This document shows positions 1 to 64,000 of a DNA stretch of 64,000 bases, piece after piece. Within the stretch, counting starts at the first letter, position 1. Every line of letters begins with the position of its first letter. A model generated the notes under the pieces. That model did not search any database. It was not told the origin of the DNA and saw only the letters and a list, made by a program, of their open reading frames with translations. The stretch lies in NCBI RefSeq assembly GCF_037478005.1, contig NZ_CP144164.1, positions 4,464,001 to 4,528,000 on the forward strand, written 5' to 3'. Source of the stretch: Alteromonas sp. M12. GTDB taxonomy: Bacteria; Pseudomonadota; Gammaproteobacteria; Enterobacterales; Alteromonadaceae. Both the position numbers and the translations under genes were made by a program.

Positions 1-143
1 GAAAAACTGCCCGCTGTATTATCAGCTAGTCGCGTACCCGTAACCTGCAGTGTTTCCACATTTTGTTGGGCCAAAACCGATATTGAAGACACTGACAGGG
101 AAAACAGCGCCGCAATGCAACAAAATCCGTACTTCAGATTCAC
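1..143 (-). CDS. TonB-dependent receptor, N-terminal fragment (runs off left edge)
   Basis: An open minus-strand frame starts at a GTG (141-143) and stays open to base 1, giving 47 residues. It reads as a signal peptide (VNLKYGFCCIAALFSLSV, ending near VLAQ) followed by QNVETLQVTGTR, the usual first strand of a TonB-receptor plug domain. An AAGGAT element lies about eight bases upstream of the GTG. The substrate cannot be read from this fragment. It points left, downstream of the repeat array and the cation-efflux gene. The GTG start and the truncation make it easy to miss. That it is a TonB receptor is inferred from the signal peptide plus the V-T-G-T-R motif. Confidence 0.72.
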   Translation of the reverse strand, partial: MNLKYGFCCIAALFSLSVSSISVLAQQNVETLQVTGTRLADNTAGSF

Positions 144-270
144 TTGAATTATCCTTGATATTGATAGAAGAAATTAATTTAAGGGAGGCGATTCTAAATG
201 CTTTTACTGACGCAATCACCTTTATTTATCGTTTTTATTGCGTTGTTCATCGGCCCGAATATACGTTCAT

Positions 271-751
271 TCCATGGCCTAAAGGCCATGCTACGGGATT
301 TCTATTGTAGGCGGCGGCTTTAGCCCCGCAATGCGTTTGAGATATTCCATGGCCTAAAGGCCATGCTACGGGGTTTTGTATTGTAGGCGGCGGCTTTAGC
401 CCCGCAATATGTTTAAGATATTCCATGGCCTAAAGGCCATGCTACAGGGTTTTGTATTGTAGGTGGCGGCTTTAGCCCCGCAATGTGTTTAAGATATTCC
501 ATGGGCTGAAGCCCATGCTACAGGGTTTTGTATTGTAGGTGGCGGCTTTAGCCCCGCAATGCGTTTGAGATATTCCATGGGCTGAAGGCCATGCTACGGG
601 GTTTTGTATTGTAGGCGGCGGCTTTAGCTCCGCAATATGTTTGAGATATTCCATGGCCTAAAGGCCATGCTACGGGGTTTTGTATTGAAGGCGGCGGCTT
701 TAGCCCCGCAATGTGTTTGAGATATTCCATGGCCTAAAGGCCATGCTACAC
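271..751. repeat. Tandem array of a 76-bp unit, about 6.3 copies, with two dyads per unit
   Basis: Units begin at about 271, 346, 422, 498, 574 and 650, with a partial copy at 726-751. Each unit holds two dyads. One is ATGGCC-TAAA-GGCCAT, which in the fourth copy becomes ATGGGC-TGAA-GCCCAT with both arms changed. The other is GCGGcGGCT-TT-AGCCCCGC with one bulged C. Copies differ by only a few substitutions. The array fills the gap between the 3' end of the cation-efflux gene (769) and the promoter region of the leftward TonB receptor (start 143). I see no gene in 144-768; reading frames across the array are periodic repeat translations. The structure resembles REP/BIME elements, but no transposase or RAYT gene is in the window. 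Confidence 0.95.
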
Positions 752-768
752 AGACGTCGGCACAATAT

Positions 769-1389
769 TCAGGATTGGGCGGTGCGATACTCGCTAATTG
801 ATTCTTTTAAGACTTGTGCAGCGGATTGTAAGAATAAGCAGGCTAAAGCTAGACCGATCACGATATCTGGCCAACCGGAGCTAGTTAACCAAACCCCAAC
901 ACCAGCAAAAATAACTGAAATATTGGCGATAATGTCATTGCGTGAACATAACCATACCGAACTCATATTAATGTCTTCCGCGCGGTGTTTCCAAAGCAAT
1001 GCCAAACATACACCATTGGCTAATAAGGCGATGAAACCAAACAGGCTTATCGCTTCATATGTGGGTGAATGAGGAACTATGATACTGTAAATTGCTTGGG
1101 CTAAAACAAATAAACCAAATACAGCCATAATCGAGCCTTTAAACATGGCGGATATGGCTTTCATTTTTGCCCCGCGAGCAATCACATAAATGCTAAAAAT
1201 GTAAACCATTGCATCGCCCAGCATATCTAAAGAATCTGCAATTAACGACACTGAATTTGCCATCAACCCAGCAGTCAATTCCACAACAAACATGATCGCA
1301 TTGATAGCCAGCACTATCTTTAACGTCTTACCTTGTTTATCCCTGAGCGCTTCTATTTCACAGGATTTTTCACTGCAGCAATTGGCCAT
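769..1389 (-). CDS. Cation diffusion facilitator (CDF) family transporter
   Basis: About 206 residues with five or six hydrophobic segments. The second segment carries ADSLDMLGDA, matching the metal-binding D-x-x-x-D pattern of CDF proton antiporters that export Zn, Co, Cd or Fe. An N-terminal Cys-rich stretch (MANCCSEKSCEIEALRD) is typical of a marine gammaproteobacterial subgroup. It is short compared with about 300 residues for full CDF proteins because the C-terminal cytoplasmic domain is missing. The ATG at 1389 is preferred over upstream in-frame starts because AGGGAA lies just before it and family members begin at this Cys-rich segment. It lies 92 bases downstream of the GMC gene, so it may be read through from that operon. 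The exported metal is not known. Confidence 0.82.
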   Translation of the reverse strand: MANCCSEKSCEIEALRDKQGKTLKIVLAINAIMFVVELTAGLMANSVSLIADSLDMLGDAMVYIFSIYVIARGAKMKAISAMFKGSIMAVFGLFVLAQAIYSIIVPHSPTYEAISLFGFIALLANGVCLALLWKHRAEDINMSSVWLCSRNDIIANISVIFAGVGVWLTSSGWPDIVIGLALACLFLQSAAQVLKESISEYRTAQS

Positions 1390-1481
1390 TCTATTCCCTG
1401 TCAGTTTATTAGATGCTAAGTCGGCTATTTTGCGGGACATGGCGCTATCAAGCAACCCCAAATAGCCGTTAGCGTCTTAAA

Positions 1482-3221
1482 CTACAAACGCTGTGCTTTA
1501 ATTTCCTTAGCACAATAATCCACAGCCCTAGCAGTTAACGCCATAAAGGTGAGTGATGGATTAACCACACCTGAAGAGCAATATGCCGAACCATCAGTGA
1601 CAAATAAATTAGGAATGTCATGACTTTGGCAATATTGATTTAATACAGAGGTTTTCGGATCTCGTCCCATTCTCGCGGTGCCAACTTCATGAATAGCAAT
1701 ACCTGGAGCACGGTGGGGTAAATCATAGCTAGTGCCGCTTTTGACATTAGTACATCCACCAGCCCGTAACATTTCAGCGCCCATTTCGGCGGCGTCATCC
1801 ATCATAGCTTTTTCATTTTCTCGATATTGCACGTTAAAGTTAATTAGTGGCATCCCCCACTTATCTTTTTTACTTGGGTGTAATGACATTTGATTATCAA
1901 AATGTGGCAACATTTCCCCTTGCGCAGAAAAATCAACGCCCCATTTACCCGGTTGAGTTAACTGATCTTTAAACTCACTGCCAATGCCATCTTGTTGGCT
2001 TTTGCCACGCCAATCAGCGCGATAGGTATTAATGCCATAGGCGAACCCGCGCAAATAGCCCTTACGGTATAACTCAGGTCTGGTTTGGAAATTTGGCATA
2101 TAACAAGATGAAGGCCGTCGGCCTTTATAATACTCGTCCTCAAAACCTTCAATATCCCCAGTGGCGCGGGCATTATAGTTATGATCCATTAAGTAGTGGC
2201 CTAACACACCTGACGAATTAGCAATACCATTAGGAAATTTCTTAGAAGTAGAATTGAGCATAATTTGGGTACTACCAATGGTACTTGCACACAAAAACAC
2301 CACATCGGCGAAGTACTCACGGGTAGACAGATCATCGTTGTCGATCACTCTAACCCCAACAACCCGATTGCGTTTTTCATCATATATTAAGCTATGTACA
2401 ACACTATTTGCGGCAATACTCAAATTATTGGTTTTTGCTGCTGCTGGCAAAGTTGAGCTTTGTGTCGAGAAATAGGCCCCAAACGAACAGCCTTTTTGGC
2501 ATTCATTACGGGTCTGACATTGCACTCGCCCCTGAGATAGATGCAAAGTAGTGGGTTTAGTCAGGTGAGCCGTTCGTCCCATTATTAAATTACGTCCGGG
2601 AAAGGCCTTCTCTATTGCTGCTTTCAACGCTTTTTCTGGGCCCGTCATAGCAAAGGGCGGTAAAAATTCACCATCGGGTAGGTTAGACAAATTCTCTTTG
2701 CTACCACTGATGCCAGCAAAGGTTTCAACATAAGAATACCAATCTGCAATATCTTGATATCGAATCGGCCAATCATTACCAACCCCATCACGTTTGTTAG
2801 CTAAAAAATCGTCTTCACACATGCGATAACTTTGCCGATGCCACAACAAAGATTTACCGCCTAATTGATTTGCCCGTATCCAGCGAAAATCAGTACCATC
2901 AGCTGTTTCATAGGGGAGATCGCGGTCATTGCCAAAAAATTGTTTAGTACCATCGTGAAATGCATAACAATCTTTTTGAATTTTGTATTGTTGTTCAATT
3001 AGCAGATTATCTACTTTGCTACGATTTTCATAATCCCAAACCGGCTTACCTTCAGCGACATAATCTTTGCGGTGTTCAACCACTCGGCCACGTTCGATCA
3101 TCAGAGTTTTGAAACCCCGTTCACAAAACTCTTTCGCTGCCCAACCACCGGTAATCCCAGAACCCACAACCAATACATCAAATTTTTCATTTTGTTGTTT
3201 TATATAAATATCTTTATTCAC
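1482..3221 (-). CDS. GMC-family FAD oxidoreductase, probable large subunit of glucoside 3-dehydrogenase
   Basis: A 579-residue flavoprotein. The N-terminal Rossmann motif VVGSGITGGWAAKE (near residue 17) binds FAD, and the GMC C-terminal domain holds the catalytic His in AIHEVGTARMG (near residue 505), with a second conserved motif GVVNPSLT near the end. Large subunits of gluconate-2-dehydrogenase / glucoside-3-dehydrogenase type oxidise sugars and pass electrons to the respiratory chain. There is no signal peptide of its own. The small subunit just upstream carries a Tat signal, so co-export of the pair is likely. The GTG start at 3221 has AGGA six bases upstream. It is the last gene of a five-gene leftward operon. 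No cytochrome c subunit gene is adjacent. The substrate is inferred from context. Confidence 0.83.
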   Translation of the reverse strand: MNKDIYIKQQNEKFDVLVVGSGITGGWAAKEFCERGFKTLMIERGRVVEHRKDYVAEGKPVWDYENRSKVDNLLIEQQYKIQKDCYAFHDGTKQFFGNDRDLPYETADGTDFRWIRANQLGGKSLLWHRQSYRMCEDDFLANKRDGVGNDWPIRYQDIADWYSYVETFAGISGSKENLSNLPDGEFLPPFAMTGPEKALKAAIEKAFPGRNLIMGRTAHLTKPTTLHLSQGRVQCQTRNECQKGCSFGAYFSTQSSTLPAAAKTNNLSIAANSVVHSLIYDEKRNRVVGVRVIDNDDLSTREYFADVVFLCASTIGSTQIMLNSTSKKFPNGIANSSGVLGHYLMDHNYNARATGDIEGFEDEYYKGRRPSSCYMPNFQTRPELYRKGYLRGFAYGINTYRADWRGKSQQDGIGSEFKDQLTQPGKWGVDFSAQGEMLPHFDNQMSLHPSKKDKWGMPLINFNVQYRENEKAMMDDAAEMGAEMLRAGGCTNVKSGTSYDLPHRAPGIAIHEVGTARMGRDPKTSVLNQYCQSHDIPNLFVTDGSAYCSSGVVNPSLTFMALTARAVDYCAKEIKAQRL

Positions 3222-3278
3222 GTCATTTCCTAGCGATTTTTTTGTTCGAACAAAAAACTATGTCAGTATCAAACTAGC

Positions 3279-3887
3279 TCAATAATAAGCAAAACTGCCC
3301 CACGATTTGTCATCCTCTTTTAAAGGAATAACACTAAAACCGCCTGGCACAGGGTCGTATCGAAGAATTTTGCTTGCACCTTCTTCTGATGTGAAATAGC
3401 CAAATATAATCAGTGACTTAAGAAACTTAAACTGATTTTTTTGTGGTAGGGAAAAGCCTTGCATGGCTTCAATAGCTTGTAATAATTCAGCTTGCTTTTG
3501 AGCATCAATTTGACTGAATGATTGCTTAAAATTTGCCATTGAATATTGGTCTATTTGGGTAATAATATCCAAGCACACTTGCTGCTCTTTTTCACTGTGA
3601 CAGCGAAATAGTTGGTGGTCGACAAATCCGTGGCAATCTAAATCTGCACCGCTAGGAGTGTCAGTTCGCGGTAAAATCGTGTTAGCGATATGCTTTAATG
3701 TCAGCATGGTGGGTTTATCAAACAACACTCCTGCAGCGTCTAAATCCCCAGTTCTAATCTGAAATCCCATTGCCACGTTAAGATTCGAGCCATATACCAG
3801 AGCAGTGGCCGTGGTCAGTCCCATTGCACGGACAAGGTGCTGCACAAACTTGCGTCTTTGTGGTTGGCTTAGTTTAGTTGGTTTCAT
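3279..3887 (-). CDS. Gluconate 2-dehydrogenase subunit 3 family protein (Tat-exported small subunit)
   Basis: A 202-residue protein with a twin-arginine leader (QRRKFVQHLVRAMG, near residues 10-23) followed by a hydrophobic stretch. The remainder matches the pattern of the Gluconate_2-dh3 family (TMLTLKHIANTILPRTDTPSGA, near residues 60-80). In known two- and three-subunit sugar dehydrogenases this small subunit is needed for assembly of the flavoprotein and pulls it through the Tat pore. It overlaps the permease gene before it by 14 bases and lies 57 bases ahead of the GMC gene, which supports co-translation and complex formation. Confidence 0.85.
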   Translation of the reverse strand: MKPTKLSQPQRRKFVQHLVRAMGLTTATALVYGSNLNVAMGFQIRTGDLDAAGVLFDKPTMLTLKHIANTILPRTDTPSGADLDCHGFVDHQLFRCHSEKEQQVCLDIITQIDQYSMANFKQSFSQIDAQKQAELLQAIEAMQGFSLPQKNQFKFLKSLIIFGYFTSEEGASKILRYDPVPGGFSVIPLKEDDKSWGSFAYY

Positions 3888-5121
3888 CGGAGGCTCCCGC
3901 TTCGTTATTGATTGCGATTTTTTCGTTTTTGAATGCCAGCATAAATAGTAAAAATACCGCTAATGCGAATACCGCTGGGAATAACCAAATATTGAACCAG
4001 TCGTGGCCAATGTCAGTAGCATACGAATCGGCTATTTTGCCAGCTATCCAGAAGCCAACTAACATACCAATCCCATAGGTTGCTAAGGTAATTAGACCTT
4101 GTGCCGCATTTTTCACTTTAGCTCCGGCTTTGGAGTCTGTGTATATTTGTCCAGAAACAAAGAAAAAATCATAACAAACACCGTGTAACGCAATACCGAC
4201 TAAGAGTAAGGCAATTCCACTGTCGGCATCTCCATAGGCAAATAACACATAGCGTAAAACCCATGCCAGCATACCGATCAATAAAGTAATTTTAATACCG
4301 AAGCGGTTTAAAAAGACCGGTAGTATTAGCATAAATACGACTTCGGAAACCTGTCCTAGCGTCATTTTCCCGGTCGCATTCGCGACCCCAATTTCAGTCA
4401 AAAATGGGTTGGCATTTTGATAATAAAAAGCCAAAGGTATGCAAATTAAAATAGAAGATATAAAGAACACTAAAAAGTTTTTATCTTTCAATAATGCGAG
4501 GGCATCAAGTCCCAAGATCTCTTTCAATCCCATTCGTTCACCAGCACTTTTCGGTGGCGTTTTCGGTAGCATGAAACTAAACAGCCCCAAAACTAGAGAT
4601 GCCGCTGCGCACAATAAAAATGTATTGCCGAGCATTCCTTGTTGAATTGCTTCTTTTCCATCCCAAGCAAATAAATAACTAATCGATAAACCAGCCACAA
4701 TCCACCCTATAGTGCCCCACACCCTAATTTTGCCAAACTGTTTTGACGGGTCACGCATTTGCGAAAACGCCACCGAATTAACTAAGGCTAAGGTCGGCAT
4801 ATAAACAATCATGTAACCTAAAACAAATGGATAAAAAGCTGCAAAATCAGGGGCTTGATAAAGGCAATACATCAGCACAGCACCGATTAAATGCAGCACC
4901 CCTAGAATTCTTTCGGCATTGAAATAACGATCAGCAATCAGACCTATGATAAATGGGGCGATAATGGCTCCCCATGATTGCGTCGAAAAGGCCATACCAA
5001 TCTCACTACCCGAGGCAGACAAGTTATTGGCCAAAAACGTCCCTAAAGTGACAAACCAGCCTCCCCAGATGAAAAACTGTAAAAACATCATTAAACTTAG
5101 GCGCAGAGTTACATTATTCAT
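3874..5121 (-). CDS. MFS permease, nucleoside:H+ symporter-like, likely sugar or glycoside importer
   Basis: About 415 residues with twelve predicted membrane spans. It starts MNNVTLRLSLMMFLQFF, like NupG/XapB-type permeases. In clusters with TIM-barrel isomerases and Gfo/Idh oxidoreductases such proteins are usually annotated as nucleoside permeases, but the neighbours suggest a sugar or oxidised sugar as substrate. The start at 5121 is chosen over an upstream in-frame start because AGGAG precedes it (11 bases) and the membrane protein begins there. The 3' end overlaps the small dehydrogenase subunit. Here it probably brings the periplasmic oxidation product into the cytoplasm; this is inference from order, not from sequence. 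Confidence 0.8.
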   Translation of the reverse strand: MNNVTLRLSLMMFLQFFIWGGWFVTLGTFLANNLSASGSEIGMAFSTQSWGAIIAPFIIGLIADRYFNAERILGVLHLIGAVLMYCLYQAPDFAAFYPFVLGYMIVYMPTLALVNSVAFSQMRDPSKQFGKIRVWGTIGWIVAGLSISYLFAWDGKEAIQQGMLGNTFLLCAAASLVLGLFSFMLPKTPPKSAGERMGLKEILGLDALALLKDKNFLVFFISSILICIPLAFYYQNANPFLTEIGVANATGKMTLGQVSEVVFMLILPVFLNRFGIKITLLIGMLAWVLRYVLFAYGDADSGIALLLVGIALHGVCYDFFFVSGQIYTDSKAGAKVKNAAQGLITLATYGIGMLVGFWIAGKIADSYATDIGHDWFNIWLFPAVFALAVFLLFMLAFKNEKIAINNEAGASDETN

Positions 5122-5183
5122 TTTTCTTATTACTCCTATGATCAAACCAATAACGATTCGTTGACCACTATTTCAATTTTACT

Positions 5184-6236
5184 TTAGAGCCCCAAAATAC
5201 GGCGATTCAATTCATCGTCTTTGCCGCTACCCGCAAAATCATCAAATGCTTTTTCAGTGGGACGAATAAGATGTTCAGCAATAAATTTTGCACCTTCTGC
5301 CGCACCGTCTTCTGGATGCTTAATACAACATTCCCATTCCATGACTGCCCAACCATCAAAACCGTATTGCGTCAATTTGCTAAATATTGCTTTAAAATCA
5401 ATTTGACCATCGCCCAATGAACGAAAACGCCCGGGTCTATCCAGCCAGCCTTGATAGCCGCCATACACGCCAGAGCGGCCAGATGGTCTAAACTCTGCGT
5501 CTTTGACATGAAATGCTTTGATTCGCTCGTGATACAAATCGATAAATGCTAAATAATCTAGTTGTTGCAGAATAAAGTGGCTTGGATCGTATAAGATATT
5601 AGCCCGAGGATGATGATTAGTGGCCTCTAAAAACATTTCGAAAGAAGCGCCATCATGCAAATCTTCACCAGGATGCAACTCGTAACACAGATCCACGCCG
5701 GCTTCATCAAAGGCATCCAGAATCGGCAACCATCGACTCGCCAACTCTGCAAATCCACGTTCGACTAATCCTGCAGGTCGTTGCGGCCATGGATACATAG
5801 TGTGCCATAATAAAGCACCGGAAAAACTAGCGTGAGACGTCAACCCTAAGTTAGCACTCGCCTTCGCTGCCCACAGCATCTGCTGTACCGCCCACTTTTG
5901 ACGTGCGGCTGGATTGTTTTTCACCTCATCCGGGGCAAAGCCATCAAACATTTCATCGTAAGCAGGATTAACGGCAACCAACTGACCTTGTAAATGAGTT
6001 GATAACTCACTAATTACCATGCCATGTTTGGCAACGGTCGCTTCAATATCTGCACAGTAAGTCTGATTCATCGCTGCTTGCTGTAAATCAAAAATGCGCC
6101 CATCCCAAGTGGGTATCTGAATCGCTTTAAAACCTAACGATGATGCCCATTGACAAATATCATCTAAATTATTAAACGGCGACTCATCGGCGGCAAACTG
6201 CGCTAAAAAAATACCGGGGCCTTTAATCTGTTTCAT
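5184..6236 (-). CDS. Sugar phosphate isomerase/epimerase family TIM-barrel protein
   Basis: About 350 residues of the xylose-isomerase-like TIM-barrel (AP endonuclease 2) family. Metal and acid-base residues are visible in CYELHPGED, ILYDPSHF, AFHVKDAEF and AVMEWECC. Members of this family act as 2-keto-myo-inositol dehydratases, epimerases, or 3-keto-glycoside isomerases/lyases; which applies cannot be told here. There is no signal peptide, so it is cytoplasmic. The start at 6236 follows AGGAAAC; the longer in-frame start at 6284 lies inside the previous gene. It is 11 bases downstream of the Gfo/Idh gene and clearly in the same operon. Pairing with a Gfo/Idh oxidoreductase is typical of keto-sugar processing. 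Confidence 0.82.
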   Translation of the reverse strand: MKQIKGPGIFLAQFAADESPFNNLDDICQWASSLGFKAIQIPTWDGRIFDLQQAAMNQTYCADIEATVAKHGMVISELSTHLQGQLVAVNPAYDEMFDGFAPDEVKNNPAARQKWAVQQMLWAAKASANLGLTSHASFSGALLWHTMYPWPQRPAGLVERGFAELASRWLPILDAFDEAGVDLCYELHPGEDLHDGASFEMFLEATNHHPRANILYDPSHFILQQLDYLAFIDLYHERIKAFHVKDAEFRPSGRSGVYGGYQGWLDRPGRFRSLGDGQIDFKAIFSKLTQYGFDGWAVMEWECCIKHPEDGAAEGAKFIAEHLIRPTEKAFDDFAGSGKDDELNRRILGL

Positions 6237-6247
6237 TGTCTGTTTCC

Positions 6248-7429
6248 TTAAAGTTGGATATCGGCAAGTAAAAAGGGATGCCACTTTTGCGAAGACTTGC
6301 TGGCTGCAACGGTATTTTCAATAAATGCCATTCCTCGAATTGCTTCATTTATGCCTGGCGCTTGAACCGAAATATCCGTCTGCTTTGATACATCAAAGTC
6401 GCGAATCTGTTGTGCAAATTGACCATATAGATTGGCGAAAGCTTCAATATAGCCCTCAGGGTGCCCCGCAGGAGTACGCAGACTTTGCGCAGTTGCAGGA
6501 GCACACTCACCAACTCCGGCACGAATCATCTGGCTAGGTTTATCGTTAAACTTCATCCAAAGGGTATTGGGTTCCATCTGTTGCCACTGCAGGCTAGCTT
6601 TTGTTCCGTAGATACGAATATTCAAATTATTTTCTTCACCTACTGATATTTGGCTTGATAGTAAAACTCCCTTTGCGCCATTGTTGAAACGCAATAACAC
6701 GGTACCGTCATCATCGAGTTGTCTGCCGTCGACAACAGGCTCCAAATCCGCACATAATTTGACAATTTCTAAACCGCTAATAGTTTCTGCTAAATTTGCC
6801 GCGTGTACACCGATGTCGCCCATACAACAACTCACCCCAGCGCGCTTAGGATCTAAACGCCAACTGGCTTGTTTGCTATCTTCATCATCTTTGTTGGCTA
6901 ACCAACCCTGAGTGTACTCAACCACTATTTTAGTAATGTCGCCAAGCTCGCCGTTAGCTACCCGTGCAGTTGCTTCTTTAACCATTGGATAACCGGTGTA
7001 GGTGTGGGTCAATCCATACAGACAACCTGACTTTTCAATAATGCCTTTCAATTCAATTGCTTCATTTAGGGTGAAGGTTGCGGGTTTATCACTGAGTACG
7101 TGAAAACCTGCCTCAAATGCAGCTTTAGCTACTGGAAAATGCAAGTGATTCGGCGTAACTATAGAAACAAACTGCATCCTCTGGGATTCTGGCAGCCTCG
7201 CCTCCTCTGTAAACATAGTGTTAAAATCCGCATAACAACGAGTGGCAGGAATATTCAACATTTCAGCAGTATCTAAAGCATTTTGATAATCGGAACTAAA
7301 CGCCCCACAGACCAACTCGATCTCTCCGTCTAGATTTGCGGCAGCACGGTGGATAGCACCTATAAATGCGCCCTTACCTCCGCCAACCATACCCATTCGA
7401 ATTTTACTCGATGACCTTGTGTTCTCCAT
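6248..7429 (-). CDS. Gfo/Idh/MocA family NAD(P)-dependent oxidoreductase
   Basis: A 393-residue protein with an N-terminal nucleotide-binding motif MGMVGGGKGAFIGAIHR (near residue 12), the family EKP-like motif as SDKPATF, and a C-terminal substrate domain containing GDIGVHAANLAE, where the His is in the catalytic position. Family members oxidise or reduce a sugar hydroxyl at C2, C3 or C6. It is the first gene of the leftward sugar operon. GAGG lies five bases before the ATG. The 151-base gap to the divergent AraC-type regulator should hold the operon promoter. Its likely partner is the periplasmic GMC dehydrogenase, as one can set a 3-keto group and the other remove it. Confidence 0.87.
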   Translation of the reverse strand: MENTRSSSKIRMGMVGGGKGAFIGAIHRAAANLDGEIELVCGAFSSDYQNALDTAEMLNIPATRCYADFNTMFTEEARLPESQRMQFVSIVTPNHLHFPVAKAAFEAGFHVLSDKPATFTLNEAIELKGIIEKSGCLYGLTHTYTGYPMVKEATARVANGELGDITKIVVEYTQGWLANKDDEDSKQASWRLDPKRAGVSCCMGDIGVHAANLAETISGLEIVKLCADLEPVVDGRQLDDDGTVLLRFNNGAKGVLLSSQISVGEENNLNIRIYGTKASLQWQQMEPNTLWMKFNDKPSQMIRAGVGECAPATAQSLRTPAGHPEGYIEAFANLYGQFAQQIRDFDVSKQTDISVQAPGINEAIRGMAFIENTVAASKSSQKWHPFLLADIQL

Positions 7430-7580
7430 GAATTCCTCACCCTCGCATAAGCATTAACATTTCGTTATCAAGTATAGGCAATCAGGCAAGCTTCTCGATA
7501 TAATTTATTCGGTCATTAGTGCAATTATTTCGGCGCATACTATAATATGAACGTATCTAACGACGTCACCTGAGGGATTT

Positions 7581-8372
7581 ATGTCACAATTCTGGATTGA
7601 ATCTATGGGAGAGCTGGAAATCAAACAATTAGTCGATGTGTTTGAACTTACTCCAGATATTCTGTTTTGGATTAAAGATCGGGAAAGTCGTGTTGTTTAT
7701 GCCAACAATGCTTATCTTGAACACTCTGGATTTCAGCATAGAAGCCAAGTTTACGGAAAAAGCGATACCGAGCTTTTCGATCCCCATCTAGCACTGCAAT
7801 ACATAACGGACGATCGAAAACTGCTAGAAGGAGAATTAATTACGTCTCGCTTGGAAATGAATATATCTAAAGATGGAGAATTAGGTTGGTTTTCAACATC
7901 AAAGCGGCCACTGCGCGATAAAAATGACAATATCATCGGTTCTTACGGCATCACTCGGCACTTTCATAAATCCTCTCAAGCACTAGCAAATTTTGAAAGC
8001 ATTCGTATCCCCTTAGATTTCATTCGCAAGAATTATCACCGGGCCATTTCATTAAAGGAGTTAGCGGAGTTATCCCATTTGTCTGTCAGCGCCCTTGAAA
8101 GACGTTTCAAAAAGCAATTATCCAAGACACCCACTCGAATTATTAGCGAAGTACGTCTGGAAAATGCGAGATTAATGTTGGTGGAAACAGATACTCCGAT
8201 TTCTGAAATCGCGTTCAAATGTGGCTTTAGTGATCACAGCTATTTCACGAAGCAATTTAAACAATTTTTTGGATTTCATCCCTCCCAAATGCGCGAACAA
8301 ATGCAGGCAGAGAAAATACAAAACGCGGCGATTAAAGCGACCATGTTAGACGATGCTGATTCGCTGGAGTAG
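7581..8372 (+). CDS. AraC-family transcriptional regulator with N-terminal PAS domain
   Basis: A 263-residue protein. Residues about 12-125 form a PAS fold (DILFWIKDRESRVVYANNAYLEHSGF, then GSYGITRHFHKS at its end). Residues about 145-245 are a double helix-turn-helix of AraC type, with ISEIAFKCGFSDHSYFTKQFK as the conserved second helix pair. A PAS sensor in place of the usual cupin is less common for sugar regulators and suggests a small-molecule or redox input. GAGGG lies four bases before the ATG. It is divergent from the sugar operon, so it most likely controls that operon from the shared 151-base gap. Confidence 0.87.
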   Translation: MSQFWIESMGELEIKQLVDVFELTPDILFWIKDRESRVVYANNAYLEHSGFQHRSQVYGKSDTELFDPHLALQYITDDRKLLEGELITSRLEMNISKDGELGWFSTSKRPLRDKNDNIIGSYGITRHFHKSSQALANFESIRIPLDFIRKNYHRAISLKELAELSHLSVSALERRFKKQLSKTPTRIISEVRLENARLMLVETDTPISEIAFKCGFSDHSYFTKQFKQFFGFHPSQMREQMQAEKIQNAAIKATMLDDADSLE

Positions 8373-8382
8373 ATACAACTAA

Positions 8383-8407
8383 CGAGTTTTGAGACGCTCA
8401 AAACTCG
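8383..8407. terminator. Perfect 11-bp hairpin between convergent genes
   Basis: Arms CGAGTTTTGAG (8383-8393) and CTCAAAACTCG (8397-8407) enclose a 3-base loop, between the stop of the AraC gene and the stop of the convergent TIM-barrel gene. No strong T-run follows on either strand, so a terminator is likely but not certain. Confidence 0.6.
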
Positions 8408-8430
8408 CCTTTGAGTTTACTGACGAGTTA

Positions 8431-9273
8431 CTAATACTTTTCTAAAGACTGCAAATAAGACAAACTCGCTGGTATTTGTTGAACCACCCGAGACGACTCA
8501 TCTTCTAAAAAGAAGTATCGAATACCTTGCTTTTTAGCTTCCGCCACAACTGCAGCTATGCCCACGTCTCCCTGCCCTAACACGACATTAGTATCACCGT
8601 CAGCAGATCCTTTAGATGAATTTTCAGTACCTTTTTTACGATCTTTTAAATGCAATGAAGTGAATTTTCCAGGGTATTTTTTAAGTAACGCGGTAGGATC
8701 CATACCACCGTGTTTAGTCCAGAATACATCCATTTGAAATTTAGCTTGGTCGACATTTTGGATAATGTAATCGAACAGGGTTTCATTTTTATAAGGTAAA
8801 TATTCGTATCCATGCGCATGATATTGCAAGGTCACACCATGCTTCTTGAGCAACGCACCGGCTTGGTTCATTACATCTACGGTTTTTTGCGCATCTTCAA
8901 ATAGGAAATTTTCACCGTGAGGAACCCAATAGAAAGTGGTATAGCTTGCACCATAGAATTTGGCTCGATATACCGCCGCCATAGGATTATCTCGAAGTTC
9001 CTCAAAACTAGTATCTGAGCTCACCACATCAATACCGCGTTTATCCAATTCTGCTCGAAATTCTTCAACGGTGTAACCATATAGGTCACGGCTACCTTCC
9101 ACTGCATGTAAACCCCACTGCTGGATTTGGTCAAGGGTTTTGGCTGGGTCTTCAGCAAACTGATGACGTAAACTAAATAATTGCAGTCCCAATTCATGGG
9201 CAGCCAATTGGGCACTAGTAAGCAAACAAATACTCATTGCTGCGCCACTTACAAGTCGTTTCATCGTTTTCAT
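8431..9273 (-). CDS. Exported sugar phosphate isomerase/epimerase family protein
   Basis: A 280-residue TIM-barrel protein with a clear Sec signal peptide (MKTMKRLVSGAAMSICLLTS, cleaved near AAA/HEL). Metal-site motifs QYHAHGYEY, FQMDVFW, SLHLKDRKK and YFFLEDE are present. Unlike the cytoplasmic paralogue at 5184-6236 it should act in the periplasm. In keto-glycoside systems an exported TIM-barrel enzyme may cleave or isomerise the oxidised sugar before uptake; this is inference. GGAAG precedes the ATG. It converges on the PAS-AraC gene and is probably a single-gene unit. Confidence 0.82.
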   Translation of the reverse strand: MKTMKRLVSGAAMSICLLTSAQLAAHELGLQLFSLRHQFAEDPAKTLDQIQQWGLHAVEGSRDLYGYTVEEFRAELDKRGIDVVSSDTSFEELRDNPMAAVYRAKFYGASYTTFYWVPHGENFLFEDAQKTVDVMNQAGALLKKHGVTLQYHAHGYEYLPYKNETLFDYIIQNVDQAKFQMDVFWTKHGGMDPTALLKKYPGKFTSLHLKDRKKGTENSSKGSADGDTNVVLGQGDVGIAAVVAEAKKQGIRYFFLEDESSRVVQQIPASLSYLQSLEKY

Positions 9274-9403
9274 GAGTTACTTCCGTTGTCGATTGGTTAA
9301 TTTTAGAATAGCCGAAATCATATAAGCATGAGCGCTATTAGCCGTATAAGAAAATCGGTTGAAGCTATAACAATTTCAGCGAATAACAATTTATTAACGT
9401 CTT

Positions 9404-9640
9404 CTATCCACTTTGTCTCAGCAAACACCCTAGTTCGTCGCAAACTGAAAAATTCATAGTTTTTACAGACCCGTTAAGCAAGCGAAGATTTTTTGAATAG
9501 GCATACTCGCGCCCATCATGTGCTTGCACAGATAACTCAAATACTGGGAATTGGTTGCGTTTCCCCTTATTAACTAAATCCTGGATAACATCAAGATTAT
9601 GCGCTCCAAATTTAGTAGACTCATGAATTACAGATTGGAC
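9404..9640 (-). other. Protein-like open frame without a start codon, in the 384-base gap 9274-9657
   Basis: On the minus strand a frame is open from just after a TAA (9641-9643) to a TAG (9404-9406), about 78 codons. It reads like a folded protein (LDVIQDLVNKGKRNQFPVFE, then NFSVCDELGCLLRQSG) but has no ATG, GTG or TTG in its first half. It could be a decayed gene remnant or chance. The rest of the gap holds the promoter of the M20 gene; I recognise nothing else in it. Confidence 0.2.
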
Positions 9641-9657
9641 TTAGAGGATCAACAAGG

Positions 9658-10965
9658 GTGAAACTTTCAACATATTTAATAACTTTATTATTAAGTTTAG
9701 TGATTTCTAGCAAGGCTTTCAGCGCTGATTTAGAAACTCTGATTGCCCAAAAAAGTGACGAGATTGAGGCTGAAGTGATTAAGTTAAGACGTCATTTCCA
9801 TGAAAATCCGGAGCTGTCTAATCGCGAATTTGAAACCGCAAAAACAGTTGCTGCCTATTTACAAGCTCTTGGTATGGAAGTAGAAACTGGGGTTGCCTTT
9901 ACCGGCGTTGTAGGTGTTCTCAAAGGTGGCAAGCCGGGTAAAGTACTAGCTCTAAGAGCGGATATGGATGCGTTACCTGTTACTGAACAAACTGGTTTAC
10001 CATTCGCTTCAAAACAACGAACTCAATACAATGGTAAAGAGGTTGGCGTGATGCACGCTTGTGGACACGACGCTCATATGGCGATTATGTTGGGTACTGC
10101 CAAAGTACTGGCGAGCATAAAAGAACAGATTCCAGGCACTGTTAAATTTATATTCCAGCCCGCTGAAGAGGGAGCGCCACTAGATGAAGACGGTGGTGCA
10201 GCAATGATGATTAAAGAAGGTGTGTTAGAGGGTAAATATGCACCCGAAGCAATATTTGGTTTGCATGTATGGCCATATAAATCCGGTGATATTCTATATC
10301 GTCCTAAAGGAGCCATGGCAGCAGTGGACACCTTTTTCATCGAAGTAACCGGCAAGCAAACCCATGGTTCATCGCCTTGGTTAGGTGTAGATCCCATTTT
10401 AGCTGCCAGCCAAATTGTGACCGCAATTCAAACTATTCCAAGCAGACAACTTGACATCACTGCGGCACCTTCGGTGATCACAGTGGGCACTATTGAAGGT
10501 GGTTTGAGACATAATATAATCTCCGAAAAAGTCTCCATGAGCGGTACTATTCGTACCTTTGATAAAGGTGTTCGTGAAGAGTTACTAAAACGCTTAAAAT
10601 CTACGGTTGAAACCGCTGCTTCTTTGACTGGTGCTAAAGCCGATTTTAAAGTCATATCAGCAACTTTAGTCACCTACAACGACGAAGCATTGACCGCACA
10701 AATGCTACCTACAATTAAAAAAGTGGTTGGTGAGGAACATGTGCGCCAAAATGCTGTGATTATGGCTGGGGAAGACTTTTCCTATTTCCAAGACAAAATT
10801 CCAGGATTGTATTTTATGTTGGGTATTGGGGCTGATGGTGTGCCAGAAGAAGACATGAAAACCAATCACAGTCCTGATTTTTACGTCAATGAAAAGGCCT
10901 TAAAGACCGGTGTAAAAGTGATGTCATCCTTGGCTGTAGACTATTTAAATAGTGCATCCGAATAA
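9658..10965 (+). CDS. Exported M20 family amidohydrolase (amidohydrolase/carboxypeptidase)
   Basis: A 435-residue zinc hydrolase with a Sec signal peptide (MKLSTYLITLLLSLVISS, cut near AFSA). Zn-ligand motifs of the M20D subfamily are visible: GVMHACGHDAHMAIMLG, then FQPAEEG and GLHVWPY, and MAGEDFSYFQ near the C-terminus. These enzymes cleave N-acyl or amino-acid amides such as hippurate or indole-acetyl amino acids; the substrate is unknown. Location is periplasmic or surface. The start is GTG with AGAGG some 11 bases upstream. It appears monocistronic, closed by the hairpin at 10990. Confidence 0.88.
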   Translation: MKLSTYLITLLLSLVISSKAFSADLETLIAQKSDEIEAEVIKLRRHFHENPELSNREFETAKTVAAYLQALGMEVETGVAFTGVVGVLKGGKPGKVLALRADMDALPVTEQTGLPFASKQRTQYNGKEVGVMHACGHDAHMAIMLGTAKVLASIKEQIPGTVKFIFQPAEEGAPLDEDGGAAMMIKEGVLEGKYAPEAIFGLHVWPYKSGDILYRPKGAMAAVDTFFIEVTGKQTHGSSPWLGVDPILAASQIVTAIQTIPSRQLDITAAPSVITVGTIEGGLRHNIISEKVSMSGTIRTFDKGVREELLKRLKSTVETAASLTGAKADFKVISATLVTYNDEALTAQMLPTIKKVVGEEHVRQNAVIMAGEDFSYFQDKIPGLYFMLGIGADGVPEEDMKTNHSPDFYVNEKALKTGVKVMSSLAVDYLNSASE

Positions 10966-10989
10966 TATTCACTAAACCACAGACAATTA

Positions 10990-11015
10990 AGCACCGTTAT
11001 TCAAATAGCGGTGCT
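10990..11015 (+). terminator. Rho-independent terminator after the M20 gene
   Basis: A 12-bp stem (AGCACCGTTATT with AATAGCGGTGCT, one G-T pair) with a 2-base loop, followed by AATACATTTTT. It lies 25 bases after the stop codon. Confidence 0.82.
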
Positions 11016-11081
11016 AATACATTTTTCAAAGTGCATGCAAATTGCGAAATGTTTAACACATAACCTAATAAGACAACTACT

Positions 11082-12245
11082 GTGCCCCAATTAACTCTTA
11101 GTCAAATCAATATTTATCCTATTAAATCCTGTGCAGGTATTTCCTTATCCAGTAGCAAAGTAGAGCAAATGGGTTTGGAATTTGATCGCAGATTTGTATT
11201 AACCCAAACCAATGGCACCTTTATCACTGCGAGAACCGACAGCACCTTGTGCCTTGTTCAAACGGAGGTCACGGCAACAGGTTTGCGATTAAATGCGCCA
11301 GGAATGCCAGAATTAATTATCAAATATGCAGAGTTTTCTGAAAAATATCAGACGGTGAAAGTTTGGGAAGATGACATAAATGGACAATATTGCGATCCTA
11401 TTTATGATCACTGGTTTAGTCAGTTTCTTGGCAAACCATGTAAATTGGTGTTCTTTGGCGAACAATCAAAGCGTCGGGTTAAAAACAGTGACAGTGAGGT
11501 ATCTTTTGCTGATGGCTATCCATTTTTAGTAATTTCACAGCAAAGTTTAAATGATCTAAATTCACGTTTAGCTACACCAGTGACAATGAGTCAATTTCGG
11601 CCTAATTTAGTCATCGATAATTGTGCGCCATTTGAGGAAGATAATTGGAAAAAAATTCGCATAGGTGAAGTTGAATTTGAGATCATGAAGTCATGTTCGC
11701 GATGTATTTTCACAACAGTTGATCCAATTACTGGCGAAAAAAACCCTCAATTAGAACCCCTTTCAACGCTACAAAAGTACCGTAAAGATAAAAAAGGCGA
11801 TGTACTTTTTGGGCAAAATCTCATTGCCCTTAATAGCGGAAACTTAAGCCTAAACGATGAAGTGGTTGTCACTGAACGGCAAACTCGCACTATTCATTTT
11901 GACCTAGGCTCGAAGCCAGCAAGAAAAGCCGGAAGATCACCAATTCAAGCAGAGAGCACTGAGCAGAGCGCAATAAAATCTGTGGAAATCGCTTTTTCTA
12001 GCTGGAATGTGAATCACCAAGGTGACAATCAAACCTCCATTTTAGAGCAAGGGGAAGCCGCCGGCTTAAACTTACCTTACTCTTGTCGAGCGGGGATTTG
12101 CGGCAGATGCAAAGTCAAACTCAATAGTGGTCAGGTCAAGAACATAAACGAACTTACTGGCTTAACAGAGCAACAAGCAAACCAAGGTTACATACTTGCG
12201 TGCAGTTGTGTCCCTCAAACCGATGTGGAAATTACTAAAGCATAA
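11082..12245 (+). CDS. MOSC domain protein with C-terminal [2Fe-2S] ferredoxin domain (YcbX-like)
   Basis: A 387-residue protein in three parts: an N-terminal MOSC beta-barrel domain (IYPIKSCAGISL, residues 10-21), a MOSC domain (about 120-270) with the molybdenum-cofactor-binding Cys region near MKSCSRCIFTTVDP, and a plant-type ferredoxin at about 300-387 with the CRAGICGRCK...ACSC cluster ligands. This layout matches E. coli YcbX, which reduces N-hydroxylated compounds with the molybdenum cofactor. The start is GTG at 11082. It appears to be a single gene convergent with nagA. Confidence 0.85.
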   Translation: MPQLTLSQINIYPIKSCAGISLSSSKVEQMGLEFDRRFVLTQTNGTFITARTDSTLCLVQTEVTATGLRLNAPGMPELIIKYAEFSEKYQTVKVWEDDINGQYCDPIYDHWFSQFLGKPCKLVFFGEQSKRRVKNSDSEVSFADGYPFLVISQQSLNDLNSRLATPVTMSQFRPNLVIDNCAPFEEDNWKKIRIGEVEFEIMKSCSRCIFTTVDPITGEKNPQLEPLSTLQKYRKDKKGDVLFGQNLIALNSGNLSLNDEVVVTERQTRTIHFDLGSKPARKAGRSPIQAESTEQSAIKSVEIAFSSWNVNHQGDNQTSILEQGEAAGLNLPYSCRAGICGRCKVKLNSGQVKNINELTGLTEQQANQGYILACSCVPQTDVEITKA

Positions 12246-12263
12246 CCGCGGGTGGTGCATAGA

Positions 12264-13400
12264 TTATATTTGAGCCCCTTCATGGGTAACCTGAACACCA
12301 CCAATCCAACAACCTAAGGTATTCAGTTGATCATCTAACAGCACAAAATCCGCTTGCATCCCCACACTTATTTTACCTCTATCTGAGCAATCTAAAAAAC
12401 GAGCGGGAGTTAAACTTGCCATATTTAGCGCTGACTCTAAGGCTATTCCCATATTTTGATGAATATTACTCACTGCTGATGCCATATCCAGAGCGGAGCC
12501 AGCTAAGGTGCCATCGGGTAAGGTGAGTTTGTTACCGGTACGTATAATATGCGTATCCAGCCAAGGTAAGGATTCAACATCAGCCCCAACATGTGCCATG
12601 GCATCCGTCACCAACATTAAATTCTGCCAGCCTTTGCACTGGAACGCTAAACGGCAATTGTAAGGGTGGACATGTAATTCATCGGCTATCAGTCCACAAG
12701 TAACTCGGGGATCGTGCAATGCTGCAGCCACCATTCCTGGATTTCGCGCCGCCAAGCCTGACATGGCATTGAATAAATGCGTAAACCCACTAGCGCCAGC
12801 ATCGATGGCTTGCAGAGCAGTATCAATGTCAGCATTTGAGTGACCCAAAGAAACAATCACACCGCAGCTTACCAATTCCGATATCTGTGCAGCTGAGACA
12901 TTTTCGGGGGCCACAGTGACCACAACTTTACCCAAATCTTGACGACAAAAAATCGCCATTTCCTCTTCGCTTAGCGGTCTTATTTCATGACTTGAGTGAA
13001 TTCCGCGCTTAGGAATACTCAGATGAGGCCCTTCAAAGTGTATGCCCAAAATTCCCGGTTCTTTTAACACAATCGCTTCTGCAATAGCGTCTGCCGCTTG
13101 CTGCATAATGGCCAAATTGTCGGTAATCAGTGTTGGTAACATTGCTGTTGTGCCAAACAAACTGTGTGCTTGTCTGATTTTTCTGATCGTAGTCAGGCTC
13201 GGTTGTTGATTAAACATGAGCCCGCCACCACCATTCACTTGAGTATCAATAAAACCAGCTGTCACCAACCCCTTTAAAGGTAAATCTGTGGATTGGGGAT
13301 TCGTATCTAATCCGCGTATAACCCCGTTTTCAACACTCAACCTGACATTATCTCGAATACATTGCCCATCGAACAATCGACTGGCGTGGTAAAAAGTCAT
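12264..13400 (-). CDS. nagA: N-acetylglucosamine-6-phosphate deacetylase
   Basis: A 378-residue amidohydrolase. Metal and substrate motifs of NagA are present: HFEGPHLSIPKRGIHS (near residue 130), VSLGHSNAD, FTHLFNAMSGL, and LVTDAMAHVGA with the catalytic Asp. It removes acetate from GlcNAc-6-P, giving GlcN-6-P. CAGGAATC precedes the ATG. It lies 94 bases downstream of a GlcNAc kinase gene and is very probably co-transcribed with it. The window has no nagB, transporter or NagR/NagC regulator beside it, so the rest of chitin/GlcNAc catabolism is elsewhere. Confidence 0.93.
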   Translation of the reverse strand: MTFYHASRLFDGQCIRDNVRLSVENGVIRGLDTNPQSTDLPLKGLVTAGFIDTQVNGGGGLMFNQQPSLTTIRKIRQAHSLFGTTAMLPTLITDNLAIMQQAADAIAEAIVLKEPGILGIHFEGPHLSIPKRGIHSSHEIRPLSEEEMAIFCRQDLGKVVVTVAPENVSAAQISELVSCGVIVSLGHSNADIDTALQAIDAGASGFTHLFNAMSGLAARNPGMVAAALHDPRVTCGLIADELHVHPYNCRLAFQCKGWQNLMLVTDAMAHVGADVESLPWLDTHIIRTGNKLTLPDGTLAGSALDMASAVSNIHQNMGIALESALNMASLTPARFLDCSDRGKISVGMQADFVLLDDQLNTLGCWIGGVQVTHEGAQI

Positions 13401-13494
13401 ATTTGATTCCTGTGTGATTAGCCTAATTATCTCAATTGGAGTTAACTTGGATTAAAAGGGTCGTTACATTCTCGCTAAAACACAACAGCGAGCG

Positions 13495-14388
13495 CTACTT
13501 GCTGTTATGTAATAGGTCAAATTCTCTTTTCGCCAACATAATTGCGCCATACTCTGGTGCGGCAATTGGTGGCTGAATAGAGCCTTGAATATCTTCATCC
13601 AACCAAGGTTGGATGCGTGAGGCTAACCCACCTATAAAGGCGGTACGTTGAGGCCCATGAGTCTGTAATTTTCTCGCCAAAGAGCTCAAATAAGTTGCTC
13701 CTTGTTTGACAATTCCTGTTGCAACAAAATCGTTTTGATCTGCATATTCGAACACTAATGGCGCTAATTTAGCAAAATCTGCGGAACTGGAGGTTAAATA
13801 TTTTTCGACTATTTGGGCGGGATCTGAACAATTAAAAAACTGAAAAACCGCCTCAACAAATGGACTTGATGGTGCAATGCCATCGAAACTTTCTAATGCC
13901 CAACGCACAGTTTGCAGTCCCATCCAAGCACCGCTGCCTTTATCGCCTAACAAAAATCCATGGCCTCCGTACTCAAACTGCAGCCCCTGATTACAGGCAA
14001 GCGCAGAACTACCGGTTCCAACTATAACAATGGCGCCTGAATCACTATTATGAGCACCTAAGCACGCAATGTATAAATCAGTACTCAGGGTCAACTGAGC
14101 GTATGGATGTTGCCACTCTAGCATTTGCGCTTTATAAAAAGGTAAATTCAAGCCAGCAAGCCCCATAGCTGTGTAGGTATTTGCCAAGGCGGAATTAGGT
14201 AAACCCGCAAGCTTTACAACCTGTTCACTGACCTGTTGGATGGATGCCATTGCCAATTGCTGATCCCGTGCAGGATTCGCAGGGCCGGCGACACTTTCAG
14301 CTAAAAGATTTCCTTGTGCATCTTCTAAGCGCGCTTTGCACTTACTACCACCACCATCAATACCCAAAAAATAGGAAGGATTAAGCAA
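13495..14388 (-). CDS. nagK: N-acetylglucosamine kinase, BadF/BadG family
   Basis: About 297 residues of the ASKHA superfamily. Phosphate-1 loop FLGIDGGGSKCKARL is at the N-terminus, IVIVGTGSSALA is the phosphate-2/adenosine motif, GDKGSGAWMGL follows, and IGGLASRIQPW is near the C-terminus. It phosphorylates GlcNAc released in the cytoplasm, feeding nagA downstream. Two starts are possible. An ATG at 14418 has no ribosome site. A TTG at 14386-14388 has GAGG eight bases before it and yields LNPSYFLGIDGGG, the usual length for the family, so I choose the TTG. Confidence 0.86.
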   Translation of the reverse strand: MLNPSYFLGIDGGGSKCKARLEDAQGNLLAESVAGPANPARDQQLAMASIQQVSEQVVKLAGLPNSALANTYTAMGLAGLNLPFYKAQMLEWQHPYAQLTLSTDLYIACLGAHNSDSGAIVIVGTGSSALACNQGLQFEYGGHGFLLGDKGSGAWMGLQTVRWALESFDGIAPSSPFVEAVFQFFNCSDPAQIVEKYLTSSSADFAKLAPLVFEYADQNDFVATGIVKQGATYLSSLARKLQTHGPQRTAFIGGLASRIQPWLDEDIQGSIQPPIAAPEYGAIMLAKREFDLLHNSK

Positions 14389-14569
14389 TTTTATGTCCTC
14401 ATAGCAATCAAATTGCATTCTAACATGATATTTTTGCAGCTTGATTAAATCACCTCTGCAGTAAATATAATTTTGTCTATTTTAGCGCTGAACAGTTAAC
14501 CATATTTGCGGGTTTAGGTACGCTTAAAATGAGGTAAGCCAAATGAGATAGAGCAGCACTAGTTTTTAC

Positions 14570-15091
14570 TTAATCGCTTCTCGGTTTTTTGATTAATTTA
14601 CGTTGTAAGGTTCTGCGATGCATTCCCAGTTGCCGAGCAGTTGCTGAAATATTTCCCTGATTAGCTTTCAGAACTTGCTGAATGTGTTCCCATTCCAACC
14701 TTGCAGGCGACATGATATTAGTATTCTGTGTGACCTCTTTTGGGGTGTCACCGGCTAACATTGCTAACAAGGTTTTACTGTCTACAGGCTTCGACAAATA
14801 ATCATCTGCACCAGCTTTAATAGCTTCAACTGCGGTCGCAATACTGGCATATCCAGTTAACAGAATGATTCGAGAAGTGGGTAATAACTGCCTTAATTGC
14901 GGCAAGATGGACAAACTATTTTGGCTGCCCACTTTTAAATCTAAAATTAAGTGTGTTGGAAATGATTGCTGTGCCATTTCTAGGCCTTTTTCCACAGTAT
15001 CTGCGTGCAAACATTGATATCCTTGGTGTGTCAGACGTCGCAATAAAATATCGGCAAAACTCTGCTCATCTTCCACTAACAAAAGTTTCAT
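14570..15091 (-). CDS. regA: RegA/PrrA/ActR-type response regulator
   Basis: A 173-residue regulator: receiver domain with acidic pocket VEDE (residues 6-9), phospho-acceptor in LILDLKV (near residue 50), a Thr/Lys pair (LLTGYAS, SKPVD), and a C-terminal Fis-type helix-turn-helix LEWEHIQQVLKANQGNISAT then RQLGMHRRTLQRKL. This last motif is nearly invariant in RegA/PrrA/ActR/RoxR, so DNA specificity is probably also conserved. In other proteobacteria the family controls respiration, cytochromes and redox balance. The ATG overlaps the stop of the sensor kinase gene by four bases. It is the last gene of the copper/redox block. Confidence 0.9.
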   Translation of the reverse strand: MKLLLVEDEQSFADILLRRLTHQGYQCLHADTVEKGLEMAQQSFPTHLILDLKVGSQNSLSILPQLRQLLPTSRIILLTGYASIATAVEAIKAGADDYLSKPVDSKTLLAMLAGDTPKEVTQNTNIMSPARLEWEHIQQVLKANQGNISATARQLGMHRRTLQRKLIKKPRSD

Positions 15092-16332
15092 TGTAGGGTT
15101 ACCAATTCTAATAAAACTTCGGCCACCGCCCCTGACTCTGAATGGTTGTACAAGCGCAGTTGCGCTCCCAAACGCTCTAATGTAGCGTGACTAAGTAATA
15201 CTCCCATACCAAATCCTTGTTGACTTTCTACTAAGGTCGACCCCAACTCGAGCAAGCTCTGTTCGGGTAGTCCGGTACCAAAATCACGGATACTGAGCAC
15301 CAGTTGACTTGTTTTAGCATGATTATTGACTTGACACTGAATTTGAATCTGTTGGCAGTTATTACGTTTACTAGATTGCACAGCATTTTGAATTAAATTT
15401 AATAACGCGGGTAACAAAGTGGTATCTGCACGAACAGCAAATTTCTCTAAGCTCGCTATTTTGTATTGGACTTCTATATCAGCAAAATTTAGCTGTACCT
15501 CTTGTTGCAATTTGACAAACAATTGAGGTATTGGAATCAGTCTTTTGGTGTTTAACTTTACCTCTTCCGACATCTCGCGAAAATCTTCCAAACGACGGCT
15601 ACATAAACTTAATTGTTCGCTCAATTGTTTGAGCAGAGGATTGTCATCATTTAATTCAAACTCAAGCTCTTCGGTTAGCAAATTTGCCGTCGCCAAGGGG
15701 GTTGCCAGTTGATGAGCAAATTGAGCTGCAGTAGTGCCTAATGCTACCAATTGTTCTTGCCGTAATTGTTCTTCCCGCAACTTGCTTACAAAACGCTCTT
15801 GGTTTCGCATAGCTTGGGCTAAAGATGCCACCACCAGCACCACCACCAATGCAGATACAACAAAATTCACCCACATTCCTAAGAAGTGTTGCTGCATATC
15901 GACCATATGCATCTGATGAGGGTCAATGCTAAAGAATAATACAGAATAAGCCACTAAAGCGGCAAAGCTGACCAACAGCAACAAGCGACGAGAAAGAGTA
16001 ACTGCGGCAATCGCGACGGGTATCAACAATAACGAAACAAAGGGGTTGGTTGCACCTTTGGCAAAGAATAACAATACTGTCAAAAGTACAATATCGAGCA
16101 AAACTTGGAACAGATATTCACCTGAGTGGGCGTTTCGATTGCCTCGATAACAATAGAATAGCAACATATTAATCGCCAACTCTAGTGCAATAATTAACTT
16201 TAAAGTTAAATAAGGAAGTGTGTATTCAAACCAATATTCGGCAAGTAAAACGACCAACAACTGCGCAAATATGAATCCATATCGCAGTTTGATGAGTTTT
16301 AATAGTTGTCGGTTAGTTTGTAGGTGTGGCAT
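15088..16332 (-). CDS. regB: RegB/PrrB-type membrane sensor histidine kinase
   Basis: A 414-residue kinase. Six hydrophobic spans (residues about 15-170) include FAKGATNPFVSLLL, which corresponds to the quinone-sensing GG-x-x-NPF loop of RegB. The phospho-acceptor box is AQFAHQLATPLAT (His near 213). The ATPase domain has N-box LLNLIQNAVQSS and G-box DFGTGLP and GFGMGVLLS. A Cys lies 37 residues after the His (QLSLCSRRLEDF), close to the redox-active Cys of RegB, which is at His+40. It lies 34 bases downstream of the barrel gene and overlaps the response regulator, so it belongs to the same transcript. Confidence 0.87.
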   Translation of the reverse strand: MPHLQTNRQLLKLIKLRYGFIFAQLLVVLLAEYWFEYTLPYLTLKLIIALELAINMLLFYCYRGNRNAHSGEYLFQVLLDIVLLTVLLFFAKGATNPFVSLLLIPVAIAAVTLSRRLLLLVSFAALVAYSVLFFSIDPHQMHMVDMQQHFLGMWVNFVVSALVVVLVVASLAQAMRNQERFVSKLREEQLRQEQLVALGTTAAQFAHQLATPLATANLLTEELEFELNDDNPLLKQLSEQLSLCSRRLEDFREMSEEVKLNTKRLIPIPQLFVKLQQEVQLNFADIEVQYKIASLEKFAVRADTTLLPALLNLIQNAVQSSKRNNCQQIQIQCQVNNHAKTSQLVLSIRDFGTGLPEQSLLELGSTLVESQQGFGMGVLLSHATLERLGAQLRLYNHSESGAVAEVLLELVTLQ

Positions 16333-16366
16333 CGAGATTAAATCACTTTAGTCTATTTTTCATTAT

Positions 16367-17545
16367 TTATAGCAGCTTATAGTGCCAAACTAAACCCACA
16401 GACCATCTACTAACCCCTTCTTCTTGGGTATCATCTTGATACCATTCAGTACGAAACCTGAAGTCTTGGTGAAACTGCCAAATCCAAGCCACAGCAGCTT
16501 TTGCCGGTTCATGGTCATTATTAAATAAGCCTGACTGTTGGATAAAGGTTTGTGATGTCTCAGTAAATCGATTGTCTACCACTAAACGCTCATACTTAGC
16601 TTGTAAGGTATGATTATCAAGTGACACGCCAACTTGAAACTTGTAACCATCTTGAGTGGCGTCTAAAACCGCTGTCTGCGTTGTGTCAGCTAGGTCAGCA
16701 TCGAAGTCAGCTCGAATCCATTCAACGTCAGCATGTAAAGTGATAGGGTTAAGTTGCCATTCAAGATTAGCAAATGCCCCGACCATAGTGGTATCACCAG
16801 AGAATGAGAGATCTGATGCGGTAAGATCTTGGTCGCCATGGCTGTGACCATCGCTATAACGTTCATCAACTCGATTCTCCGCTCGGCTATGCATTAGCCA
16901 ACTACCTAAAGTGGCATTTATCCCGTCGTGTTCATATTGATAATGGGCGAACAATGCTGCGGCACCTTCTCCGGAGGTCGCTGGCCAATTGTCGCCATTC
17001 CAAAGCTCAGCACCAAAATCAATTCCCATCAAACGGATTCTAGCGCGCGCTCCTAAGTCTCTGGAATGCCGTCCAAAAAAGACATCAGCGAGCAAAGGAG
17101 CTTCACTAAATACATCGTCAGATGCGTGAAAATTAGCCGTCAGTGTCACTTCAGTTGCCATTTTACCTACTTCAAATAACAATGGCTGTCCTGCGATAGA
17201 AGAGCGCGTCCCAAACCAAAGGTTTTCTAATTCTAACTCGCTTTCACCACTGTGACTGTGAGCCCCTACTTTGGTGCTAATGAAGTAATCATCTTTAATG
17301 TTTAAGTGCCCCAACAATTGCACATCATCCAAAGTTATACCTTTTTCTACAGGAAGCGCTTCGCCGCCAAGTAGTACACCAGGGAACTGCCAAATTTCAG
17401 TATCCGAGAACGCATCTTCGCTTCGATAAGTGATTGCGGTTCGCACTTCAACTGAGTCTGGACGCGCGGCTATGCCCTCAACTTCGTGAGCTTGCGATGT
17501 AAAAGGGACAAAAAATCCAAAAATTAAGCATGCTTTGAGTTTCAT
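16367..17545 (-). CDS. Putative outer-membrane beta-barrel protein of the MbnP/MbnH locus
   Basis: A 392-residue protein with a Sec signal peptide (MKLKACLIFGFFVPFTSQAH). The rest is rich in alternating aromatic/polar strands and ends with an aromatic-rich strand (WSVGLVWHYKLL), typical of a barrel. His-rich loops are present (GAHSHSGESE, SDGHSHGDQDL), which may bind metal. I do not recognise a named family. The ATG shares one base with the TAA of the di-heme protein gene before it (TAATG), so the two are translationally coupled. A role in metal passage over the outer membrane is inferred from context only. Confidence 0.68.
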   Translation of the reverse strand: MKLKACLIFGFFVPFTSQAHEVEGIAARPDSVEVRTAITYRSEDAFSDTEIWQFPGVLLGGEALPVEKGITLDDVQLLGHLNIKDDYFISTKVGAHSHSGESELELENLWFGTRSSIAGQPLLFEVGKMATEVTLTANFHASDDVFSEAPLLADVFFGRHSRDLGARARIRLMGIDFGAELWNGDNWPATSGEGAAALFAHYQYEHDGINATLGSWLMHSRAENRVDERYSDGHSHGDQDLTASDLSFSGDTTMVGAFANLEWQLNPITLHADVEWIRADFDADLADTTQTAVLDATQDGYKFQVGVSLDNHTLQAKYERLVVDNRFTETSQTFIQQSGLFNNDHEPAKAAVAWIWQFHQDFRFRTEWYQDDTQEEGVSRWSVGLVWHYKLL

Positions 17546-18711
17546 TATTGCTCTTCAAAAGGGTTTGAAAATTTAGGGTTATTAATAAATTCGTAATCGG
17601 TAAGTGACTCTAAAAAAGCGATCACAGCATCTATCTCTTCATCACTTGCGACAAATCCCAAGATGAGTCCAGACTTCAACGGACTTAAATTACCGTCACC
17701 GGCGTTTTCACCATATTCGATTAAACGCCCACCACGGGCATAGTGCTCGATGACTTCCCGCAATGTGGCAATACTGCCATCGTGCATGTAAGGCGCAGTT
17801 AATTCGATATTGCGAAGACTTTGTGGCCTGAACAACCCTTTATCAGCTTCATTTAAGGTTAAATCGTATAAACCTTGATCGCTTGCGGGGTAACTGCCCT
17901 CACCATCAACGTTGTACAAACCGTTATTGAAAAATGGGAATTGGATGTTGCCTGAATTTGTATTCGAGTCTCGATAGGAAACAGAAAAGTTTGCACCAGT
18001 ATGGCAATGGAAACACTCGAACCTTTCACCATTAAATAATTGAAATCCCAATTTTTGCTGTTCTGTCAGTGCGGTTTTATCGCCCAGTAAGTACTGATCA
18101 TAAGCGCTACCGGCACTTATCATGGTGCGCACAAAGCTGGCTAAAGAAAAAATGATTTTATTGATTGTGGCGCCTGTATCACTCTGAGGAAAAGCATTTG
18201 CAAACATTTCAACATAAGCGGGATCAGCATCAAAGCGTGCTAACACTTCTTCAAGTTCCGAGTCAGTAACGCCTAATTCAATAGGATTATCGGCACGAAT
18301 GGGCACATTTAGCTGATCTTCAAGTTCCAGAAACGTATCGTTGCTCCAAGTGAATGTCGAATGATAAACCACATTTGCCAAACCTTGACTGTTGCGGGTT
18401 AATTGATGGCCGGTGGAGCCTGTTGGCACTTCTAAGCCATCAGAAAAAGCCAATTGTTGGTCGTGACATGATTCACAAGATTGAGTTTGATTAGCAGACA
18501 AGCGTTTGTCGTAAAACAAAAAACGACCCAGTTCAATTTTTTCCCGAGTGAGCGGGTTAAAATCAGGAATTGCTGGCACCGCCATATGCTCAGGTAGATC
18601 CAACAATTCCCTTAGGGTTTCTTGTTGCACACTTTCTTCCACCGTCGTAGTGGACGATTGATTACAGGCACTTAACATTGCCACTATCACGACTGCAAAA
18701 ATGTACTTCAT
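17545..18711 (-). CDS. MbnH-like di-heme cytochrome c peroxidase family lipoprotein
   Basis: A 388-residue protein with lipoprotein signal (VAMLSAC, lipid Cys near 16) and two heme c sites, SCESCH (near residue 80) and CFHCH (near 235). The conserved MauG/CcpA-type C-terminal region includes RPQSLRNIELTAPYMHDGS. Proteins of this family next to an MbnP gene are the MbnH type ('metallo-mystery pair' di-heme partner), which in Methylosinus oxidises a Trp of MbnP to kynurenine. An MbnP-like gene lies 71 bases upstream in the same operon, which supports this assignment over ordinary cytochrome c peroxidase. Confidence 0.82.
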   Translation of the reverse strand: MKYIFAVVIVAMLSACNQSSTTTVEESVQQETLRELLDLPEHMAVPAIPDFNPLTREKIELGRFLFYDKRLSANQTQSCESCHDQQLAFSDGLEVPTGSTGHQLTRNSQGLANVVYHSTFTWSNDTFLELEDQLNVPIRADNPIELGVTDSELEEVLARFDADPAYVEMFANAFPQSDTGATINKIIFSLASFVRTMISAGSAYDQYLLGDKTALTEQQKLGFQLFNGERFECFHCHTGANFSVSYRDSNTNSGNIQFPFFNNGLYNVDGEGSYPASDQGLYDLTLNEADKGLFRPQSLRNIELTAPYMHDGSIATLREVIEHYARGGRLIEYGENAGDGNLSPLKSGLILGFVASDEEIDAVIAFLESLTDYEFINNPKFSNPFEEQ

Positions 18712-18782
18712 ATCATCACTTTAATTGCACTAAAATAAATATCTAATAAGGCAAAACGAAGATTCAACAACAACCTTGAAAA

Positions 18783-19742
18783 TCATTCCATACTCACGGT
18801 TAGATTGCTGCTGGCAGTCGCTTCTCCAGTGTCCCCGTCAATCCCAAAGTTAACGAATATAGGGCCGCAGTCCACTTGTGCAGAACTAGGCGCGGAGTGA
18901 CAACTTACAGCAGGTGCATCGGTTCCATTTGTTGATGCAAACGCCACATCGTTCAACACCTTTTGCACATCAATCACCACAGTATTTACCGCCGGATCAA
19001 AATCAATGAGCTCGACTTTGGGGGTATTTACAAAGTCACACTCATCTTTACCTTCAAGTGCAAGCAATCCATCTCCACCACATCCGCGACTACCTATGTG
19101 TAAGTAACCTTCACCAGCAACCCCATTGGTATCTTCAATGGCAAAGTTCATCACGAAATGGCGATAACCACCTGCCCAAGACCAATACATTTCATTTAAT
19201 GGAGAAGGAGCGTCTTCAGCTGAGTTGGTCGCAATTACATCTTTCATTACGCCTTGGGGAACACCAACATCAAAGGTCACTTTAGTGACGCCAGTATCAA
19301 ACAACGTCCCAGTTATTGAGGTATTTGTCCGAGCGGTACCTTCACTAAACGCGATTGCATCAGATTGGCAAGAACCACTTGAATTGCTGGTCATATCTAC
19401 GAGTCCAACAAAACCTTCTGCGTTTTGATACTGGAATTCGTTTTCATCTAATGTGATCTCAATCTCAACATCATACTGGTCATAAAATTTAATATTGCTC
19501 ACATAAAAACGCAGATCGCTCAAACCAACACTGTAACTCTGATCACTGCCGTATCCTGTTAGCATGGTGTCACAATTGATTTCTTCAGAACCGCTCATAG
19601 CTTTAAAGTTAAGATTAAAAGCTGTGGCTACAGGAGCCACTAAAGTATCGTCGCTGGAACTGCTTCCACCGCACCCCGTTAAAACACTAAGACCAAATAA
19701 TCCGGCGATACTGGTAGATATAAAACGTGCATTCATTTGCAT
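18783..19742 (-). CDS. MbnP-like lipoprotein ('metallo-mystery pair' four-Cys family)
   Basis: A 319-residue lipoprotein (lipobox LTGC, near residue 24, then a Gly/Ser linker). The family core is visible: FNLNFKAMSGSEEINC, LSDLRFYVSNIKFYD, TLFDTGVTKVTFDVGVPQG, NEMYWSWAGGYRHF, and paired Cys in RGCGG and DECDF. The W-S-W segment is where the Trp of MbnP is converted to kynurenine by MbnH in Methylosinus; MbnP then binds copper. The neighbouring MbnH-like gene and PCu(A)C gene fit copper handling at the cell envelope. No methanobactin precursor or biosynthetic genes are in the window. Confidence 0.83.
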   Translation of the reverse strand: MQMNARFISTSIAGLFGLSVLTGCGGSSSSDDTLVAPVATAFNLNFKAMSGSEEINCDTMLTGYGSDQSYSVGLSDLRFYVSNIKFYDQYDVEIEITLDENEFQYQNAEGFVGLVDMTSNSSGSCQSDAIAFSEGTARTNTSITGTLFDTGVTKVTFDVGVPQGVMKDVIATNSAEDAPSPLNEMYWSWAGGYRHFVMNFAIEDTNGVAGEGYLHIGSRGCGGDGLLALEGKDECDFVNTPKVELIDFDPAVNTVVIDVQKVLNDVAFASTNGTDAPAVSCHSAPSSAQVDCGPIFVNFGIDGDTGEATASSNLTVSME

Positions 19743-19779
19743 AATAGTTCTCTAATAATGAGTGGTTAATGATGAATTA

Positions 19780-20262
19780 CTAGTGATGCGAGCCTTCAGT
19801 GGCAGACTGATTAGGTTTATCTTCTACCCAAACCTCGACGGGTAGTTCTCCACTGTGTTCGAATTGCAAAGTCGCGATAAATTTATCGCCTTTTTGTAAT
19901 TGCTTTTTAAGGCCAAGCAGCATGATGTGCGCGCCTTTGGGGAGTAGCGCTAATTCTCCTTTAGCTGGAATAATTAAACCATCGCGGGCTTCACGCATTC
20001 TGGCCATATTTTGATTGAAGGTGGTTTGATGTATTTGAACCGATGAAGCAATATTTTCAGGTACTTTCACGGCAATTAACTTTTCCGATTCAGCACTGGG
20101 ATTGTGGATGTTTAGGTACACGGCCCCCGTTGTTACAACAGGCGCAGTCGGTCGAGCCCATGGATGCTCAATCTGTAATTTGCCAGCATTAAAGTCGTGT
20201 GCAAGCACGCTAAAAGAACACAAAGAAAATACAAATGTGAGTTGCCAGAGCAATATACGCAT
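19780..20262 (-). CDS. PCu(A)C-type periplasmic copper chaperone
   Basis: A 160-residue protein with a Sec signal peptide (MRILLWQLTFVFSLCSFSVLAHDF). The copper motif H-x10-M-x22-H-x-M is present: IHQTTFNQNMARM then KGAHIM. IEHPWARPTAPVVTTGAVYL is the typical family start. PCu(A)C delivers Cu(I) in the periplasm, usually to the CuA site of cytochrome oxidase. It is the first gene of the leftward run PCu(A)C, MbnP, MbnH, barrel, RegB, RegA. A His-rich tail (EGSHH) ends the protein. The promoter with a RegA-type dyad lies 40-84 bases upstream. Confidence 0.92.
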   Translation of the reverse strand: MRILLWQLTFVFSLCSFSVLAHDFNAGKLQIEHPWARPTAPVVTTGAVYLNIHNPSAESEKLIAVKVPENIASSVQIHQTTFNQNMARMREARDGLIIPAKGELALLPKGAHIMLLGLKKQLQKGDKFIATLQFEHSGELPVEVWVEDKPNQSATEGSHH

Positions 20263-20301
20263 GGCCTATTCCAATATAAACAATAACGATGATTGGCGAC
20301 C

Positions 20302-20346
20302 ATTATAGAAACTTAAGTGCTATCAACAATGCGACATATTGTCGCA
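20302..20346 (-). promoter_or_regulatory. Promoter of the copper block with a RegA/PrrA-type operator
   Basis: On the minus strand a -35 TTGTTG (20324-20329) and a perfect -10 TATAAT (20302-20307) are 16 bases apart. Directly upstream of the -35 lies the perfect dyad TGCGACA-TAT-TGTCGCA (20330-20346). Its core GCGAC-N5-GTCGC fits the published RegA/PrrA consensus GCGNC-Nx-GNCGC. The only RegA-type regulator in the window is encoded by the last gene of the operon read from here, so autoregulation is likely but inferred. Confidence 0.7.
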
Positions 20347-20428
20347 CCCTATTAGCAATTCAGTGGGTTAAATAATTGAAACATAGTGCATCTTTAGTCA
20401 ATGCAGCGCGGAAGATAAAGCCCGAAAG

Positions 20429-20450
20429 CCTGAATCTATATAGATTCAGG
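20429..20450. terminator. Perfect 22-bp palindrome downstream of the NosR-like gene
   Basis: Arms CCTGAATCTAT and ATAGATTCAGG abut without a true loop. It lies 36 bases after the stop of the NosR-like gene. No strong T-run follows on the minus strand, so a terminator is the first guess and an operator the second. Confidence 0.5.
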
Positions 20451-20485
20451 AACGGAAACTAAACACCAAATAAAAGGTACAGTGT

Positions 20486-22576
20486 TTAAACTGCTTGCTG
20501 AGAAACGTCGATGGCTTTACCCATTTTTTTGCGCTTATTCTTTTTAAGCGGGGGGCATAAATCATCATTGTTGTAATACACAATACATTCCAAACACTGA
20601 ACGCATTCATTGTAATTAATCTCACCTTTTGGGGTGATAGCTTTGATATCACATTTATGGTGGCATAAGGTGCACGGAGAGCCACAGTCTTTCCTGCGGG
20701 TTAGCCATTCCCCCAAATGGAAATAGCCTAAAATAGCTAATCCAGCCCCCAATGGGCATACATACCGACAGTAGAACTTATTAATAAATAAACCCGCGCC
20801 AAGTAGTACCAAGGAATACACAACAAATGGCCAATAACGATAAAACTGCAAGGTAATCGTCGTTTTAAAAGGTTCAACTTCTGACAACACTTCCGCAGTG
20901 CCCAGCGAATAAATTGAGGTAAATACCAGCCCTATCAATATTGCATATTTAATCCACCACAACTTGCTGTGTAACCAATACGGCACTTTCTTTTGGCGAA
21001 TACGTAACTTTTTAGCCACCCAACCAAGCATTTCCTGCAATGCGCCAAAAGGACATAACCACCCACAAAATATTCCACGGCCGACTATAAACAAGCTGAT
21101 AAAAACGTAGATCCACAAAATAAACAACACCGGATCCATTAAATACATTTGAATTTCAAAGCCTTTGAATAGACTTTGAATAATTGGAAATATATTAACT
21201 ACCGATAATTGCCCTTGCGCATACCAACCGATGAAAAACAGGGTGAAAAACATGAACCCCCAACGTACCACACGGAACAATTTTTGATTAGCAGACAACC
21301 GATGCTGATAGACGAAAATAAAAGTGACGGCGATTAAGCTAATAACTAAAACGCTTATCACAGCAATCCGAGATTCCCATATTCTTACCCATGGCGGTGT
21401 AGCGGCCTCAACTTCAACAGCCTCCGCAATATCAAAAAGAGACAGTGGCAACTTATATTCATTCTGAAAACTAGCTTGTTGTTGTACGAGGTGGTTTTTA
21501 GCCACTGTTATATTGAGGGAAAACTGCATCGGTAAACTAGGATTAAATCCCGACTGCGTATTAACCACAAACAGTTGTAAATCATCGGCGATTGGCGCTT
21601 GTTGCGCTAGGCTAGGCTCAGTAAAGCTATAAAAATTTAAATCCCGCATCGCCAGCGGTAAACTGCCTTGCTCCAAACTAATCTGGTTTGCCACTGTACC
21701 TGGCTTGAAATCATCTTCCAGATAGTGATAAAAACCTTCTGACATAACCGCAAACGCTTGTTCGTTAGGCTTTAATCCGTCCATTAATCGTTGGTACTCA
21801 CCCTCACCAAGCAAATTAATGCCAATACTAGGAGCATTCAAATAGGCGTAGTAAATAGTAAATTCATCACCTTGTTCGGTGGTGAATGTATCTGTTGGAA
21901 AGTCTTCTAATGCGGCATGTAATTGTTGTTCAAATTGTTCTCGGGTTAGCGTCCATTTTTGCACATAGTTTTTGTCTAAAAGTTGTTGCCATGTGAGTGG
22001 CTGAAAATCGTCGTTAGGGGTAGCTAAAGGCGCAACTGTAAAACCCTCCAACATATTTCTAGCCACTTGCAAAGAAGACAACAAAACAGTGTCATTGACC
22101 ACAATCACAGAGACAGTGGCTTTGGTAACGCCATCAACATGTACAGTGTTGTCATCGGGATTGGTATCGTTAGCGGCTTTGTCTACTATGATTCGATTGG
22201 ATACGTTTTTACCAATGTATTGGGCAATGAATGCATTTAATGGCTCAGGACCTAAACCATGCAGAAATATTGGCTCATGATGCGCTAAAATTTGAATCCC
22301 TTTGATGTTGCCTAAAGTGTCGAGTCCAATCAAAAGGTTAATTTTGTCGCCTGAAAAACCCGGAAGTTCGACTAAGTCATTTGTTTGAAATACGTAACCA
22401 AGTAATTCTTGAAGTTGATATACCGGTTGTACCGGATACTCCGCTAGGGTTTCACCGATTAACGTGGCTTTAGGAAATATTTGTTTGATTTGTTCTTCAG
22501 GTATGGCAGACGCCTGCGCTGCGCTATGCAAGAAGGTGATTGCGAATATGATTAAACAATTGCGAACAAGCATCAT
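20486..22576 (-). CDS. NosR/NirI-family membrane flavin/iron-sulfur protein
   Basis: A 696-residue protein. After a signal peptide (MMLVRNCLIIFAITFLHS) comes a periplasmic FMN-binding domain with likely covalent flavin site DGVTKATVS (near residue 143). Several membrane spans follow (about 405-640) with polyferredoxin motifs FCGWLCPFGALQE and YCRYVCPLGAG, then two cytoplasmic-type 4Fe-4S sites (CGSPCTLCHHKC and CVQCLECIVYYN). NosR and NirI support nitrous oxide and nitrite reduction, but no nos or nir gene is near. It lies just downstream of the PQQ dehydrogenase gene on the same strand, separated by two terminator hairpins. Electron transfer across the membrane for envelope redox enzymes is a reasonable role; the partner is unknown. 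Confidence 0.85.
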   Translation of the reverse strand: MMLVRNCLIIFAITFLHSAAQASAIPEEQIKQIFPKATLIGETLAEYPVQPVYQLQELLGYVFQTNDLVELPGFSGDKINLLIGLDTLGNIKGIQILAHHEPIFLHGLGPEPLNAFIAQYIGKNVSNRIIVDKAANDTNPDDNTVHVDGVTKATVSVIVVNDTVLLSSLQVARNMLEGFTVAPLATPNDDFQPLTWQQLLDKNYVQKWTLTREQFEQQLHAALEDFPTDTFTTEQGDEFTIYYAYLNAPSIGINLLGEGEYQRLMDGLKPNEQAFAVMSEGFYHYLEDDFKPGTVANQISLEQGSLPLAMRDLNFYSFTEPSLAQQAPIADDLQLFVVNTQSGFNPSLPMQFSLNITVAKNHLVQQQASFQNEYKLPLSLFDIAEAVEVEAATPPWVRIWESRIAVISVLVISLIAVTFIFVYQHRLSANQKLFRVVRWGFMFFTLFFIGWYAQGQLSVVNIFPIIQSLFKGFEIQMYLMDPVLFILWIYVFISLFIVGRGIFCGWLCPFGALQEMLGWVAKKLRIRQKKVPYWLHSKLWWIKYAILIGLVFTSIYSLGTAEVLSEVEPFKTTITLQFYRYWPFVVYSLVLLGAGLFINKFYCRYVCPLGAGLAILGYFHLGEWLTRRKDCGSPCTLCHHKCDIKAITPKGEINYNECVQCLECIVYYNNDDLCPPLKKNKRKKMGKAIDVSQQAV

Positions 22577-22637
22577 GGCAATTGGCTTCCTAATTTGCCT
22601 CAGTTGATAAACAAACTGACGTAATCAAATTAAAAAC

Positions 22638-22663
22638 GGTCTGGCAAATACAGCTGCCAGACC
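22638..22663 (-). terminator. Second of two tandem terminators after the PQQ dehydrogenase gene
   Basis: Arms GGTCTGGCA and TGCCAGACC (9 bp, 8-base loop). On the minus strand it is followed by GTTTTTAATT. Together with the hairpin at 22679-22709 it separates the PQQ dehydrogenase from the NosR-like gene. Confidence 0.82.
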
Positions 22664-22678
22664 ACTTAAATAAAAAAC

Positions 22679-22709
22679 GTGACAAGATGGTGGGACCCCC
22701 CCTTGTCAC
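22679..22709 (-). terminator. First tandem terminator after the PQQ dehydrogenase gene
   Basis: Arms GTGACAAG and CTTGTCAC (8 bp) with a loop that holds GGG/CCC pairs. On the minus strand it is followed by GTTTTTTATTT. It lies 11 bases after the stop codon. Confidence 0.85.
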
Positions 22710-22719
22710 GGCGCCAACA

Positions 22720-24483
22720 TTAACTGCGTGGCAATTTAAAGGTCCAAACGGTTCCTCCTTGGTTGATATCTTTGATGGTCTTAGCAACTTCACCGCCCCA
22801 CAATGGAACAGCGCCACCCCATCCAGATAACACGCTCAGGTATTGTTCACCGTCTTTTTCCCAAGTCACAGGCGAGCCAACAATGCCTGATCCAGTATTA
22901 AACTTATAAACGACTTCACCAGTCTTGGCATTAAAGCCATATAAATAACCTTCAGGTGTTCCAGTGAACACTAAGTTACCAGCAGTGGCCAATACACCAC
23001 CCCATAAAGGCGATTTATTTTTGAATTCCCAGACCAATTCGCCGGTTTTAGGATCAACCGCTTTTAATGAACCTATGTGGTCGAAAATAGGTTTAATGGT
23101 AAAGCCAGAACCTAAATAAGCCGCACCTTTTTTGTAATTTACCGGCTCATTCCAAATGTCCATGCCCCATTCATTAGAAGGTACATAGAACAATCCAGTA
23201 TCTTGACTGTAAGCCATAGGCATCCAGTTTTTACCACCTAAGAATGCAGGTACAGAAAAGATCGATTTACCCTTCTCACCTGACTCAGAGTCGGCTGGAT
23301 TTCCTGGACGACCTGTTTCACTAAAAATTGGGCGTCCGTTTTCATCTAAGCCCGTAGCCCAAGTAATCCCGTTAACAAATGGAAATCCGCGAATGAACTT
23401 ACCGTCTTCACGGTTAAGAACATAAAAGTAACCATTTCTATCTGCGGTTGCTGCTGCTTTTACCGTTTTGCGGCCATCTTTATAGTCAAACGCAATAACT
23501 TCGTTCACACCATCAAAATCCCAACCATCATGTGGCGTGGTTTGAAAATGCCAAACAATTTTTCCAGTATCAGGATCGATGGCTAAACGGGATGAACTGT
23601 ATAAGTTGTCACCTGGACGTAGGTGGGAGTTCCATGGTGCTGGGTTACCAGTACCCATAAATATCAAATCTGTATCTGGATCATAGGTGCCACCTAACCA
23701 AGTAGCTGCGCCACCAGTTTTCCACAGGTCGCCGGTCCAGGTTTTGTTTGCTTCGCCGCCAGTAATCCCGTTCTCTTTACCATTGAGGTATCCCATGTGG
23801 CCTTCTACAGTGGGACGCAACCAAATTAACTCACCGGTTTTAGCATCTCGGGCTTCAACTTTACCCACTACCCCAAACTCACCACCAGATATACCCGTCA
23901 CGACCATACCTTTAACGATCATAGGTGCTGCAGTAGATGAGTAACCTGCTTTGTAATCACCCATCTTTTTACGCCAGCGAACCTTACCGGTTTTCTGATC
24001 CAAGGCGACCAATATTGCATCTAGCGTACCGAAGATAACCAAGTCATCATAGATTGCCACACCACGGTTAATCACATCACAACAAGGCATGATGCCATCA
24101 GGTAGTCGAGCTTCGTACTGCCAAAGTTCATCACCAGTGTCCACATCAATTGCATACACTCGAGAATAGGACCCCGTCACGTACATCACACCATCTTTCA
24201 CTATTGGCTGTGATTCTTGACCACGTTGTTTCTCGCCCCCTAAAGAGAAAGCCCAAACAGGATGCATTTTTTTGACATTTTTGGTATTCAGAGTATCAAG
24301 TGGACTGTATCGCTGACCACGAGGACCAAGACCATAACTAACCACATCATCTGTGGTTTGCTGGTCGTTGATAATATCTTTATCTGTGACTGCGGCATGC
24401 GCACTTGCACTTAACACCCCAAACGCGAGGGATAGGCCAAGTGTCGTACTAAGCAATTGGCCTGAAATTTTTCGGCTTTTCAT
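22720..24483 (-). CDS. PQQ-dependent alcohol dehydrogenase, lanthanide type (XoxF/ExaF/PedH-like)
   Basis: About 587 residues with a Sec signal peptide (ends near SAHA/AVT) and eight-bladed propeller W-motifs (repeated [14 protein letters not shown]). It has the vicinal disulfide Cys-Cys in [12 protein letters not shown] (near 134-135). Metal ligands expected in quinoprotein alcohol dehydrogenases are visible: Glu in GGEFGVVG (near 202), Asn in GTGNPAPWN (near 280) and catalytic Asp in [11 protein letters not shown] (Asp near 322). The Asp two residues later (near 324) is the extra ligand that marks lanthanide-dependent enzymes; calcium enzymes of the MxaF type have Ala there. It oxidises a primary alcohol in the periplasm and passes electrons to cytochrome c. 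The ATG at 24483 is preferred for its GGAGA site and signal peptide. No pqq biosynthesis genes are in the window. Confidence 0.9.
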
Positions 24484-24881
24484 TAGAATTCTCCAGTAGT
24501 TCAACAGGTACTTTAAGGCGTTACACCGCCTTTATTGTTTTTCCGAGGCGGTCCTACGTACTGACTGGTATCCCCGGGATTTAATGTAATTGTCCGTCTC
24601 TTGCGGTAAAACGTATTAAACTGCTTTCACCACCTTAGCCGTCGTGAATTAGTATCGAACAACAACTTGTTAACAACCATTGAACCTTGGATTATCATTC
24701 TTAGTCCGTTAGTAGTAGTACTTAGCAAAAAATTACGCATTCTAAAGTCCCAAACAATCTAAATACTTTTTTTCACTATTTGCTTGTTAATTCACTTTCA
24801 ACAGCGTTTGCGGATTATTAGGCAAATTGAAAAAGCCTAATTGCACAAATGAGGAGGAGGAAATTACAGATTGAAAATTGA
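24484..24881 (-). promoter_or_regulatory. Upstream region of the PQQ dehydrogenase, with 5' hairpin and recurrent motif
   Basis: No gene is visible in this stretch of about 400 bases. A 7-bp hairpin (ACCGCCT 24525-24531 with AGGCGGT 24546-24552) would lie in the 5' leader. TTAGTAGTAGTA at 24709-24720 shares 11 bases with the site at 50668-50678 upstream of a TonB receptor gene. No clear -35/-10 pair stands out. Confidence 0.4.
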
Positions 24882-24901
24882 TTAGAGCACTGCGGCTCTA
24901 A
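24882..24901 (-). terminator. Hairpin after the XoxJ-like gene
   Basis: Arms TTAGAGC and GCTCTAA (7 bp, 6-base loop), with TCAATTTTC following on the minus strand. It lies ten bases after the stop of the XoxJ-like gene, so that gene and the dehydrogenase probably form separate transcripts, or readthrough is partial. Confidence 0.65.
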
Positions 24902-24910
24902 CCAAGGGTG

Positions 24911-25804
24911 TTATTTACTTTGTTGATACAGGCTGGCTGGTTCAAAAGTGATGCCGTAACTGTCAAAGATAGATTGCATTCGCTTGTCGTCGACCATCAG
25001 GGTGATTTGATCTTCAATAGCATACGCCAGCTGACGAAAATCTTGTTGTACCGCCATTCCAATGTCCCAAGATTTAATGCTGATAGCTGCCAAACCAGCG
25101 GCATTTATCGTGAAGCGCGGTTCAATATCAGGCATTCCCCACTCTAATTGCGAACGCATACCAGAGACGGCCGCAACTTCTTGTTTTTTCAGCAGGTCGA
25201 TTGCTTCGAAAATATCTTTGCTATGAATAATGTTATCGCGTAAACGTCCACCTATTGTTGCGCCTAGAAAAAAACTCGGTAAAGAATCGATTTCAACCGC
25301 AATTTTTTCGTACTGAAAGATAGCTAAGGTATCGATGTTATTGGTTTTTTTGGTATCTTTGAGGATTGCCCAACTCTCTCGATGATAGGGACCAAACATC
25401 ACCACCATTTCGTTTTTAGGTAATCCATAGCCGTCAATTGCGTAGCTGAACTTTCGATCGTATGGCACTCGCATCATCAAATCGGCTTTTTCCCGAGTGA
25501 TGATGTGGCCTTTCCAGATAGCATTGCGCATATCATCTTCGAGGTTCTCATCTGCGGTAATCCACATCCAGCGAATATCTAGCTCAAGCTGCTTGGCTAC
25601 TTCTTTGGCAACATCTACATCAATGCCCTTTGGTTCGTCCCCTTGTTTGAACGAATAGGGTGGAAAGTCGTTATAGACAGCCACCGAGATGTAACCAGAC
25701 TCCATGATGTCATCAAAACTACGCGCCATCGAAGCAGCAGGAAACATACTCATAAAGAGTAAAATTCCTGCAATCAGGTAGCGACACCCAAGTTGACTAC
25801 TCAT
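24911..25804 (-). CDS. XoxJ/MxaJ-like periplasmic binding protein of quinoprotein systems
   Basis: A 297-residue protein with a Sec signal peptide (LIAGILLFMSMFPAASMA). It is a type-II solute-binding fold: GYISVAVYNDFPPYSF, GIDVDVAKEVAKQL, KADLMMRVPYDRKF, and AVEIDSLPSFFLG in the second lobe. The family is known as quinoprotein-dehydrogenase-associated substrate-binding protein (XoxJ/MxaJ); it is thought to help mature or activate the apo-enzyme rather than to feed a transporter. It is three bases downstream of the cytochrome gene and precedes the PQQ dehydrogenase, which is the usual order. Confidence 0.88.
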   Translation of the reverse strand: MSSQLGCRYLIAGILLFMSMFPAASMARSFDDIMESGYISVAVYNDFPPYSFKQGDEPKGIDVDVAKEVAKQLELDIRWMWITADENLEDDMRNAIWKGHIITREKADLMMRVPYDRKFSYAIDGYGLPKNEMVVMFGPYHRESWAILKDTKKTNNIDTLAIFQYEKIAVEIDSLPSFFLGATIGGRLRDNIIHSKDIFEAIDLLKKQEVAAVSGMRSQLEWGMPDIEPRFTINAAGLAAISIKSWDIGMAVQQDFRQLAYAIEDQITLMVDDKRMQSIFDSYGITFEPASLYQQSK

Positions 25805-25807
25805 GGC

Positions 25808-26254
25808 TTACTCTGGCACGTCACGAGTTTCAATGTATGCTTTAATTGCCCACATTGCTTCTTGGCTTAAAATACCTTCGAACGGAGGCATATAAACTCG
25901 GCCATCCACTACTGCGCCATGACGAATACGGCTCATGAACCAAGCATCCGCTTCTTCACTGCTAAAAAATTCATTAGGATCATTCAGTTTACGTAAATCC
26001 GGGGTTATTCCACCAGAGATCACCGCAAGGCCATGACAACGAGCGCAGTTCTGGTTGTAGGCGGAGTCACCTACTTTTATTGCTTGCTCATTGCCAGTAA
26101 ATGGATTTGTCTCACGCCATTCCTCACCTAATTCAGGCAAACTACTTACATCAACGGCTTGCGGCGTAACATCACCATGGGCGTACACTTGATAAGTAAA
26201 CACAGACATCATCGCCAGCGAACTTGCACATACAGCTGTAGCTAATTTATTCAT
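25808..26254 (-). CDS. pedF: Cytochrome c-550, PedF/XoxG-like electron acceptor
   Basis: A 148-residue periplasmic cytochrome with a signal peptide (MNKLATAVCASSLAMMSVFT, cut near VYA/HGD) and one heme c site NCARCHGLAV (near residue 78). Met ligand candidate is in VYMPPFEG. Length and motifs agree with cytochromes that take electrons from PQQ alcohol dehydrogenases (ExaB, PedF). It is the first gene of the cytochrome-XoxJ unit and is divergent from the ABC/propeller operon at 26502, with which it shares a 247-base control region. Confidence 0.87.
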   Translation of the reverse strand: MNKLATAVCASSLAMMSVFTYQVYAHGDVTPQAVDVSSLPELGEEWRETNPFTGNEQAIKVGDSAYNQNCARCHGLAVISGGITPDLRKLNDPNEFFSSEEADAWFMSRIRHGAVVDGRVYMPPFEGILSQEAMWAIKAYIETRDVPE

Positions 26255-26318
26255 TATCGTTCTCCAAAAGTTGTCTTAAAGTCATCTAAAAGTCTTAGCT
26301 GGTCTCTAGAAGCAGACA

Positions 26319-26415
26319 ACTTTAGTCGTGTTGTTTGTCGTTTGAGCATCTCATCCCAGCCAATAGGGTAACGTTAGGTGATTCAAAAAAAGCTTCCAAT
26401 TGTACTTAGGTAGTA
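26319..26415. promoter_or_regulatory. Candidate regulator sites in the divergent region between cytochrome and ABC operon
   Basis: Two similar sequences lie here: ACTTTAGTCGT (26319-26329) and ACTTAGGTAGT (26404-26414). Related sites occur at 24707-24720, 40654-40703 and 50666-50676. The LuxR-type regulator at 30353-31018 is the natural candidate to bind them, but this is inference. Confidence 0.35.
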
Positions 26416-26501
26416 AACCTTTCATCCTTTTTGCTCATACATAAAGCCTAAATCTTCCATTAGTATGAGTCAGACTTAGTGATAAAGAAGGAATTGCGCT
26501 C

Positions 26502-27773
26502 ATGTTTATGCTGAACAGTACGGACGATGATGCCCAACCAAAAATGCCAAGTACTTTATTGGGTTTGCGACTATGGCGACGAATTGATTATCAAACAATC
26601 TGCTTAAGTTTACTGACTTTGCTGTGTGTAGGCTCGGTTACCAAGGTTAAAGCACAACAAAGTGCAGCAAACTTAACGATTCCAATCGCGATAGTAGTAG
26701 AGCAACCAGCCAAGCCTAACAGCGTCCTTGCGAGTAAGTTACGGGCAGACAATCTGGCCGTCTCAGGCGCGCAACTAGGTATTAATGATAGCAATACGAC
26801 TGGTCGATTTTTACAACAGCATTTCGCACTAACAGTCTTTCAAGATGCCAACATTAGTGCATTACAGCAACAAGTTTCCAAATGGGAACAACATCACCAA
26901 GGACCAATAATAGCGGTAGGTAGCGACGCGCTTTTGGCCAATTTATTAAGCCATAATTCAGCCCGCCGCTTAGTCATAAATGCTGGCAATAAAAGTGATA
27001 CTTGGCGCACTAATCAATGTCAAAGCGGGTTACTGCACACCATTCCAAGTCAAGCTATGCTAAGTGATGCACTGGCCCAATTCATGGTGTTTAAACGCTG
27101 GCAAAAGTGGTTAATCGTGAGTTCATCTGATCAGCAAGATCAGACTATTGCGGCCTCCTATCAACGTTCAGCGAAACGCTTTGGAAGTAAAATCATTGGT
27201 CAACGTAAATGGACGTTCACTACTGACTTAAGACGGGTTGCACAACAAGAAGTCCCAGCGCTCACCCAGTCGAAAGATTACGATGTGGTTATTGTCACCG
27301 ATGCGCACAACCAATACGGTTTTTATCTGCCATATAACACTTGGCTCCCCCGGCCGGTAGCAGGTACTCATGGCCTCACTCCGGTCGCTTGGCATCATAG
27401 TATTGAACAGTGGGGAGCTGTGCAGTTGCAAAACCGATTTAATCAGTTCACTGCTAGAGATATGCAAAACGAAGATTATGCCGCTTGGTTAGCAGTAAGG
27501 GCGATAGCTGAAGCAGTTACTCGAACCAAATCAAATGATGTACAAGTGTTGTATCAGTATTTGCTAAGCGATAAATTTGAGTTGGCCGCATTTAAAGGTA
27601 GAAAGCTAACTTTTCGGGACTATAACGGCCAACTGCGCCAACCCATTCCGTTAGTTCAGCCCAATGCGTTAGTTAGTCAATCACCACAACAAGGTTTTCT
27701 GCATCCTTCGACTGATCTCGATACGCTCGGATACGACAAACCTGAAGTTAAATGCAATATGGACAAGGTATAA
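26502..27773 (+). CDS. ABC transporter substrate-binding protein of PQQ alcohol dehydrogenase systems
   Basis: A 423-residue exported protein. The hydrophobic signal segment is set back from the N-terminus (about residues 30-50, TICLSLLTLLCVGSVTKVKA). The body is a type-I periplasmic binding fold like branched-chain amino-acid receptors (LTIPIAIVVEQPAKP; VIVTDAHNQYGFYLP). Order (binding protein, propeller, ATPase, permease) equals that of the Pseudomonas ped/exa regions, where the PedA1A2BC system has been linked to lanthanide uptake. AAGGA lies before the ATG, nine bases away. It is the first gene of a tight four-gene operon. Confidence 0.82.
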   Translation: MFMLNSTDDDAQPKMPSTLLGLRLWRRIDYQTICLSLLTLLCVGSVTKVKAQQSAANLTIPIAIVVEQPAKPNSVLASKLRADNLAVSGAQLGINDSNTTGRFLQQHFALTVFQDANISALQQQVSKWEQHHQGPIIAVGSDALLANLLSHNSARRLVINAGNKSDTWRTNQCQSGLLHTIPSQAMLSDALAQFMVFKRWQKWLIVSSSDQQDQTIAASYQRSAKRFGSKIIGQRKWTFTTDLRRVAQQEVPALTQSKDYDVVIVTDAHNQYGFYLPYNTWLPRPVAGTHGLTPVAWHHSIEQWGAVQLQNRFNQFTARDMQNEDYAAWLAVRAIAEAVTRTKSNDVQVLYQYLLSDKFELAAFKGRKLTFRDYNGQLRQPIPLVQPNALVSQSPQQGFLHPSTDLDTLGYDKPEVKCNMDKV

Positions 27774-27776
27774 ATC

Positions 27777-28736
27777 ATGAAAAACCTGTTGTTAATCTCA
27801 TTCTTACTCGCAAATTTAAATTTGGCCTACGCAGAAACCGCCTATGTGTCTAACGAGAAAGATGACACCATCTCAATCATTGACCTAGATAGTTTAGAGG
27901 TGATCGATACCATTGATGTGGGAATGCGCCCTAGGGGCATCATTTTTAGTAAAGATTTTGCTTACTTGTATATTTGCGCCAGTGAATCTGATGCGGTACA
28001 AGTAATGGATGTGGCGACCAATAGAATTATTCACAACCTACCCTCTGGTGAAGATCCCGAACAATTTGCGTTGCACAAAAATGACCGTCATCTATACATC
28101 GCCAATGAGGACGACGCTGTGGTTACGGTAGTCGATACACAAACCCGCACCGTCCTCGCCCAAATCGATGTTGGTGTAGAGCCTGAGGGCATGGCGATTA
28201 GCCCAGATGGAAAGTGGGCAATAAATACCACTGAAACTACCAATATGTTGCATTGGATTGATACCAGCAATTTTCAATTGGTCGATAACACCTTGGTTGA
28301 TCAGCGCCCCCGTCATGTGGAATTTAGTTTAGATGGGAAACAATTGTGGTCATCATCGGAAATCGGTGGCACAGTCACAATTGTTGATGTTGATACGCGA
28401 AAAATACTACATACCATTCGCTTTAATGTGAAAGGGGTACACAAAGATCGGGTGCAACCGGTCGGAATAAAACTAACCGATGATGGCAAATATGCTTTTG
28501 TGGCTTTAGGACCCTCAAACCACGTTGCAGTGGTTGATGCAAAAACCTTTGAGGTGCTTGATTACTTATTAGTGGGACGACGAGTGTGGCAACTGGCCTT
28601 TGCAAAAGACCAATCGTTACTTTTAACGACCAATGGGGTAAGTGGTGATGTATCCATCATTGATGTCGAGGATCTAGAAGTGATAAAGACCATTAGAGTC
28701 GGTCGTTATCCTTGGGGTATAGCGGTGAAACCGTGA
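27777..28736 (+). CDS. PQQ-system-associated YVTN beta-propeller protein
   Basis: A 319-residue exported protein with signal MKNLLLISFLLANLNLAYA and seven repeats of the VSNEKDDTISIIDLDSLEVI type (YVTN propeller). The family accompanies PQQ dehydrogenases and the ABC system. It begins three bases after the binding protein stop, and its TGA overlaps the GTG of the ATPase gene. The propeller could capture the metal, the cofactor or the alcohol outside the membrane. A blade is not missing as far as I can see. Confidence 0.87.
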   Translation: MKNLLLISFLLANLNLAYAETAYVSNEKDDTISIIDLDSLEVIDTIDVGMRPRGIIFSKDFAYLYICASESDAVQVMDVATNRIIHNLPSGEDPEQFALHKNDRHLYIANEDDAVVTVVDTQTRTVLAQIDVGVEPEGMAISPDGKWAINTTETTNMLHWIDTSNFQLVDNTLVDQRPRHVEFSLDGKQLWSSSEIGGTVTIVDVDTRKILHTIRFNVKGVHKDRVQPVGIKLTDDGKYAFVALGPSNHVAVVDAKTFEVLDYLLVGRRVWQLAFAKDQSLLLTTNGVSGDVSIIDVEDLEVIKTIRVGRYPWGIAVKP

Positions 28737-29497
28737 AGCAAAATCAAGCAATCAGTCACACCGAATCAAGAGTACTAGAGATAACAGATCTGAATTATCG
28801 TTATCAGCAGAAGAAAGTACTAGAACAGGTCAATTTGTCTCTCGAAGCGGGCAAGTTTTACGCTTTGCTGGGCCCTAATGGCGCGGGTAAAAGCACATTA
28901 TTTTCACTTATTTGTCGGTTATTGAATACCGAACATGGTGAGATAAAAGTGCAAGGTGAAAATATACAAAAGTCGCCGCGCAGTGCGATGCAATCTATGG
29001 GCATAGTGTTTCAGCAAAGTACCTTAGATTTAGATTTGAGCATTGCCCAAAATCTGCTGTATCACGCCAGTTTGCATGGCATAAAACGCAGTATCGCCAG
29101 CCAACGAATGCAAGCAGAATTAAGTCGTTTTAATTTACAAGATAGACAACATGAAAAAGTCAGAAATCTCAATGGCGGTCATCGTCGTCGTGTAGAAATA
29201 GCCAGGGCTCTGCTGCACCAACCGACATTGCTATTACTCGATGAAGCAAGCGTGGGTTTGGACGTAGAAACCAGACAAAGTATCAATCAACATATCAGAC
29301 AACTGTGTGCCAAAGACGGAATTACCGTTTTGTCTTCCACCCATCAAATTGATGAAATCACCTTACAGGATCATCTGTTTATTTTACATCAAGGAAAGGT
29401 ATGTCTAGACGCTCCTTGTCAAAAAGCACTGTCTGACCAGGGTTGCAGCGATGTGGCAACTTTGTATCAGAAAATGACTATAGGGGAAGCCTCATGA
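28733..29497 (+). CDS. ABC transporter ATP-binding protein, PQQ alcohol dehydrogenase system
   Basis: About 254 residues. Walker A GPNGAGKST, Q-loop VFQQST, signature LNGGHRRRVEIARAL (an LNGG variant of LSGGQ), Walker B LLLLDEASVGLD, and switch His in SSTHQID are present. Start: the GTG at 28733 overlaps the propeller stop by four bases (GTGA); an earlier in-frame start lies inside that gene. It pairs with the ABC-2 type permease that follows, whose ATG overlaps its stop. Confidence 0.9.
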   Translation: MKQNQAISHTESRVLEITDLNYRYQQKKVLEQVNLSLEAGKFYALLGPNGAGKSTLFSLICRLLNTEHGEIKVQGENIQKSPRSAMQSMGIVFQQSTLDLDLSIAQNLLYHASLHGIKRSIASQRMQAELSRFNLQDRQHEKVRNLNGGHRRRVEIARALLHQPTLLLLDEASVGLDVETRQSINQHIRQLCAKDGITVLSSTHQIDEITLQDHLFILHQGKVCLDAPCQKALSDQGCSDVATLYQKMTIGEAS

Positions 29498-30291
29498 TTC
29501 AATACTGGTATTGCTTTAACGGTATTATTAAACGAGAGATGCTGCGCTTTCTACAACAAAAAGCTAGGCTAGTAAGCGCTATCGTCAGACCGCTTTTATG
29601 GTTAGTGGTATTTGCCGCCGGATTTCGCGCAGCCTTAGGGATTGCGATTATCCCCCCTTATCAAACCTACATAACCTATGACGTCTATATAGTGCCGGGA
29701 CTGGCAGGCATTATATTGCTATTTAACGGCTTACAAAGTTCGTTATCTATGGTTTATGACCGCGAGATGGGCAGTATGAAAGTACTCCTCACCAGTCCTA
29801 TGCCTAGGCCATTTTTACTCATTGCAAAACTGCTGGCGGGTGCCAGTATCTCCATTATTCAAGTATATGTATTTTTTGCGATAGCATGGCTGTTGGGGAT
29901 TAAAATGACACTAGTGGGTTACTTGCTGGCCTTTCCTGCACTGCTGCTCACGGCCCTAATGTTAGGAGCACTAGGATTGTTTTTGTCCTCTCGAATTAAA
30001 CAGCTTGAGAACTTTGCAGGAGTAATGAATTTTGTCGTATTTCCGATGTTTTTCTTATCCTCAGCTCTTTACCCACTTTGGAAAATGCGCGAGTCAAACG
30101 AAGTGTTATATTGGATATCTCAATACAACCCCTTTACTCATGGAGTAGAACTTATTCGATTCGCCTTGTATGAATCAGCGAATTTTAATGCCATGATAAT
30201 AACCTTGGTAACAACGGTAATACTAAGCGCCTTAGCCATCTGGGGTTACGACCCCAAACGTAGTTTGCAAAAAGTGAGAACCAAGATATGA
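29494..30291 (+). CDS. ABC-2 type permease, PQQ alcohol dehydrogenase system
   Basis: About 265 residues with six membrane spans. The ABC-2 signature region is YNPFTHGVELIRFALY near the end, and an amphipathic N-terminus (FNGIIKREMLRFLQQKA) precedes span 1. ABC-2 permeases mostly export, yet the homologous set in P. putida is required for growth on low lanthanide, so the direction is open. The ATG at 29494 overlaps the ATPase stop (ATGA). Confidence 0.87.
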   Translation: MIQYWYCFNGIIKREMLRFLQQKARLVSAIVRPLLWLVVFAAGFRAALGIAIIPPYQTYITYDVYIVPGLAGIILLFNGLQSSLSMVYDREMGSMKVLLTSPMPRPFLLIAKLLAGASISIIQVYVFFAIAWLLGIKMTLVGYLLAFPALLLTALMLGALGLFLSSRIKQLENFAGVMNFVVFPMFFLSSALYPLWKMRESNEVLYWISQYNPFTHGVELIRFALYESANFNAMIITLVTTVILSALAIWGYDPKRSLQKVRTKI

Positions 30292-30352
30292 CTCGACAGT
30301 ACACGCCCAAATCTTGTAAAATAATTGTTAAACTCAAATTAGGTTGTTCATT

Positions 30353-31018
30353 ATGATAGAAATATTAGTAGCTGATGATCATCCATTGTTCCGCTATGCA
30401 ATTACCGATTTTGTAGAGCGAAATATCCCTGACACGCAAACGATCACTTGTACTGATTTGGAAGAAGCTCTTGCTCAAGCAGAAGAGAATCCGAATATCG
30501 ACCTAGTTTTACTTGATCTCAACATGCCCGGTATGGATGGTTTGAATGGGATAGTCCGATTTCGCAATTTATATCCTGAAGTGCCGATTGTGATCGTTTC
30601 AGCAGAAGAAGATAAGAGTGTTGTTCTTCAATCATTTACTTATGGCGCCGTTGGTTTCATAACTAAATCTTCGAGTTGTGAGCAAATTGTCGCGGCTATT
30701 GAACAAGTGCTTTCTGGTCAAGTCTATTTGCCACCGGATATTATTCGTAAAGGTTCCGTTAGTGAACCGAAAAAAGATTTAGCCGCACAACAGATAGATC
30801 CGAAATTAATTGGTGCGCTAACAAGGAGACAGTTACTGGTTTTCGAGTGTATCACCAAAGGCAAATCGAATAAGCAAATCGCTTACGAACTCAATATTGC
30901 AGAAACCACTGTTAAAGCCCATGTCTCTGCGATATTAAATAAATTAAATGTACACAATCGAATTCAAGCAGCTTTGTGTGCGGCTAATATTGATTTTAAC
31001 CAATACTTAATTCGCTAA
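30353..31018 (+). CDS. LuxR-family response regulator (ExaE/ErdR/AgmR-like)
   Basis: About 221 residues. The receiver domain has ADDHPLF, phospho-Asp in LVLLDLNMPGMDG (near 55), VSAEE and FITKSS. A GerE-type helix-turn-helix is at about 155-215 (LTRRQLLVFECITKGKSNKQ). Homologues beside PQQ dehydrogenases activate them (ExaE, AgmR, ErdR). The ATG at 30353 is chosen over the TTG nine bases earlier. It follows the ABC operon by 61 bases and converges on the hybrid kinase. Confidence 0.86.
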   Translation: MIEILVADDHPLFRYAITDFVERNIPDTQTITCTDLEEALAQAEENPNIDLVLLDLNMPGMDGLNGIVRFRNLYPEVPIVIVSAEEDKSVVLQSFTYGAVGFITKSSSCEQIVAAIEQVLSGQVYLPPDIIRKGSVSEPKKDLAAQQIDPKLIGALTRRQLLVFECITKGKSNKQIAYELNIAETTVKAHVSAILNKLNVHNRIQAALCAANIDFNQYLIR

Positions 31019-31084
31019 AAATTTAGTTTAATCGGTTATCCCAACTGCTCTTAATCAGTCAGCGCTGAATAAGGCCAATTGGGC

Positions 31085-33769
31085 TTAGTTGTTAGATAGT
31101 AAGTTAGAAATTGCCAGCTTCATCTTATGGGGCTTCACCGGTTTATTGAGTAAAGAATAACCTTTTTCTCGCACTTGTTGGCGAAGCTCATTGGTATAGT
31201 TGGCCGTAATCATAATCACAGGCACTGACTTTCCTAACACACTTTCGGTAATTTTCAGTGCATCAAAACCGGTTTCTCCGTTATCAAGATGGAAATCGGC
31301 AACTATCAATTGTGGCGCCAATGACCTTAACCAGTTGCGGTCTTGCAGTTGTTCTAGAGTTTGAACACTGGTTACCTGACATCCCCAGCCTTGCAATAAA
31401 GTCTCCATCCCGGAACAAATTTCAATATCATTATCAATGATTAGAATATTCGCATCTTCAAGGTGACTATTGAATCTATCTTGAGCCGTTGCTTGGTTCA
31501 AGGACAATTCTTGGCTGCTTTTTGTGCCATAAGGAATGAAGATACTAAACTTAGAACCTTGGCCTTCTACCGAAGTTACAGAGATACGATGATTCATAAC
31601 ACTGGCCAGCTTTTCAACGATAGCCAGACCTAAACCCAACCCCTGATCGTGACGTCGCTTTTTCGCATCAATACGGTTAAATTCGTGGAATATCTCCACT
31701 AACTTATCATCTGGAATGCCGATACCAGTATCACAGACTTGAATTTCCAGTGCCGATTTGCGTCTGCGAACCCCTAAGAGTATTGAGCCTTCATTGGTGT
31801 AACGCACGGCATTACTGAGTAAGTTACGTAAAATACGAGCCAATAAATAAGCATCAGAATGCACCACTCGGGTAGAGCCGCTAAATCGAAAACGTAAATT
31901 TTTCGCTTCGGTTTGCGGACCAAATTCACTGGCCAAATTATTCAATAAGTCATTAATCGAAAAGTCTTCTAATACGGGTTCGATCAAGCCAGCTTCAAGT
32001 TTTGAAATATCCACTAAAGCACTGATTAGTGATTCGAGGTTTTCCAATGAGTAACTTAACGAACTCAACAGTTTTTCAGCATCGGCACTCAAACTAAGTT
32101 CATTCAGCGCAGCGACAAATAGCCGCGAAGAATTCATCGGCTGCAATAAATCATGGCTAGTCGCCGCTAGGAACTTACTTTTAGATTCATTGGCGCGGTC
32201 TGCCTCGCTTTTCGCATCAATTAAACTTTTTTCGGCCAATTGGCGATCTTCTATTTCCTGGCGCAACTGCAGATTAATTTCAGATATTTTTTGGGTGCGT
32301 TGATTAACTCGCTGCTCCATGTAGTCATAGGCATGGCGTAACGCTTTGGCCGTTCTGCGCTGCTCAGTTACGTCTTGTTCTAACGTGAAAAATCCAATGA
32401 CATTACGATCTTGGTCAAAGTGAGGAATGAAAGTCTTGTTGGAGATACGCGGATTACCACCATCGTGCCTGTGCTCAACCTCAAAGTTGACTGATTGCCC
32501 TTGCATCGCCCTTTCAATGTACAGATAAAGTTTGTTGAATTCTTCTTCACCTAGTACATCATTCAAATGGTGGCTAATGATTTCTGAGCGAGACCGCTGG
32601 AACCATTTTTCGAATTCGCGGTTGACGAATTCATAACACATATCTTTGTTTACATATGAAATCAACGCAGGCATCGCATCGGTTATTAATCGAATACGCT
32701 GCTCACTTTCTTGCAGAGCCTGTTGGTTTAGGCTGCGTTCGGTTATATCAGTGTAACTATTCAGATATCCACCGCCACTTATTGAATGCCGTTTGATAAG
32801 AATAACCTTGCCGCTTTGCAAGGTTTTTTCAGTCTCAAAATCATCCTTTTGAGTTAGAATACCTGACAATTGGTTCTCGGTAAGTGACTCATCTAACTCA
32901 CTACCTCGCAGTAGTCCAAGATAGTTATCACCACGATGAACTTTGTTTTTGCGAATACCTGCTAATTGTAAAAACCGTTGATTCCACGTTTCAATATTGC
33001 CATTTGCATTCACTAAGGCAATTCCCTGAGACATGTTTTCTAAGGTCGACTTTAGTACCTGAGCTTGTTCAGCCATGGCTTTTTCATAGCGCAGCTCATC
33101 ACTTTGTTTAATGTTAGTAATGTCGGTATAAACTACAACTAAGTCCCCTTCAGAGGACTTTCTTTCGGACATTTGAATCCAGGTACCATCTTTGAGTTTA
33201 AAAATAGTATGGGTGATAGGATCAGGATACATTCCCACCGTCTTTTGTGCTTTTGCCTGCTTATCAACATAAGGTAAAGACGCGGCAGTGATTTCCTGAA
33301 AGGTTGTTTTGCCAATTTCAAAATCAATATTGTGTTTGCGCCAGAACTCGCTGCAACGGCTATTTACCATCACCATTTTTCGTTCATCATCAAATAAAGC
33401 AAAGGATTCAGAGATACTTTCAATTGCATCATTGAGTCTTTGTCGTGCCTGATCTGATGCCTGCCGGTTACGTTCAGCATCCAAACGTGCTTGTTCTAAT
33501 TTTTGGTTCGACTCTTCAAGTCGATGAAGGGTTTGCTGCAGTTTTTGAGTTCGTTCTTTTACTTTATCAGCCAGTAGCGCTGCATCTTCGAAGGATTGAT
33601 ATGCGTCACTGTGATTTCCCCACCCCATTTCAACGCGACGCATCAAAACATTGTTTATTTTGCTAAGTTTTTGATTTTCATAGCGCAGTTGTTCTAGTTC
33701 AGTTCTCTCATGATCTACTTTGACAGTTAGCTCACTACTTTCTGGTAAGGGAACGTTGGTTTGGGTCAT
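31085..33769 (-). CDS. nahK: Hybrid sensor histidine kinase, NahK/ErcS'-like, with three PAS domains
   Basis: About 894 residues and no membrane span. In order: an N-terminal coiled coil (about 20-115), three PAS domains (about 115-220, 235-340, 355-470), a second coiled coil, a HisKA domain with SHDLLQPMNSSRLF (His near 540), an ATPase domain (DTGIGIP, GLGLGLAIV), and a C-terminal receiver (NDIE acidic residues, LIVADFHLDNGETG with the acceptor Asp). Kinases of the NahK/ErcS' type end with this layout and sit in ethanol-oxidation regions of Pseudomonas. The ATG at 33769 overlaps the end of the FIST gene by 35 bases, so the two proteins are made together. Confidence 0.87.
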   Translation of the reverse strand: MTQTNVPLPESSELTVKVDHERTELEQLRYENQKLSKINNVLMRRVEMGWGNHSDAYQSFEDAALLADKVKERTQKLQQTLHRLEESNQKLEQARLDAERNRQASDQARQRLNDAIESISESFALFDDERKMVMVNSRCSEFWRKHNIDFEIGKTTFQEITAASLPYVDKQAKAQKTVGMYPDPITHTIFKLKDGTWIQMSERKSSEGDLVVVYTDITNIKQSDELRYEKAMAEQAQVLKSTLENMSQGIALVNANGNIETWNQRFLQLAGIRKNKVHRGDNYLGLLRGSELDESLTENQLSGILTQKDDFETEKTLQSGKVILIKRHSISGGGYLNSYTDITERSLNQQALQESEQRIRLITDAMPALISYVNKDMCYEFVNREFEKWFQRSRSEIISHHLNDVLGEEEFNKLYLYIERAMQGQSVNFEVEHRHDGGNPRISNKTFIPHFDQDRNVIGFFTLEQDVTEQRRTAKALRHAYDYMEQRVNQRTQKISEINLQLRQEIEDRQLAEKSLIDAKSEADRANESKSKFLAATSHDLLQPMNSSRLFVAALNELSLSADAEKLLSSLSYSLENLESLISALVDISKLEAGLIEPVLEDFSINDLLNNLASEFGPQTEAKNLRFRFSGSTRVVHSDAYLLARILRNLLSNAVRYTNEGSILLGVRRRKSALEIQVCDTGIGIPDDKLVEIFHEFNRIDAKKRRHDQGLGLGLAIVEKLASVMNHRISVTSVEGQGSKFSIFIPYGTKSSQELSLNQATAQDRFNSHLEDANILIIDNDIEICSGMETLLQGWGCQVTSVQTLEQLQDRNWLRSLAPQLIVADFHLDNGETGFDALKITESVLGKSVPVIMITANYTNELRQQVREKGYSLLNKPVKPHKMKLAISNLLSNN

Positions 33770-34946
33770 ATGGATATCCAATAGCAACACCCGTAAAGGT
33801 ATGATTCAGGTGCAATCCGTTAATTTGTTCGCCATAGGTACTAAAGCCGATTACATTGTTCTTTCGATACATTACAGACATTTCTTCGGCAATATCATGG
33901 TGTTCTATTTCTATTCGTCGGTGAATACAATCAAATCCAATAACCAACTGCATCTCACCCACGGATTCTTTCAATAAATTAAAAATAAGCGATGTATGTG
34001 GCAACAATCCGGGCGAAATCATTTTAGTTAACACCACGCCTGAGTCGATGGCACAGAAAAAAGTTAAACTCAGATCGTCATTCACTTTTTGAATACTGCG
34101 AATATACAATTGTTCACCAAATTGTACCGCCAGTGGGTACATTGCAAAAGTTTTAGAGTTCAAATCCTCTAACTTCAAACCATTAATTCTACAGTACTCA
34201 AGCGCCGCAGGTTCGGCATTAAATTCATGCACCACACGGGAATTAGGTGCTACCTGTGTTACCACTAGCTTTTCGTCTTCTGGTGATAAGTGATGCTGGC
34301 TAAACACTTCGAACTCACAAATTGTATTCACTAACATGATAACCGCAGCATTAGTGTAAAATTGGCCATCGTAATAAACTTGTGTGTTGAGGAAGTTCTG
34401 GTCATCGCCTGCAGAACCACCCACGATGGGGATATCTTGCAGACTCAAACTTAGTGCATTTATCACCAACTCTTCACGTACAGACAAACCATCTAATAAC
34501 GACAAAGCAAAACACTGCTTTTCAATGGGATGAGGAGACACTGCTTTTTCACGCAATTTATCCATCATTCCACCGACTAAAACATCAGATTCAGCTACAT
34601 TAAAGGTGGCTAAATCTTCAATTAATATAGACTCAACAGCAAATTCACTGCTACTTAATGCAAATGCGCTAATGCTGTGTTTACGATAGCCCAACGGGGT
34701 AATTTCACCAGCAGAAGTACAACCTATTACCACCGTATCTGAAAAATACTTAGTCAACTCTTTTGATAGTTCTGCTTGAGGATAATTAACCCCACAATAA
34801 AACACTACACATGTTGGCTGACAAGGCGCAATCGCAGCATAAATTTCTTCGGCAGCAAGCACAGGGTCAGTATGCTCCGAACCAGCCATTGCCACGCCTG
34901 GGATAGATTTTTCCACCACATTTAAATGCAGATTTTGATTGCCCAT
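33735..34946 (-). CDS. nosP: FIST-domain sensor protein, NosP-like
   Basis: About 403 residues: an N-terminal FIST_N domain (about 20-215, with VVIGCTSAGEITPLGY and IVGGSAGDDQNF) and a FIST_C domain (about 220-385, ending IGFSTYGEQINGLHLNHTFTGVAIG). In Pseudomonas aeruginosa the FIST protein NosP binds heme, senses nitric oxide and controls the kinase NahK encoded next to it; the same gene pair and overlap occur here. The start at 34946 has AGGAGG four bases upstream. A second, longer frame start is disfavoured. Ligand is not readable from sequence. Confidence 0.84.
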   Translation of the reverse strand: MGNQNLHLNVVEKSIPGVAMAGSEHTDPVLAAEEIYAAIAPCQPTCVVFYCGVNYPQAELSKELTKYFSDTVVIGCTSAGEITPLGYRKHSISAFALSSSEFAVESILIEDLATFNVAESDVLVGGMMDKLREKAVSPHPIEKQCFALSLLDGLSVREELVINALSLSLQDIPIVGGSAGDDQNFLNTQVYYDGQFYTNAAVIMLVNTICEFEVFSQHHLSPEDEKLVVTQVAPNSRVVHEFNAEPAALEYCRINGLKLEDLNSKTFAMYPLAVQFGEQLYIRSIQKVNDDLSLTFFCAIDSGVVLTKMISPGLLPHTSLIFNLLKESVGEMQLVIGFDCIHRRIEIEHHDIAEEMSVMYRKNNVIGFSTYGEQINGLHLNHTFTGVAIGYPYDPNQRSLTRK

Positions 34947-35014
34947 GTTTCCTCCTGATGTATGGAGGAATACTATCTCTTTCACAATTGCTTAACAACA
35001 AAAGCCATCATGTT

Positions 35015-35764
35015 TCACATACATTTAGCACTATTTTCATGTGTGCAAAGTAAATCTGGAAATTGACGGTAAAAAAATTGGCAAATGTCACCTACCTCAG
35101 GATCATGTAAATATCGCGGTCGAGGAAGCGTCACTTTTCTTTCTTCGATCACTGTCATCGGTTTTTCACTTAAAAATATGATTCTATCTGCAATAGCGAC
35201 AGCTTCAGTTAAGTCATGGGTAACATATAATATGCTTGAATGCATTTGTTGTTGAAGAATCAACAACTTCTGGCGTAACTGCTCTGCCGAAGGTGCATCT
35301 AAAGACGCAAAGGGTTCATCCATGAGTAACACCTCTGGGTTAAACATAAATGCTCTGGCTAAGGCGACCCGCTTGGTCATGCCACCGGATAATTGTTTCG
35401 GATAGGCATTCTCATGACCTTCCATACCAACCAGTTTAAGGATTTCCAACGCATCTTGCTCAACCCTTTGTTTATCCTTTCGGCCTTCAGCAACCAATAC
35501 GACATTTTCCAATACGGTCAACCAAGGCATCAATCGCGCCTCTTGAAACATTAAACCGATATTATGCATTGCACAATTTGGACTAGTGATAGTGCCTTCA
35601 AATTGCTCATCAAGACCAGCAATAAGATTGAGCAAGGTACTTTTACCCGCACCCGATGGACCAATTAAGGCTACAATTTCGTTTTCGTCCACCGAAAAAT
35701 TCAGGTTTTTAATTATGCTGACACCAGCTTCAAAAACTTTGTTATGAATATCTACAGTTAACAT
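35015..35764 (-). CDS. ABC transporter ATP-binding protein (nitrate/sulfonate/taurine type)
   Basis: About 249 residues. Walker A GPSGAGKST, signature LSGGMTKRVALARA, Walker B VLLMDEPFASLD and switch VTHDLTEA are clear. It belongs to the SsuB/TauB-like group of importers. The ATG at 35764 has GAGG eight bases upstream and overlaps the permease stop by seven bases. Last gene of a three-gene importer operon; the FIST-kinase pair starts 68 bases downstream on the same strand. Confidence 0.9.
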   Translation of the reverse strand: MLTVDIHNKVFEAGVSIIKNLNFSVDENEIVALIGPSGAGKSTLLNLIAGLDEQFEGTITSPNCAMHNIGLMFQEARLMPWLTVLENVVLVAEGRKDKQRVEQDALEILKLVGMEGHENAYPKQLSGGMTKRVALARAFMFNPEVLLMDEPFASLDAPSAEQLRQKLLILQQQMHSSILYVTHDLTEAVAIADRIIFLSEKPMTVIEERKVTLPRPRYLHDPEVGDICQFFYRQFPDLLCTHENSAKCM

Positions 35765-36573
35765 TTTCGCCACCTCGTTACTTTGCGTTCCCAGGGTCTT
35801 AAAATCAGCCCTTCAACGGTGTAAATAATTGCAGCAAAAGCAAAGGTATATGCCAAAATACTGGTGATATCGAAAAACTGAAAAAAGTTACCAAGTTGAA
35901 AACCAACACCGTTACTGCAGCCAACCAACTCCACAACTAATACAATTTTCCAAACTAACGCTAGTCCCGTTCTCGCTGCTGCTAAAAAATATGGATAGAG
36001 CTGTGGTAGATATACTTTTGTTAACGTTCGCTGCCAGGGTAATTGATAGACTTTCGCTACCTCCATCAGACTTTTATCGATGGCTTTTGCTCCCTCACGT
36101 AAAGTGACAGCAACATTGGGCGCTTTGTTCAAAATAACTGCTAACACTGCAGAAAATTCATTTAGCCCGAACCACATAAAGCACAAAATGATGGTGACCA
36201 GTGCAGGTATATTTAGGGCCAAAGTGAGTAGGCTATCCAGCCAAATATCAACCTTTTTGAAATAGCCCATGAGCAGACCAATAATCGAACCCAGCAACAT
36301 AGCAATGACGAAACTGAACATCACTCGTTGTAGAGTTACTCCCAAATGATAGGGCAGTTCATTTGATGCAATATGTTCAATAAGCGCGTTAAAGACCGCT
36401 GTTGGCGACGGCAACATTTGTACTGCAAAAAACCATACACTTAATTGCCAAAGACCCAACAATAGTAATAACGAGGCAATACGAATAAACGTATTTCCTT
36501 GGAAACCCTTAGATTTAACTTGAATTGGCTTTGTAGCTTTATCTAACACGGGTGTGACGCCAGAAGATATCAT
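35758..36573 (-). CDS. ABC transporter permease (SsuC/TauC-like)
   Basis: A 271-residue protein with six membrane spans; the EAA loop is visible as EVAKVYQLPWQRTLTKVYLP. Typical permease of the nitrate/sulfonate/taurine group. GGGAGG lies eight bases before the ATG, which is inside the end of the binding-protein gene (35-base overlap). Substrate is unknown; see the binding protein. Confidence 0.88.
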   Translation of the reverse strand: MISSGVTPVLDKATKPIQVKSKGFQGNTFIRIASLLLLLGLWQLSVWFFAVQMLPSPTAVFNALIEHIASNELPYHLGVTLQRVMFSFVIAMLLGSIIGLLMGYFKKVDIWLDSLLTLALNIPALVTIILCFMWFGLNEFSAVLAVILNKAPNVAVTLREGAKAIDKSLMEVAKVYQLPWQRTLTKVYLPQLYPYFLAAARTGLALVWKIVLVVELVGCSNGVGFQLGNFFQFFDITSILAYTFAFAAIIYTVEGLILRPWERKVTRWRKC

Positions 36574-37516
36574 CTGGAAGCCCTCCCAAGTTGCCCGTCA
36601 AAGCATGTTGACTGTCATTTGCCTTGATGAGTTGAAATAGAGCGTCTATTTGTACTTTTTGCGATTGCACAAATGTATCGGGAATACCTTGTCGATATCC
36701 ATCCATTAAAAAGGGTTGCACTTGCGCGGAGTACTTTTTGCTAAACGTGGGGATTTGCCGCCAAATATCGTCGTCATGTTTCATAAGTTGGCGAGCTTGC
36801 GCGGACATGCTCAAAAAAAGATTGATGGTTTCACTATTTTTATCCGCCCATTGTTGTTTGAATACCCAACCTAAAACAGGCACTTGACCTTCAACGTTTA
36901 GGGCATTCAATACTTCGGGCATGGTCACTAAAGACGGCATCCCCTGTGCGTTCAATTGCGCAGCGTAATGCCAGAAATTAATAACCGCATCTAAATCGCC
37001 TTTCGCGATTAGCGCGTTGAGCATCGGCGGGGCGGCGAACTTTACCGTCACATCGCGAGCGAGATCTAAATTGGCTTGCTGCTTTAAGAATGCTCGGTAC
37101 AGCACCCAATTTTTATTGGTATTGCCCCCCGCAATGCCAATGGTTTTACCACGTAAATCAGCAAGTTCATGAATATTTGATTGGGGATGAGTAACAAGCG
37201 CACCAGCCGCGGTGGAATAGGGGTAAAAATAAAAGTCGCGGTTTGCTTCTTTTTGCCGTGCCACCCACAACCAATCATTAAGAATGACATCGATTGAACC
37301 GCCTTGTAAGGCAACTAACAGCGCTTGCGGTGAACCTAACGGAATTCGTTCAACCTCAAGGTTATATTGTTTTGCTAATTGTAATTTTTCTAAAACATCC
37401 ATTTCCCAATTAAGGGTGCCATATTTTAAAACCCCAACACGGATAGTGTTACTAGCCTGAGCCGTTGCACTAAGCAACAACACCAAGAACAAAACTAAAG
37501 CGGTTGGAACTCGCAT
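36539..37516 (-). CDS. ABC transporter substrate-binding protein (NMT1/SsuA-like)
   Basis: A 325-residue protein with a Sec signal peptide (TALVLFLVLLLSATAQAS). Fold motifs: IRVGVLKYGTLNWEMDVL, LLVALQGGSIDVILNDWLW, ADLRGKTIGIAGGN, and AVINFWHYAAQL. It belongs to the family that binds sulfonates, nitrate, thiamine precursors and similar small ligands. Importers of this type are often found next to lanthanide-dependent alcohol dehydrogenases, but their ligand there is not settled. First gene of the operon, CGGAG before its ATG. Confidence 0.83.
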   Translation of the reverse strand: MRVPTALVLFLVLLLSATAQASNTIRVGVLKYGTLNWEMDVLEKLQLAKQYNLEVERIPLGSPQALLVALQGGSIDVILNDWLWVARQKEANRDFYFYPYSTAAGALVTHPQSNIHELADLRGKTIGIAGGNTNKNWVLYRAFLKQQANLDLARDVTVKFAAPPMLNALIAKGDLDAVINFWHYAAQLNAQGMPSLVTMPEVLNALNVEGQVPVLGWVFKQQWADKNSETINLFLSMSAQARQLMKHDDDIWRQIPTFSKKYSAQVQPFLMDGYRQGIPDTFVQSQKVQIDALFQLIKANDSQHALTGNLGGLPDDIFWRHTRVR

Positions 37517-37587
37517 ATATACTCCGGTTGTTTTAAACGGGATGAGTGTTAATCATCAACCTAAGTTGTTATTCGCTAAGCGAAAAA

Positions 37588-37612
37588 GGTTTCCGCACTG
37601 GGTGCGGAAACC
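37588..37612 (-). terminator. Rho-independent terminator after the aldehyde dehydrogenase gene
   Basis: Arms GGTTTCCGCAC and GTGCGGAAACC (11 bp, 3-base loop), followed on the minus strand by TTTTT. It separates the aldehyde dehydrogenase from the ABC importer operon. Confidence 0.92.
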
Positions 37613-37642
37613 CCCACTTACGCCTTTTTCAAGGCAACGCTT

Positions 37643-39160
37643 TTAGAAAAAGCCCAATGGGTTAATGTCATAGCTAACCAATAAGTTCTTGGTTTGTTGA
37701 TAATGACCTAACGCCATCTTATGATTTTCACGGCCTACGCCTGATTTTTTATAGCCACCAAATGCAGCGTGGGCAGGGTAAGCGTGGTAGCAGTTAGTCC
37801 ATACTCGACCCGCTTGAATTGCGCGTCCCATTCTGTATGAACGGTTCATGTCACGAGTCCATAAACCTGCGCCTAGACCAAATTCAGAATGGTTAGCAAT
37901 TGCCAAAGCTTCTGCTTCGTCTTTAAAGGTAGTCACACCGACCACTGGACCAAAAATTTCTTCTTGGAACACGCGCATATCATTGCGACCTTTTAGCAAA
38001 GTAGGTTCAACATAAAAACCTTTGCTGAAACCTTCAATCATTGCAGGGCCACCGCCGATAAGTACTTCAGCACCCTCTTTTTTACCAATATCTAGGTAAC
38101 TTAGAATTTTGTCATATTGCTGTTCTGAAGCCTGCGCACCCACTTGGGTTTCTGTATCCAATGGGTTGCCACGTTTAATTTGCTGCGTACGCGCAACTAC
38201 CAGTGAAATGAAATCATCGTAAATGGATTCTTGAATCAATGCTCTAGAAGGACAGGTACATACTTCACCTTGGTTGAAGAATGCCAACACAGTTCCTTCA
38301 ACACATTTGCTTAGATATTCATCTTCATGATTCATTACGTCTTCAAAGTAGATATTTGGAGACTTACCACCTAACTCAACGGTAGAAGGTATGATGTTTT
38401 CAGCCGCACATTTAAGAATATGAGAACCAATTGGTGTAGAACCGGTGAATGCAATTTTTGCAATACGTTTGCTGGTTGCTAAAGCTTCACCCGCTTCTTT
38501 ACCAAAACCATTTACAATATTTAGCACCCCTGGTGGCAATAAATCACCAATCAGTTCCATCAGTACCAGAATCGACGCTGGAGTTTGTTCTGCTGGTTTC
38601 ATGACCACACAGTTACCCGCCGCCAATGCTGGGCTCAATTTCCAAGCAGCCATCAGAAGTGGGAAGTTCCAAGGGATAATTTGGCCAACAACGCCTAGCG
38701 GTTCATGGAAGTGATAAGCGATGGTGTTCTCATCAATTTCACTCATATTGCCTTCTTGAGCACGCAAACATCCTGCAAAATAGCGAAAGTGGTCGACACA
38801 TAACGGAATATCTGCGTTTAAAGTTTCACGCACAGCTTTACCGTTATCCCAAGTTTCAGCAACCGCCAGCATTTCAAGATTTTGCTCAATACGGTCAGCA
38901 ATTTTCAAAAGCGTATTAGAGCGGTCAGTTGCAGACGTTTTGCCCCAAGCATCTTTTGCTCTATGTGCTGCATCTAGGGCTAAGTTAATGTCTTCCTCAG
39001 TTGAACGAGGAATTGAACAAAAGACCTCATTGTTAACAGGCGATACGTTATCAAAGTATTGTCCTTTGACCGGTGCGACCCATTCGCCACCAATGTAGTT
39101 GCCATACTGTTGTTTAAAAGTTACGAGTGAATTTTCTTGTCCAGGTTGTGCATATATCAT
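37643..39160 (-). CDS. exaC: NAD-dependent aldehyde dehydrogenase, ExaC/AldB-like
   Basis: About 505 residues of the aldehyde dehydrogenase superfamily. NAD site GSTPIGSHI, catalytic Glu in [10 protein letters not shown] (near 260), catalytic Cys in [12 protein letters not shown] (near 300) and EEIFGPVVG are all present. Length and the [10 protein letters not shown] motif fit the AldB/ExaC group, which oxidises acetaldehyde or similar aldehydes. It completes alcohol oxidation started by the PQQ enzyme. The ATG at 39160 has GGAG eight bases upstream; the longer start is not supported. It is a single-gene unit between terminators. Confidence 0.92.
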
Positions 39161-39271
39161 TTTGTTAACTCCGGTGTTCATATTTAGTAAAAGCGTTACC
39201 AGTTTGCCGGACTTTGCACCTTCAACTCCGAATTGAGTTGGCAGTCACACCGGCACCGGCTGCCGGAAAAT

Positions 39272-39301
39272 AATTTTTGCCCCTACCTAGGGGCAAAAAT
39301 T
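39272..39301 (-). terminator. Strong bidirectional hairpin after the porin gene
   Basis: Arms AATTTTTGCCCCTA and TAGGGGCAAAAATT (14 bp, 2-base loop) just after the porin stop. A smaller dyad (CCGGCA/TGCCGG, 39250-39266) lies next to it. Confidence 0.88.
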
Positions 39302-39313
39302 GAAAGCTATTGG

Positions 39314-40486
39314 TTAAAAGTTCACAATGGCTCCAAGGGCGATGGACTTAACCTCTTCGCTCGCATCACCAATGGATATTTCATTCATGTCGTATTCGAC
39401 AACAAAGGTCACTGCGCTGTTATAACTATGGAACCACGCGACTTGAGCGCCATCCATTTCCCAAGGGGTTTGAGTTTCAACTTCAGTATTGCCATACGAC
39501 AAGACAAATCGATTAGCGCCAGTTTTATACGAGCCTTGCACTAGATAGCCACTGCTATCCACTTCATTTCCGTCTTCATATAACAAGTTTTGTAAACCTA
39601 ATGCGTTATCTGTGGGACCGAGCAACAAACCGATGGCTTCCCCAGTAAAACCAGAGGCGTTTAGCGCGAAGCCACCCATATTGAGTTTTGCACCATAAGA
39701 ATAGCCTGTGGAATCAACGTCACCTTGAATGTCGCTCTCAGTGCTTTGCGAAAGAAAACCGACAAAGGCATTGAACATTCCGTCTTCAAACTTGCTGGTG
39801 TAAGTTAATTCTCCCTCAATTCTTGGCGTGCTCTCTTCACTCGATCGACCAGGGCCTGTGTCAGTAGAAGTATTAGCAGGGTCGATCAAGCCAATGGCTA
39901 ATTTAAAACCGCCGGCAAATTCAGGTGAACGATACGTAATTTGAGCCGTTGGCATTGGATAGGTGTAACCTGTACCAATATTTCCAAACGAGACTCCTTG
40001 CCCATCAATCAAACCGAGGGTGTCGTTAACGTTGCCGTAACCTTGTAATATTTCGTCTAGAAAAATATTAGAACGGTTAAATAAGGTAAAATCTTTGCCT
40101 ATTAATACCTGCCCCCAATCAAAATCCAAAGTGGCATAAAACTGACGGACATCGATTCCTGTTGAGGTTACGCCTGTATTACTGTCATTTATTGTGACCC
40201 AAAAAGAAGAGCGCCCACCAACCTTAACGCCGTCAATTTCTTTGCTAAAATTCATACCCACATAGTTAGGTAGAAAGCCCATTTTGACTCTAGACTGGTC
40301 GCGATCTATTCCTGATATGTCGTTGTCTGTGCTGCTAGACACGTAAAATGTATTGAAAGACGCATCAACTGTGACACTTGCCACCTCTGGATCGTCATAG
40401 ATTGTTATTGCTGCAGAAGCTGCGCCGCTAACTAAGCCTAAAACTGCCAAACTAACTTTAGTAAATGTAAATTTATTCATGTTCAT
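39314..40486 (-). CDS. Gram-negative outer-membrane porin
   Basis: A 390-residue protein with a typical signal peptide (FTKVSLAVLGLVSGAASAA). It is rich in amphipathic strands and ends with a C-terminal Phe (LGAIVNF), the outer-membrane insertion signal. It resembles general trimeric porins (GGRSSFWVTINDSNTG; FDWGQVLIGKDFTLF). The start could be 40486 or 40480; AGGG precedes the first. It lies between the aldehyde dehydrogenase and a divergent TonB receptor and might pass small alcohols, but the sequence does not show specificity. Confidence 0.84.
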   Translation of the reverse strand: MNMNKFTFTKVSLAVLGLVSGAASAAITIYDDPEVASVTVDASFNTFYVSSSTDNDISGIDRDQSRVKMGFLPNYVGMNFSKEIDGVKVGGRSSFWVTINDSNTGVTSTGIDVRQFYATLDFDWGQVLIGKDFTLFNRSNIFLDEILQGYGNVNDTLGLIDGQGVSFGNIGTGYTYPMPTAQITYRSPEFAGGFKLAIGLIDPANTSTDTGPGRSSEESTPRIEGELTYTSKFEDGMFNAFVGFLSQSTESDIQGDVDSTGYSYGAKLNMGGFALNASGFTGEAIGLLLGPTDNALGLQNLLYEDGNEVDSSGYLVQGSYKTGANRFVLSYGNTEVETQTPWEMDGAQVAWFHSYNSAVTFVVEYDMNEISIGDASEEVKSIALGAIVNF

Positions 40487-40653
40487 GTGTACCCTGTTTG
40501 ATTGTTAGTATTATTGGTTGAGCAACATGAACTATCTATCCCGGGTTACTCCAACCCTATGCATCGATACGTTGCCGACGCACTTTTTTTGTTGATTTAG
40601 TATTGTTTGCTAACGGCAAATTAGAAACTCGTCGATTGGGCTCTTTGTGTTGC

Positions 40654-40703
40654 ACTTTAGTCCTCAAAAAGAAAGCGACTAAAGATCTAGTTCTAAAGTA
40701 GTA
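40654..40703. promoter_or_regulatory. Cluster of ACTTTAGT-type sites between porin and TonB receptor
   Basis: Within the 401-base divergent gap (40487-40887) lie ACTTTAGTC (40654-40662), its perfect inverted partner GACTAAAG (40677-40684) and TCTAAAGTAGT (40692-40702). The 8-bp inverted repeat CTTTAGTC-N14-GACTAAAG looks like a dimer operator. No other gene is visible in the gap. Confidence 0.42.
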
Positions 40704-40887
40704 GCCAATGGAAGTAGTTCGATTAGGGCTGGAAAGTATTAGAAAAACAGTGCGTAAAGTGCAGGCTTGTTAACTACTAATTAACACAAAATAAACATAT
40801 GATTCAGTAACTAATGTCACCCTAGAATTGTGGCATCGTAAGTGTCAAACTGCGCTCCCAAATTATGTTTAAGAAGGCTGTATTCAT

Positions 40888-43008
40888 ATGATTTTTCTAA
40901 CTAAAACCCTTCAGCAAGTATCACCACTTACTCGCTTAAGTGAATCAATTCGACTTTCACACTTAGGTTTAGTCGCCTGTTTATTGCCATTCTCCGGGAT
41001 CGCGCAGGAATCGCCCGATGGAATAGAAAGAATTACAACTACAGCCACTAGAGTTGCAACCAACACTTCCAACTTGCCATATGTAGTAAGTACAGTAGAC
41101 GAGCAAACATTAGGGTTGCTAGCTCCCACTCATATCGAAGAAGCCCTTAGCTTCATTGCCGGCGCTGGGGTGCAACGAGGAAATGGCCAAGAATATCTAC
41201 CCGCCCTGCGTTCGCAAGTAATGGCTGGTTCAGGTGCTTGTGGTGGCATTCTCACCGCAGAAGATGGCATACCTTTGCGGGCCGCGGGATTTTGTAATAT
41301 CAACGAGCTTTTTGAAGCCCACAGTGAAATGGCTCAAAGCATAGATGTTATCAAAGGGCCGGGCTCTGCATTTTACGGTTCAAATGCCGTACACGGAGTC
41401 ATAAACGTAATCACACCAGACACCACAGTAGATGCAGGGTTATTCGGTATAGATTACGGTTCTTACGGATATAATCGATACAAGTTTCGACAAGGTGCAG
41501 ACTTCGGTAACTCGGGGATCGGTATCAATGCCAGTGTCACCCGCGATTCAGGATATCGAGATGAAGAAAGTGTCGACCAAGAAAAAGTTAACCTACGCCA
41601 TCGTTTTGAAGCTGATAACTTGACCCTCACCACTGGACTCACTTATACCAATTTAGACCAAGAAACCGCCGGCTATATTACTGGTTTCGAAAGTTACAAA
41701 GACGAAGACTTAGCACAGGCCAACGAAAACCCAGAAGCCTTTAGAAAAGCCAAGTCTTTTAGATTATGGTCAAACGCACTTTGGAATTTAAGCGACCAAG
41801 ATGTGCTCTCCATAACACCTTATATGCGTAATCAAAACATGTCGTTCTTAATGCATTTTTTACCTGGCACACCGATGGAAGAAAATGAACAAGACGGCTT
41901 TGGTGTGCAGTCAATGTGGAAACACAGCGCTTCTGACAACCTCACCGTTAGCCTAGGTTTAGATGCAGAACAAACCGATGGAAGTATGCGCCAATATCAA
42001 GATGCTGAAACCGAAGGTTCTGCGTTTTTAACAGCAACGGTACCCATTGGAATGCATTATGATTATGATGTCGAAGCCACCTTATATGCACCTTTTATAT
42101 CAGTGGATTGGCAGCAAGATAATTGGTTAGTGTCATTCGGTTTACGCTACGAAAATATGAATTACGACTACACCAATAATATGTTAAGTGGCCGCACAAA
42201 AGACGATGGTACTGAATGTAGTTTCGGTGGTTGCCGCTACAGTCGTCCACCTTCTTCTGAAAACAGCTATAGCAATACTTCCCCAAAGCTCGGTATCCGT
42301 TATCAGTTTTCTCAGCACACACAATTTTACGCCAACTTATCCCGAGGCTATCGCGCACCACAAGCAACAGAACTCTATCGCCTGCAACGGGAACAAGAAG
42401 TCGCCGATTTAGACTCTGAAACAGTGACAAATGCCGAAGTTGGGGTAAAAGGACAATTTGATGGACTGAGTTATGTAGTATCCATCTATAACATGAATAA
42501 AGACAACTTCATCTTTAGGGATAGTGACTACTACAATGTGAACGATGGTGAATCAAGACACCGGGGAATTGAGTTAGAGTTACAATATCAATTAGCCGAA
42601 AACTGGGATTTGATGGTAGCTGCAAGCTACGCTAAACATACCTACTCCTATAGCCAAATTCTCAGTGACATTGATATCAATGGCAACTACATTGATACCG
42701 CGCCAAAAACCATCGCTAATACGCGCCTAGGGTGGGATATTAATGCATCAGCCAGAGCCGAATTAGAATGGGAGCACATGGGCAACTATTACACTGATCC
42801 TGAGAACCTTCACCGTTATGATGGCCATGATGTATTAAATTTAAGAGCCTCAATGCAAGTTACTGACGCGCTCACGTTATTTGCCAGAATCAACAATTTA
42901 ACCGATACCAGTTATGCAGAAAGAGCGGATTACACCAGTTTTGGTGGAGATCGTTATTTCCCTGGTAGACCTAGAAACCTGATGATGTCACTAGATTACA
43001 AATGGTAG
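40888..43008 (+). CDS. TonB-dependent outer-membrane receptor
   Basis: A 706-residue receptor: long signal peptide (cut near GIAQ/ESP), TonB-box-like IERITTTATRV, plug domain with IDVIKGPGSAFYGSNAVHGV (about residues 150-170), and a 22-strand barrel ending FPGRPRNLMMSLDYKW with an aromatic terminal residue. A Cys pair lies in the plug (GACGGI and FCNI) and another in a barrel loop (TECSFGGCRY). The substrate is not readable. The gene is divergent from the porin and may share the ACTTTAGT-type sites with the PQQ genes. Uptake of a lanthanide complex, PQQ or another cofactor is possible. Confidence 0.87.
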   Translation: MIFLTKTLQQVSPLTRLSESIRLSHLGLVACLLPFSGIAQESPDGIERITTTATRVATNTSNLPYVVSTVDEQTLGLLAPTHIEEALSFIAGAGVQRGNGQEYLPALRSQVMAGSGACGGILTAEDGIPLRAAGFCNINELFEAHSEMAQSIDVIKGPGSAFYGSNAVHGVINVITPDTTVDAGLFGIDYGSYGYNRYKFRQGADFGNSGIGINASVTRDSGYRDEESVDQEKVNLRHRFEADNLTLTTGLTYTNLDQETAGYITGFESYKDEDLAQANENPEAFRKAKSFRLWSNALWNLSDQDVLSITPYMRNQNMSFLMHFLPGTPMEENEQDGFGVQSMWKHSASDNLTVSLGLDAEQTDGSMRQYQDAETEGSAFLTATVPIGMHYDYDVEATLYAPFISVDWQQDNWLVSFGLRYENMNYDYTNNMLSGRTKDDGTECSFGGCRYSRPPSSENSYSNTSPKLGIRYQFSQHTQFYANLSRGYRAPQATELYRLQREQEVADLDSETVTNAEVGVKGQFDGLSYVVSIYNMNKDNFIFRDSDYYNVNDGESRHRGIELELQYQLAENWDLMVAASYAKHTYSYSQILSDIDINGNYIDTAPKTIANTRLGWDINASARAELEWEHMGNYYTDPENLHRYDGHDVLNLRASMQVTDALTLFARINNLTDTSYAERADYTSFGGDRYFPGRPRNLMMSLDYKW

Positions 43009-43063
43009 ACATAGAAATAAGAGCAGTGACAATGAATTGTTAATGCTCAATATCATCATTTTT

Positions 43064-43084
43064 GCGGCAGTGTTTCACTGCCGC
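43064..43084 (+). terminator. Terminator after the TonB receptor gene
   Basis: Arms GCGGCAGTG and CACTGCCGC (9 bp, TTT loop), followed by ATTTATTTAA. Confidence 0.82.
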
Positions 43085-43164
43085 ATTTATTTAACCCGAA
43101 CTAGTCTTTCAAGATAAGCCTTTTACAACATAAATGTCCTATCTGGAATGATTGGAGAACATAT

Positions 43165-44457
43165 ATGAAGAAAATTATAGTTGTAGGAGGAGGCGCTGGC
43201 GGCCTTGAAATAGTCAAACGCCTTAGTCAAAAGCTAGGGAAAAAAAACAAAGCAGAAATCATTTTGGTTGATAAAAGCCAGAATCATGTCTGGAAACCGC
43301 TTTTACATGAAGTCGCGGCAGGTGTTATTGATAAAAATTCAGATGGCATCAACTATCGAATTCATGCAGTTGCCAACAAATATCAATTTCAACTGGGCAA
43401 TATGTGCCACATCGACAAACAAAATCAGCAAATAGAACTTGCGCCTTTGTATGATGAAAATGCGCAGTTAATCTTACCTAAACGCACTTTACAGTATGAC
43501 ACCCTAGTTCTTGCTATTGGCAGTGTTTGCAATGACTTTGGTACACCAGGAGTAGCCGATCACTGCTATTTCCTCGATTCACTCGCGCAAGCAGAAAGCT
43601 TTCATAAAGCTTTGCTTAATCAACTTCTGCGGATTAACCAAAAAGGTGTAGAAAGTAAACCATTGCATGTCGCAATAGTAGGTGGTGGCGCTACCGGTAC
43701 GGAATTAGCCGCTCAACTGCACCACGTCGCCAATCTCGCCAGAGCCTATGGCATGCCGGAAATGTCTGCCGCTAAATTAACGGTAACTATTATTGAAGCT
43801 GGGGAGCGCATTCTTCCAGCATTACCCGAAAAAATCACCAACTCAGCTCGCCAGGCTTTAACCAAGTTGGGGATTAAGGTTTTAGAAGGTACAAAAGTTA
43901 TTTCGGCGCAAAAAGAGGGGTTCATGACAAGCGATAATGAGTTGATTGAAGCCGATTTAATGGTCTGGTCAGCGGGTGTAAAAGCACCTGATTTTATTAC
44001 TCAACTGGGGATCTTTGAAACCAATCGCGCGAATCAAATTTTGGTCACGCCTTATTTAAAAAGTACCTTAGATGAAAATATATATGCCATTGGTGATTGC
44101 TGTGGGTTCCAACAAGAAGATGGCCGCTGGGTGCCTCCACGGGCGCAATCAGCTCACCAAATGGCCAGTACTGCAGCAACCAATATAATCAATGAATTTA
44201 AGCATAAACCGGCACAAAAATATCAATACAAAGACTATGGCTCATTGGTGCATTTGAGCAAATACAGCACCGTGGGAAATTTGATGGGTGCACTGTCAAA
44301 TAGCAGTATGTTTATAGAAGGGCGGTTAGCCAAATTGGTATATGTATCCCTTTATAATATGCACCTATTCGCTATTCACGGCTGGTTTAAAGGGATATTT
44401 ATTTTGTTTTTCCGCAAAGTCAGGAACATTGTGGGTCCCAAGTTGAAACTTCACTAA
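43165..44457 (+). CDS. ndh: Type II NADH dehydrogenase (NDH-2)
   Basis: A 430-residue flavoprotein with two dinucleotide folds: FAD motif IVVGGGAGGLEIVKRL at the N-terminus and NADH motif VAIVGGGATGTELAAQL near residue 170. FAD-binding YAIGDCC (near 310) and the quinone-site AQSAHQMAS (near 330) are present, and an amphipathic C-terminus (AIHGWFKGIFILFFRK) anchors it to the membrane. It passes NADH electrons to quinone without pumping protons. Single gene, closed by the terminator at 44479. Confidence 0.92.
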   Translation: MKKIIVVGGGAGGLEIVKRLSQKLGKKNKAEIILVDKSQNHVWKPLLHEVAAGVIDKNSDGINYRIHAVANKYQFQLGNMCHIDKQNQQIELAPLYDENAQLILPKRTLQYDTLVLAIGSVCNDFGTPGVADHCYFLDSLAQAESFHKALLNQLLRINQKGVESKPLHVAIVGGGATGTELAAQLHHVANLARAYGMPEMSAAKLTVTIIEAGERILPALPEKITNSARQALTKLGIKVLEGTKVISAQKEGFMTSDNELIEADLMVWSAGVKAPDFITQLGIFETNRANQILVTPYLKSTLDENIYAIGDCCGFQQEDGRWVPPRAQSAHQMASTAATNIINEFKHKPAQKYQYKDYGSLVHLSKYSTVGNLMGALSNSSMFIEGRLAKLVYVSLYNMHLFAIHGWFKGIFILFFRKVRNIVGPKLKLH

Positions 44458-44478
44458 GCGCCACTTGCGCCGACACAA

Positions 44479-44503
44479 AAAAGCCCGATTTTGTCGGGCT
44501 TTT
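44479..44503. terminator. Bidirectional terminator between ndh and the pseudopilin gene
   Basis: Arms AAAAGCCCGA and TCGGGCTTTT (10 bp, 5-base loop) between convergent genes, with T-tracts in both directions. Confidence 0.92.
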
Positions 44504-44550
44504 CTAGCACAGCTTAATGTCGTATCTAACAAAGTATGAGTTTGTTTAAA

Positions 44551-45018
44551 TTAACAACCTGTGATTGTTTGCGTGAAAGTAGGCTCCCTAGTCGATCGTG
44601 CTGACACATAACGAATCTTGCAGTTACTAGGGTCAGGAGCATCGCTAATTTGCACATCAATAGAACCTAGCTGGCCGCTGCAATTTCCGCCGACCCAAGT
44701 AAAACTGTCATCAATTTCAACAGCATTGGCAATCCCGCTAGGATGAGGGCAGGCATAACCACATCGCAAAGTAATAGATTCACTGCCCAACTCAATAGTA
44801 GGGTCAGTATCGCAATCGGTTTTTTTCTCGATTGTGGCTTTAAAGTGGACTAAATCAGACGCTGAGCGCAATGTTCCTTCCAAGCCATCTAATGTGGCCA
44901 ATCGAGCATCGGTACTCAGATCAATAAATCGAGGAGCAGCCACAACCGCTAAAATGCCAAGAATAACGATGACTACTATTAGCTCAATAAGAGTAAATCC
45001 ATGATTTTTGTTGTGCAC
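44551..45018 (-). CDS. MSHA-type prepilin (type IV pilin-like)
   Basis: About 155 residues. A short leader ends in Gly before the prepilin cleavage site: HG/FTLIELIVVIVILGILAV, with the Glu at position 5 of the mature protein. The body is MshA-like, PRFIDLSTDARLATLDGLEG, and a C-terminal Cys pair (NCKIRY and TITGC) may close the usual disulfide loop. Start: a GTG at 45016-45018 has AAGGAG seven bases upstream, and gives a six-residue leader; a longer frame start is unlikely. It is divergent from the similar gene at 45263. Confidence 0.87.
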   Translation of the reverse strand: MHNKNHGFTLIELIVVIVILGILAVVAAPRFIDLSTDARLATLDGLEGTLRSASDLVHFKATIEKKTDCDTDPTIELGSESITLRCGYACPHPSGIANAVEIDDSFTWVGGNCSGQLGSIDVQISDAPDPSNCKIRYVSARSTREPTFTQTITGC

Positions 45019-45262
45019 AACAATGCTCCTTGTAAATAACTTTTTAACCAATTAACTCATTAACGATCTTCTGTTAAATAATATTATGCTGAAAAAAGAT
45101 CAAAGTGAAATGATTACTTATATATTTATCAATAACATAGAATACATCCGTATAATATTTGATTCCCAATGCCTGCGTTCCACTACGCTTTATTTTACGG
45201 TCACTTTTAATTATTTCGGAAATCTATTAGGATTATGAAAATCGATTTTTGAAGGAATGCTA

Positions 45263-45829
45263 GTGCAGCGTAGTAAAGGGTTTACCCTAATAGAACTAAT
45301 AATAGTCATCGTCATCCTCGGCATTTTGGCCGTCACGGCTGCCCCGCGATTCATTGATTTGTCATCGGATGCAAACGCATCTGTGCTGAAGAATATTGGT
45401 GGACAACTGCAATCAGCCAATGATTTAGTCTACGCAAAGTCGGTGATTAAGCAGCAACACAACAAAGATAGAGATTCTGATCCTGAAGATGGTGAAACAG
45501 GTGTAACTGTGAACGGTGTATTTATCGCTACCGTCTATGGTACTCCATGGATATACTCTGGTACTGCGCTAACCAATTTCATGGACATTGATATACTTGA
45601 CCAAGGTTACAATGAACATACTGAAATCTGCGAGTACAGTGGGGATTTTTGTTTTATGTATTTCAACACTAGTTCAGCCCCAGCGACTTTAGATTTATCT
45701 TTTTCTCCCGGTGTGGCAAGTATCATCTATCCAAAATCGAAGAGTGTCGCAGACGATTGCTTCGCCTATCATATTTTTGATAGAACAGACAACACTGCGC
45801 GGGCGGGTTCTGTTACCACAGGATGCTAA
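45263..45829 (+). CDS. MSHA-type prepilin, second copy
   Basis: About 188 residues with leader QRSKG and cleavage before FTLIELIIVIVILGILAV. Mature start PRFIDLSSDANASVLKNIGG matches the first copy; the rest differs and is longer, with Cys in ICEY, FCFMY, DDCFAY and a terminal TTGC. The GTG at 45263 is preferred: GAAGGA lies six bases before it, whereas the ATG at 45257 directly abuts that element. The two genes point away from each other over 244 bases, as after an inverted duplication. The MSHA biogenesis genes are not in the window. Confidence 0.87.
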   Translation: MQRSKGFTLIELIIVIVILGILAVTAAPRFIDLSSDANASVLKNIGGQLQSANDLVYAKSVIKQQHNKDRDSDPEDGETGVTVNGVFIATVYGTPWIYSGTALTNFMDIDILDQGYNEHTEICEYSGDFCFMYFNTSSAPATLDLSFSPGVASIIYPKSKSVADDCFAYHIFDRTDNTARAGSVTTGC

Positions 45830-45915
45830 TTAAATTTAGCATCCCTATTTGGCACCTCAGATTTCTACTCAGCACTAAGTAATTGCCAAAACAATTAGCA
45901 ATATGAATGCATATA

Positions 45916-47991
45916 TTAAAAACGCATTCTTAGGCCGGCATTCACAATGAAACCGTCATTACGCGACCATATATCGGTAGTCCATTGACCATCAGGTGCT
46001 CTGATTAGTAATACCAATGGATCTTCTTTGGTCTGGCGGATACCCAGAAGGTTTTCCGCATTCACAAACCAACTAAATTGACCTAAGGTTATTTCGCCCA
46101 ACAAACCAAGATGCCAATAAGGTTTACTTTCAGAACGATAGGGATTACCGCTTAATCGCTGTTTTCCAGTGTAATAGGCTTCAAAACCAATCCGGCCTTT
46201 CCCGTGCTGTTCCCACATTGCTACCAAACCCGCAGAATGTTTAGGAGTGAGCTTGATACGTTGACGCTGCTTAGTTGTTTGATCAACCTCGGTGGCATCT
46301 AAAAAGAGATAGCTGGCGGTGACTTTAAAATCCTGCCATTTATAACGCAGCATTAATTCTGAACCGTAAATCCTTGATTCACCTTGCGCATTTACTAAAC
46401 GCACGCGGTCTAGGGGACCATCGATTTCAGATGCATAAGCTTCTAATTCTGTGACATGCTCAACATTTGATGCGAAAAAAGTAACGTTTACTTCTAACTG
46501 ATCAAATTGACGCCCAATATCCAATGAAGAGGTAACCGCCGTTTCTTCTTGAATGTTTTGAAGCGGTGCCAAGCGTGATAGGCCAGCAGCTTCGATTTCT
46601 TCCACAAAGGGCGTTGGTGCAAAATAGCCACGGCCATAAGATGCTCTAACGGTCCAATCTTGCGGACGGTATAACACTGATACTCGAGGGCTCAACTGGC
46701 TGCCATATTCGCTGTGATCATCTAAACGCATACTTAATGAAGTTGATACCTGCTCGCTGAATTCATAATCAGCTTGGGCAAATAATCCTGGGACATCAAA
46801 GGTGTAATCAAACTCAGGATAATATTCTGACTCAAAACTATCTGACTGCATGGCTAGGCCAACTACCCATTGCGATTTATCGGTATAACCAGACAGAGTA
46901 CTTTCCAATAAATAACTCTCATGGCTATCTTCATCTAGGTCTTCACCAAATTGTTTATCGTGTTTCTGCAGCATCGCAGAACCGCGCACATTCCAGGTTA
47001 AGACATCCCCTAAAGGTCCGGTAGCAATGATGCCACTATCGATTCGCTCACTGTCTTGAGTTTGTTCGAAAAAACTTCCATCGGGCAAGGTATAACCTTC
47101 GAGGGTGCCACCTTGACGATTTTCAGTCATGTAGCCTGCGGTAGCATAAACAGTCGCGCCATTTTCTCCTTCCCAAAATAAGCGAGGTCGAGCGGTATAG
47201 CGTTCATAGCCAGCCATATCAATCCAACCGTCATCATCAAAATCTTGTGTGCTTTGATGATGGCCACCAGCGGTCAATGATACGCCTAAAGAATCATTTA
47301 CCGGAGTAGCTAAATAAGTGGTGACGTCTTGTCCATCTCGGGAAGTAAAATTAAATAACACTTCTCCTTCGGCTTCATCTGAAGGTCTGCGAGAGACGAG
47401 ATTGATCACGCCGCCCATTGCTGAACCACCATAAAGCGAAGAAGCTGAGCCTTTGATGATTTCAACACGGGCTAAATCAGTTGGCGGAATTTGTAACAAA
47501 CCAATAGAAGCAGCTTGCCCACCATAAAGGGCTAAACCATCATTTAGCAACTGCGTATAACGACCATAAAGCCCCTGCAAACGAATATTAGCACTGCCTA
47601 ATGCCGGAGATGTGGTTTGAACTCTTACGCCCCCTGTTTCGGCCACTAGCATAGAAATATTACCCGGGCGCATCATGGCTTTTTCTTCGAGCTCTTCTTG
47701 GTTAATCACTTCTATTCGAACAGGTTCATCGGTAACGTTGCGACCAACTCGCGTAGAGGAAACAGTGATAGTTTCAACCTCGTCGTCATGCTCGTCGTGC
47801 TCGTCGTGCTCGTCAGCATCATTAAGTTGATTTCCAGCAAACTGTCTATTTGTTTCCTGTTGCGAAGATTGCTGAACCTTAGATGAGACATTTTCAGATT
47901 CGAGCGGGTTACCCTGTGATTTAAATGAACCGAGCAAACTTAGGGTAAGGATGAGTATAAGAGAGGGTCTGGTGGAATAATAACAACGCAC
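45916..47991 (-). CDS. TonB-dependent receptor with a His/Asp/Glu-rich N-terminal linker
   Basis: A 691-residue receptor. After a signal peptide (LILILTLSLLGSFKSQG) and a polar linker comes ADEHDEHDEHDDEVE (near residues 59-73), a likely metal-binding stretch. Next are TITVSSTRVGRN, a plug domain with VEIIKGSASSLYGGSAMGGV (about 157-176), and a barrel ending FIVNAGLRMRF with C-terminal Phe. The layout is vitamin B12/heme/siderophore-like, but the His-rich linker recalls receptors for zinc, nickel or copper. No cobalamin riboswitch is visible upstream. It lies downstream of a second TonB receptor gene on the same strand. Confidence 0.87.
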   Translation of the reverse strand: MRCYYSTRPSLILILTLSLLGSFKSQGNPLESENVSSKVQQSSQQETNRQFAGNQLNDADEHDEHDEHDDEVETITVSSTRVGRNVTDEPVRIEVINQEELEEKAMMRPGNISMLVAETGGVRVQTTSPALGSANIRLQGLYGRYTQLLNDGLALYGGQAASIGLLQIPPTDLARVEIIKGSASSLYGGSAMGGVINLVSRRPSDEAEGEVLFNFTSRDGQDVTTYLATPVNDSLGVSLTAGGHHQSTQDFDDDGWIDMAGYERYTARPRLFWEGENGATVYATAGYMTENRQGGTLEGYTLPDGSFFEQTQDSERIDSGIIATGPLGDVLTWNVRGSAMLQKHDKQFGEDLDEDSHESYLLESTLSGYTDKSQWVVGLAMQSDSFESEYYPEFDYTFDVPGLFAQADYEFSEQVSTSLSMRLDDHSEYGSQLSPRVSVLYRPQDWTVRASYGRGYFAPTPFVEEIEAAGLSRLAPLQNIQEETAVTSSLDIGRQFDQLEVNVTFFASNVEHVTELEAYASEIDGPLDRVRLVNAQGESRIYGSELMLRYKWQDFKVTASYLFLDATEVDQTTKQRQRIKLTPKHSAGLVAMWEQHGKGRIGFEAYYTGKQRLSGNPYRSESKPYWHLGLLGEITLGQFSWFVNAENLLGIRQTKEDPLVLLIRAPDGQWTTDIWSRNDGFIVNAGLRMRF

Positions 47992-48077
47992 AGTGATTAA
48001 ATACCTTTAAACTAGAGTGTGTGAAAATTGTCCCTGATGCGGGGCTCGAACAAAGAATAATATCACACGTAATCTCA

Positions 48078-48117
48078 TTCACTTAACCGATTTTTGTGCG
48101 CAAATCGATTAAGTGAA
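48078..48117. promoter_or_regulatory. Long imperfect inverted repeat between two TonB receptor genes
   Basis: Outer arms TTCACTTAA and TTAAGTGAA (9 bp) and inner arms CGATTT and AAATCG (6 bp), split by one mismatch, loop of 8 bases. It lies about 68 bases after the stop of the 794-residue receptor and about 87 bases before the start of the next. No T-run follows, so it could be a terminator, an RNA processing site or an operator. Confidence 0.5.
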
Positions 48118-48184
48118 TTCGATTCCATAGTTCGTTCAGTTAAGTATCCCCTAAACTGAAGATTATTGAGGACTTTACACTAAT

Positions 48185-50569
48185 CTAGAAGGCATAAGAG
48201 GCATACAAACGTAATGTTCGAGGCTGCCCAGGGCCAATAAATTCAGGTGATTCTATATCAGGGTATAGGTCTCCTAATACTTCGTCAGCTTCACCATAGG
48301 TTCCAAAGGTCTCAAACTCCTCATCGAAGGCATTTTCTAGGCGGATAGCTAAATTAATACCATTTTCAAACCCATAACTCGCGGCTAGGTTTACAATTGT
48401 ATAACCAGATAGTTGGCGGTTCTCGTTAGCTTCATCTCCGCGGAAATATTGGCTTGAAGAATAGTTAATATCTGCGTTAAGAGCGAACGCTTCGCTAACC
48501 GCGTAATCAAAAGATATGCTTGCTTGAGTGGTTGGCTGACCAGGAATTTTGTCTCGCGGATTAACTTGTCGATTTGGCCCCAAAGGATTTTGCGGGCTAA
48601 ACGACATAAATGACGATTCAAAAGTAGCCTGTAGATAACTAAATTGCGCGTCTATATCCAACTTGTCGATACTATGGGCTAAGCCCAACTCGATACCTTG
48701 GCGACGGGTTTTATCCACATTCACGAAGTAGCCAACTGAGGGACGATCACCGGCTTGTTGGAAGATAATATCGTCCTTACTGTCACTGCTATAAATAGCA
48801 GCGCTAAGTTGGCCATTCTGATATTGCCATTGAGCACCCAATTCAATGGTATTAGTCACCACTTGCTCTAACGGAGGATCGGCAACAAAACCATTGGGTA
48901 ATTTACACGGATCATCCTCATCAGCGCAACTTAACTCAGCAGGGCTAGGCGTTCGAGAGGATTGACTATAACTACTATAAACCGATAGATCACCAGTCTG
49001 ATAATGGACAGCAAACGACGGATTGAAATGATTAAATTGATGTTCTCCATTTAGCGAGCCTGGACCAGTCTCTACACCGTCTACCATGTCAATATCTGAG
49101 CGATTGTAGCGACCCGATAGTTGCAACGACCATTGTTGGTTTAAAACGATGTTATCACTGAAAAACAGATGCAGATGGCGTACATCAGTTGTTAATCTAA
49201 CCATAGAATCTAGGTCATATACTCCAATGCCCATCACATCGCGACTATCTTCGGCGCTATCGTTATTTAGTATGGCGAATTCAGTATCACTACTGAAATC
49301 AATTGAAGCCACATCAATCCCTAGTCCTGCAGTCCAATGATGCACTAGGCTGGCGGCTTCGACCTTGCCGCTTAGCTCTGCGCTGATACCTGAAGATTGA
49401 TTTTTCGTTAAACTTGTATTGGCTGTGCCATCTATGTCGTCGGCATCAAATGATGAGATATCTTCAAGGGGGGTTAGCGCGGCATAATCCACAAAGTGTA
49501 CAGCATCATCGGCTTCAAATTCGTCATCTTCTTCCGCCTCATCATCGCCCTCTAAATCGTCATCTAATTCTGCAATTTCGGCATCTTCATCTTCGACACA
49601 AAGGGTTTCACCAAAACCAATATCACACTCTTCATAATCACTATCGTCACCGTTGTAAGTGACAATTTCATTTTTCCGATAATAAGCGTTTACCACTAAA
49701 TTGGTGTCTTCAGAGAGCGTCCATTGATTTTTCAAACTAATAAAGCGTAGCGCAGTTTCAGTTTGATCAGGCCGAGTAAAGATTGCGTCGCGTCCTTCAA
49801 ATGGAATTAATTCAACAGGAATAGCGCCATTACCAATTAACCTATTATCGCTCGCAGCTAGGGTCAACTCTGAAAAGTGGTTATCGCCTTGGTAGCTAAT
49901 TGTTGAAAATAGCTGTTTTATTTCGCTATCAGAATAATCTCGCCAGCCATCTTCTTGGTAAGAGTTGACGTTCACATAGTAAGCCCACTCTTCATTGTTA
50001 CCACCGGATTCAAAATTAATCCCCTGCTGACCAAAATCTCCTGCTTGCAGACTTATTTTATTCTGTTCAAAGTTAAAACCGTTTTTAGAACGCAAAACCA
50101 ATGCGCCACCAAGGGTGTTTTGACCAAACAATGGATTCGCGCCAGCGACTAGGGAAACTTGCTCTAATGCCGATGTTGGCAACAAATCCCAATTCACGGT
50201 GTCACCAAATGGTTCGTTGAAGCGTGTACCGTTTAAATATACTGATAATCCTTGAGGAAGACCTAATAAAGGCGATGCGGTAAAACCACGATATTGTACA
50301 TCTGGTTGAAATGGATTATTAGTCACATCATTGATCGACACACTAAATAACTGGCTATCGAGTAAACGAGCCAAAGACGGACCATATTGAGGCGCCAAAT
50401 CAGAGCTGTCTAGTACCTGATTGACAGAATATATACTCCCAACACTTTGCACACCAAGTGGGGATACTCCGGTAATAACTAGCTTTTCAATAATTTCAGG
50501 TCCGGGCTGCTGAGCCATCGTAGAAAAACTCATTATCAGCATCGAAAATGATACGCTCCGTCGCTTCAT
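48185..50569 (-). CDS. TonB-dependent receptor with an acidic insert
   Basis: A 794-residue receptor: signal peptide (to AQQ, near residue 21), TonB-box-like EKLVITGVSPL, plug domain with NPFQPDVQYRGFTASP, FNEPFGDTVNWDLLPTSALE and ANPLFGQNTLGGALV (about 85-160), and a barrel ending LRLYASYAF with C-terminal Phe. Residues about 307-381, in an extracellular-loop position, are very rich in Asp and Glu (EDEDAEIAELDDDLEGDDEA), preceded by two Cys. That is unusual and suggests binding of hard cations such as calcium or lanthanides. Its upstream region has the ACTTTAGT-type site. The substrate is unknown. Confidence 0.87.
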   Translation of the reverse strand: MKRRSVSFSMLIMSFSTMAQQPGPEIIEKLVITGVSPLGVQSVGSIYSVNQVLDSSDLAPQYGPSLARLLDSQLFSVSINDVTNNPFQPDVQYRGFTASPLLGLPQGLSVYLNGTRFNEPFGDTVNWDLLPTSALEQVSLVAGANPLFGQNTLGGALVLRSKNGFNFEQNKISLQAGDFGQQGINFESGGNNEEWAYYVNVNSYQEDGWRDYSDSEIKQLFSTISYQGDNHFSELTLAASDNRLIGNGAIPVELIPFEGRDAIFTRPDQTETALRFISLKNQWTLSEDTNLVVNAYYRKNEIVTYNGDDSDYEECDIGFGETLCVEDEDAEIAELDDDLEGDDEAEEDDEFEADDAVHFVDYAALTPLEDISSFDADDIDGTANTSLTKNQSSGISAELSGKVEAASLVHHWTAGLGIDVASIDFSSDTEFAILNNDSAEDSRDVMGIGVYDLDSMVRLTTDVRHLHLFFSDNIVLNQQWSLQLSGRYNRSDIDMVDGVETGPGSLNGEHQFNHFNPSFAVHYQTGDLSVYSSYSQSSRTPSPAELSCADEDDPCKLPNGFVADPPLEQVVTNTIELGAQWQYQNGQLSAAIYSSDSKDDIIFQQAGDRPSVGYFVNVDKTRRQGIELGLAHSIDKLDIDAQFSYLQATFESSFMSFSPQNPLGPNRQVNPRDKIPGQPTTQASISFDYAVSEAFALNADINYSSSQYFRGDEANENRQLSGYTIVNLAASYGFENGINLAIRLENAFDEEFETFGTYGEADEVLGDLYPDIESPEFIGPGQPRTLRLYASYAF

Positions 50570-51012
50570 GTCTATTGACCTTGTATTTGTTATTAACTTT
50601 TGGTTAACAATCCTAATTCAGAAGAGTGCCAAACGCCTATTGGCTAAAGGGTTAACCAAAGGGGTACTTTAGTAGTAGTGGCACCAAGAGAGGTACAAAC
50701 TAATTAGCCCTCAATCTTCGTATTTCCCTTAGTTTTAAAGTTACTATCGCGGCAATTGCAGCACCTCCAATGCTGGCAGCACATTTCCTGTTGTATTTAT
50801 ACAAATTTGGTAAGTAGGCAAAATCATGCCGTGTTAGCTATAAAATTAAAAAAATGAGTGCTTAACAGGTGACTCAAAAAGCACCACCAATAACTTTTAA
50901 TATTCTAAAATTCAATTACTTACCTTGAACCTTTGACCTTTACATAATCTTTACACAAATTGGAATCAAATCTGCTTTGTAGCTAGTTGAAGTTAACCAA
51001 CCGGAGCAAAAT
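50570..51012. promoter_or_regulatory. Divergent region between receptor and EF-hand gene, with ACTTTAGTAGT site
   Basis: In these 443 bases I see no gene. TACTTTAGTAGTAGT lies at 50665-50679, 96 bases upstream of the receptor ATG, and is close to sites at 24707-24720, 26319-26414 and 40654-40703. No firm -10/-35 pairs can be named. Confidence 0.38.
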
Positions 51013-51522
51013 ATGAATATTATGTCGATAGGTGGAGGTGGCCCAGATCCTGCTGCCCGTGAGAAAGAAAAAGCTCAGCAACAATTTGATATCGCTGACA
51101 CTAATGAAGACGGAGTTGTCAGCGCTACTGAGTTTATGGCAGCGTTAACAGCTGAAGGCGTAGAGAGCACCAAATCAGCTGACATGTTCAGTAACATGGA
51201 CTCAAATAGCGATGGTAATTTGAGCCAACAAGAACATGACAAAGCCGTTCAAGAGCGTGAACAAAAAATGACGCAAATGATGGCCCAAATGGACGGGGAA
51301 ATTGGTCTGTACGGTGAAAAAGACTCAGAAAAAGCGGTAAATTTTGAATCGTTCAAAAGCATGTTGTCTTCGATTGCTGATGATACAAAAGACCAGACTA
51401 CGGCTTCACGCTTGAAAGATCTTCTAACCGAATTAGAATCTGAAGGTTATTCAAAAGAGGGCGTCCAAAAATCGGTGGAATTGATGAATAAGGTCGCTCC
51501 CCCCATAAATACGACTGCCTAA
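51013..51522 (+). CDS. EF-hand domain protein
   Basis: A 169-residue protein with two canonical EF-hand loops, DTNEDGVVSATE (29-40) and DSNSDGNLSQQE (63-74). Ligand positions 1, 3, 5, 7, 9 and 12 are filled mostly by Asp, Asn, Ser and Glu. There is no signal peptide or membrane span. The loop lacks the Pro at position 2 seen in lanmodulin, so calcium is the default ligand. The rest is helical with a Met/Gln-rich middle (EREQKMTQMMAQM). GGAG lies six bases before the ATG. It is divergent from the acidic receptor gene; whether the two act together is unknown. Confidence 0.82.
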   Translation: MNIMSIGGGGPDPAAREKEKAQQQFDIADTNEDGVVSATEFMAALTAEGVESTKSADMFSNMDSNSDGNLSQQEHDKAVQEREQKMTQMMAQMDGEIGLYGEKDSEKAVNFESFKSMLSSIADDTKDQTTASRLKDLLTELESEGYSKEGVQKSVELMNKVAPPINTTA

Positions 51523-51566
51523 TTAAGGGATGTTTTGATTGTTAACAACCCCTTCCCCACATAAGT

Positions 51567-51613
51567 CATCAAACCTAATAGGGAAAATCCCAGTACGTAA
51601 ATTAGGTTTGATG
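51567..51613 (+). terminator. Terminator after the EF-hand gene
   Basis: A 13-bp stem (CATCAAACCTAAT with ATTAGGTTTGATG), with a small inner hairpin (GGGA/TCCC), followed by CTTTTTAG. The rest of the 365-base gap 51523-51887 holds the leader of the antiporter gene and shows no gene. Confidence 0.85.
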
Positions 51614-51887
51614 CTTTTTAGTTAGCTTTTTAACCATATAAAATTGGTTTGCTAATAGAGTCCATGTCACATCTTAGGACTAGACAAACGTCATGTTTTT
51701 TATATTTTTATGTTATTAGCTTAATTGTACATATTCCCTTTTAAACCTGTCTGGTTTAAGGTGACCGACTGAATAAGAGCATGTAATTACCACCAGTAAA
51801 AGAATACACTATTGGTTTAACGTCATTCAGATCACGAATACTTCCATGTACTCAAATTAATAAAAATAAGACTGTAGGGACTAATTT

Positions 51888-53264
51888 ATGGACTGGGTTT
51901 CCATCATACCGCCATTGATTGCGATATTTATCGTGTTTTGGAAGAAAGAAGTCATCATGGCATTATTGATGGCTGTACTAAGTTCCGAGACACTTATATT
52001 ACTCACTTCAGCTTCTGAAAGTGTGATTTTAGCACCAATATCTTCGGTTGAACGAGTGGTAGCGGTAGCCACCAGCGCAGGAAATACGCGCATTCTATTG
52101 TTCAGTATACTAGTGGGTGCATTATTAGCCTATATCAGAGATTCAGGCGGTGTTACAGCCACCGTAAACTGGTTAACCCATCGTGGTATTGCCAACAATC
52201 GCCGACAAGTAGGCGGCTTGACGATGTTAACCGGCATAGTGATCTTCATTGAATCGAATCTAAGTGTGCTTACTGCTGGAATATTTGCTCGCGGTTTGTT
52301 TGATAAATTTGGTATGAGCCGGGCGCGACTTGCCTACCTTATTGACAGCACCAGCGCGCCCGTTTGTATTTTAATTTTACTGAATGGTTGGGGCGCCTTT
52401 GTACTTGGTTTACTCGATGGTTATGAATTAGAAGAATCTTCAGCCAGTATTTTGTGGGGCACAGTTGCATTCAACTTCTATGCAATTATTACCTTGGTCA
52501 TTGCTGCTTACACTGTGTTTGCGGATAAAGTTCACGGTCCAATGGCAAAGGCTGAGCAGCAACTCGATGCCACTAAAAGTAAACTTTCTGCCGCGCCAGC
52601 CACCAAAGCCCGTTACATGGTAGTCCCTATATTAACCATGGTACTAAGCATGGTAGGTTTTATGTTTTGGACTGGCAACGGCGTTTTATCTGACGGCAGT
52701 GGCAGTAAATCCGTATTGTATGCCACGGTCTTAGCTACTGTTGTTGCTTATTTCTTATTGTTGACTGGCAAACAATTTAATCATCATCAAGCGGTGGAGA
52801 TTGGTTTTAAAGGCATGGGAGAACTCTTACCCTTGGTAACCATAGTACTGCTTTCTCTGACCTTAGGCGCTAGCTTAAAAATATTAGGCACGGGCACATT
52901 TGTAGCAGGCATGGTTGGTGAGTACTTACCATTAGTATTTGTTGTACCAATGTTGTTTATTGCTGGGGCGATTATGTCATTTACTACAGGGACATCGTGG
53001 GGCACATTCGCTATTCTAATCCCCATAGGCGTGCCACTGATTCAACAACTTGGTTTACCTCCTTCGTTGGTCATCGCTGCGATTTTGGGTGGTGGAATAT
53101 TTGGTGATCACTGTTCACCAATATCAGACAGTACAGCGGTGTCTTCATTAGCTTCGGGGTGTGATTTACTCGAGCACGTTCGCACTCAATTACCCTACGC
53201 GCTGGTTGCCGGTGGATTAACTCTGGTTGCTTATTTTATTGCTAGTTTACTTATGATTGGATAG
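51888..53264 (+). CDS. NhaC-family Na+/H+ antiporter-like transporter
   Basis: A 458-residue protein with about eleven membrane spans. NhaC-family motifs include FIESNLSVLTAGIFARGLFD, FTTGTSWGTFAILIPIGVPL and GGGIFGDHCSPISDSTAVSS. Such proteins exchange Na+ for H+ or carry organic ions (malate/lactate and possibly amino acids). AGGGA precedes the ATG. It is seven bases ahead of the gamma-glutamyltransferase gene, so both are in one operon; this hints that the transporter handles a product of glutathione or gamma-glutamyl peptide cleavage. Confidence 0.87.
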   Translation: MDWVSIIPPLIAIFIVFWKKEVIMALLMAVLSSETLILLTSASESVILAPISSVERVVAVATSAGNTRILLFSILVGALLAYIRDSGGVTATVNWLTHRGIANNRRQVGGLTMLTGIVIFIESNLSVLTAGIFARGLFDKFGMSRARLAYLIDSTSAPVCILILLNGWGAFVLGLLDGYELEESSASILWGTVAFNFYAIITLVIAAYTVFADKVHGPMAKAEQQLDATKSKLSAAPATKARYMVVPILTMVLSMVGFMFWTGNGVLSDGSGSKSVLYATVLATVVAYFLLLTGKQFNHHQAVEIGFKGMGELLPLVTIVLLSLTLGASLKILGTGTFVAGMVGEYLPLVFVVPMLFIAGAIMSFTTGTSWGTFAILIPIGVPLIQQLGLPPSLVIAAILGGGIFGDHCSPISDSTAVSSLASGCDLLEHVRTQLPYALVAGGLTLVAYFIASLLMIG

Positions 53265-53270
53265 ATACTT

Positions 53271-54944
53271 ATGCGTACATTATTTGTTTTATCTTTTGTT
53301 ATTTTCCTCAGTGCCTGTACTCAGACAGGTATCGACAAAGCCAAGGGCGACTATGCTGTGGCAATGCCTGATAAATTTGGTGCTGATGTTGCGCTGGCCG
53401 TTTTAGACGAAGGCGGTAACGCGATAGATGCTGCTATTGCTGCCCAGTTTGCCCTAGCAGTTACCTTTCCAGAAGCTGGAAATATTGGCGGTGGTGGATT
53501 TATGACAATCTATTTTAATCGTCAAACTGACTTTTTAGATTATCGTGAAATGGCTCCTGCTGCAGCGTCTCGAGATATGTACCTTGATGAACAAGGCAAT
53601 GTGGTCTCGGTCCAGTCATTATTTGGTGCAAAAGCATCCGGAATTCCTGGTACAGTAGCGGGCATGTGGGAAGCGCATAAAAAGTATGGCAAGTTACCTT
53701 GGACTCGTTTAGTTCAGCCAGCTGTTAGCCTGGCCAAAGACGGTTTTATTGTGCCTGAGAAATTGGCTGAAAAAGTGACTCGTTATATCGCTCGTAAAAA
53801 AGAAAATGGCATTGAAAGTAATTTTGAAGACTACTTCGCGGATGCCACTAAGTCAGGTATGTTGTTCAAACAGCCCGAGTTAGCTGCAACCCTTGAGCGT
53901 ATCCGCGATCTTGGTGTAGATGGATTTTATAAAGGTGAAACTGCCGAACACATTGTTTCCTTTATGCAAAAAGATGGCGGTTTAATTACATTGGAAGACT
54001 TAGCTTCTTATCAAGCTAAGTGGCGCACACCGATAAGCTTTCCATGGCGTGGTTATACTTTGATCACCGCTCCACCACCGAGTTCAGGTGGTATTGCCGT
54101 TGCTCAGTGGTTAGGCATGATTGATGCTGTTATTCAAACCAATCCATTGCCTAAACAAAACTCTACGGCCTATTTGCACTTAGTCTCAGAGGCAGGTAAA
54201 CGAGTTTTTGCCGATCGCGCCGAATACTTAGGTGATCCAGATTTTATCGATGTTCCGCAAACTGAGTTAATGCTCCCTGAATATATTCAATCCCGTGCAA
54301 ACGACATTAACTTAACCGCTATCTCAGCCACCAGCGACATCAAACCAGGCTTACATGAGAGTGAGGACACCACACACTTTTCCATTGTTGATGGTTGGGG
54401 TAATGCCGTTGCCAATACAACCACTATCAATTTGAGTTTTGGGGCGGGTGTAGTAGCGGAAGGTGCAGGCTTTTTATTAAATGATGAAATGGATGATTTC
54501 AGTGCTAAGCCAGGCGTTCCAAACTTCTTTGGCGCAATTGGCGGTGAAGCCAATGCAATTGCCCCTTTCAAACGTATGTTATCGTCAATGTCTCCGACTA
54601 TTGTGCTTGAGGACGAAACGGTGAAACTGGTAACAGGCTCACCTGGCGGTACCACCATCATATCCTCAGTTACCCAATCAATACTCAACACATTGTTATT
54701 TAATATGAGCGCCGAAGAAGCTGCAAATAGCCCGCGTTTTCATCACCAATTATGGCCCAAGGACACCATCAGAGTGCATCCAGGTATCAGTGATGCTACG
54801 TTAAACTCGCTGCAAGAAATGGGTTACATCATAAGCGAAGGTCGCTTTGGCGATGTACATTTGATTTTGCAAAAAGACGGCGAACTTAGTGCTGCCTCAG
54901 AAAAAAGTGGCAGAGGAAAAGCCAAAGTGGTATCTGCAAACTGA
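53271..54944 (+). CDS. ggt: Gamma-glutamyltransferase, lipoprotein form
   Basis: A 557-residue enzyme. The N-terminus is a lipoprotein signal (FLSACTQ, Cys 16). The self-cleavage Thr is in ESEDTTHFSIVDGWGNAV (near 370), with the small subunit downstream; the Gly-Gly pair for the gamma-glutamyl site is in TGSPGGTTIISSV. It splits glutathione or gamma-glutamyl compounds at the cell envelope. It is the second gene of the nhaC-ggt operon. The length is normal for the family. Confidence 0.92.
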   Translation: MRTLFVLSFVIFLSACTQTGIDKAKGDYAVAMPDKFGADVALAVLDEGGNAIDAAIAAQFALAVTFPEAGNIGGGGFMTIYFNRQTDFLDYREMAPAAASRDMYLDEQGNVVSVQSLFGAKASGIPGTVAGMWEAHKKYGKLPWTRLVQPAVSLAKDGFIVPEKLAEKVTRYIARKKENGIESNFEDYFADATKSGMLFKQPELAATLERIRDLGVDGFYKGETAEHIVSFMQKDGGLITLEDLASYQAKWRTPISFPWRGYTLITAPPPSSGGIAVAQWLGMIDAVIQTNPLPKQNSTAYLHLVSEAGKRVFADRAEYLGDPDFIDVPQTELMLPEYIQSRANDINLTAISATSDIKPGLHESEDTTHFSIVDGWGNAVANTTTINLSFGAGVVAEGAGFLLNDEMDDFSAKPGVPNFFGAIGGEANAIAPFKRMLSSMSPTIVLEDETVKLVTGSPGGTTIISSVTQSILNTLLFNMSAEEAANSPRFHHQLWPKDTIRVHPGISDATLNSLQEMGYIISEGRFGDVHLILQKDGELSAASEKSGRGKAKVVSAN

Positions 54945-54953
54945 TGAGTATTG

Positions 54954-54976
54954 AACCGCACTTGTACAGAGCGGTT
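54954..54976. terminator. Hairpin between convergent ggt and permease genes
   Basis: Arms AACCGC and GCGGTT enclose an 11-base loop in which CT/AG can also pair. It overlaps the stop of the permease gene by two bases. There is no long T-run. Confidence 0.4.
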
Positions 54977-56333
54977 AAGATTGCGAGGAGACTCTCTCCT
55001 CCTCGTGAACAGGATCTGGGATCAATAAACTCATCACAATGGCGATAACGCCGGCTGTGGTAATCGCAGAAGAAAATATATTTCGCAGCGCTTCAGGTAG
55101 TCCTTGAAGCGCATTTGGCTCCATTAACACCCCAAAGCCAGCGCCAAATGAAGTGGCCATAATCAGTGTTTTGCGTCTGTCGATAGGTTCACTTGCCAGA
55201 ATTTTAATACCGGCCACCGCAATAGTGGCAAACATCACTAAAGTCGCGCCGCCCAAAACAGGTTTAGGAATTGATTGCAATACACCTCCAATTACCGGAA
55301 ACAAACCTAACAACACCAAAATACCGGCGATATAAAACCCGACGTGTCGACTCGCCACTCCGGTTAGTTGGATTACCGCATTGTTTTGCCCAAAAGTGGT
55401 ATTTGGAAAGGTATTGAACACCGATGCCAATGCAGAATTAACCCCATCGGCCAGAATACCGCCTTTAATGCGCTTTAAGTATTGTTCACCTTTGATGGGC
55501 AAACCACAAAACAAGCTGTTAGCCGTCAAGTCACCAGAGCTTTCCAGCGCCGTCATCAGATAAATCAGCGCAACGGGTAAAAACACCTCCCAATCAAAAT
55601 TTAAACCGTATTTGAAAGGCACGGGTATGCTAAACAAAGGTTGTTCACCAATATGTTCCACCGAAACGATACCTAACCAGTAGGCCAGCAATGTTCCTAA
55701 TCCCATACCAACCATGATGGCTGATAACCTAACCCATGGGTTTGACGAGACATTGAGTACAATGATAGTCACCAGCACAAAAATTCCAATATATAAATTT
55801 TGCGTATCGCCAAAAGTGTCACTACCAAAACCACCTGCAAGGTCTGTCATGCCGACTTTAATTAAACTAAAGCCAATGGTTGTGATCACAATACCGGTGG
55901 TGAGAGGGGTAACAATACGCCTCACTTTGGTAATAAATTGACTAATAACAACTTCGATAAAGGCTCCGAGCAAACACACCCCAAAAATAGTCGATAATAC
56001 CTCCTCGTTGCTTCCCCCTTTGGCTTTGATTGCAAAGCCGGCTACTAAAATGGCACTAACAAAGGAAAAGCTTGTACCTTGTACAGCAATCAAGCCACTA
56101 CCAATAGGGCCTATAGTTTTAGCTTGGATAAAGGTAGCCACTCCTGATACAAATAACGCCATACTCAACAAATATGGCAACTCAGCCTGCAACCCTAGAG
56201 TTCCACCTATTATTAAGGTTGGCGTGATGATCCCCACAAAACACGCCAGAATATGCTGGGTTGCAGCGGTGATACTTTGCTTTTTAGAGGGAATATCGTT
56301 AAGCCCATAGAGCAGTTCAGAATTGGATTTCAT
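54975..56333 (-). CDS. NCS2-family nucleobase:cation symporter (xanthine/uracil permease)
   Basis: A 452-residue protein with about 12-14 membrane spans. The NCS2 signature motif is MTALESSGDLTANSLFCG (near 265); QGTSFSFVSAIL and NTFPNTTFGQNNAVIQLTGV are also typical. Family members import xanthine, uric acid or uracil. The C-terminal region (EALRNIFSSAITTAGVIAIV) fits the xanthine/urate branch. It is a single gene with a 424-base upstream region and converges on ggt. Confidence 0.87.
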   Translation of the reverse strand: MKSNSELLYGLNDIPSKKQSITAATQHILACFVGIITPTLIIGGTLGLQAELPYLLSMALFVSGVATFIQAKTIGPIGSGLIAVQGTSFSFVSAILVAGFAIKAKGGSNEEVLSTIFGVCLLGAFIEVVISQFITKVRRIVTPLTTGIVITTIGFSLIKVGMTDLAGGFGSDTFGDTQNLYIGIFVLVTIIVLNVSSNPWVRLSAIMVGMGLGTLLAYWLGIVSVEHIGEQPLFSIPVPFKYGLNFDWEVFLPVALIYLMTALESSGDLTANSLFCGLPIKGEQYLKRIKGGILADGVNSALASVFNTFPNTTFGQNNAVIQLTGVASRHVGFYIAGILVLLGLFPVIGGVLQSIPKPVLGGATLVMFATIAVAGIKILASEPIDRRKTLIMATSFGAGFGVLMEPNALQGLPEALRNIFSSAITTAGVIAIVMSLLIPDPVHEEERVSSQS

Positions 56334-56757
56334 TAATTTGCCTTAGGTCTGCCCGTAAATGAGAGTTAGAACTCGATGTCATTGAGTTTGATTTGTCATA
56401 GCCAAAACGAATGGGGTTGCGATGCAAGAAAATGACCAAAAGGTCAAGTTTTAAGAATTGTTAATTTTAAAGGCCTAGCAGCCAGATTAGGCTAATTGGA
56501 CTTATCCCAAGCATAAATGATTGCACTAAAATGATGCGCTATAAGCTGGAATAAAAATGCACTTGCTAATTTGATAGTCGGGGGGAAGTGTTGAATTTCG
56601 CCGCAAAACCAATTCCTAATAATGCAAAACGAGTAGTTTCAGGTATAGCTATGACTGGCGTATCTGTGTTCGTTAAGGGCAACTAGCCCAGTGGTAAGAA
56701 TAGATATGCGTCTTTGAATATTACTCCGCCAACACTAAGTGACTTTATGCTTTGATC
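56334..56757. other. Intergenic region without a recognised gene
   Basis: These 424 bases separate the NCS2 permease start from the flgT stop. A 31-codon frame starting with TTG after GGGGGAAG (56592-56684) is too short to call. No purine riboswitch or clear promoter is visible. Confidence 0.5.
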
Positions 56758-57939
56758 TTAGCGAGTTGGGCTGACCAGATCGAGTAAGTCGCCGTTTATC
56801 ACTTGGGCAGGATCATCATTACTCAATTCAGCGGTCAAACTGTCTAATTGCACGACTTTATATACACCTTGGTTAACCGCAGTCAAAGCCGCATGACTCA
56901 ATCCATTTGCGCTAACAGGTAAGCGTTTTTTATAGAGTAGGAATTTATCGCCTAACTTTAGTCCATTGTCTAAGCCCATATTGATGATCAATTTATGGTT
57001 ATTTGTTCCTACAATTTGCGCAAAGCTCTGCTCACACTGAAGTTTATTAGCAACATCCGACACCGCGCCATTGACAGTGTTAAGTACTGTACGGCCATAG
57101 TCACTGCGCCAAAACAAACTGTTATTGGTATCTACATTGTAGTCATCACTGTACTCCCAATCCGCTTCACTATGGTAAGACTCTTGGAATATAATCGTAT
57201 GCCGATAAACATCCAGTACATATACTTGAATCGTGAAATTGCGTCTTAAAGATACATCGTCTGAAAGCAATTCTTCTTTGACTTGTTCAAATAAACTGAT
57301 ATCGCGAATAAACCCAAACATGACAAACTGCCGTCCATATTCTTTGGACATATAAATGGCTTTGTTGGTTAATTCGTTAAGATGGATTTGGTCATAGGAG
57401 TTAACCCCAGTGAACGCCTTGTCAATCAGTCGTACCTTAGGACTGGTTTGTTCAGCACGCAATTGTTGCTCAATGCGTTTACTTATTTGCTTACCGATAT
57501 CAAAAATACCACCATGGCTAGCTTGCTGGGGTTTTAAGACTTGAAACTGGGTAAGCAACACCGAGCGGTTGTATCCATCATGGGGACAATTGAACATAGG
57601 TGAGAATTCGACTCTGACGATAACATTAAATACATCTTCATTCACAGATTCACTAAGCACTTCTACTCGCTGAATTTGGCCTTGGGTGGTAATCACCGAT
57701 TTACTGCTCACTAGTAGTCCATCTAACACCACATCTTCTGCAGAAACAAAACTGCCGTTTTTAAAAGATGCGTCTGCAACTGCATTTTTGATAGCTGTCA
57801 CTCTTACGTCGCTAACGTCAGCACCGTCTAATTTGACCGTCGCCTCACCTTGTTGCCACACAGCAAAGGCCCTAGGACAGAGCAGCAAAAGCACCAACAA
57901 GGTTGTGCAATTCAACATTTTCATCATAGTTATATTCAT
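56758..57939 (-). CDS. flgT: Flagellar assembly protein T (FlgT, H-ring)
   Basis: A 393-residue exported protein with a signal peptide (cut near RAFA/VWQ). It has the FlgT order: an N-terminal domain (AVWQQGEATVKLDGADVSDV, DASFKNGSFVSAEDVVLDG), a middle domain resembling TolB N-terminal folds (RSVLLTQFQVLKPQQASHGG, KAIYMSKEYGRQFVMFGFIR), and a C-terminal domain (IVGTNNHKLIINMGLDNGLK). FlgT forms the H-ring around the LP ring of sodium-driven Vibrio-type flagella. It starts seven bases after flgH. Several ATGs lie within the first eight codons and none has a clear ribosome site. Confidence 0.82.
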   Translation of the reverse strand: MNITMMKMLNCTTLLVLLLLCPRAFAVWQQGEATVKLDGADVSDVRVTAIKNAVADASFKNGSFVSAEDVVLDGLLVSSKSVITTQGQIQRVEVLSESVNEDVFNVIVRVEFSPMFNCPHDGYNRSVLLTQFQVLKPQQASHGGIFDIGKQISKRIEQQLRAEQTSPKVRLIDKAFTGVNSYDQIHLNELTNKAIYMSKEYGRQFVMFGFIRDISLFEQVKEELLSDDVSLRRNFTIQVYVLDVYRHTIIFQESYHSEADWEYSDDYNVDTNNSLFWRSDYGRTVLNTVNGAVSDVANKLQCEQSFAQIVGTNNHKLIINMGLDNGLKLGDKFLLYKKRLPVSANGLSHAALTAVNQGVYKVVQLDSLTAELSNDDPAQVINGDLLDLVSPTR

Positions 57940-57946
57940 TTTTCAG

Positions 57947-58690
57947 TTAATTGAAAATGCCAAATAATTTATTGATTACTGACTCTTCTTGATTGGAGTG
58001 CAATTCGCCTTTGCCACTGTACTCAATGCGTGAATTCCCCACTTTAGAGGAAATAATAGTATTTGAAGCATCAATATCGGCGGTTCGTATTTCACCGGAA
58101 AATCTGACGTATTCTTGCCCAGTGTTCAGCGTAATCCACTTCTCGCCGGCAACCACAAGATTATTATTGGGTAAGACTTCTTTTACATATACGGTAATAT
58201 CACCTTTCAAAGAATTAGATTGATTGGCTTCTGATGATGTATCGAACTCATTTTCTTCATTGTGTTCTATATTTAAGTCTGTTTCATCAATCTGGATAGG
58301 TCCAGCAGTAACATTCACAGGTCCTAACTCAAATCGACTACTTTTATCCCTTTGAAAATCGATGGATTTTTTTGACGTAGTTGACTCACTTAGTCGAACT
58401 AAAATCATGTCACCCACTTGGTATTTGCGGTGCAACTGATACAGGCTAGCGTCATCGTCTAGTTGAAAAAGTGATCCTGTGGGGACTGCTATAGATTCGA
58501 CCCCTTCCATGCGGATAGGTCTGTAACTGGGATCATTGGGCATGATCTCTTTGTCTTTTTGACTAATGGCTCTTTGACTAACTTTTGGATTGGTTGGCAG
58601 GTTTTCGACAACTTCTTCTTCTACGCTAGGTGTTTGTGAACATGAGCAAACAACAAAACAGAAAAAAGAGATAAAGTGATACTTTTTCAT
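57947..58690 (-). CDS. flgH: Flagellar L-ring protein FlgH
   Basis: About 247 residues with a lipoprotein signal (FFCFVVCSCSQ). FlgH core motifs are clear: GSLFQLDDDASLYQLHRKYQ, VGDMILVRLSESTTSKKS, VLPNNNLVVAGEKWITLNTG, EYVRFSGEIRTADIDASNTI and ARIEYSGKG-like RIEYSGKGELH. It builds the outer-membrane ring for the flagellar rod. It is longer in its first 80 residues than standard FlgH and lacks the rest of the rod/hook genes around it. The ATG at 58690 is preferred over an upstream TTG. A candidate sigma-54 promoter lies at 58747-58762. Confidence 0.9.
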   Translation of the reverse strand: MKKYHFISFFCFVVCSCSQTPSVEEEVVENLPTNPKVSQRAISQKDKEIMPNDPSYRPIRMEGVESIAVPTGSLFQLDDDASLYQLHRKYQVGDMILVRLSESTTSKKSIDFQRDKSSRFELGPVNVTAGPIQIDETDLNIEHNEENEFDTSSEANQSNSLKGDITVYVKEVLPNNNLVVAGEKWITLNTGQEYVRFSGEIRTADIDASNTIISSKVGNSRIEYSGKGELHSNQEESVINKLFGIFN

Positions 58691-58746
58691 ACTCAAATAT
58701 AACCTCAATTGCTATCTAAAGATAACAACATATTTATGATTAGAAT

Positions 58747-58762
58747 TGCCTCTCACATGCCA
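58747..58762 (-). promoter_or_regulatory. Candidate sigma-54 promoter for flgH-flgT
   Basis: On the minus strand TGGCATG-TGAG-AGGCA keeps GG at -24 and GC at -12 with the right spacing (consensus TGGCACG-N4-TTGCW). It lies about 57 bases before the flgH ATG. Weaker than the opposite promoter. Confidence 0.55.
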
Positions 58763-58851
58763 AATTCTGAGGTTATTTTACCGAAAAAATAAATCACTTT
58801 AGTACCTTTACTAAAACTTTACACTAGCGCTTTTAATGTAAATAGAATTTC

Positions 58852-58883
58852 AGCCAAGTTGTTTAAGTATATGATACTTGGCT
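58852..58883. promoter_or_regulatory. Inverted repeat just upstream of the plus-strand sigma-54 promoter
   Basis: Arms AGCCAAGT and ACTTGGCT (8 bp, 16-base spacer) end seven bases before TGGCACG. It may bind an enhancer-binding protein or another regulator shared by both divergent genes. Confidence 0.45.
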
Positions 58884-58890
58884 AAATTTT

Positions 58891-58906
58891 TGGCACGATT
58901 TTAGCC
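58891..58906 (+). promoter_or_regulatory. Strong candidate sigma-54 promoter for the unknown gene at 58963
   Basis: TGGCACG-ATTT-TAGCC matches the consensus TGGCACG-N4-TTGCW at all but two positions, including the invariant GG and GC. It lies about 57 bases before the ATG at 58963. Confidence 0.76.
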
Positions 58907-58962
58907 TATCAGCATCTACAAAACTCCATCCAAAATGCGTAAATTAAGAGTAGTCATTACCC

Positions 58963-59742
58963 ATGAATGTCATAGATACATTGCAAAATAACTTAGGTTT
59001 AGGCACCGCCGTTGAAACACCTTCTGCAAGTGAATCCTCAGCAAGCTCAGAAGGAATCAATCAGGTGTTTGGTGGTTTAATGTCACTGATGCAGCAAAAC
59101 GACAGTGATAACTCCACTGAAGAAAACGCCAACATGGATTCAGCAATTGACAGCATTCAGAAAAGTCTTTTTTCAGCTATTGGGTTAGATCAATTTACTG
59201 AAGACTCTTTATCTCAACTGACGTCACTAGATTCAATTGCGAACCTACAAACCTCTTTATTGAGTAGTCTCAGTGCCAACCTTTTCAGTAGTGCGACTGC
59301 CGCTATTTCTGCCGAGCCGGAAGTAAGCACCACTGACTTAAGCGCGTTAAATTCTGACACTACCTTGTTGGGTTCAATTCAAGATATTTCAAATTATGTA
59401 ATAGGTGAAGATGGCTTAGGCATGGATGATTTTTTTGATACTATTAACATTCTAAATCACATTCCTATTGTCTCTGATATTTACCAAAATACATACCATA
59501 CCAGTGTGGATCCGGTATCTGAATTATTGGGTGGATTTGTTTATGGGGGGCCCATAGGGGTGGCGTTTGCCGCTGCCGATATGGCGATTGAATCATTCTC
59601 CGGCAAATCCATCTATAACAATGTAACAGACTACATGTTTGAAGATGCCGACAAGGAAACGATAGAATCAACGGTTTCTCAGGTGACCAATACAATTGAA
59701 CAAGCGAATAAAGCGTATAGCTTTGTTTCTAGAAACTATTAG
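58963..59742 (+). CDS. Unrecognised protein next to flgH, probably RpoN-controlled
   Basis: A 259-residue protein I do not recognise. There is no signal peptide. Residues 1-130 are rich in Ser, Asn and acidic residues (SASESSASSEGINQV). The C-terminal half (about 140-259) is more ordered: DDFFDTINILNHIPIVSDIY, SELLGGFVYGGPIGVAFAA and a helical tail ending FVSRNY. GG-GGPIG followed by a small hydrophobic helix could interact with membrane. A strong sigma-54 promoter precedes it, and it is divergent from flgH-flgT, so a motility role (for example an unclassically exported flagellar factor) is a guess. The ribosome site is weak. Confidence 0.7.
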   Translation: MNVIDTLQNNLGLGTAVETPSASESSASSEGINQVFGGLMSLMQQNDSDNSTEENANMDSAIDSIQKSLFSAIGLDQFTEDSLSQLTSLDSIANLQTSLLSSLSANLFSSATAAISAEPEVSTTDLSALNSDTTLLGSIQDISNYVIGEDGLGMDDFFDTINILNHIPIVSDIYQNTYHTSVDPVSELLGGFVYGGPIGVAFAAADMAIESFSGKSIYNNVTDYMFEDADKETIESTVSQVTNTIEQANKAYSFVSRNY

Positions 59743-59769
59743 TAGGTAATAGGCCAAAAACACATGAAA

Positions 59770-59796
59770 TTAAGTGGCAAAATCACGCCCACTTAA
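59770..59796. terminator. Hairpin between the unknown gene and glpK
   Basis: Arms TTAAGTGG and CCACTTAA (8 bp, 11-base loop) between convergent genes. AATTTC follows on the minus strand. Confidence 0.5.
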
Positions 59797-59875
59797 GGAT
59801 AAAAAGCGATGAGCATGGGCAATTTATTGCCTGTCTAACAGCATTAAGATGGATCTGTGTGCAAGGGTTTAGCAT

Positions 59876-61360
59876 TCAATCACAGCGAATTCGATTCACC
59901 GCTTGTTGCCATAAAGAATAAGCATGGTCCCTTTCTTGTTTAGAGAACCTTGGCGTAAATGTGTGTTCGCATCGCCACTGTGCACTCAGTTCATCTAAAG
60001 ATTTGTAGATACCCGCTTGTAATCCGGCCAAATAGGCTGCTCCTAAAGCAGTGGTTTCAGTAATTTCAGGTCTATCCACCTCTGCTCCTAAGATGTCAGC
60101 TAAAAAACCCATCAACCAATCATTCTTAACCATTCCGCCGTCAACTCGAAGGTTGGTTGCACGGGCACCATCACTTTCCATGGCTTTTTGCAGATCTTTT
60201 GATTGATAACACACTGACTGTAAACCTGCTGCGACTATTTCATTAATACCTGTATCACGGGTTAAACCTAAAATAGCTCCGCGCGCATCAGGGTCCCAAT
60301 AAGGCGCACCCAAGCCAGTAAACGCCGGCACCAAAAATACACTATTGTTCGGACTGGCCATCTTCGCCAGCGATTCAGTTTCAGACGCCTCTTTGATTAG
60401 TTGCAAGCCATCGCGCAACCACTGAATCGTAGCGCCAGCCATGAAGATACTGCCTTCTAAAGCGTAAGTTGTTTCACCGTTTAACCGATAAGCGACCGTT
60501 GTTAATAGTCGATTATGAGATTTAAGCGGTGTTAAACCGGTATTCAACACCATGAAACAACCAGTGCCATAGGTTGTTTTTGCCATGCCCTTTTTAAAAC
60601 AAGTTTGTCCAAACAGCGCTGCCTGTTGATCCCCTGCAACTCCTTGAATAGGGATAGCTTTGCCCAGCAATGTAGGATTCGTTTTACCAAACTCGTCAGC
60701 GCTGTCTAATACTGTTGGCAAGATTGATTGCGGGATATCGAATGTTTTTAAAAGTTGTGGATCCCATTGTTGCTTATGAATATCGAACAACATAGTGCGA
60801 GAGGCATTGGTTGCGTCTGTGTAGTGGCAGCGTCCTTTGGTCAACCGCCAAATTAAGAATGTATCAACGGTGCCAAAAGCAAGTAAACCAGATTCAGCTT
60901 TTTCGCGCGCTCCTTCTACATTGTCCAATATCCATTTAATTTTAGTTGCGCAGAAGTAAGGGTCTAATAATAATCCCGTAGTGTCGGTGATATGCTCTAC
61001 TAGCTGGGAATCTTCACTGAACTGCTTGCAGATTGAGGAAGTTCGCCGGTCTTGCCACACTATTGCAGGATACAGGGTTTTTCCGGTTTTTTTATCCCAC
61101 ACTATTGTCGTTTCTCGTTGATTGGTTATACCAATAGAAACGACTTGAGAAACGTCAATCTGTGCTTCAACAATAACGTCTTTACAGGTTTTCAGGACGC
61201 TTTGCCAAATTTCTTCAGGATCATGCTCTACCCATCCATCATCAGGATAGGATTGACTAAACTCCTGTTGGGCAATAAAGCAAGGTTTGCCATCCAATGA
61301 AAATAAAATCGTCCTTGAACTGGTAGTTCCCTGATCGATAGCCAGAATATAGTTTTGCAC
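59876..61360 (-). CDS. glpK: Glycerol kinase
   Basis: About 494 residues of the FGGY kinase family. ATP-site motifs [15 protein letters not shown] (N-terminus), [12 protein letters not shown] and [12 protein letters not shown] are present, as are [25 protein letters not shown] [19 protein letters not shown] and [11 protein letters not shown]. It makes glycerol-3-phosphate. Start: a GTG at 61358-61360 has AAGGAG seven bases upstream and gives [12 protein letters not shown], the usual N-terminus. No glpF or glpD is beside it in the window. Confidence 0.93.
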
Positions 61361-61931
61361 CGCGATTCTCCTTGGCAAAAATGGACATCGAAAAAGTACC
61401 CGATGAATGACAAACCTCTAATTTGTGCAGTCCATTAATTTTAGCGTTATAAAGTGCTTTAGCAACTTCATTGTATGCCATTTCAAAATTCAAATTGGTT
61501 GATTTGGCATACATGCCTGCACGCCAATGAAAGTAACTGCTACTCTACTCAGCTTAACGTGAATTAAATATATTATACGAAATGGACATAGCCAGATGGT
61601 ACGCATTGCTACTTAAAGCGCTAAGTTTCAGGTAGACTCCATCCACAAAATTGTTTACATAACAACGGTTTCCGATAACTAGGGCGATCATCTACAGCTC
61701 CATTTGCCTATTTTCAGCCGTACTAATGAACACCAATTTAGCGCAATCTTGCCAAGTTACGGTGGTGTACTCAATCCAGATAAATCGATAAAAGAAGCAA
61801 TTAAAAAGTCAGCGATTAACCATAGACATAGCTCAACGACCCGCTCTGCAAATTAAACAGGGTCTCTAGTCGAATGTCGCCAGTTTGCATAGTTCCTTAA
61901 CCTCAGTACATTCTTTAACAGGTGATTAAAA
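61361..61931. other. Intergenic region between glpK and leuC
   Basis: A stretch of 571 bases between divergent genes. It should hold both promoters. A weak dyad (GACCC...GGGTC, about 61840-61866) lies before leuC. An open frame on the minus strand (from 61514 into glpK) looks accidental. I see no leucine leader peptide or T-box. Confidence 0.4.
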
Positions 61932-63347
61932 GTGAGTAGTAAAACACTGTATGACAAAATTTGGGATAGCCACGTCGTTAAGCAAAATGAGGATGATACT
62001 TGCCTAATTTACATCGATCGCCATCTTGTTCAAGAAGTTAGCACGCCAGTTTCTTTTGCATCATTAAAGCAACGAGGTGCTAAATTACGCCAACCAGCAA
62101 AAGCATTGGCGATGGTAGATCACGTTTTACCAACCACAATACCTAGCAGCAACAACAGACAGCACATAGCAGATCCACAAGCAAAAGCGATGTTAATTGC
62201 GTTGGAAAATAACGTCGAAGATACAGGAATGCCCTACATTTCAGTAAACGATAAGCGTCAGGGGATTTTGCATATCGTGGGTCCTGAGCAAGGCTTTACA
62301 TTGCCTGGCACTACTTTGGTATGCGGTGACTCTCATACCGCAACTCATGGTGCATTTGGTAGCCTAGCATTTGGAATAGGCGCAAGTGAATGTGAAAAAG
62401 TGTTCGCTACTCAATGCCTAAACCAAGTGAAAGCAAAGACCATGCGTATTACCTTCAGCGGTGAATTACCATTGCATGTTACCGCTAAGGATATGGCGCT
62501 TGCGACTATCGCTAAGTTAGGAGTTTCCGGTGGAACAGGTTATGCCATTGAATACGCTGGTGATGTGATCCGAAAAATGAGCATGGAAGCGCGCATGACG
62601 CTTTGCAATATGACAATCGAAGCCGGCGCACGTGTTGGTATGGTCGCACCTGATGAAGTGACTTTTAACTATTTGCAAAATCGTCCTATGGCCCCCAAAG
62701 GCGACTTGTGGGATCAAGCAGTTAACTATTGGCGCACCTTACCCAGTGATAGCGATGCAATATTCGACGCTGAAATTGAGATCGACATTGATAACCTTGA
62801 ACCTTATGTCAGTTGGGGGACCAGCCCTGAACACACCATCTCAATTAGCCATAAAATTCCACAACTTGCTGATGCTAAAGACGACTCCACTGAGGCAAGT
62901 TGGAGAAAAGCCCTAGATTATATGGATATCAAAGCCAATGCTGAAATTAAAGGATTGAAGATAAACAAAGTCTTTATTGGTTCTTGTACTAATAGTCGGA
63001 TTGAAGACTTGCGCGCAGCGGCCAAGGTTATCATCGGAAAAAGCGTTGCCGAAAATGTGTTGGCAATTGTAGTCCCAGGCTCAGGTGAAGTAAAAGCTCA
63101 CGCGGAAGCTGAAGGCCTCGACCAAATTTTCATGGGCGCAGGTTTTGAATGGAGAGCTGCAGGCTGTTCCATGTGCGTGGCGATGAACAATGACCGACTA
63201 AAGCCGGGCGAGCGATGCGCTTCAACCTCAAATAGAAATTTTGAAGGACGCCAAGGCGTCGGCGGACGTACCCATTTAATGAGCCCAGCCATGGCAGCCG
63301 CCGCGGCAATTACGGGTGAAATAACAGACGTCCGTGAACTTATTTAA
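61932..63347 (+). CDS. leuC: 3-isopropylmalate dehydratase large subunit
   Basis: A 471-residue aconitase-family protein. The three 4Fe-4S Cys are visible in FIGSCTNSR (near 350) and AGCSMCVAM (near 410-413). CGDSHTATHGAFG and STSNRNFEGRQG are also typical. With LeuD it converts 2-isopropylmalate to 3-isopropylmalate in leucine synthesis. The start is GTG. Residues about 55-85 (MVDHVLPTTIPSSNNRQHIA) differ from the E. coli form, so a second, divergent LeuC-type enzyme is possible. leuA and leuB are not next to it. Confidence 0.92.
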   Translation: MSSKTLYDKIWDSHVVKQNEDDTCLIYIDRHLVQEVSTPVSFASLKQRGAKLRQPAKALAMVDHVLPTTIPSSNNRQHIADPQAKAMLIALENNVEDTGMPYISVNDKRQGILHIVGPEQGFTLPGTTLVCGDSHTATHGAFGSLAFGIGASECEKVFATQCLNQVKAKTMRITFSGELPLHVTAKDMALATIAKLGVSGGTGYAIEYAGDVIRKMSMEARMTLCNMTIEAGARVGMVAPDEVTFNYLQNRPMAPKGDLWDQAVNYWRTLPSDSDAIFDAEIEIDIDNLEPYVSWGTSPEHTISISHKIPQLADAKDDSTEASWRKALDYMDIKANAEIKGLKINKVFIGSCTNSRIEDLRAAAKVIIGKSVAENVLAIVVPGSGEVKAHAEAEGLDQIFMGAGFEWRAAGCSMCVAMNNDRLKPGERCASTSNRNFEGRQGVGGRTHLMSPAMAAAAAITGEITDVRELI

Positions 63348-63367
63348 TAGCATAGTAGAACTCAAAT

Positions 63368-63976
63368 ATGACAGGCTTTAAACAAATATCGGGAATCGCT
63401 GCGGCGTTGCCTGAAGACAACATAGACACCGACGTTATTTACCCTGGACGCTTCTTAACTCGTCTGAGCAAACAAGGGATGCATGAATGTTTATTTTATG
63501 ATCGAAGATTTGATAGTCAGGGCCAACCAAAAGCCGACTTCGTATTAAATCAGCAACAATTTTCTAAAACAAAGATTCTCATTGCCGGCAATAATTTTGG
63601 TTGTGGCTCAAGCAGAGAAACCGCTGTTTGGGCGCTTACAGACTATGGAATAAAGTGCGTTATCGCACAAAGTTTCGGTGAGATTTTTTATTCGAATTGT
63701 TTTAACAATATGTTATTACCCATAGTGTTATCAGAATCACAGATTAAAATATTGTTAGATAACGCAGCCCAAGCAAAACCTATCACTATCGACCTTGCGA
63801 CCCAGAGCATCGAAGTTGAGGGGAAGAGTAACATAACCTTTGAAATCGGCGCTGCACATAAGCAAATGTTGATCTCAGGTTTAGATGAAATATCCAGACA
63901 ACTGACAATGGACATAGACGATATAAGCGCATTCGAGAATAAACAAAGCCAAACGCAACCTTGGTTATGGAACTAA
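63368..63976 (+). CDS. leuD: 3-isopropylmalate dehydratase small subunit
   Basis: A 202-residue swivel-domain subunit. The motifs NIDTDVIYPGRFL (near residue 19) and AGNNFGCGSSRETAVWAL (near 75-92) mark LeuD, and FGEIFYSNCFNN follows. It starts 20 bases after leuC and forms the heterodimer with it. The window ends 24 bases after the stop codon. Confidence 0.93.
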   Translation: MTGFKQISGIAAALPEDNIDTDVIYPGRFLTRLSKQGMHECLFYDRRFDSQGQPKADFVLNQQQFSKTKILIAGNNFGCGSSRETAVWALTDYGIKCVIAQSFGEIFYSNCFNNMLLPIVLSESQIKILLDNAAQAKPITIDLATQSIEVEGKSNITFEIGAAHKQMLISGLDEISRQLTMDIDDISAFENKQSQTQPWLWN

Positions 63977-64000
63977 GGATTTTGCTTAACTGAAATCCAT

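Follow-up and report, generated by a model that had tools for sequence, protein, structure and literature searches.

The window analyzed here is a 64,000-nucleotide stretch of the genome of the marine bacterium Alteromonas sp. M12. Between positions 14570 and 20346, six genes on the minus strand run leftward and encode a PCu(A)C chaperone (PCuAC), MbnP, MbnH, a His-rich barrel, a RegB-like kinase and a RegA-like regulator (Table 1). As calculated from the coordinates, gaps of 37 nt (PCuAC/MbnP), 71 nt (MbnP/MbnH) and 34 nt (barrel/RegB-like) and overlaps of 1 nt (MbnH/barrel) and 4 nt (RegB-like/RegA-like) separate or join the neighbors. The first-pass annotation had described one leftward run with short gaps or overlaps, and this description holds: the six genes lie where it placed them, in an operon-like arrangement. 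Rfam and tRNA searches gave no match.

Table 1. Features of the copper gene run and its upstream region (window coordinates)
Feature	Position	Strand	Characteristics
RegA-like response regulator	14570..15091	-	NF033791 163.5 bits, below the curated cut-off of 250; Fis-type HTH HRRTLQRKL; without Cys156
RegB-like histidine kinase	15088..16332	-	KGATNPF quinone-type loop; redox Cys; His/Met-rich TM5-TM6 loop, predicted periplasmic
His-rich outer-membrane barrel	16367..17545	-	Predicted porin fold with 16 strands; model matches solved porins
MbnH MauG-like di-heme enzyme	17545..18711	-	TIGR04039 485.4 bits, cut-off 362.85; two CxxCH
MbnP copper-binding protein family	18783..19742	-	TIGR04052 225.6 bits, cut-off 140; WxW motif
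PCu(A)C periplasmic copper chaperone, first gene	19780..20262	-	PF04314 105.5 bits, gathering cut-off 29.4
Putative -10 element TATAAT	20302..20307	-	Operator 22 nt upstream, centred near -43
Putative RegA-type operator	20330..20346	.	Perfect inverted repeat TGCGACA-N3-TGTCGCA
22-bp perfect palindrome	20429..20450	.	Separates the operon from the NosR-like gene; may mark a transcript boundary

NosR-like and PQQ-dehydrogenase genes (20486-24504) were considered as further members of the operon and dropped. They are placed outside it because the operator lies past the stop of the NosR-like gene and because the operon of another locus, L122, stands without them, with 8.4 kb of upstream sequence covered; at L113, the coverage is only 0.5 kb. 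The terminator scan made no call at the 22-bp palindrome. A nosZ operon was also considered as an explanation of the NosR-like gene; in this genome, a NosZ query gave no match, an empty result that alone carries little weight.

MbnH oxidizes a Trp of MbnP, which gives copper binding, and a kynurenine-dependent copper site in MbnP was reportedly described by Manesis in 2021. The identity of this pair, proposed in the first-pass annotation, is borne out by scores above both NCBIfam cut-offs. Furthermore, MbnP matches the solved chain 7l6g (E 2.2e-11) and MbnH the solved chain 6e1c (E 1.4e-96), and the two genes are adjacent, as in the known pair. The WxW motif of MbnP reads WSWAGGYR, a pattern found in 16/20 loci and absent from L165, L170, L174 and L176, while the haem sites of MbnH are CESCH and CFHCH, with two sites in all 20 loci checked. 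Unlike the known pair, that of the window is accompanied by a His-rich barrel and RegBA, and the run has no named methanobactin gene or TonB receptor in or beside it; MbnA, MbnB and MbnT were not among the families named around the operon by family annotation. The combination of a copper-binding protein and a di-heme partner also resembles MopE/SACCP and CorA/CorB of methanotrophs, as described in PMC3621798. For the barrel, family searches gave no match, and the structural model agrees with the barrel proposed at the outset; the ion-specific porins OprP and OprO are listed among the closest known systems.

To place this arrangement in context, we compared it with other loci. The barrel-RegB-RegA genes lie behind MbnPH in 9 of 80 MbnH-seeded loci and, with another barrel, in L170 (Oceanobacter). 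In 5 further loci, of Myxococcota type, MbnPH has RegBA nearby, and the RegB there belongs to a separate clade. As a control, 0/30 RegBA regions from the phylum sample had an MbnP or barrel match. The linked count leaves out L186, where RegBA lies at a contig end at a distance of about 9 kb, and L180, with a different, weakly matching two-component system. The window, L112 (the same species as the window), L113 and L122 are the only linked gammaproteobacterial loci with PCuAC in the operon; in the other six, none lies nearby. Within the window's order, 20 MbnH regions and 20 RegBA regions had no MbnPH/RegBA linkage, and L100 showed one weak MbnH-type match (135 bits) about 9 kb from RegB. Viral contigs had no MbnH relative. 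The idea of a one-off linkage was rejected when the MbnH-seeded scan of named genomes found further loci; since the arrangement is found again in other species, it is more than chance. Collectively, the association is wider than is visible from a single window and recurs across gammaproteobacterial and Myxococcota-type loci.

The proposed RegBA system stands in part: a RegB/RegA-like pair is present, and it is divergent. The best family of the RegB-like protein is NF033792, at 173.2 bits against a curated cut-off of 350. In its quinone heptapeptide, KGATNPF versus GGxxNPF, NPF is kept and the first Gly is replaced by Lys. The redox Cys after the H-box is present in the Cys265 column, where LSEQLSLCSRRL aligns with LRSQSERCREIL and similar rows, and NPF and this Cys are kept in 9/9 linked gammaproteobacterial RegB rows. 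The H-box reads HQLATPL, not HELGTPL, and kinase activity is not assured because Gln, and no acidic residue, follows the phospho-His. In the RegA-like protein, the copper- and oxygen-reactive Cys156 of Rhodobacter is absent (KANQGN versus Cys in the eight alphaproteobacterial rows shown, e.g., ELCDRN); dimerization of RegA by Cu/O2 through Cys156, considered as a mechanism, is therefore inapplicable here.

Direct control by RegBA, as first suggested, gains strong sequence evidence from the putative operator at the promoter, whose GCGAC-N5-GTCGC dyad equals that of the R. capsulatus ccoN RegA site (Table 2 of PMC5359404). The interval originally marked for the run ends exactly at the last position of this operator. 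The operator is present in 11/11 linked gammaproteobacterial loci, with the window, L112 and L170 included. At least 12 of its 14 positions are matched in 26/76 MbnP upstream windows versus 1/1376 control windows, and still in 17/67 when the nine motif-source loci are left out. Similarly, at least 5/6 TATAAT positions match at a distance of 22 or 23 nt in 15/18 MbnP/PCuAC promoters of gammaproteobacteria, with duplicate loci left out and ties not broken towards 22 nt, against a mean of 0.62 and a largest value of 5 in 2000 shuffled draws. The profile of all 32 distinct sites, receptors included, has only a slight peak at 22-23, the receptor promoters being spaced differently. Among the 295 genomes of the window's order, 54/70 RegB-positive versus 4/225 RegB-negative genomes carry a perfect site, and the reversed-pattern control was found in 5 genomes. 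Outside the order, co-occurrence is weak (17/116 RegB-positive versus 7/133 RegB-negative genomes, counted by hand).

The same site also precedes other genes, among them receptors of the OprC type. In 10/10 regions in which a TonB receptor adjoins RegBA, it precedes this receptor, and the Cys that OprC needs, according to PMC8610252, is missing in all 10 receptors. At L304, the receptor behind the site exceeds the TonB-copper cut-off and has CxxxM. In two genomes, nosR-nosZ operons lie behind the site. Supply of copper oxidases, raised in the first-pass annotation as a possibility, stays conjectural: neither of the two COX1-type genes in the genome has a site with at most 2 mismatches.

Based on these observations, the six genes probably form one operon for envelope copper scavenging and delivery that is switched on by its own RegB/RegA pair. 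The sequence shows a gene order that recurs, a palindrome, the distance of this palindrome from a -10-like element and its co-occurrence with RegB, and a model gives the fold of the barrel; we infer RegA binding, activation over repression, copper as the cargo, the signal and the role of the barrel. In such a scheme, inner-membrane RegB would read the state of the respiratory chain through its quinone loop and redox cysteine, and possibly periplasmic copper through its His/Met-rich loop. Copper shortage would slow the copper oxidases, quinol would build up, and RegB would phosphorylate RegA, which would bind the palindrome at the edge of the -35 region and activate the operon. Oxidation of a Trp of MbnP by MbnH would then enable MbnP to bind copper, the porin-fold barrel might pass copper or a copper chelate across the outer membrane, and PCu(A)C would deliver copper to its targets. 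Since RegBA is encoded in the operon that RegA is proposed to activate, the pair would regulate itself, and the most likely reading is a RegBA switch of this kind that is dedicated to copper acquisition. A metal other than copper is possible, because RegA of Methylomonas directly controls ferrous iron uptake according to PMC13274454.

The TM5-TM6 loop of RegB bears on the signal. It should be periplasmic, because TM6 runs into the cytoplasmic kinase on crude hydropathy. Its H+M fraction is 0.36 in the 9 linked gammaproteobacterial rows and 0.39 in 22 rows of the order, in contrast with 0.07 in 10 alphaproteobacterial RegB over the cut-off and 0.10 in 20 RoxS-like rows; the remaining membrane region gives 0.02-0.04 in the same groups. 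Across the gammaproteobacterial rows, His147 (30/31), Met151 (28/31) and His154 (31/31) are near-constant, and the loop of the 5 linked Myxococcota-type rows is His-rich too (0.21). Since the loop is rich here and poor in the 10 alphaproteobacterial RegB, direct copper sensing is possible. RegB could then be mainly a periplasmic copper sensor, in which copper on the loop switches kinase or phosphatase, with the quinone loop and cysteine as inherited features of secondary weight, a reading to which we give an appreciable but minor probability. However, all nine linked gammaproteobacterial rows retain NPF and the redox Cys, Met/His loops can bind other metals, and several RoxS-like rows carry a His at the His154 position too. 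In addition, the rich loop is common to the whole gammaproteobacterial clade, linked or not; rich loops occur in 26/28 hand-labelled copper-linked rows versus 14/39 others, and independent pairs on the tree, a test without power, gave no significance. A tentative and rather doubtful extension is that one branch of the RegB family turned copper sensor: one kinase would read both loop copper (H144, M146, H147, M151, H154) and the quinone pool, which would allow the cell to weigh respiratory demand against its supply of copper. Outer-membrane copper acquisition, by MbnPH-porin genes and OprC-type receptors, and copper respiration, by nos, would then answer to RegA through a single operator at each target, in several families of the window's order and in parallel in Myxococcota.

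It is unlikely that RegBA is the general redox regulator of the genome, encoded here by chance with the copper genes as one target among many. The RegA-like gene is the only strong RegA-family match of the genome (163 bits; next 65), and the RegBA systems described in PMC5359404 and PMC9147068 are global. RegA sites are degenerate according to PMC5506826, and many in the table of PMC5359404 differ from the dyad, so further weak targets are possible. Nevertheless, no other site in the 5.01 Mb genome comes within one mismatch of the perfect repeat, and sites with no more than 2 mismatches number 12 in all, versus 7 for the reversed control. Among the 58 site-bearing genomes of the order, 46 have one perfect site, ten have two and two have three, and G272, a genome from the same genus, lacks the perfect site and any MbnH or RegB match. 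With a single strong site, RegBA here has the look of a local rather than a global regulator. Protection against copper excess, with MbnP and PCuAC binding surplus copper and the barrel serving efflux, is more improbable still. Envelope copper-binding proteins can generally buffer copper, and the two-component systems CusRS and CopRS control periplasmic copper (PMC7763554); yet the site elsewhere precedes copper receptors and N2O reductase operons, which belong to the demand side, copper lowers the similar partner proteins MopE and CorA in the account of PMC3621798, and family searches found no efflux pump or multicopper oxidase family in the run.

Compared with known systems, the proposed dedicated switch shares with alphaproteobacterial RegB/RegA (PrrBA, ActSR, RegSR) the NPF of the GGxxNPF-type loop, the redox Cys and the Fis-type HTH of RegA (PMC9147068, PMC5359404), as well as a GCGAC-N5-GTCGC type site, there at ccoN, and a copper chaperone gene alongside, there the cotranscribed senC. 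In contrast to those systems, the window's pair falls below the curated cut-offs, has the altered H-box, lacks Cys156 and carries the His/Met-rich loop; it has one strong operator, and its neighbors are PCuAC-MbnP-MbnH-barrel, not SenC. The first-pass annotation knew of no described case of RegBA inside such an operon, which needs qualifying: in group 1 systems, as set out in PMC9147068, regA and/or regB always share a transcript with senC, which encodes a copper chaperone. If copper is the cargo, the operon would also resemble cruR-crtA and OprC/NosA in outer-membrane copper acquisition; cruR operons can include MbnPH-like and PcuAC genes (PMC9426467), and PCuAC is present in a few crtA operons (PMC12914433). 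Unlike these systems, the window's operon has no TonB receptor, and its regulation would be by RegBA in place of the CruR upstream ORF.

To our knowledge, bacterial sensing of copper shortage is much less understood than that of copper excess. If the proposed reading is true, a dedicated RegBA switch would make the respiratory redox state, perhaps together with periplasmic copper, a readout of copper sufficiency. Moreover, MbnP/MbnH beyond methanobactin operons would gain a regulator that recurs with them and a predicted operator for which any genome can be scanned. Collectively, these results suggest that a family known for global regulation may shrink to a local one-site switch and that the cell may use the state of its respiration, perhaps copper itself, to time copper gathering.

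The first-pass annotation had placed the MbnP/MbnH pair and a RegBA system together in one gene run, and this association is real. An MbnH alignment was used to scan named genomes, and the best 80 of 177 loci were taken. The barrel gene is followed on the same strand by RegB and RegA in 9 of these 80 (L112, L113, L114, L120, L121, L122, L124, L141, and L182), and RegBA lies upstream of, or divergent to, MbnPH within about 3 kb in 5 (L139, L165, L174, L176, and L179), both counts being lower bounds because some contigs are short. The nine come from Aliiglaciecola, Paraglaciecola arctica (two loci), Psychrosphaera, and two assemblies labelled Gammaproteobacteria and Hahella; the five are from Myxococcota-type assemblies. 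Additionally, in L170 (Oceanobacter), RegB and RegA stand behind another protein, barrel-like by eye. In the five loci tested (L124, L139, L165, L170, and L182), the top-scoring families of RegB and RegA are those of the window's pair, and every score is below its cut-off. The window, L112, L113, and L122 are the only cases with PCuAC as the first gene, and MbnP-MbnH-barrel operons without RegBA occur in L115–L119, L125, L127, and others. The split MbnP of L121 is possibly a frameshift or a sequencing error.

In the survey of 295 Enterobacterales genomes, MbnH exceeded the cut-off in 28 and a RegB relative was found at 1e-25 in 70; MbnPH-RegBA linkage was present in 0 of 20 MbnH regions and 0 of 20 RegBA regions fetched from them. 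No MbnP or barrel match occurred in 30 RegBA regions of the phylum-wide sample; one of its regions (L247) carries an MbnH-type match of 90 bits together with a receptor, and in another (L243), PCuAC adjoins RegB. In a quick tree of 67 RegB rows, with the window included and L112 left out of the linked gammaproteobacterial rows, the nine linked gammaproteobacterial RegB form one clade (SH-aLRT 98), and the five Myxococcota-type linked rows form a separate clade (SH-aLRT 99). The linked label requires 3 changes, at least 2 by the starred branches.

Coordinates of features in the window and in related loci
Locus	Position	Strand	Feature
Window	12264-14418	-	Genes for a BadF-type kinase and an amidohydrolase, immediately downstream of the operon
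Window	14570-20262	-	PCuAC-MbnP-MbnH-His-rich barrel-RegB-like-RegA-like operon
Window	20302-20307	-	Putative -10 (TATAAT)
Window	20330-20346		RegA-type palindrome, the single perfect operator of the genome
Window	20486-31018		PQQ-dependent alcohol dehydrogenase, cytochrome c, solute-binding proteins, beta-propeller, ABC-2 transporter, LuxR-type regulator; NosR-like FMN/Fe-S protein (657 bits, cut-off 1000)
L121 (Psychrosphaera)	8919-9954		MbnP split over a pair of frames that overlap (268 and 115 bits)
L180 (Vibrio)	12898-14897		MbnP-MbnH-barrel-PCuAC operon; adjoining convergent, different two-component system (weak matches, 23 and 36 bits)
L326 (G615)	3897 and 7865-14001		Two HTRL..VP proteins that look secreted, thioredoxin-like protein, DUF4266, DUF3570; two perfect RegA-type sites within the cluster, a third 4 kb off

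Inspection of the 300 bases ahead of the first gene revealed the palindrome TGCGACAATATGTCGCA or near variants in all nine linked operons examined, and an operator scan was positive in every one of the 11 linked loci from gammaproteobacteria (window, L112, and L170 counted). Its ten dyad bases, GCGAC-N5-GTCGC, recur unchanged in the ccoN site of R. capsulatus RegA given in Table 2 of PMC5359404, where many other RegA sites do not keep the dyad. MbnP was usable in 76 of the best 80 of 177 loci. At least 12 of the 14 operator positions matched in 26/76 MbnP upstream windows versus 1/1376 control windows, and at least 13 in 16/76 versus 0/1376. With the nine motif-source loci removed, 17/67 still reached 12 positions, indicating that the operator is also present in operons without linked RegBA. 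Among 18 gammaproteobacterial MbnP/PCuAC promoters, selected for having the site and cleared of duplicates, 15 have, 22 or 23 nt from the site, a TATAAT-like element with no fewer than 5 of 6 bases matching (shuffles: mean 0.62, maximum 5); TATAAT at this spacing is absent from four Myxococcota-type promoters and L161. With this spacing, the centre of the palindrome would lie near -43, a position that fits an activator in contact with the -35 region, and we infer that RegA activates at the palindrome.

We scanned genomes for the 14 fixed bases, with the reversed pattern as a control. The window's genome holds one perfect operator, none with one mismatch, and 12 sites in all at up to two mismatches (reversed control, 7). 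The first residues of the unannotated frames flanking the eleven two-mismatch sites show no copper theme, and neither of the two COX1-type genes lies at a site of up to two mismatches. Across the order, a perfect site occurs in 58/295 genomes, namely, 54/70 RegB-positive versus 4/225 RegB-negative ones (Fisher p 1.4e-39, the genomes not being independent), while the reversed pattern matches in 5 genomes. There is one such site in 46 genomes, two in 10, and three in 2, and RegB is no more than 6 kb away from 31 of the 72 sites. G272, of the same genus, is without MbnH match, RegB match, or perfect site. The signal is weaker in the phylum-wide sample (24/249 genomes): 17/116 with NF033792 at 1e-40 versus 7/133 without, by hand count, where G005 and G015, two of these seven, were RegB-positive in the order survey at 1e-25.

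Other genes behind the site were also compared. A TonB receptor is convergent to RegBA in 10/20 RegBA regions of the order (that of L092 and nine scoring above 500 bits to it), and all ten have the site 2–239 bp from the upstream edge of the receptor frame. Inspection covered 29 of the 72 perfect sites (L300 being the L101 site again): 15 precede a TonB receptor, 2 a NosR-type gene, and 4 a His/Met-rich protein, and the remaining 8 are beside RegB or unclear. The best family is TonB-copper (TIGR01778) for 7/8 receptors tested, several scores being low (72–81 bits). The L304 receptor scores 497 (cut-off 472.45) and has the CxxxM of OprC; those of L295 (460) and L296 (446), both cut by the locus end, fall slightly below. 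The L306 receptor fits a hemin family best. The ten RegBA-adjacent receptors carry AGPNAMD, without the Cys reported as essential in OprC (PMC8610252). In G147 (1051 bits) and G255 (1078 bits), the NosR-type gene, with a perfect site at its promoter (L316 and L317), is followed by NosZ over cut-off and then by genes resembling nosDFYL by eye; a NosZ query of the window's genome gave no match. Outside the order, the site precedes a TonB receptor and then a PepSY_TM gene in L331 (genome without RegB match at 1e-40), a DHxH..GEFMWSYR protein in L327, and both RegB itself and a receptor in L329, and it lies in a DUF4266/DUF3570 cluster in L326. A His/Met-rich family with DHTH..GEWM.SYR-like motifs has a perfect site directly upstream in L308, L313, L314, L315, and L327; one of three members tested matches Pfam weakly (Phenol_MetA_deg), and the family is a candidate copper protein. 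Collectively, copper demand and outer-membrane uptake form a common theme, not proof.

In all nine linked gammaproteobacterial RegB, the quinone heptapeptide retains its NPF, and the redox Cys column is conserved. NAF is found in 21/22 other RegB rows of the order (L111 has NPF); overall, 72 of 115 homologues have NPF and 41 NAF. In the NAF kinases, quinone sensing may be lost or altered. Published RegB is kept inactive by oxidised ubiquinone and by Cys265 oxidation (PMC9147068). Next to the phospho-His on its C-terminal side, the linked gammaproteobacterial RegB have Gln, Arg, or His (L182) instead of Glu; with the other order rows added, this position holds Gln, Arg, Asp, Asn, or His. The TM5-TM6 loop of the window's RegB, DPHQMHMVDMQQHFLGMW, is placed in the periplasm by crude hydropathy, since TM6 runs on into the kinase. 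For this loop, the H+M fraction reaches 0.36 in the 9 linked gammaproteobacterial rows, 0.39 in 22 order rows, and 0.21 in 5 Myxococcota-type rows, versus 0.10 in 20 RoxS-like kinases and 0.07 in the 10 rows from alphaproteobacteria that exceed the cut-off; elsewhere in the membrane part, it stays at 0.02–0.04 in these groups. From its composition, this would look like a metal-binding loop. It is common to the whole gammaproteobacterial RegB clade, and an independent-pairs test on it was without power. The window's RegA is without Cys156, so the copper/oxygen dimerisation reported for Rhodobacter RegA (PMC9147068) cannot operate alike.

The BadF-type kinase and amidohydrolase genes probably belong to amino-sugar metabolism, and a terminator scan listed none between them and RegA.

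Copper uptake operons with MbnPH-like and PcuAC genes are already reported (PMC9426467). The earlier claim that no RegBA had been described in such an operon stands in part: a literature search, with subscription papers mostly outside its coverage, found no publication with both MbnH and RegB and, by title and abstract start, no RegB-type copper sensor, but PMC9147068 describes senC as a constant partner of regA and/or regB in group 1 systems. Most likely, copper shortage would slow the haem-copper oxidases, quinol would rise, and RegB would activate RegA, which would switch on the operon, RegA itself included; the products would import copper and then pass it on. A copper-sensing loop may be at work within the same RegB kinase. 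PMC12914433 reports that another bacterium imports copper specifically for its haem-copper oxidases, which fits this mechanism. What may be new here is the proposed use of RegBA as a local copper switch with one operator.
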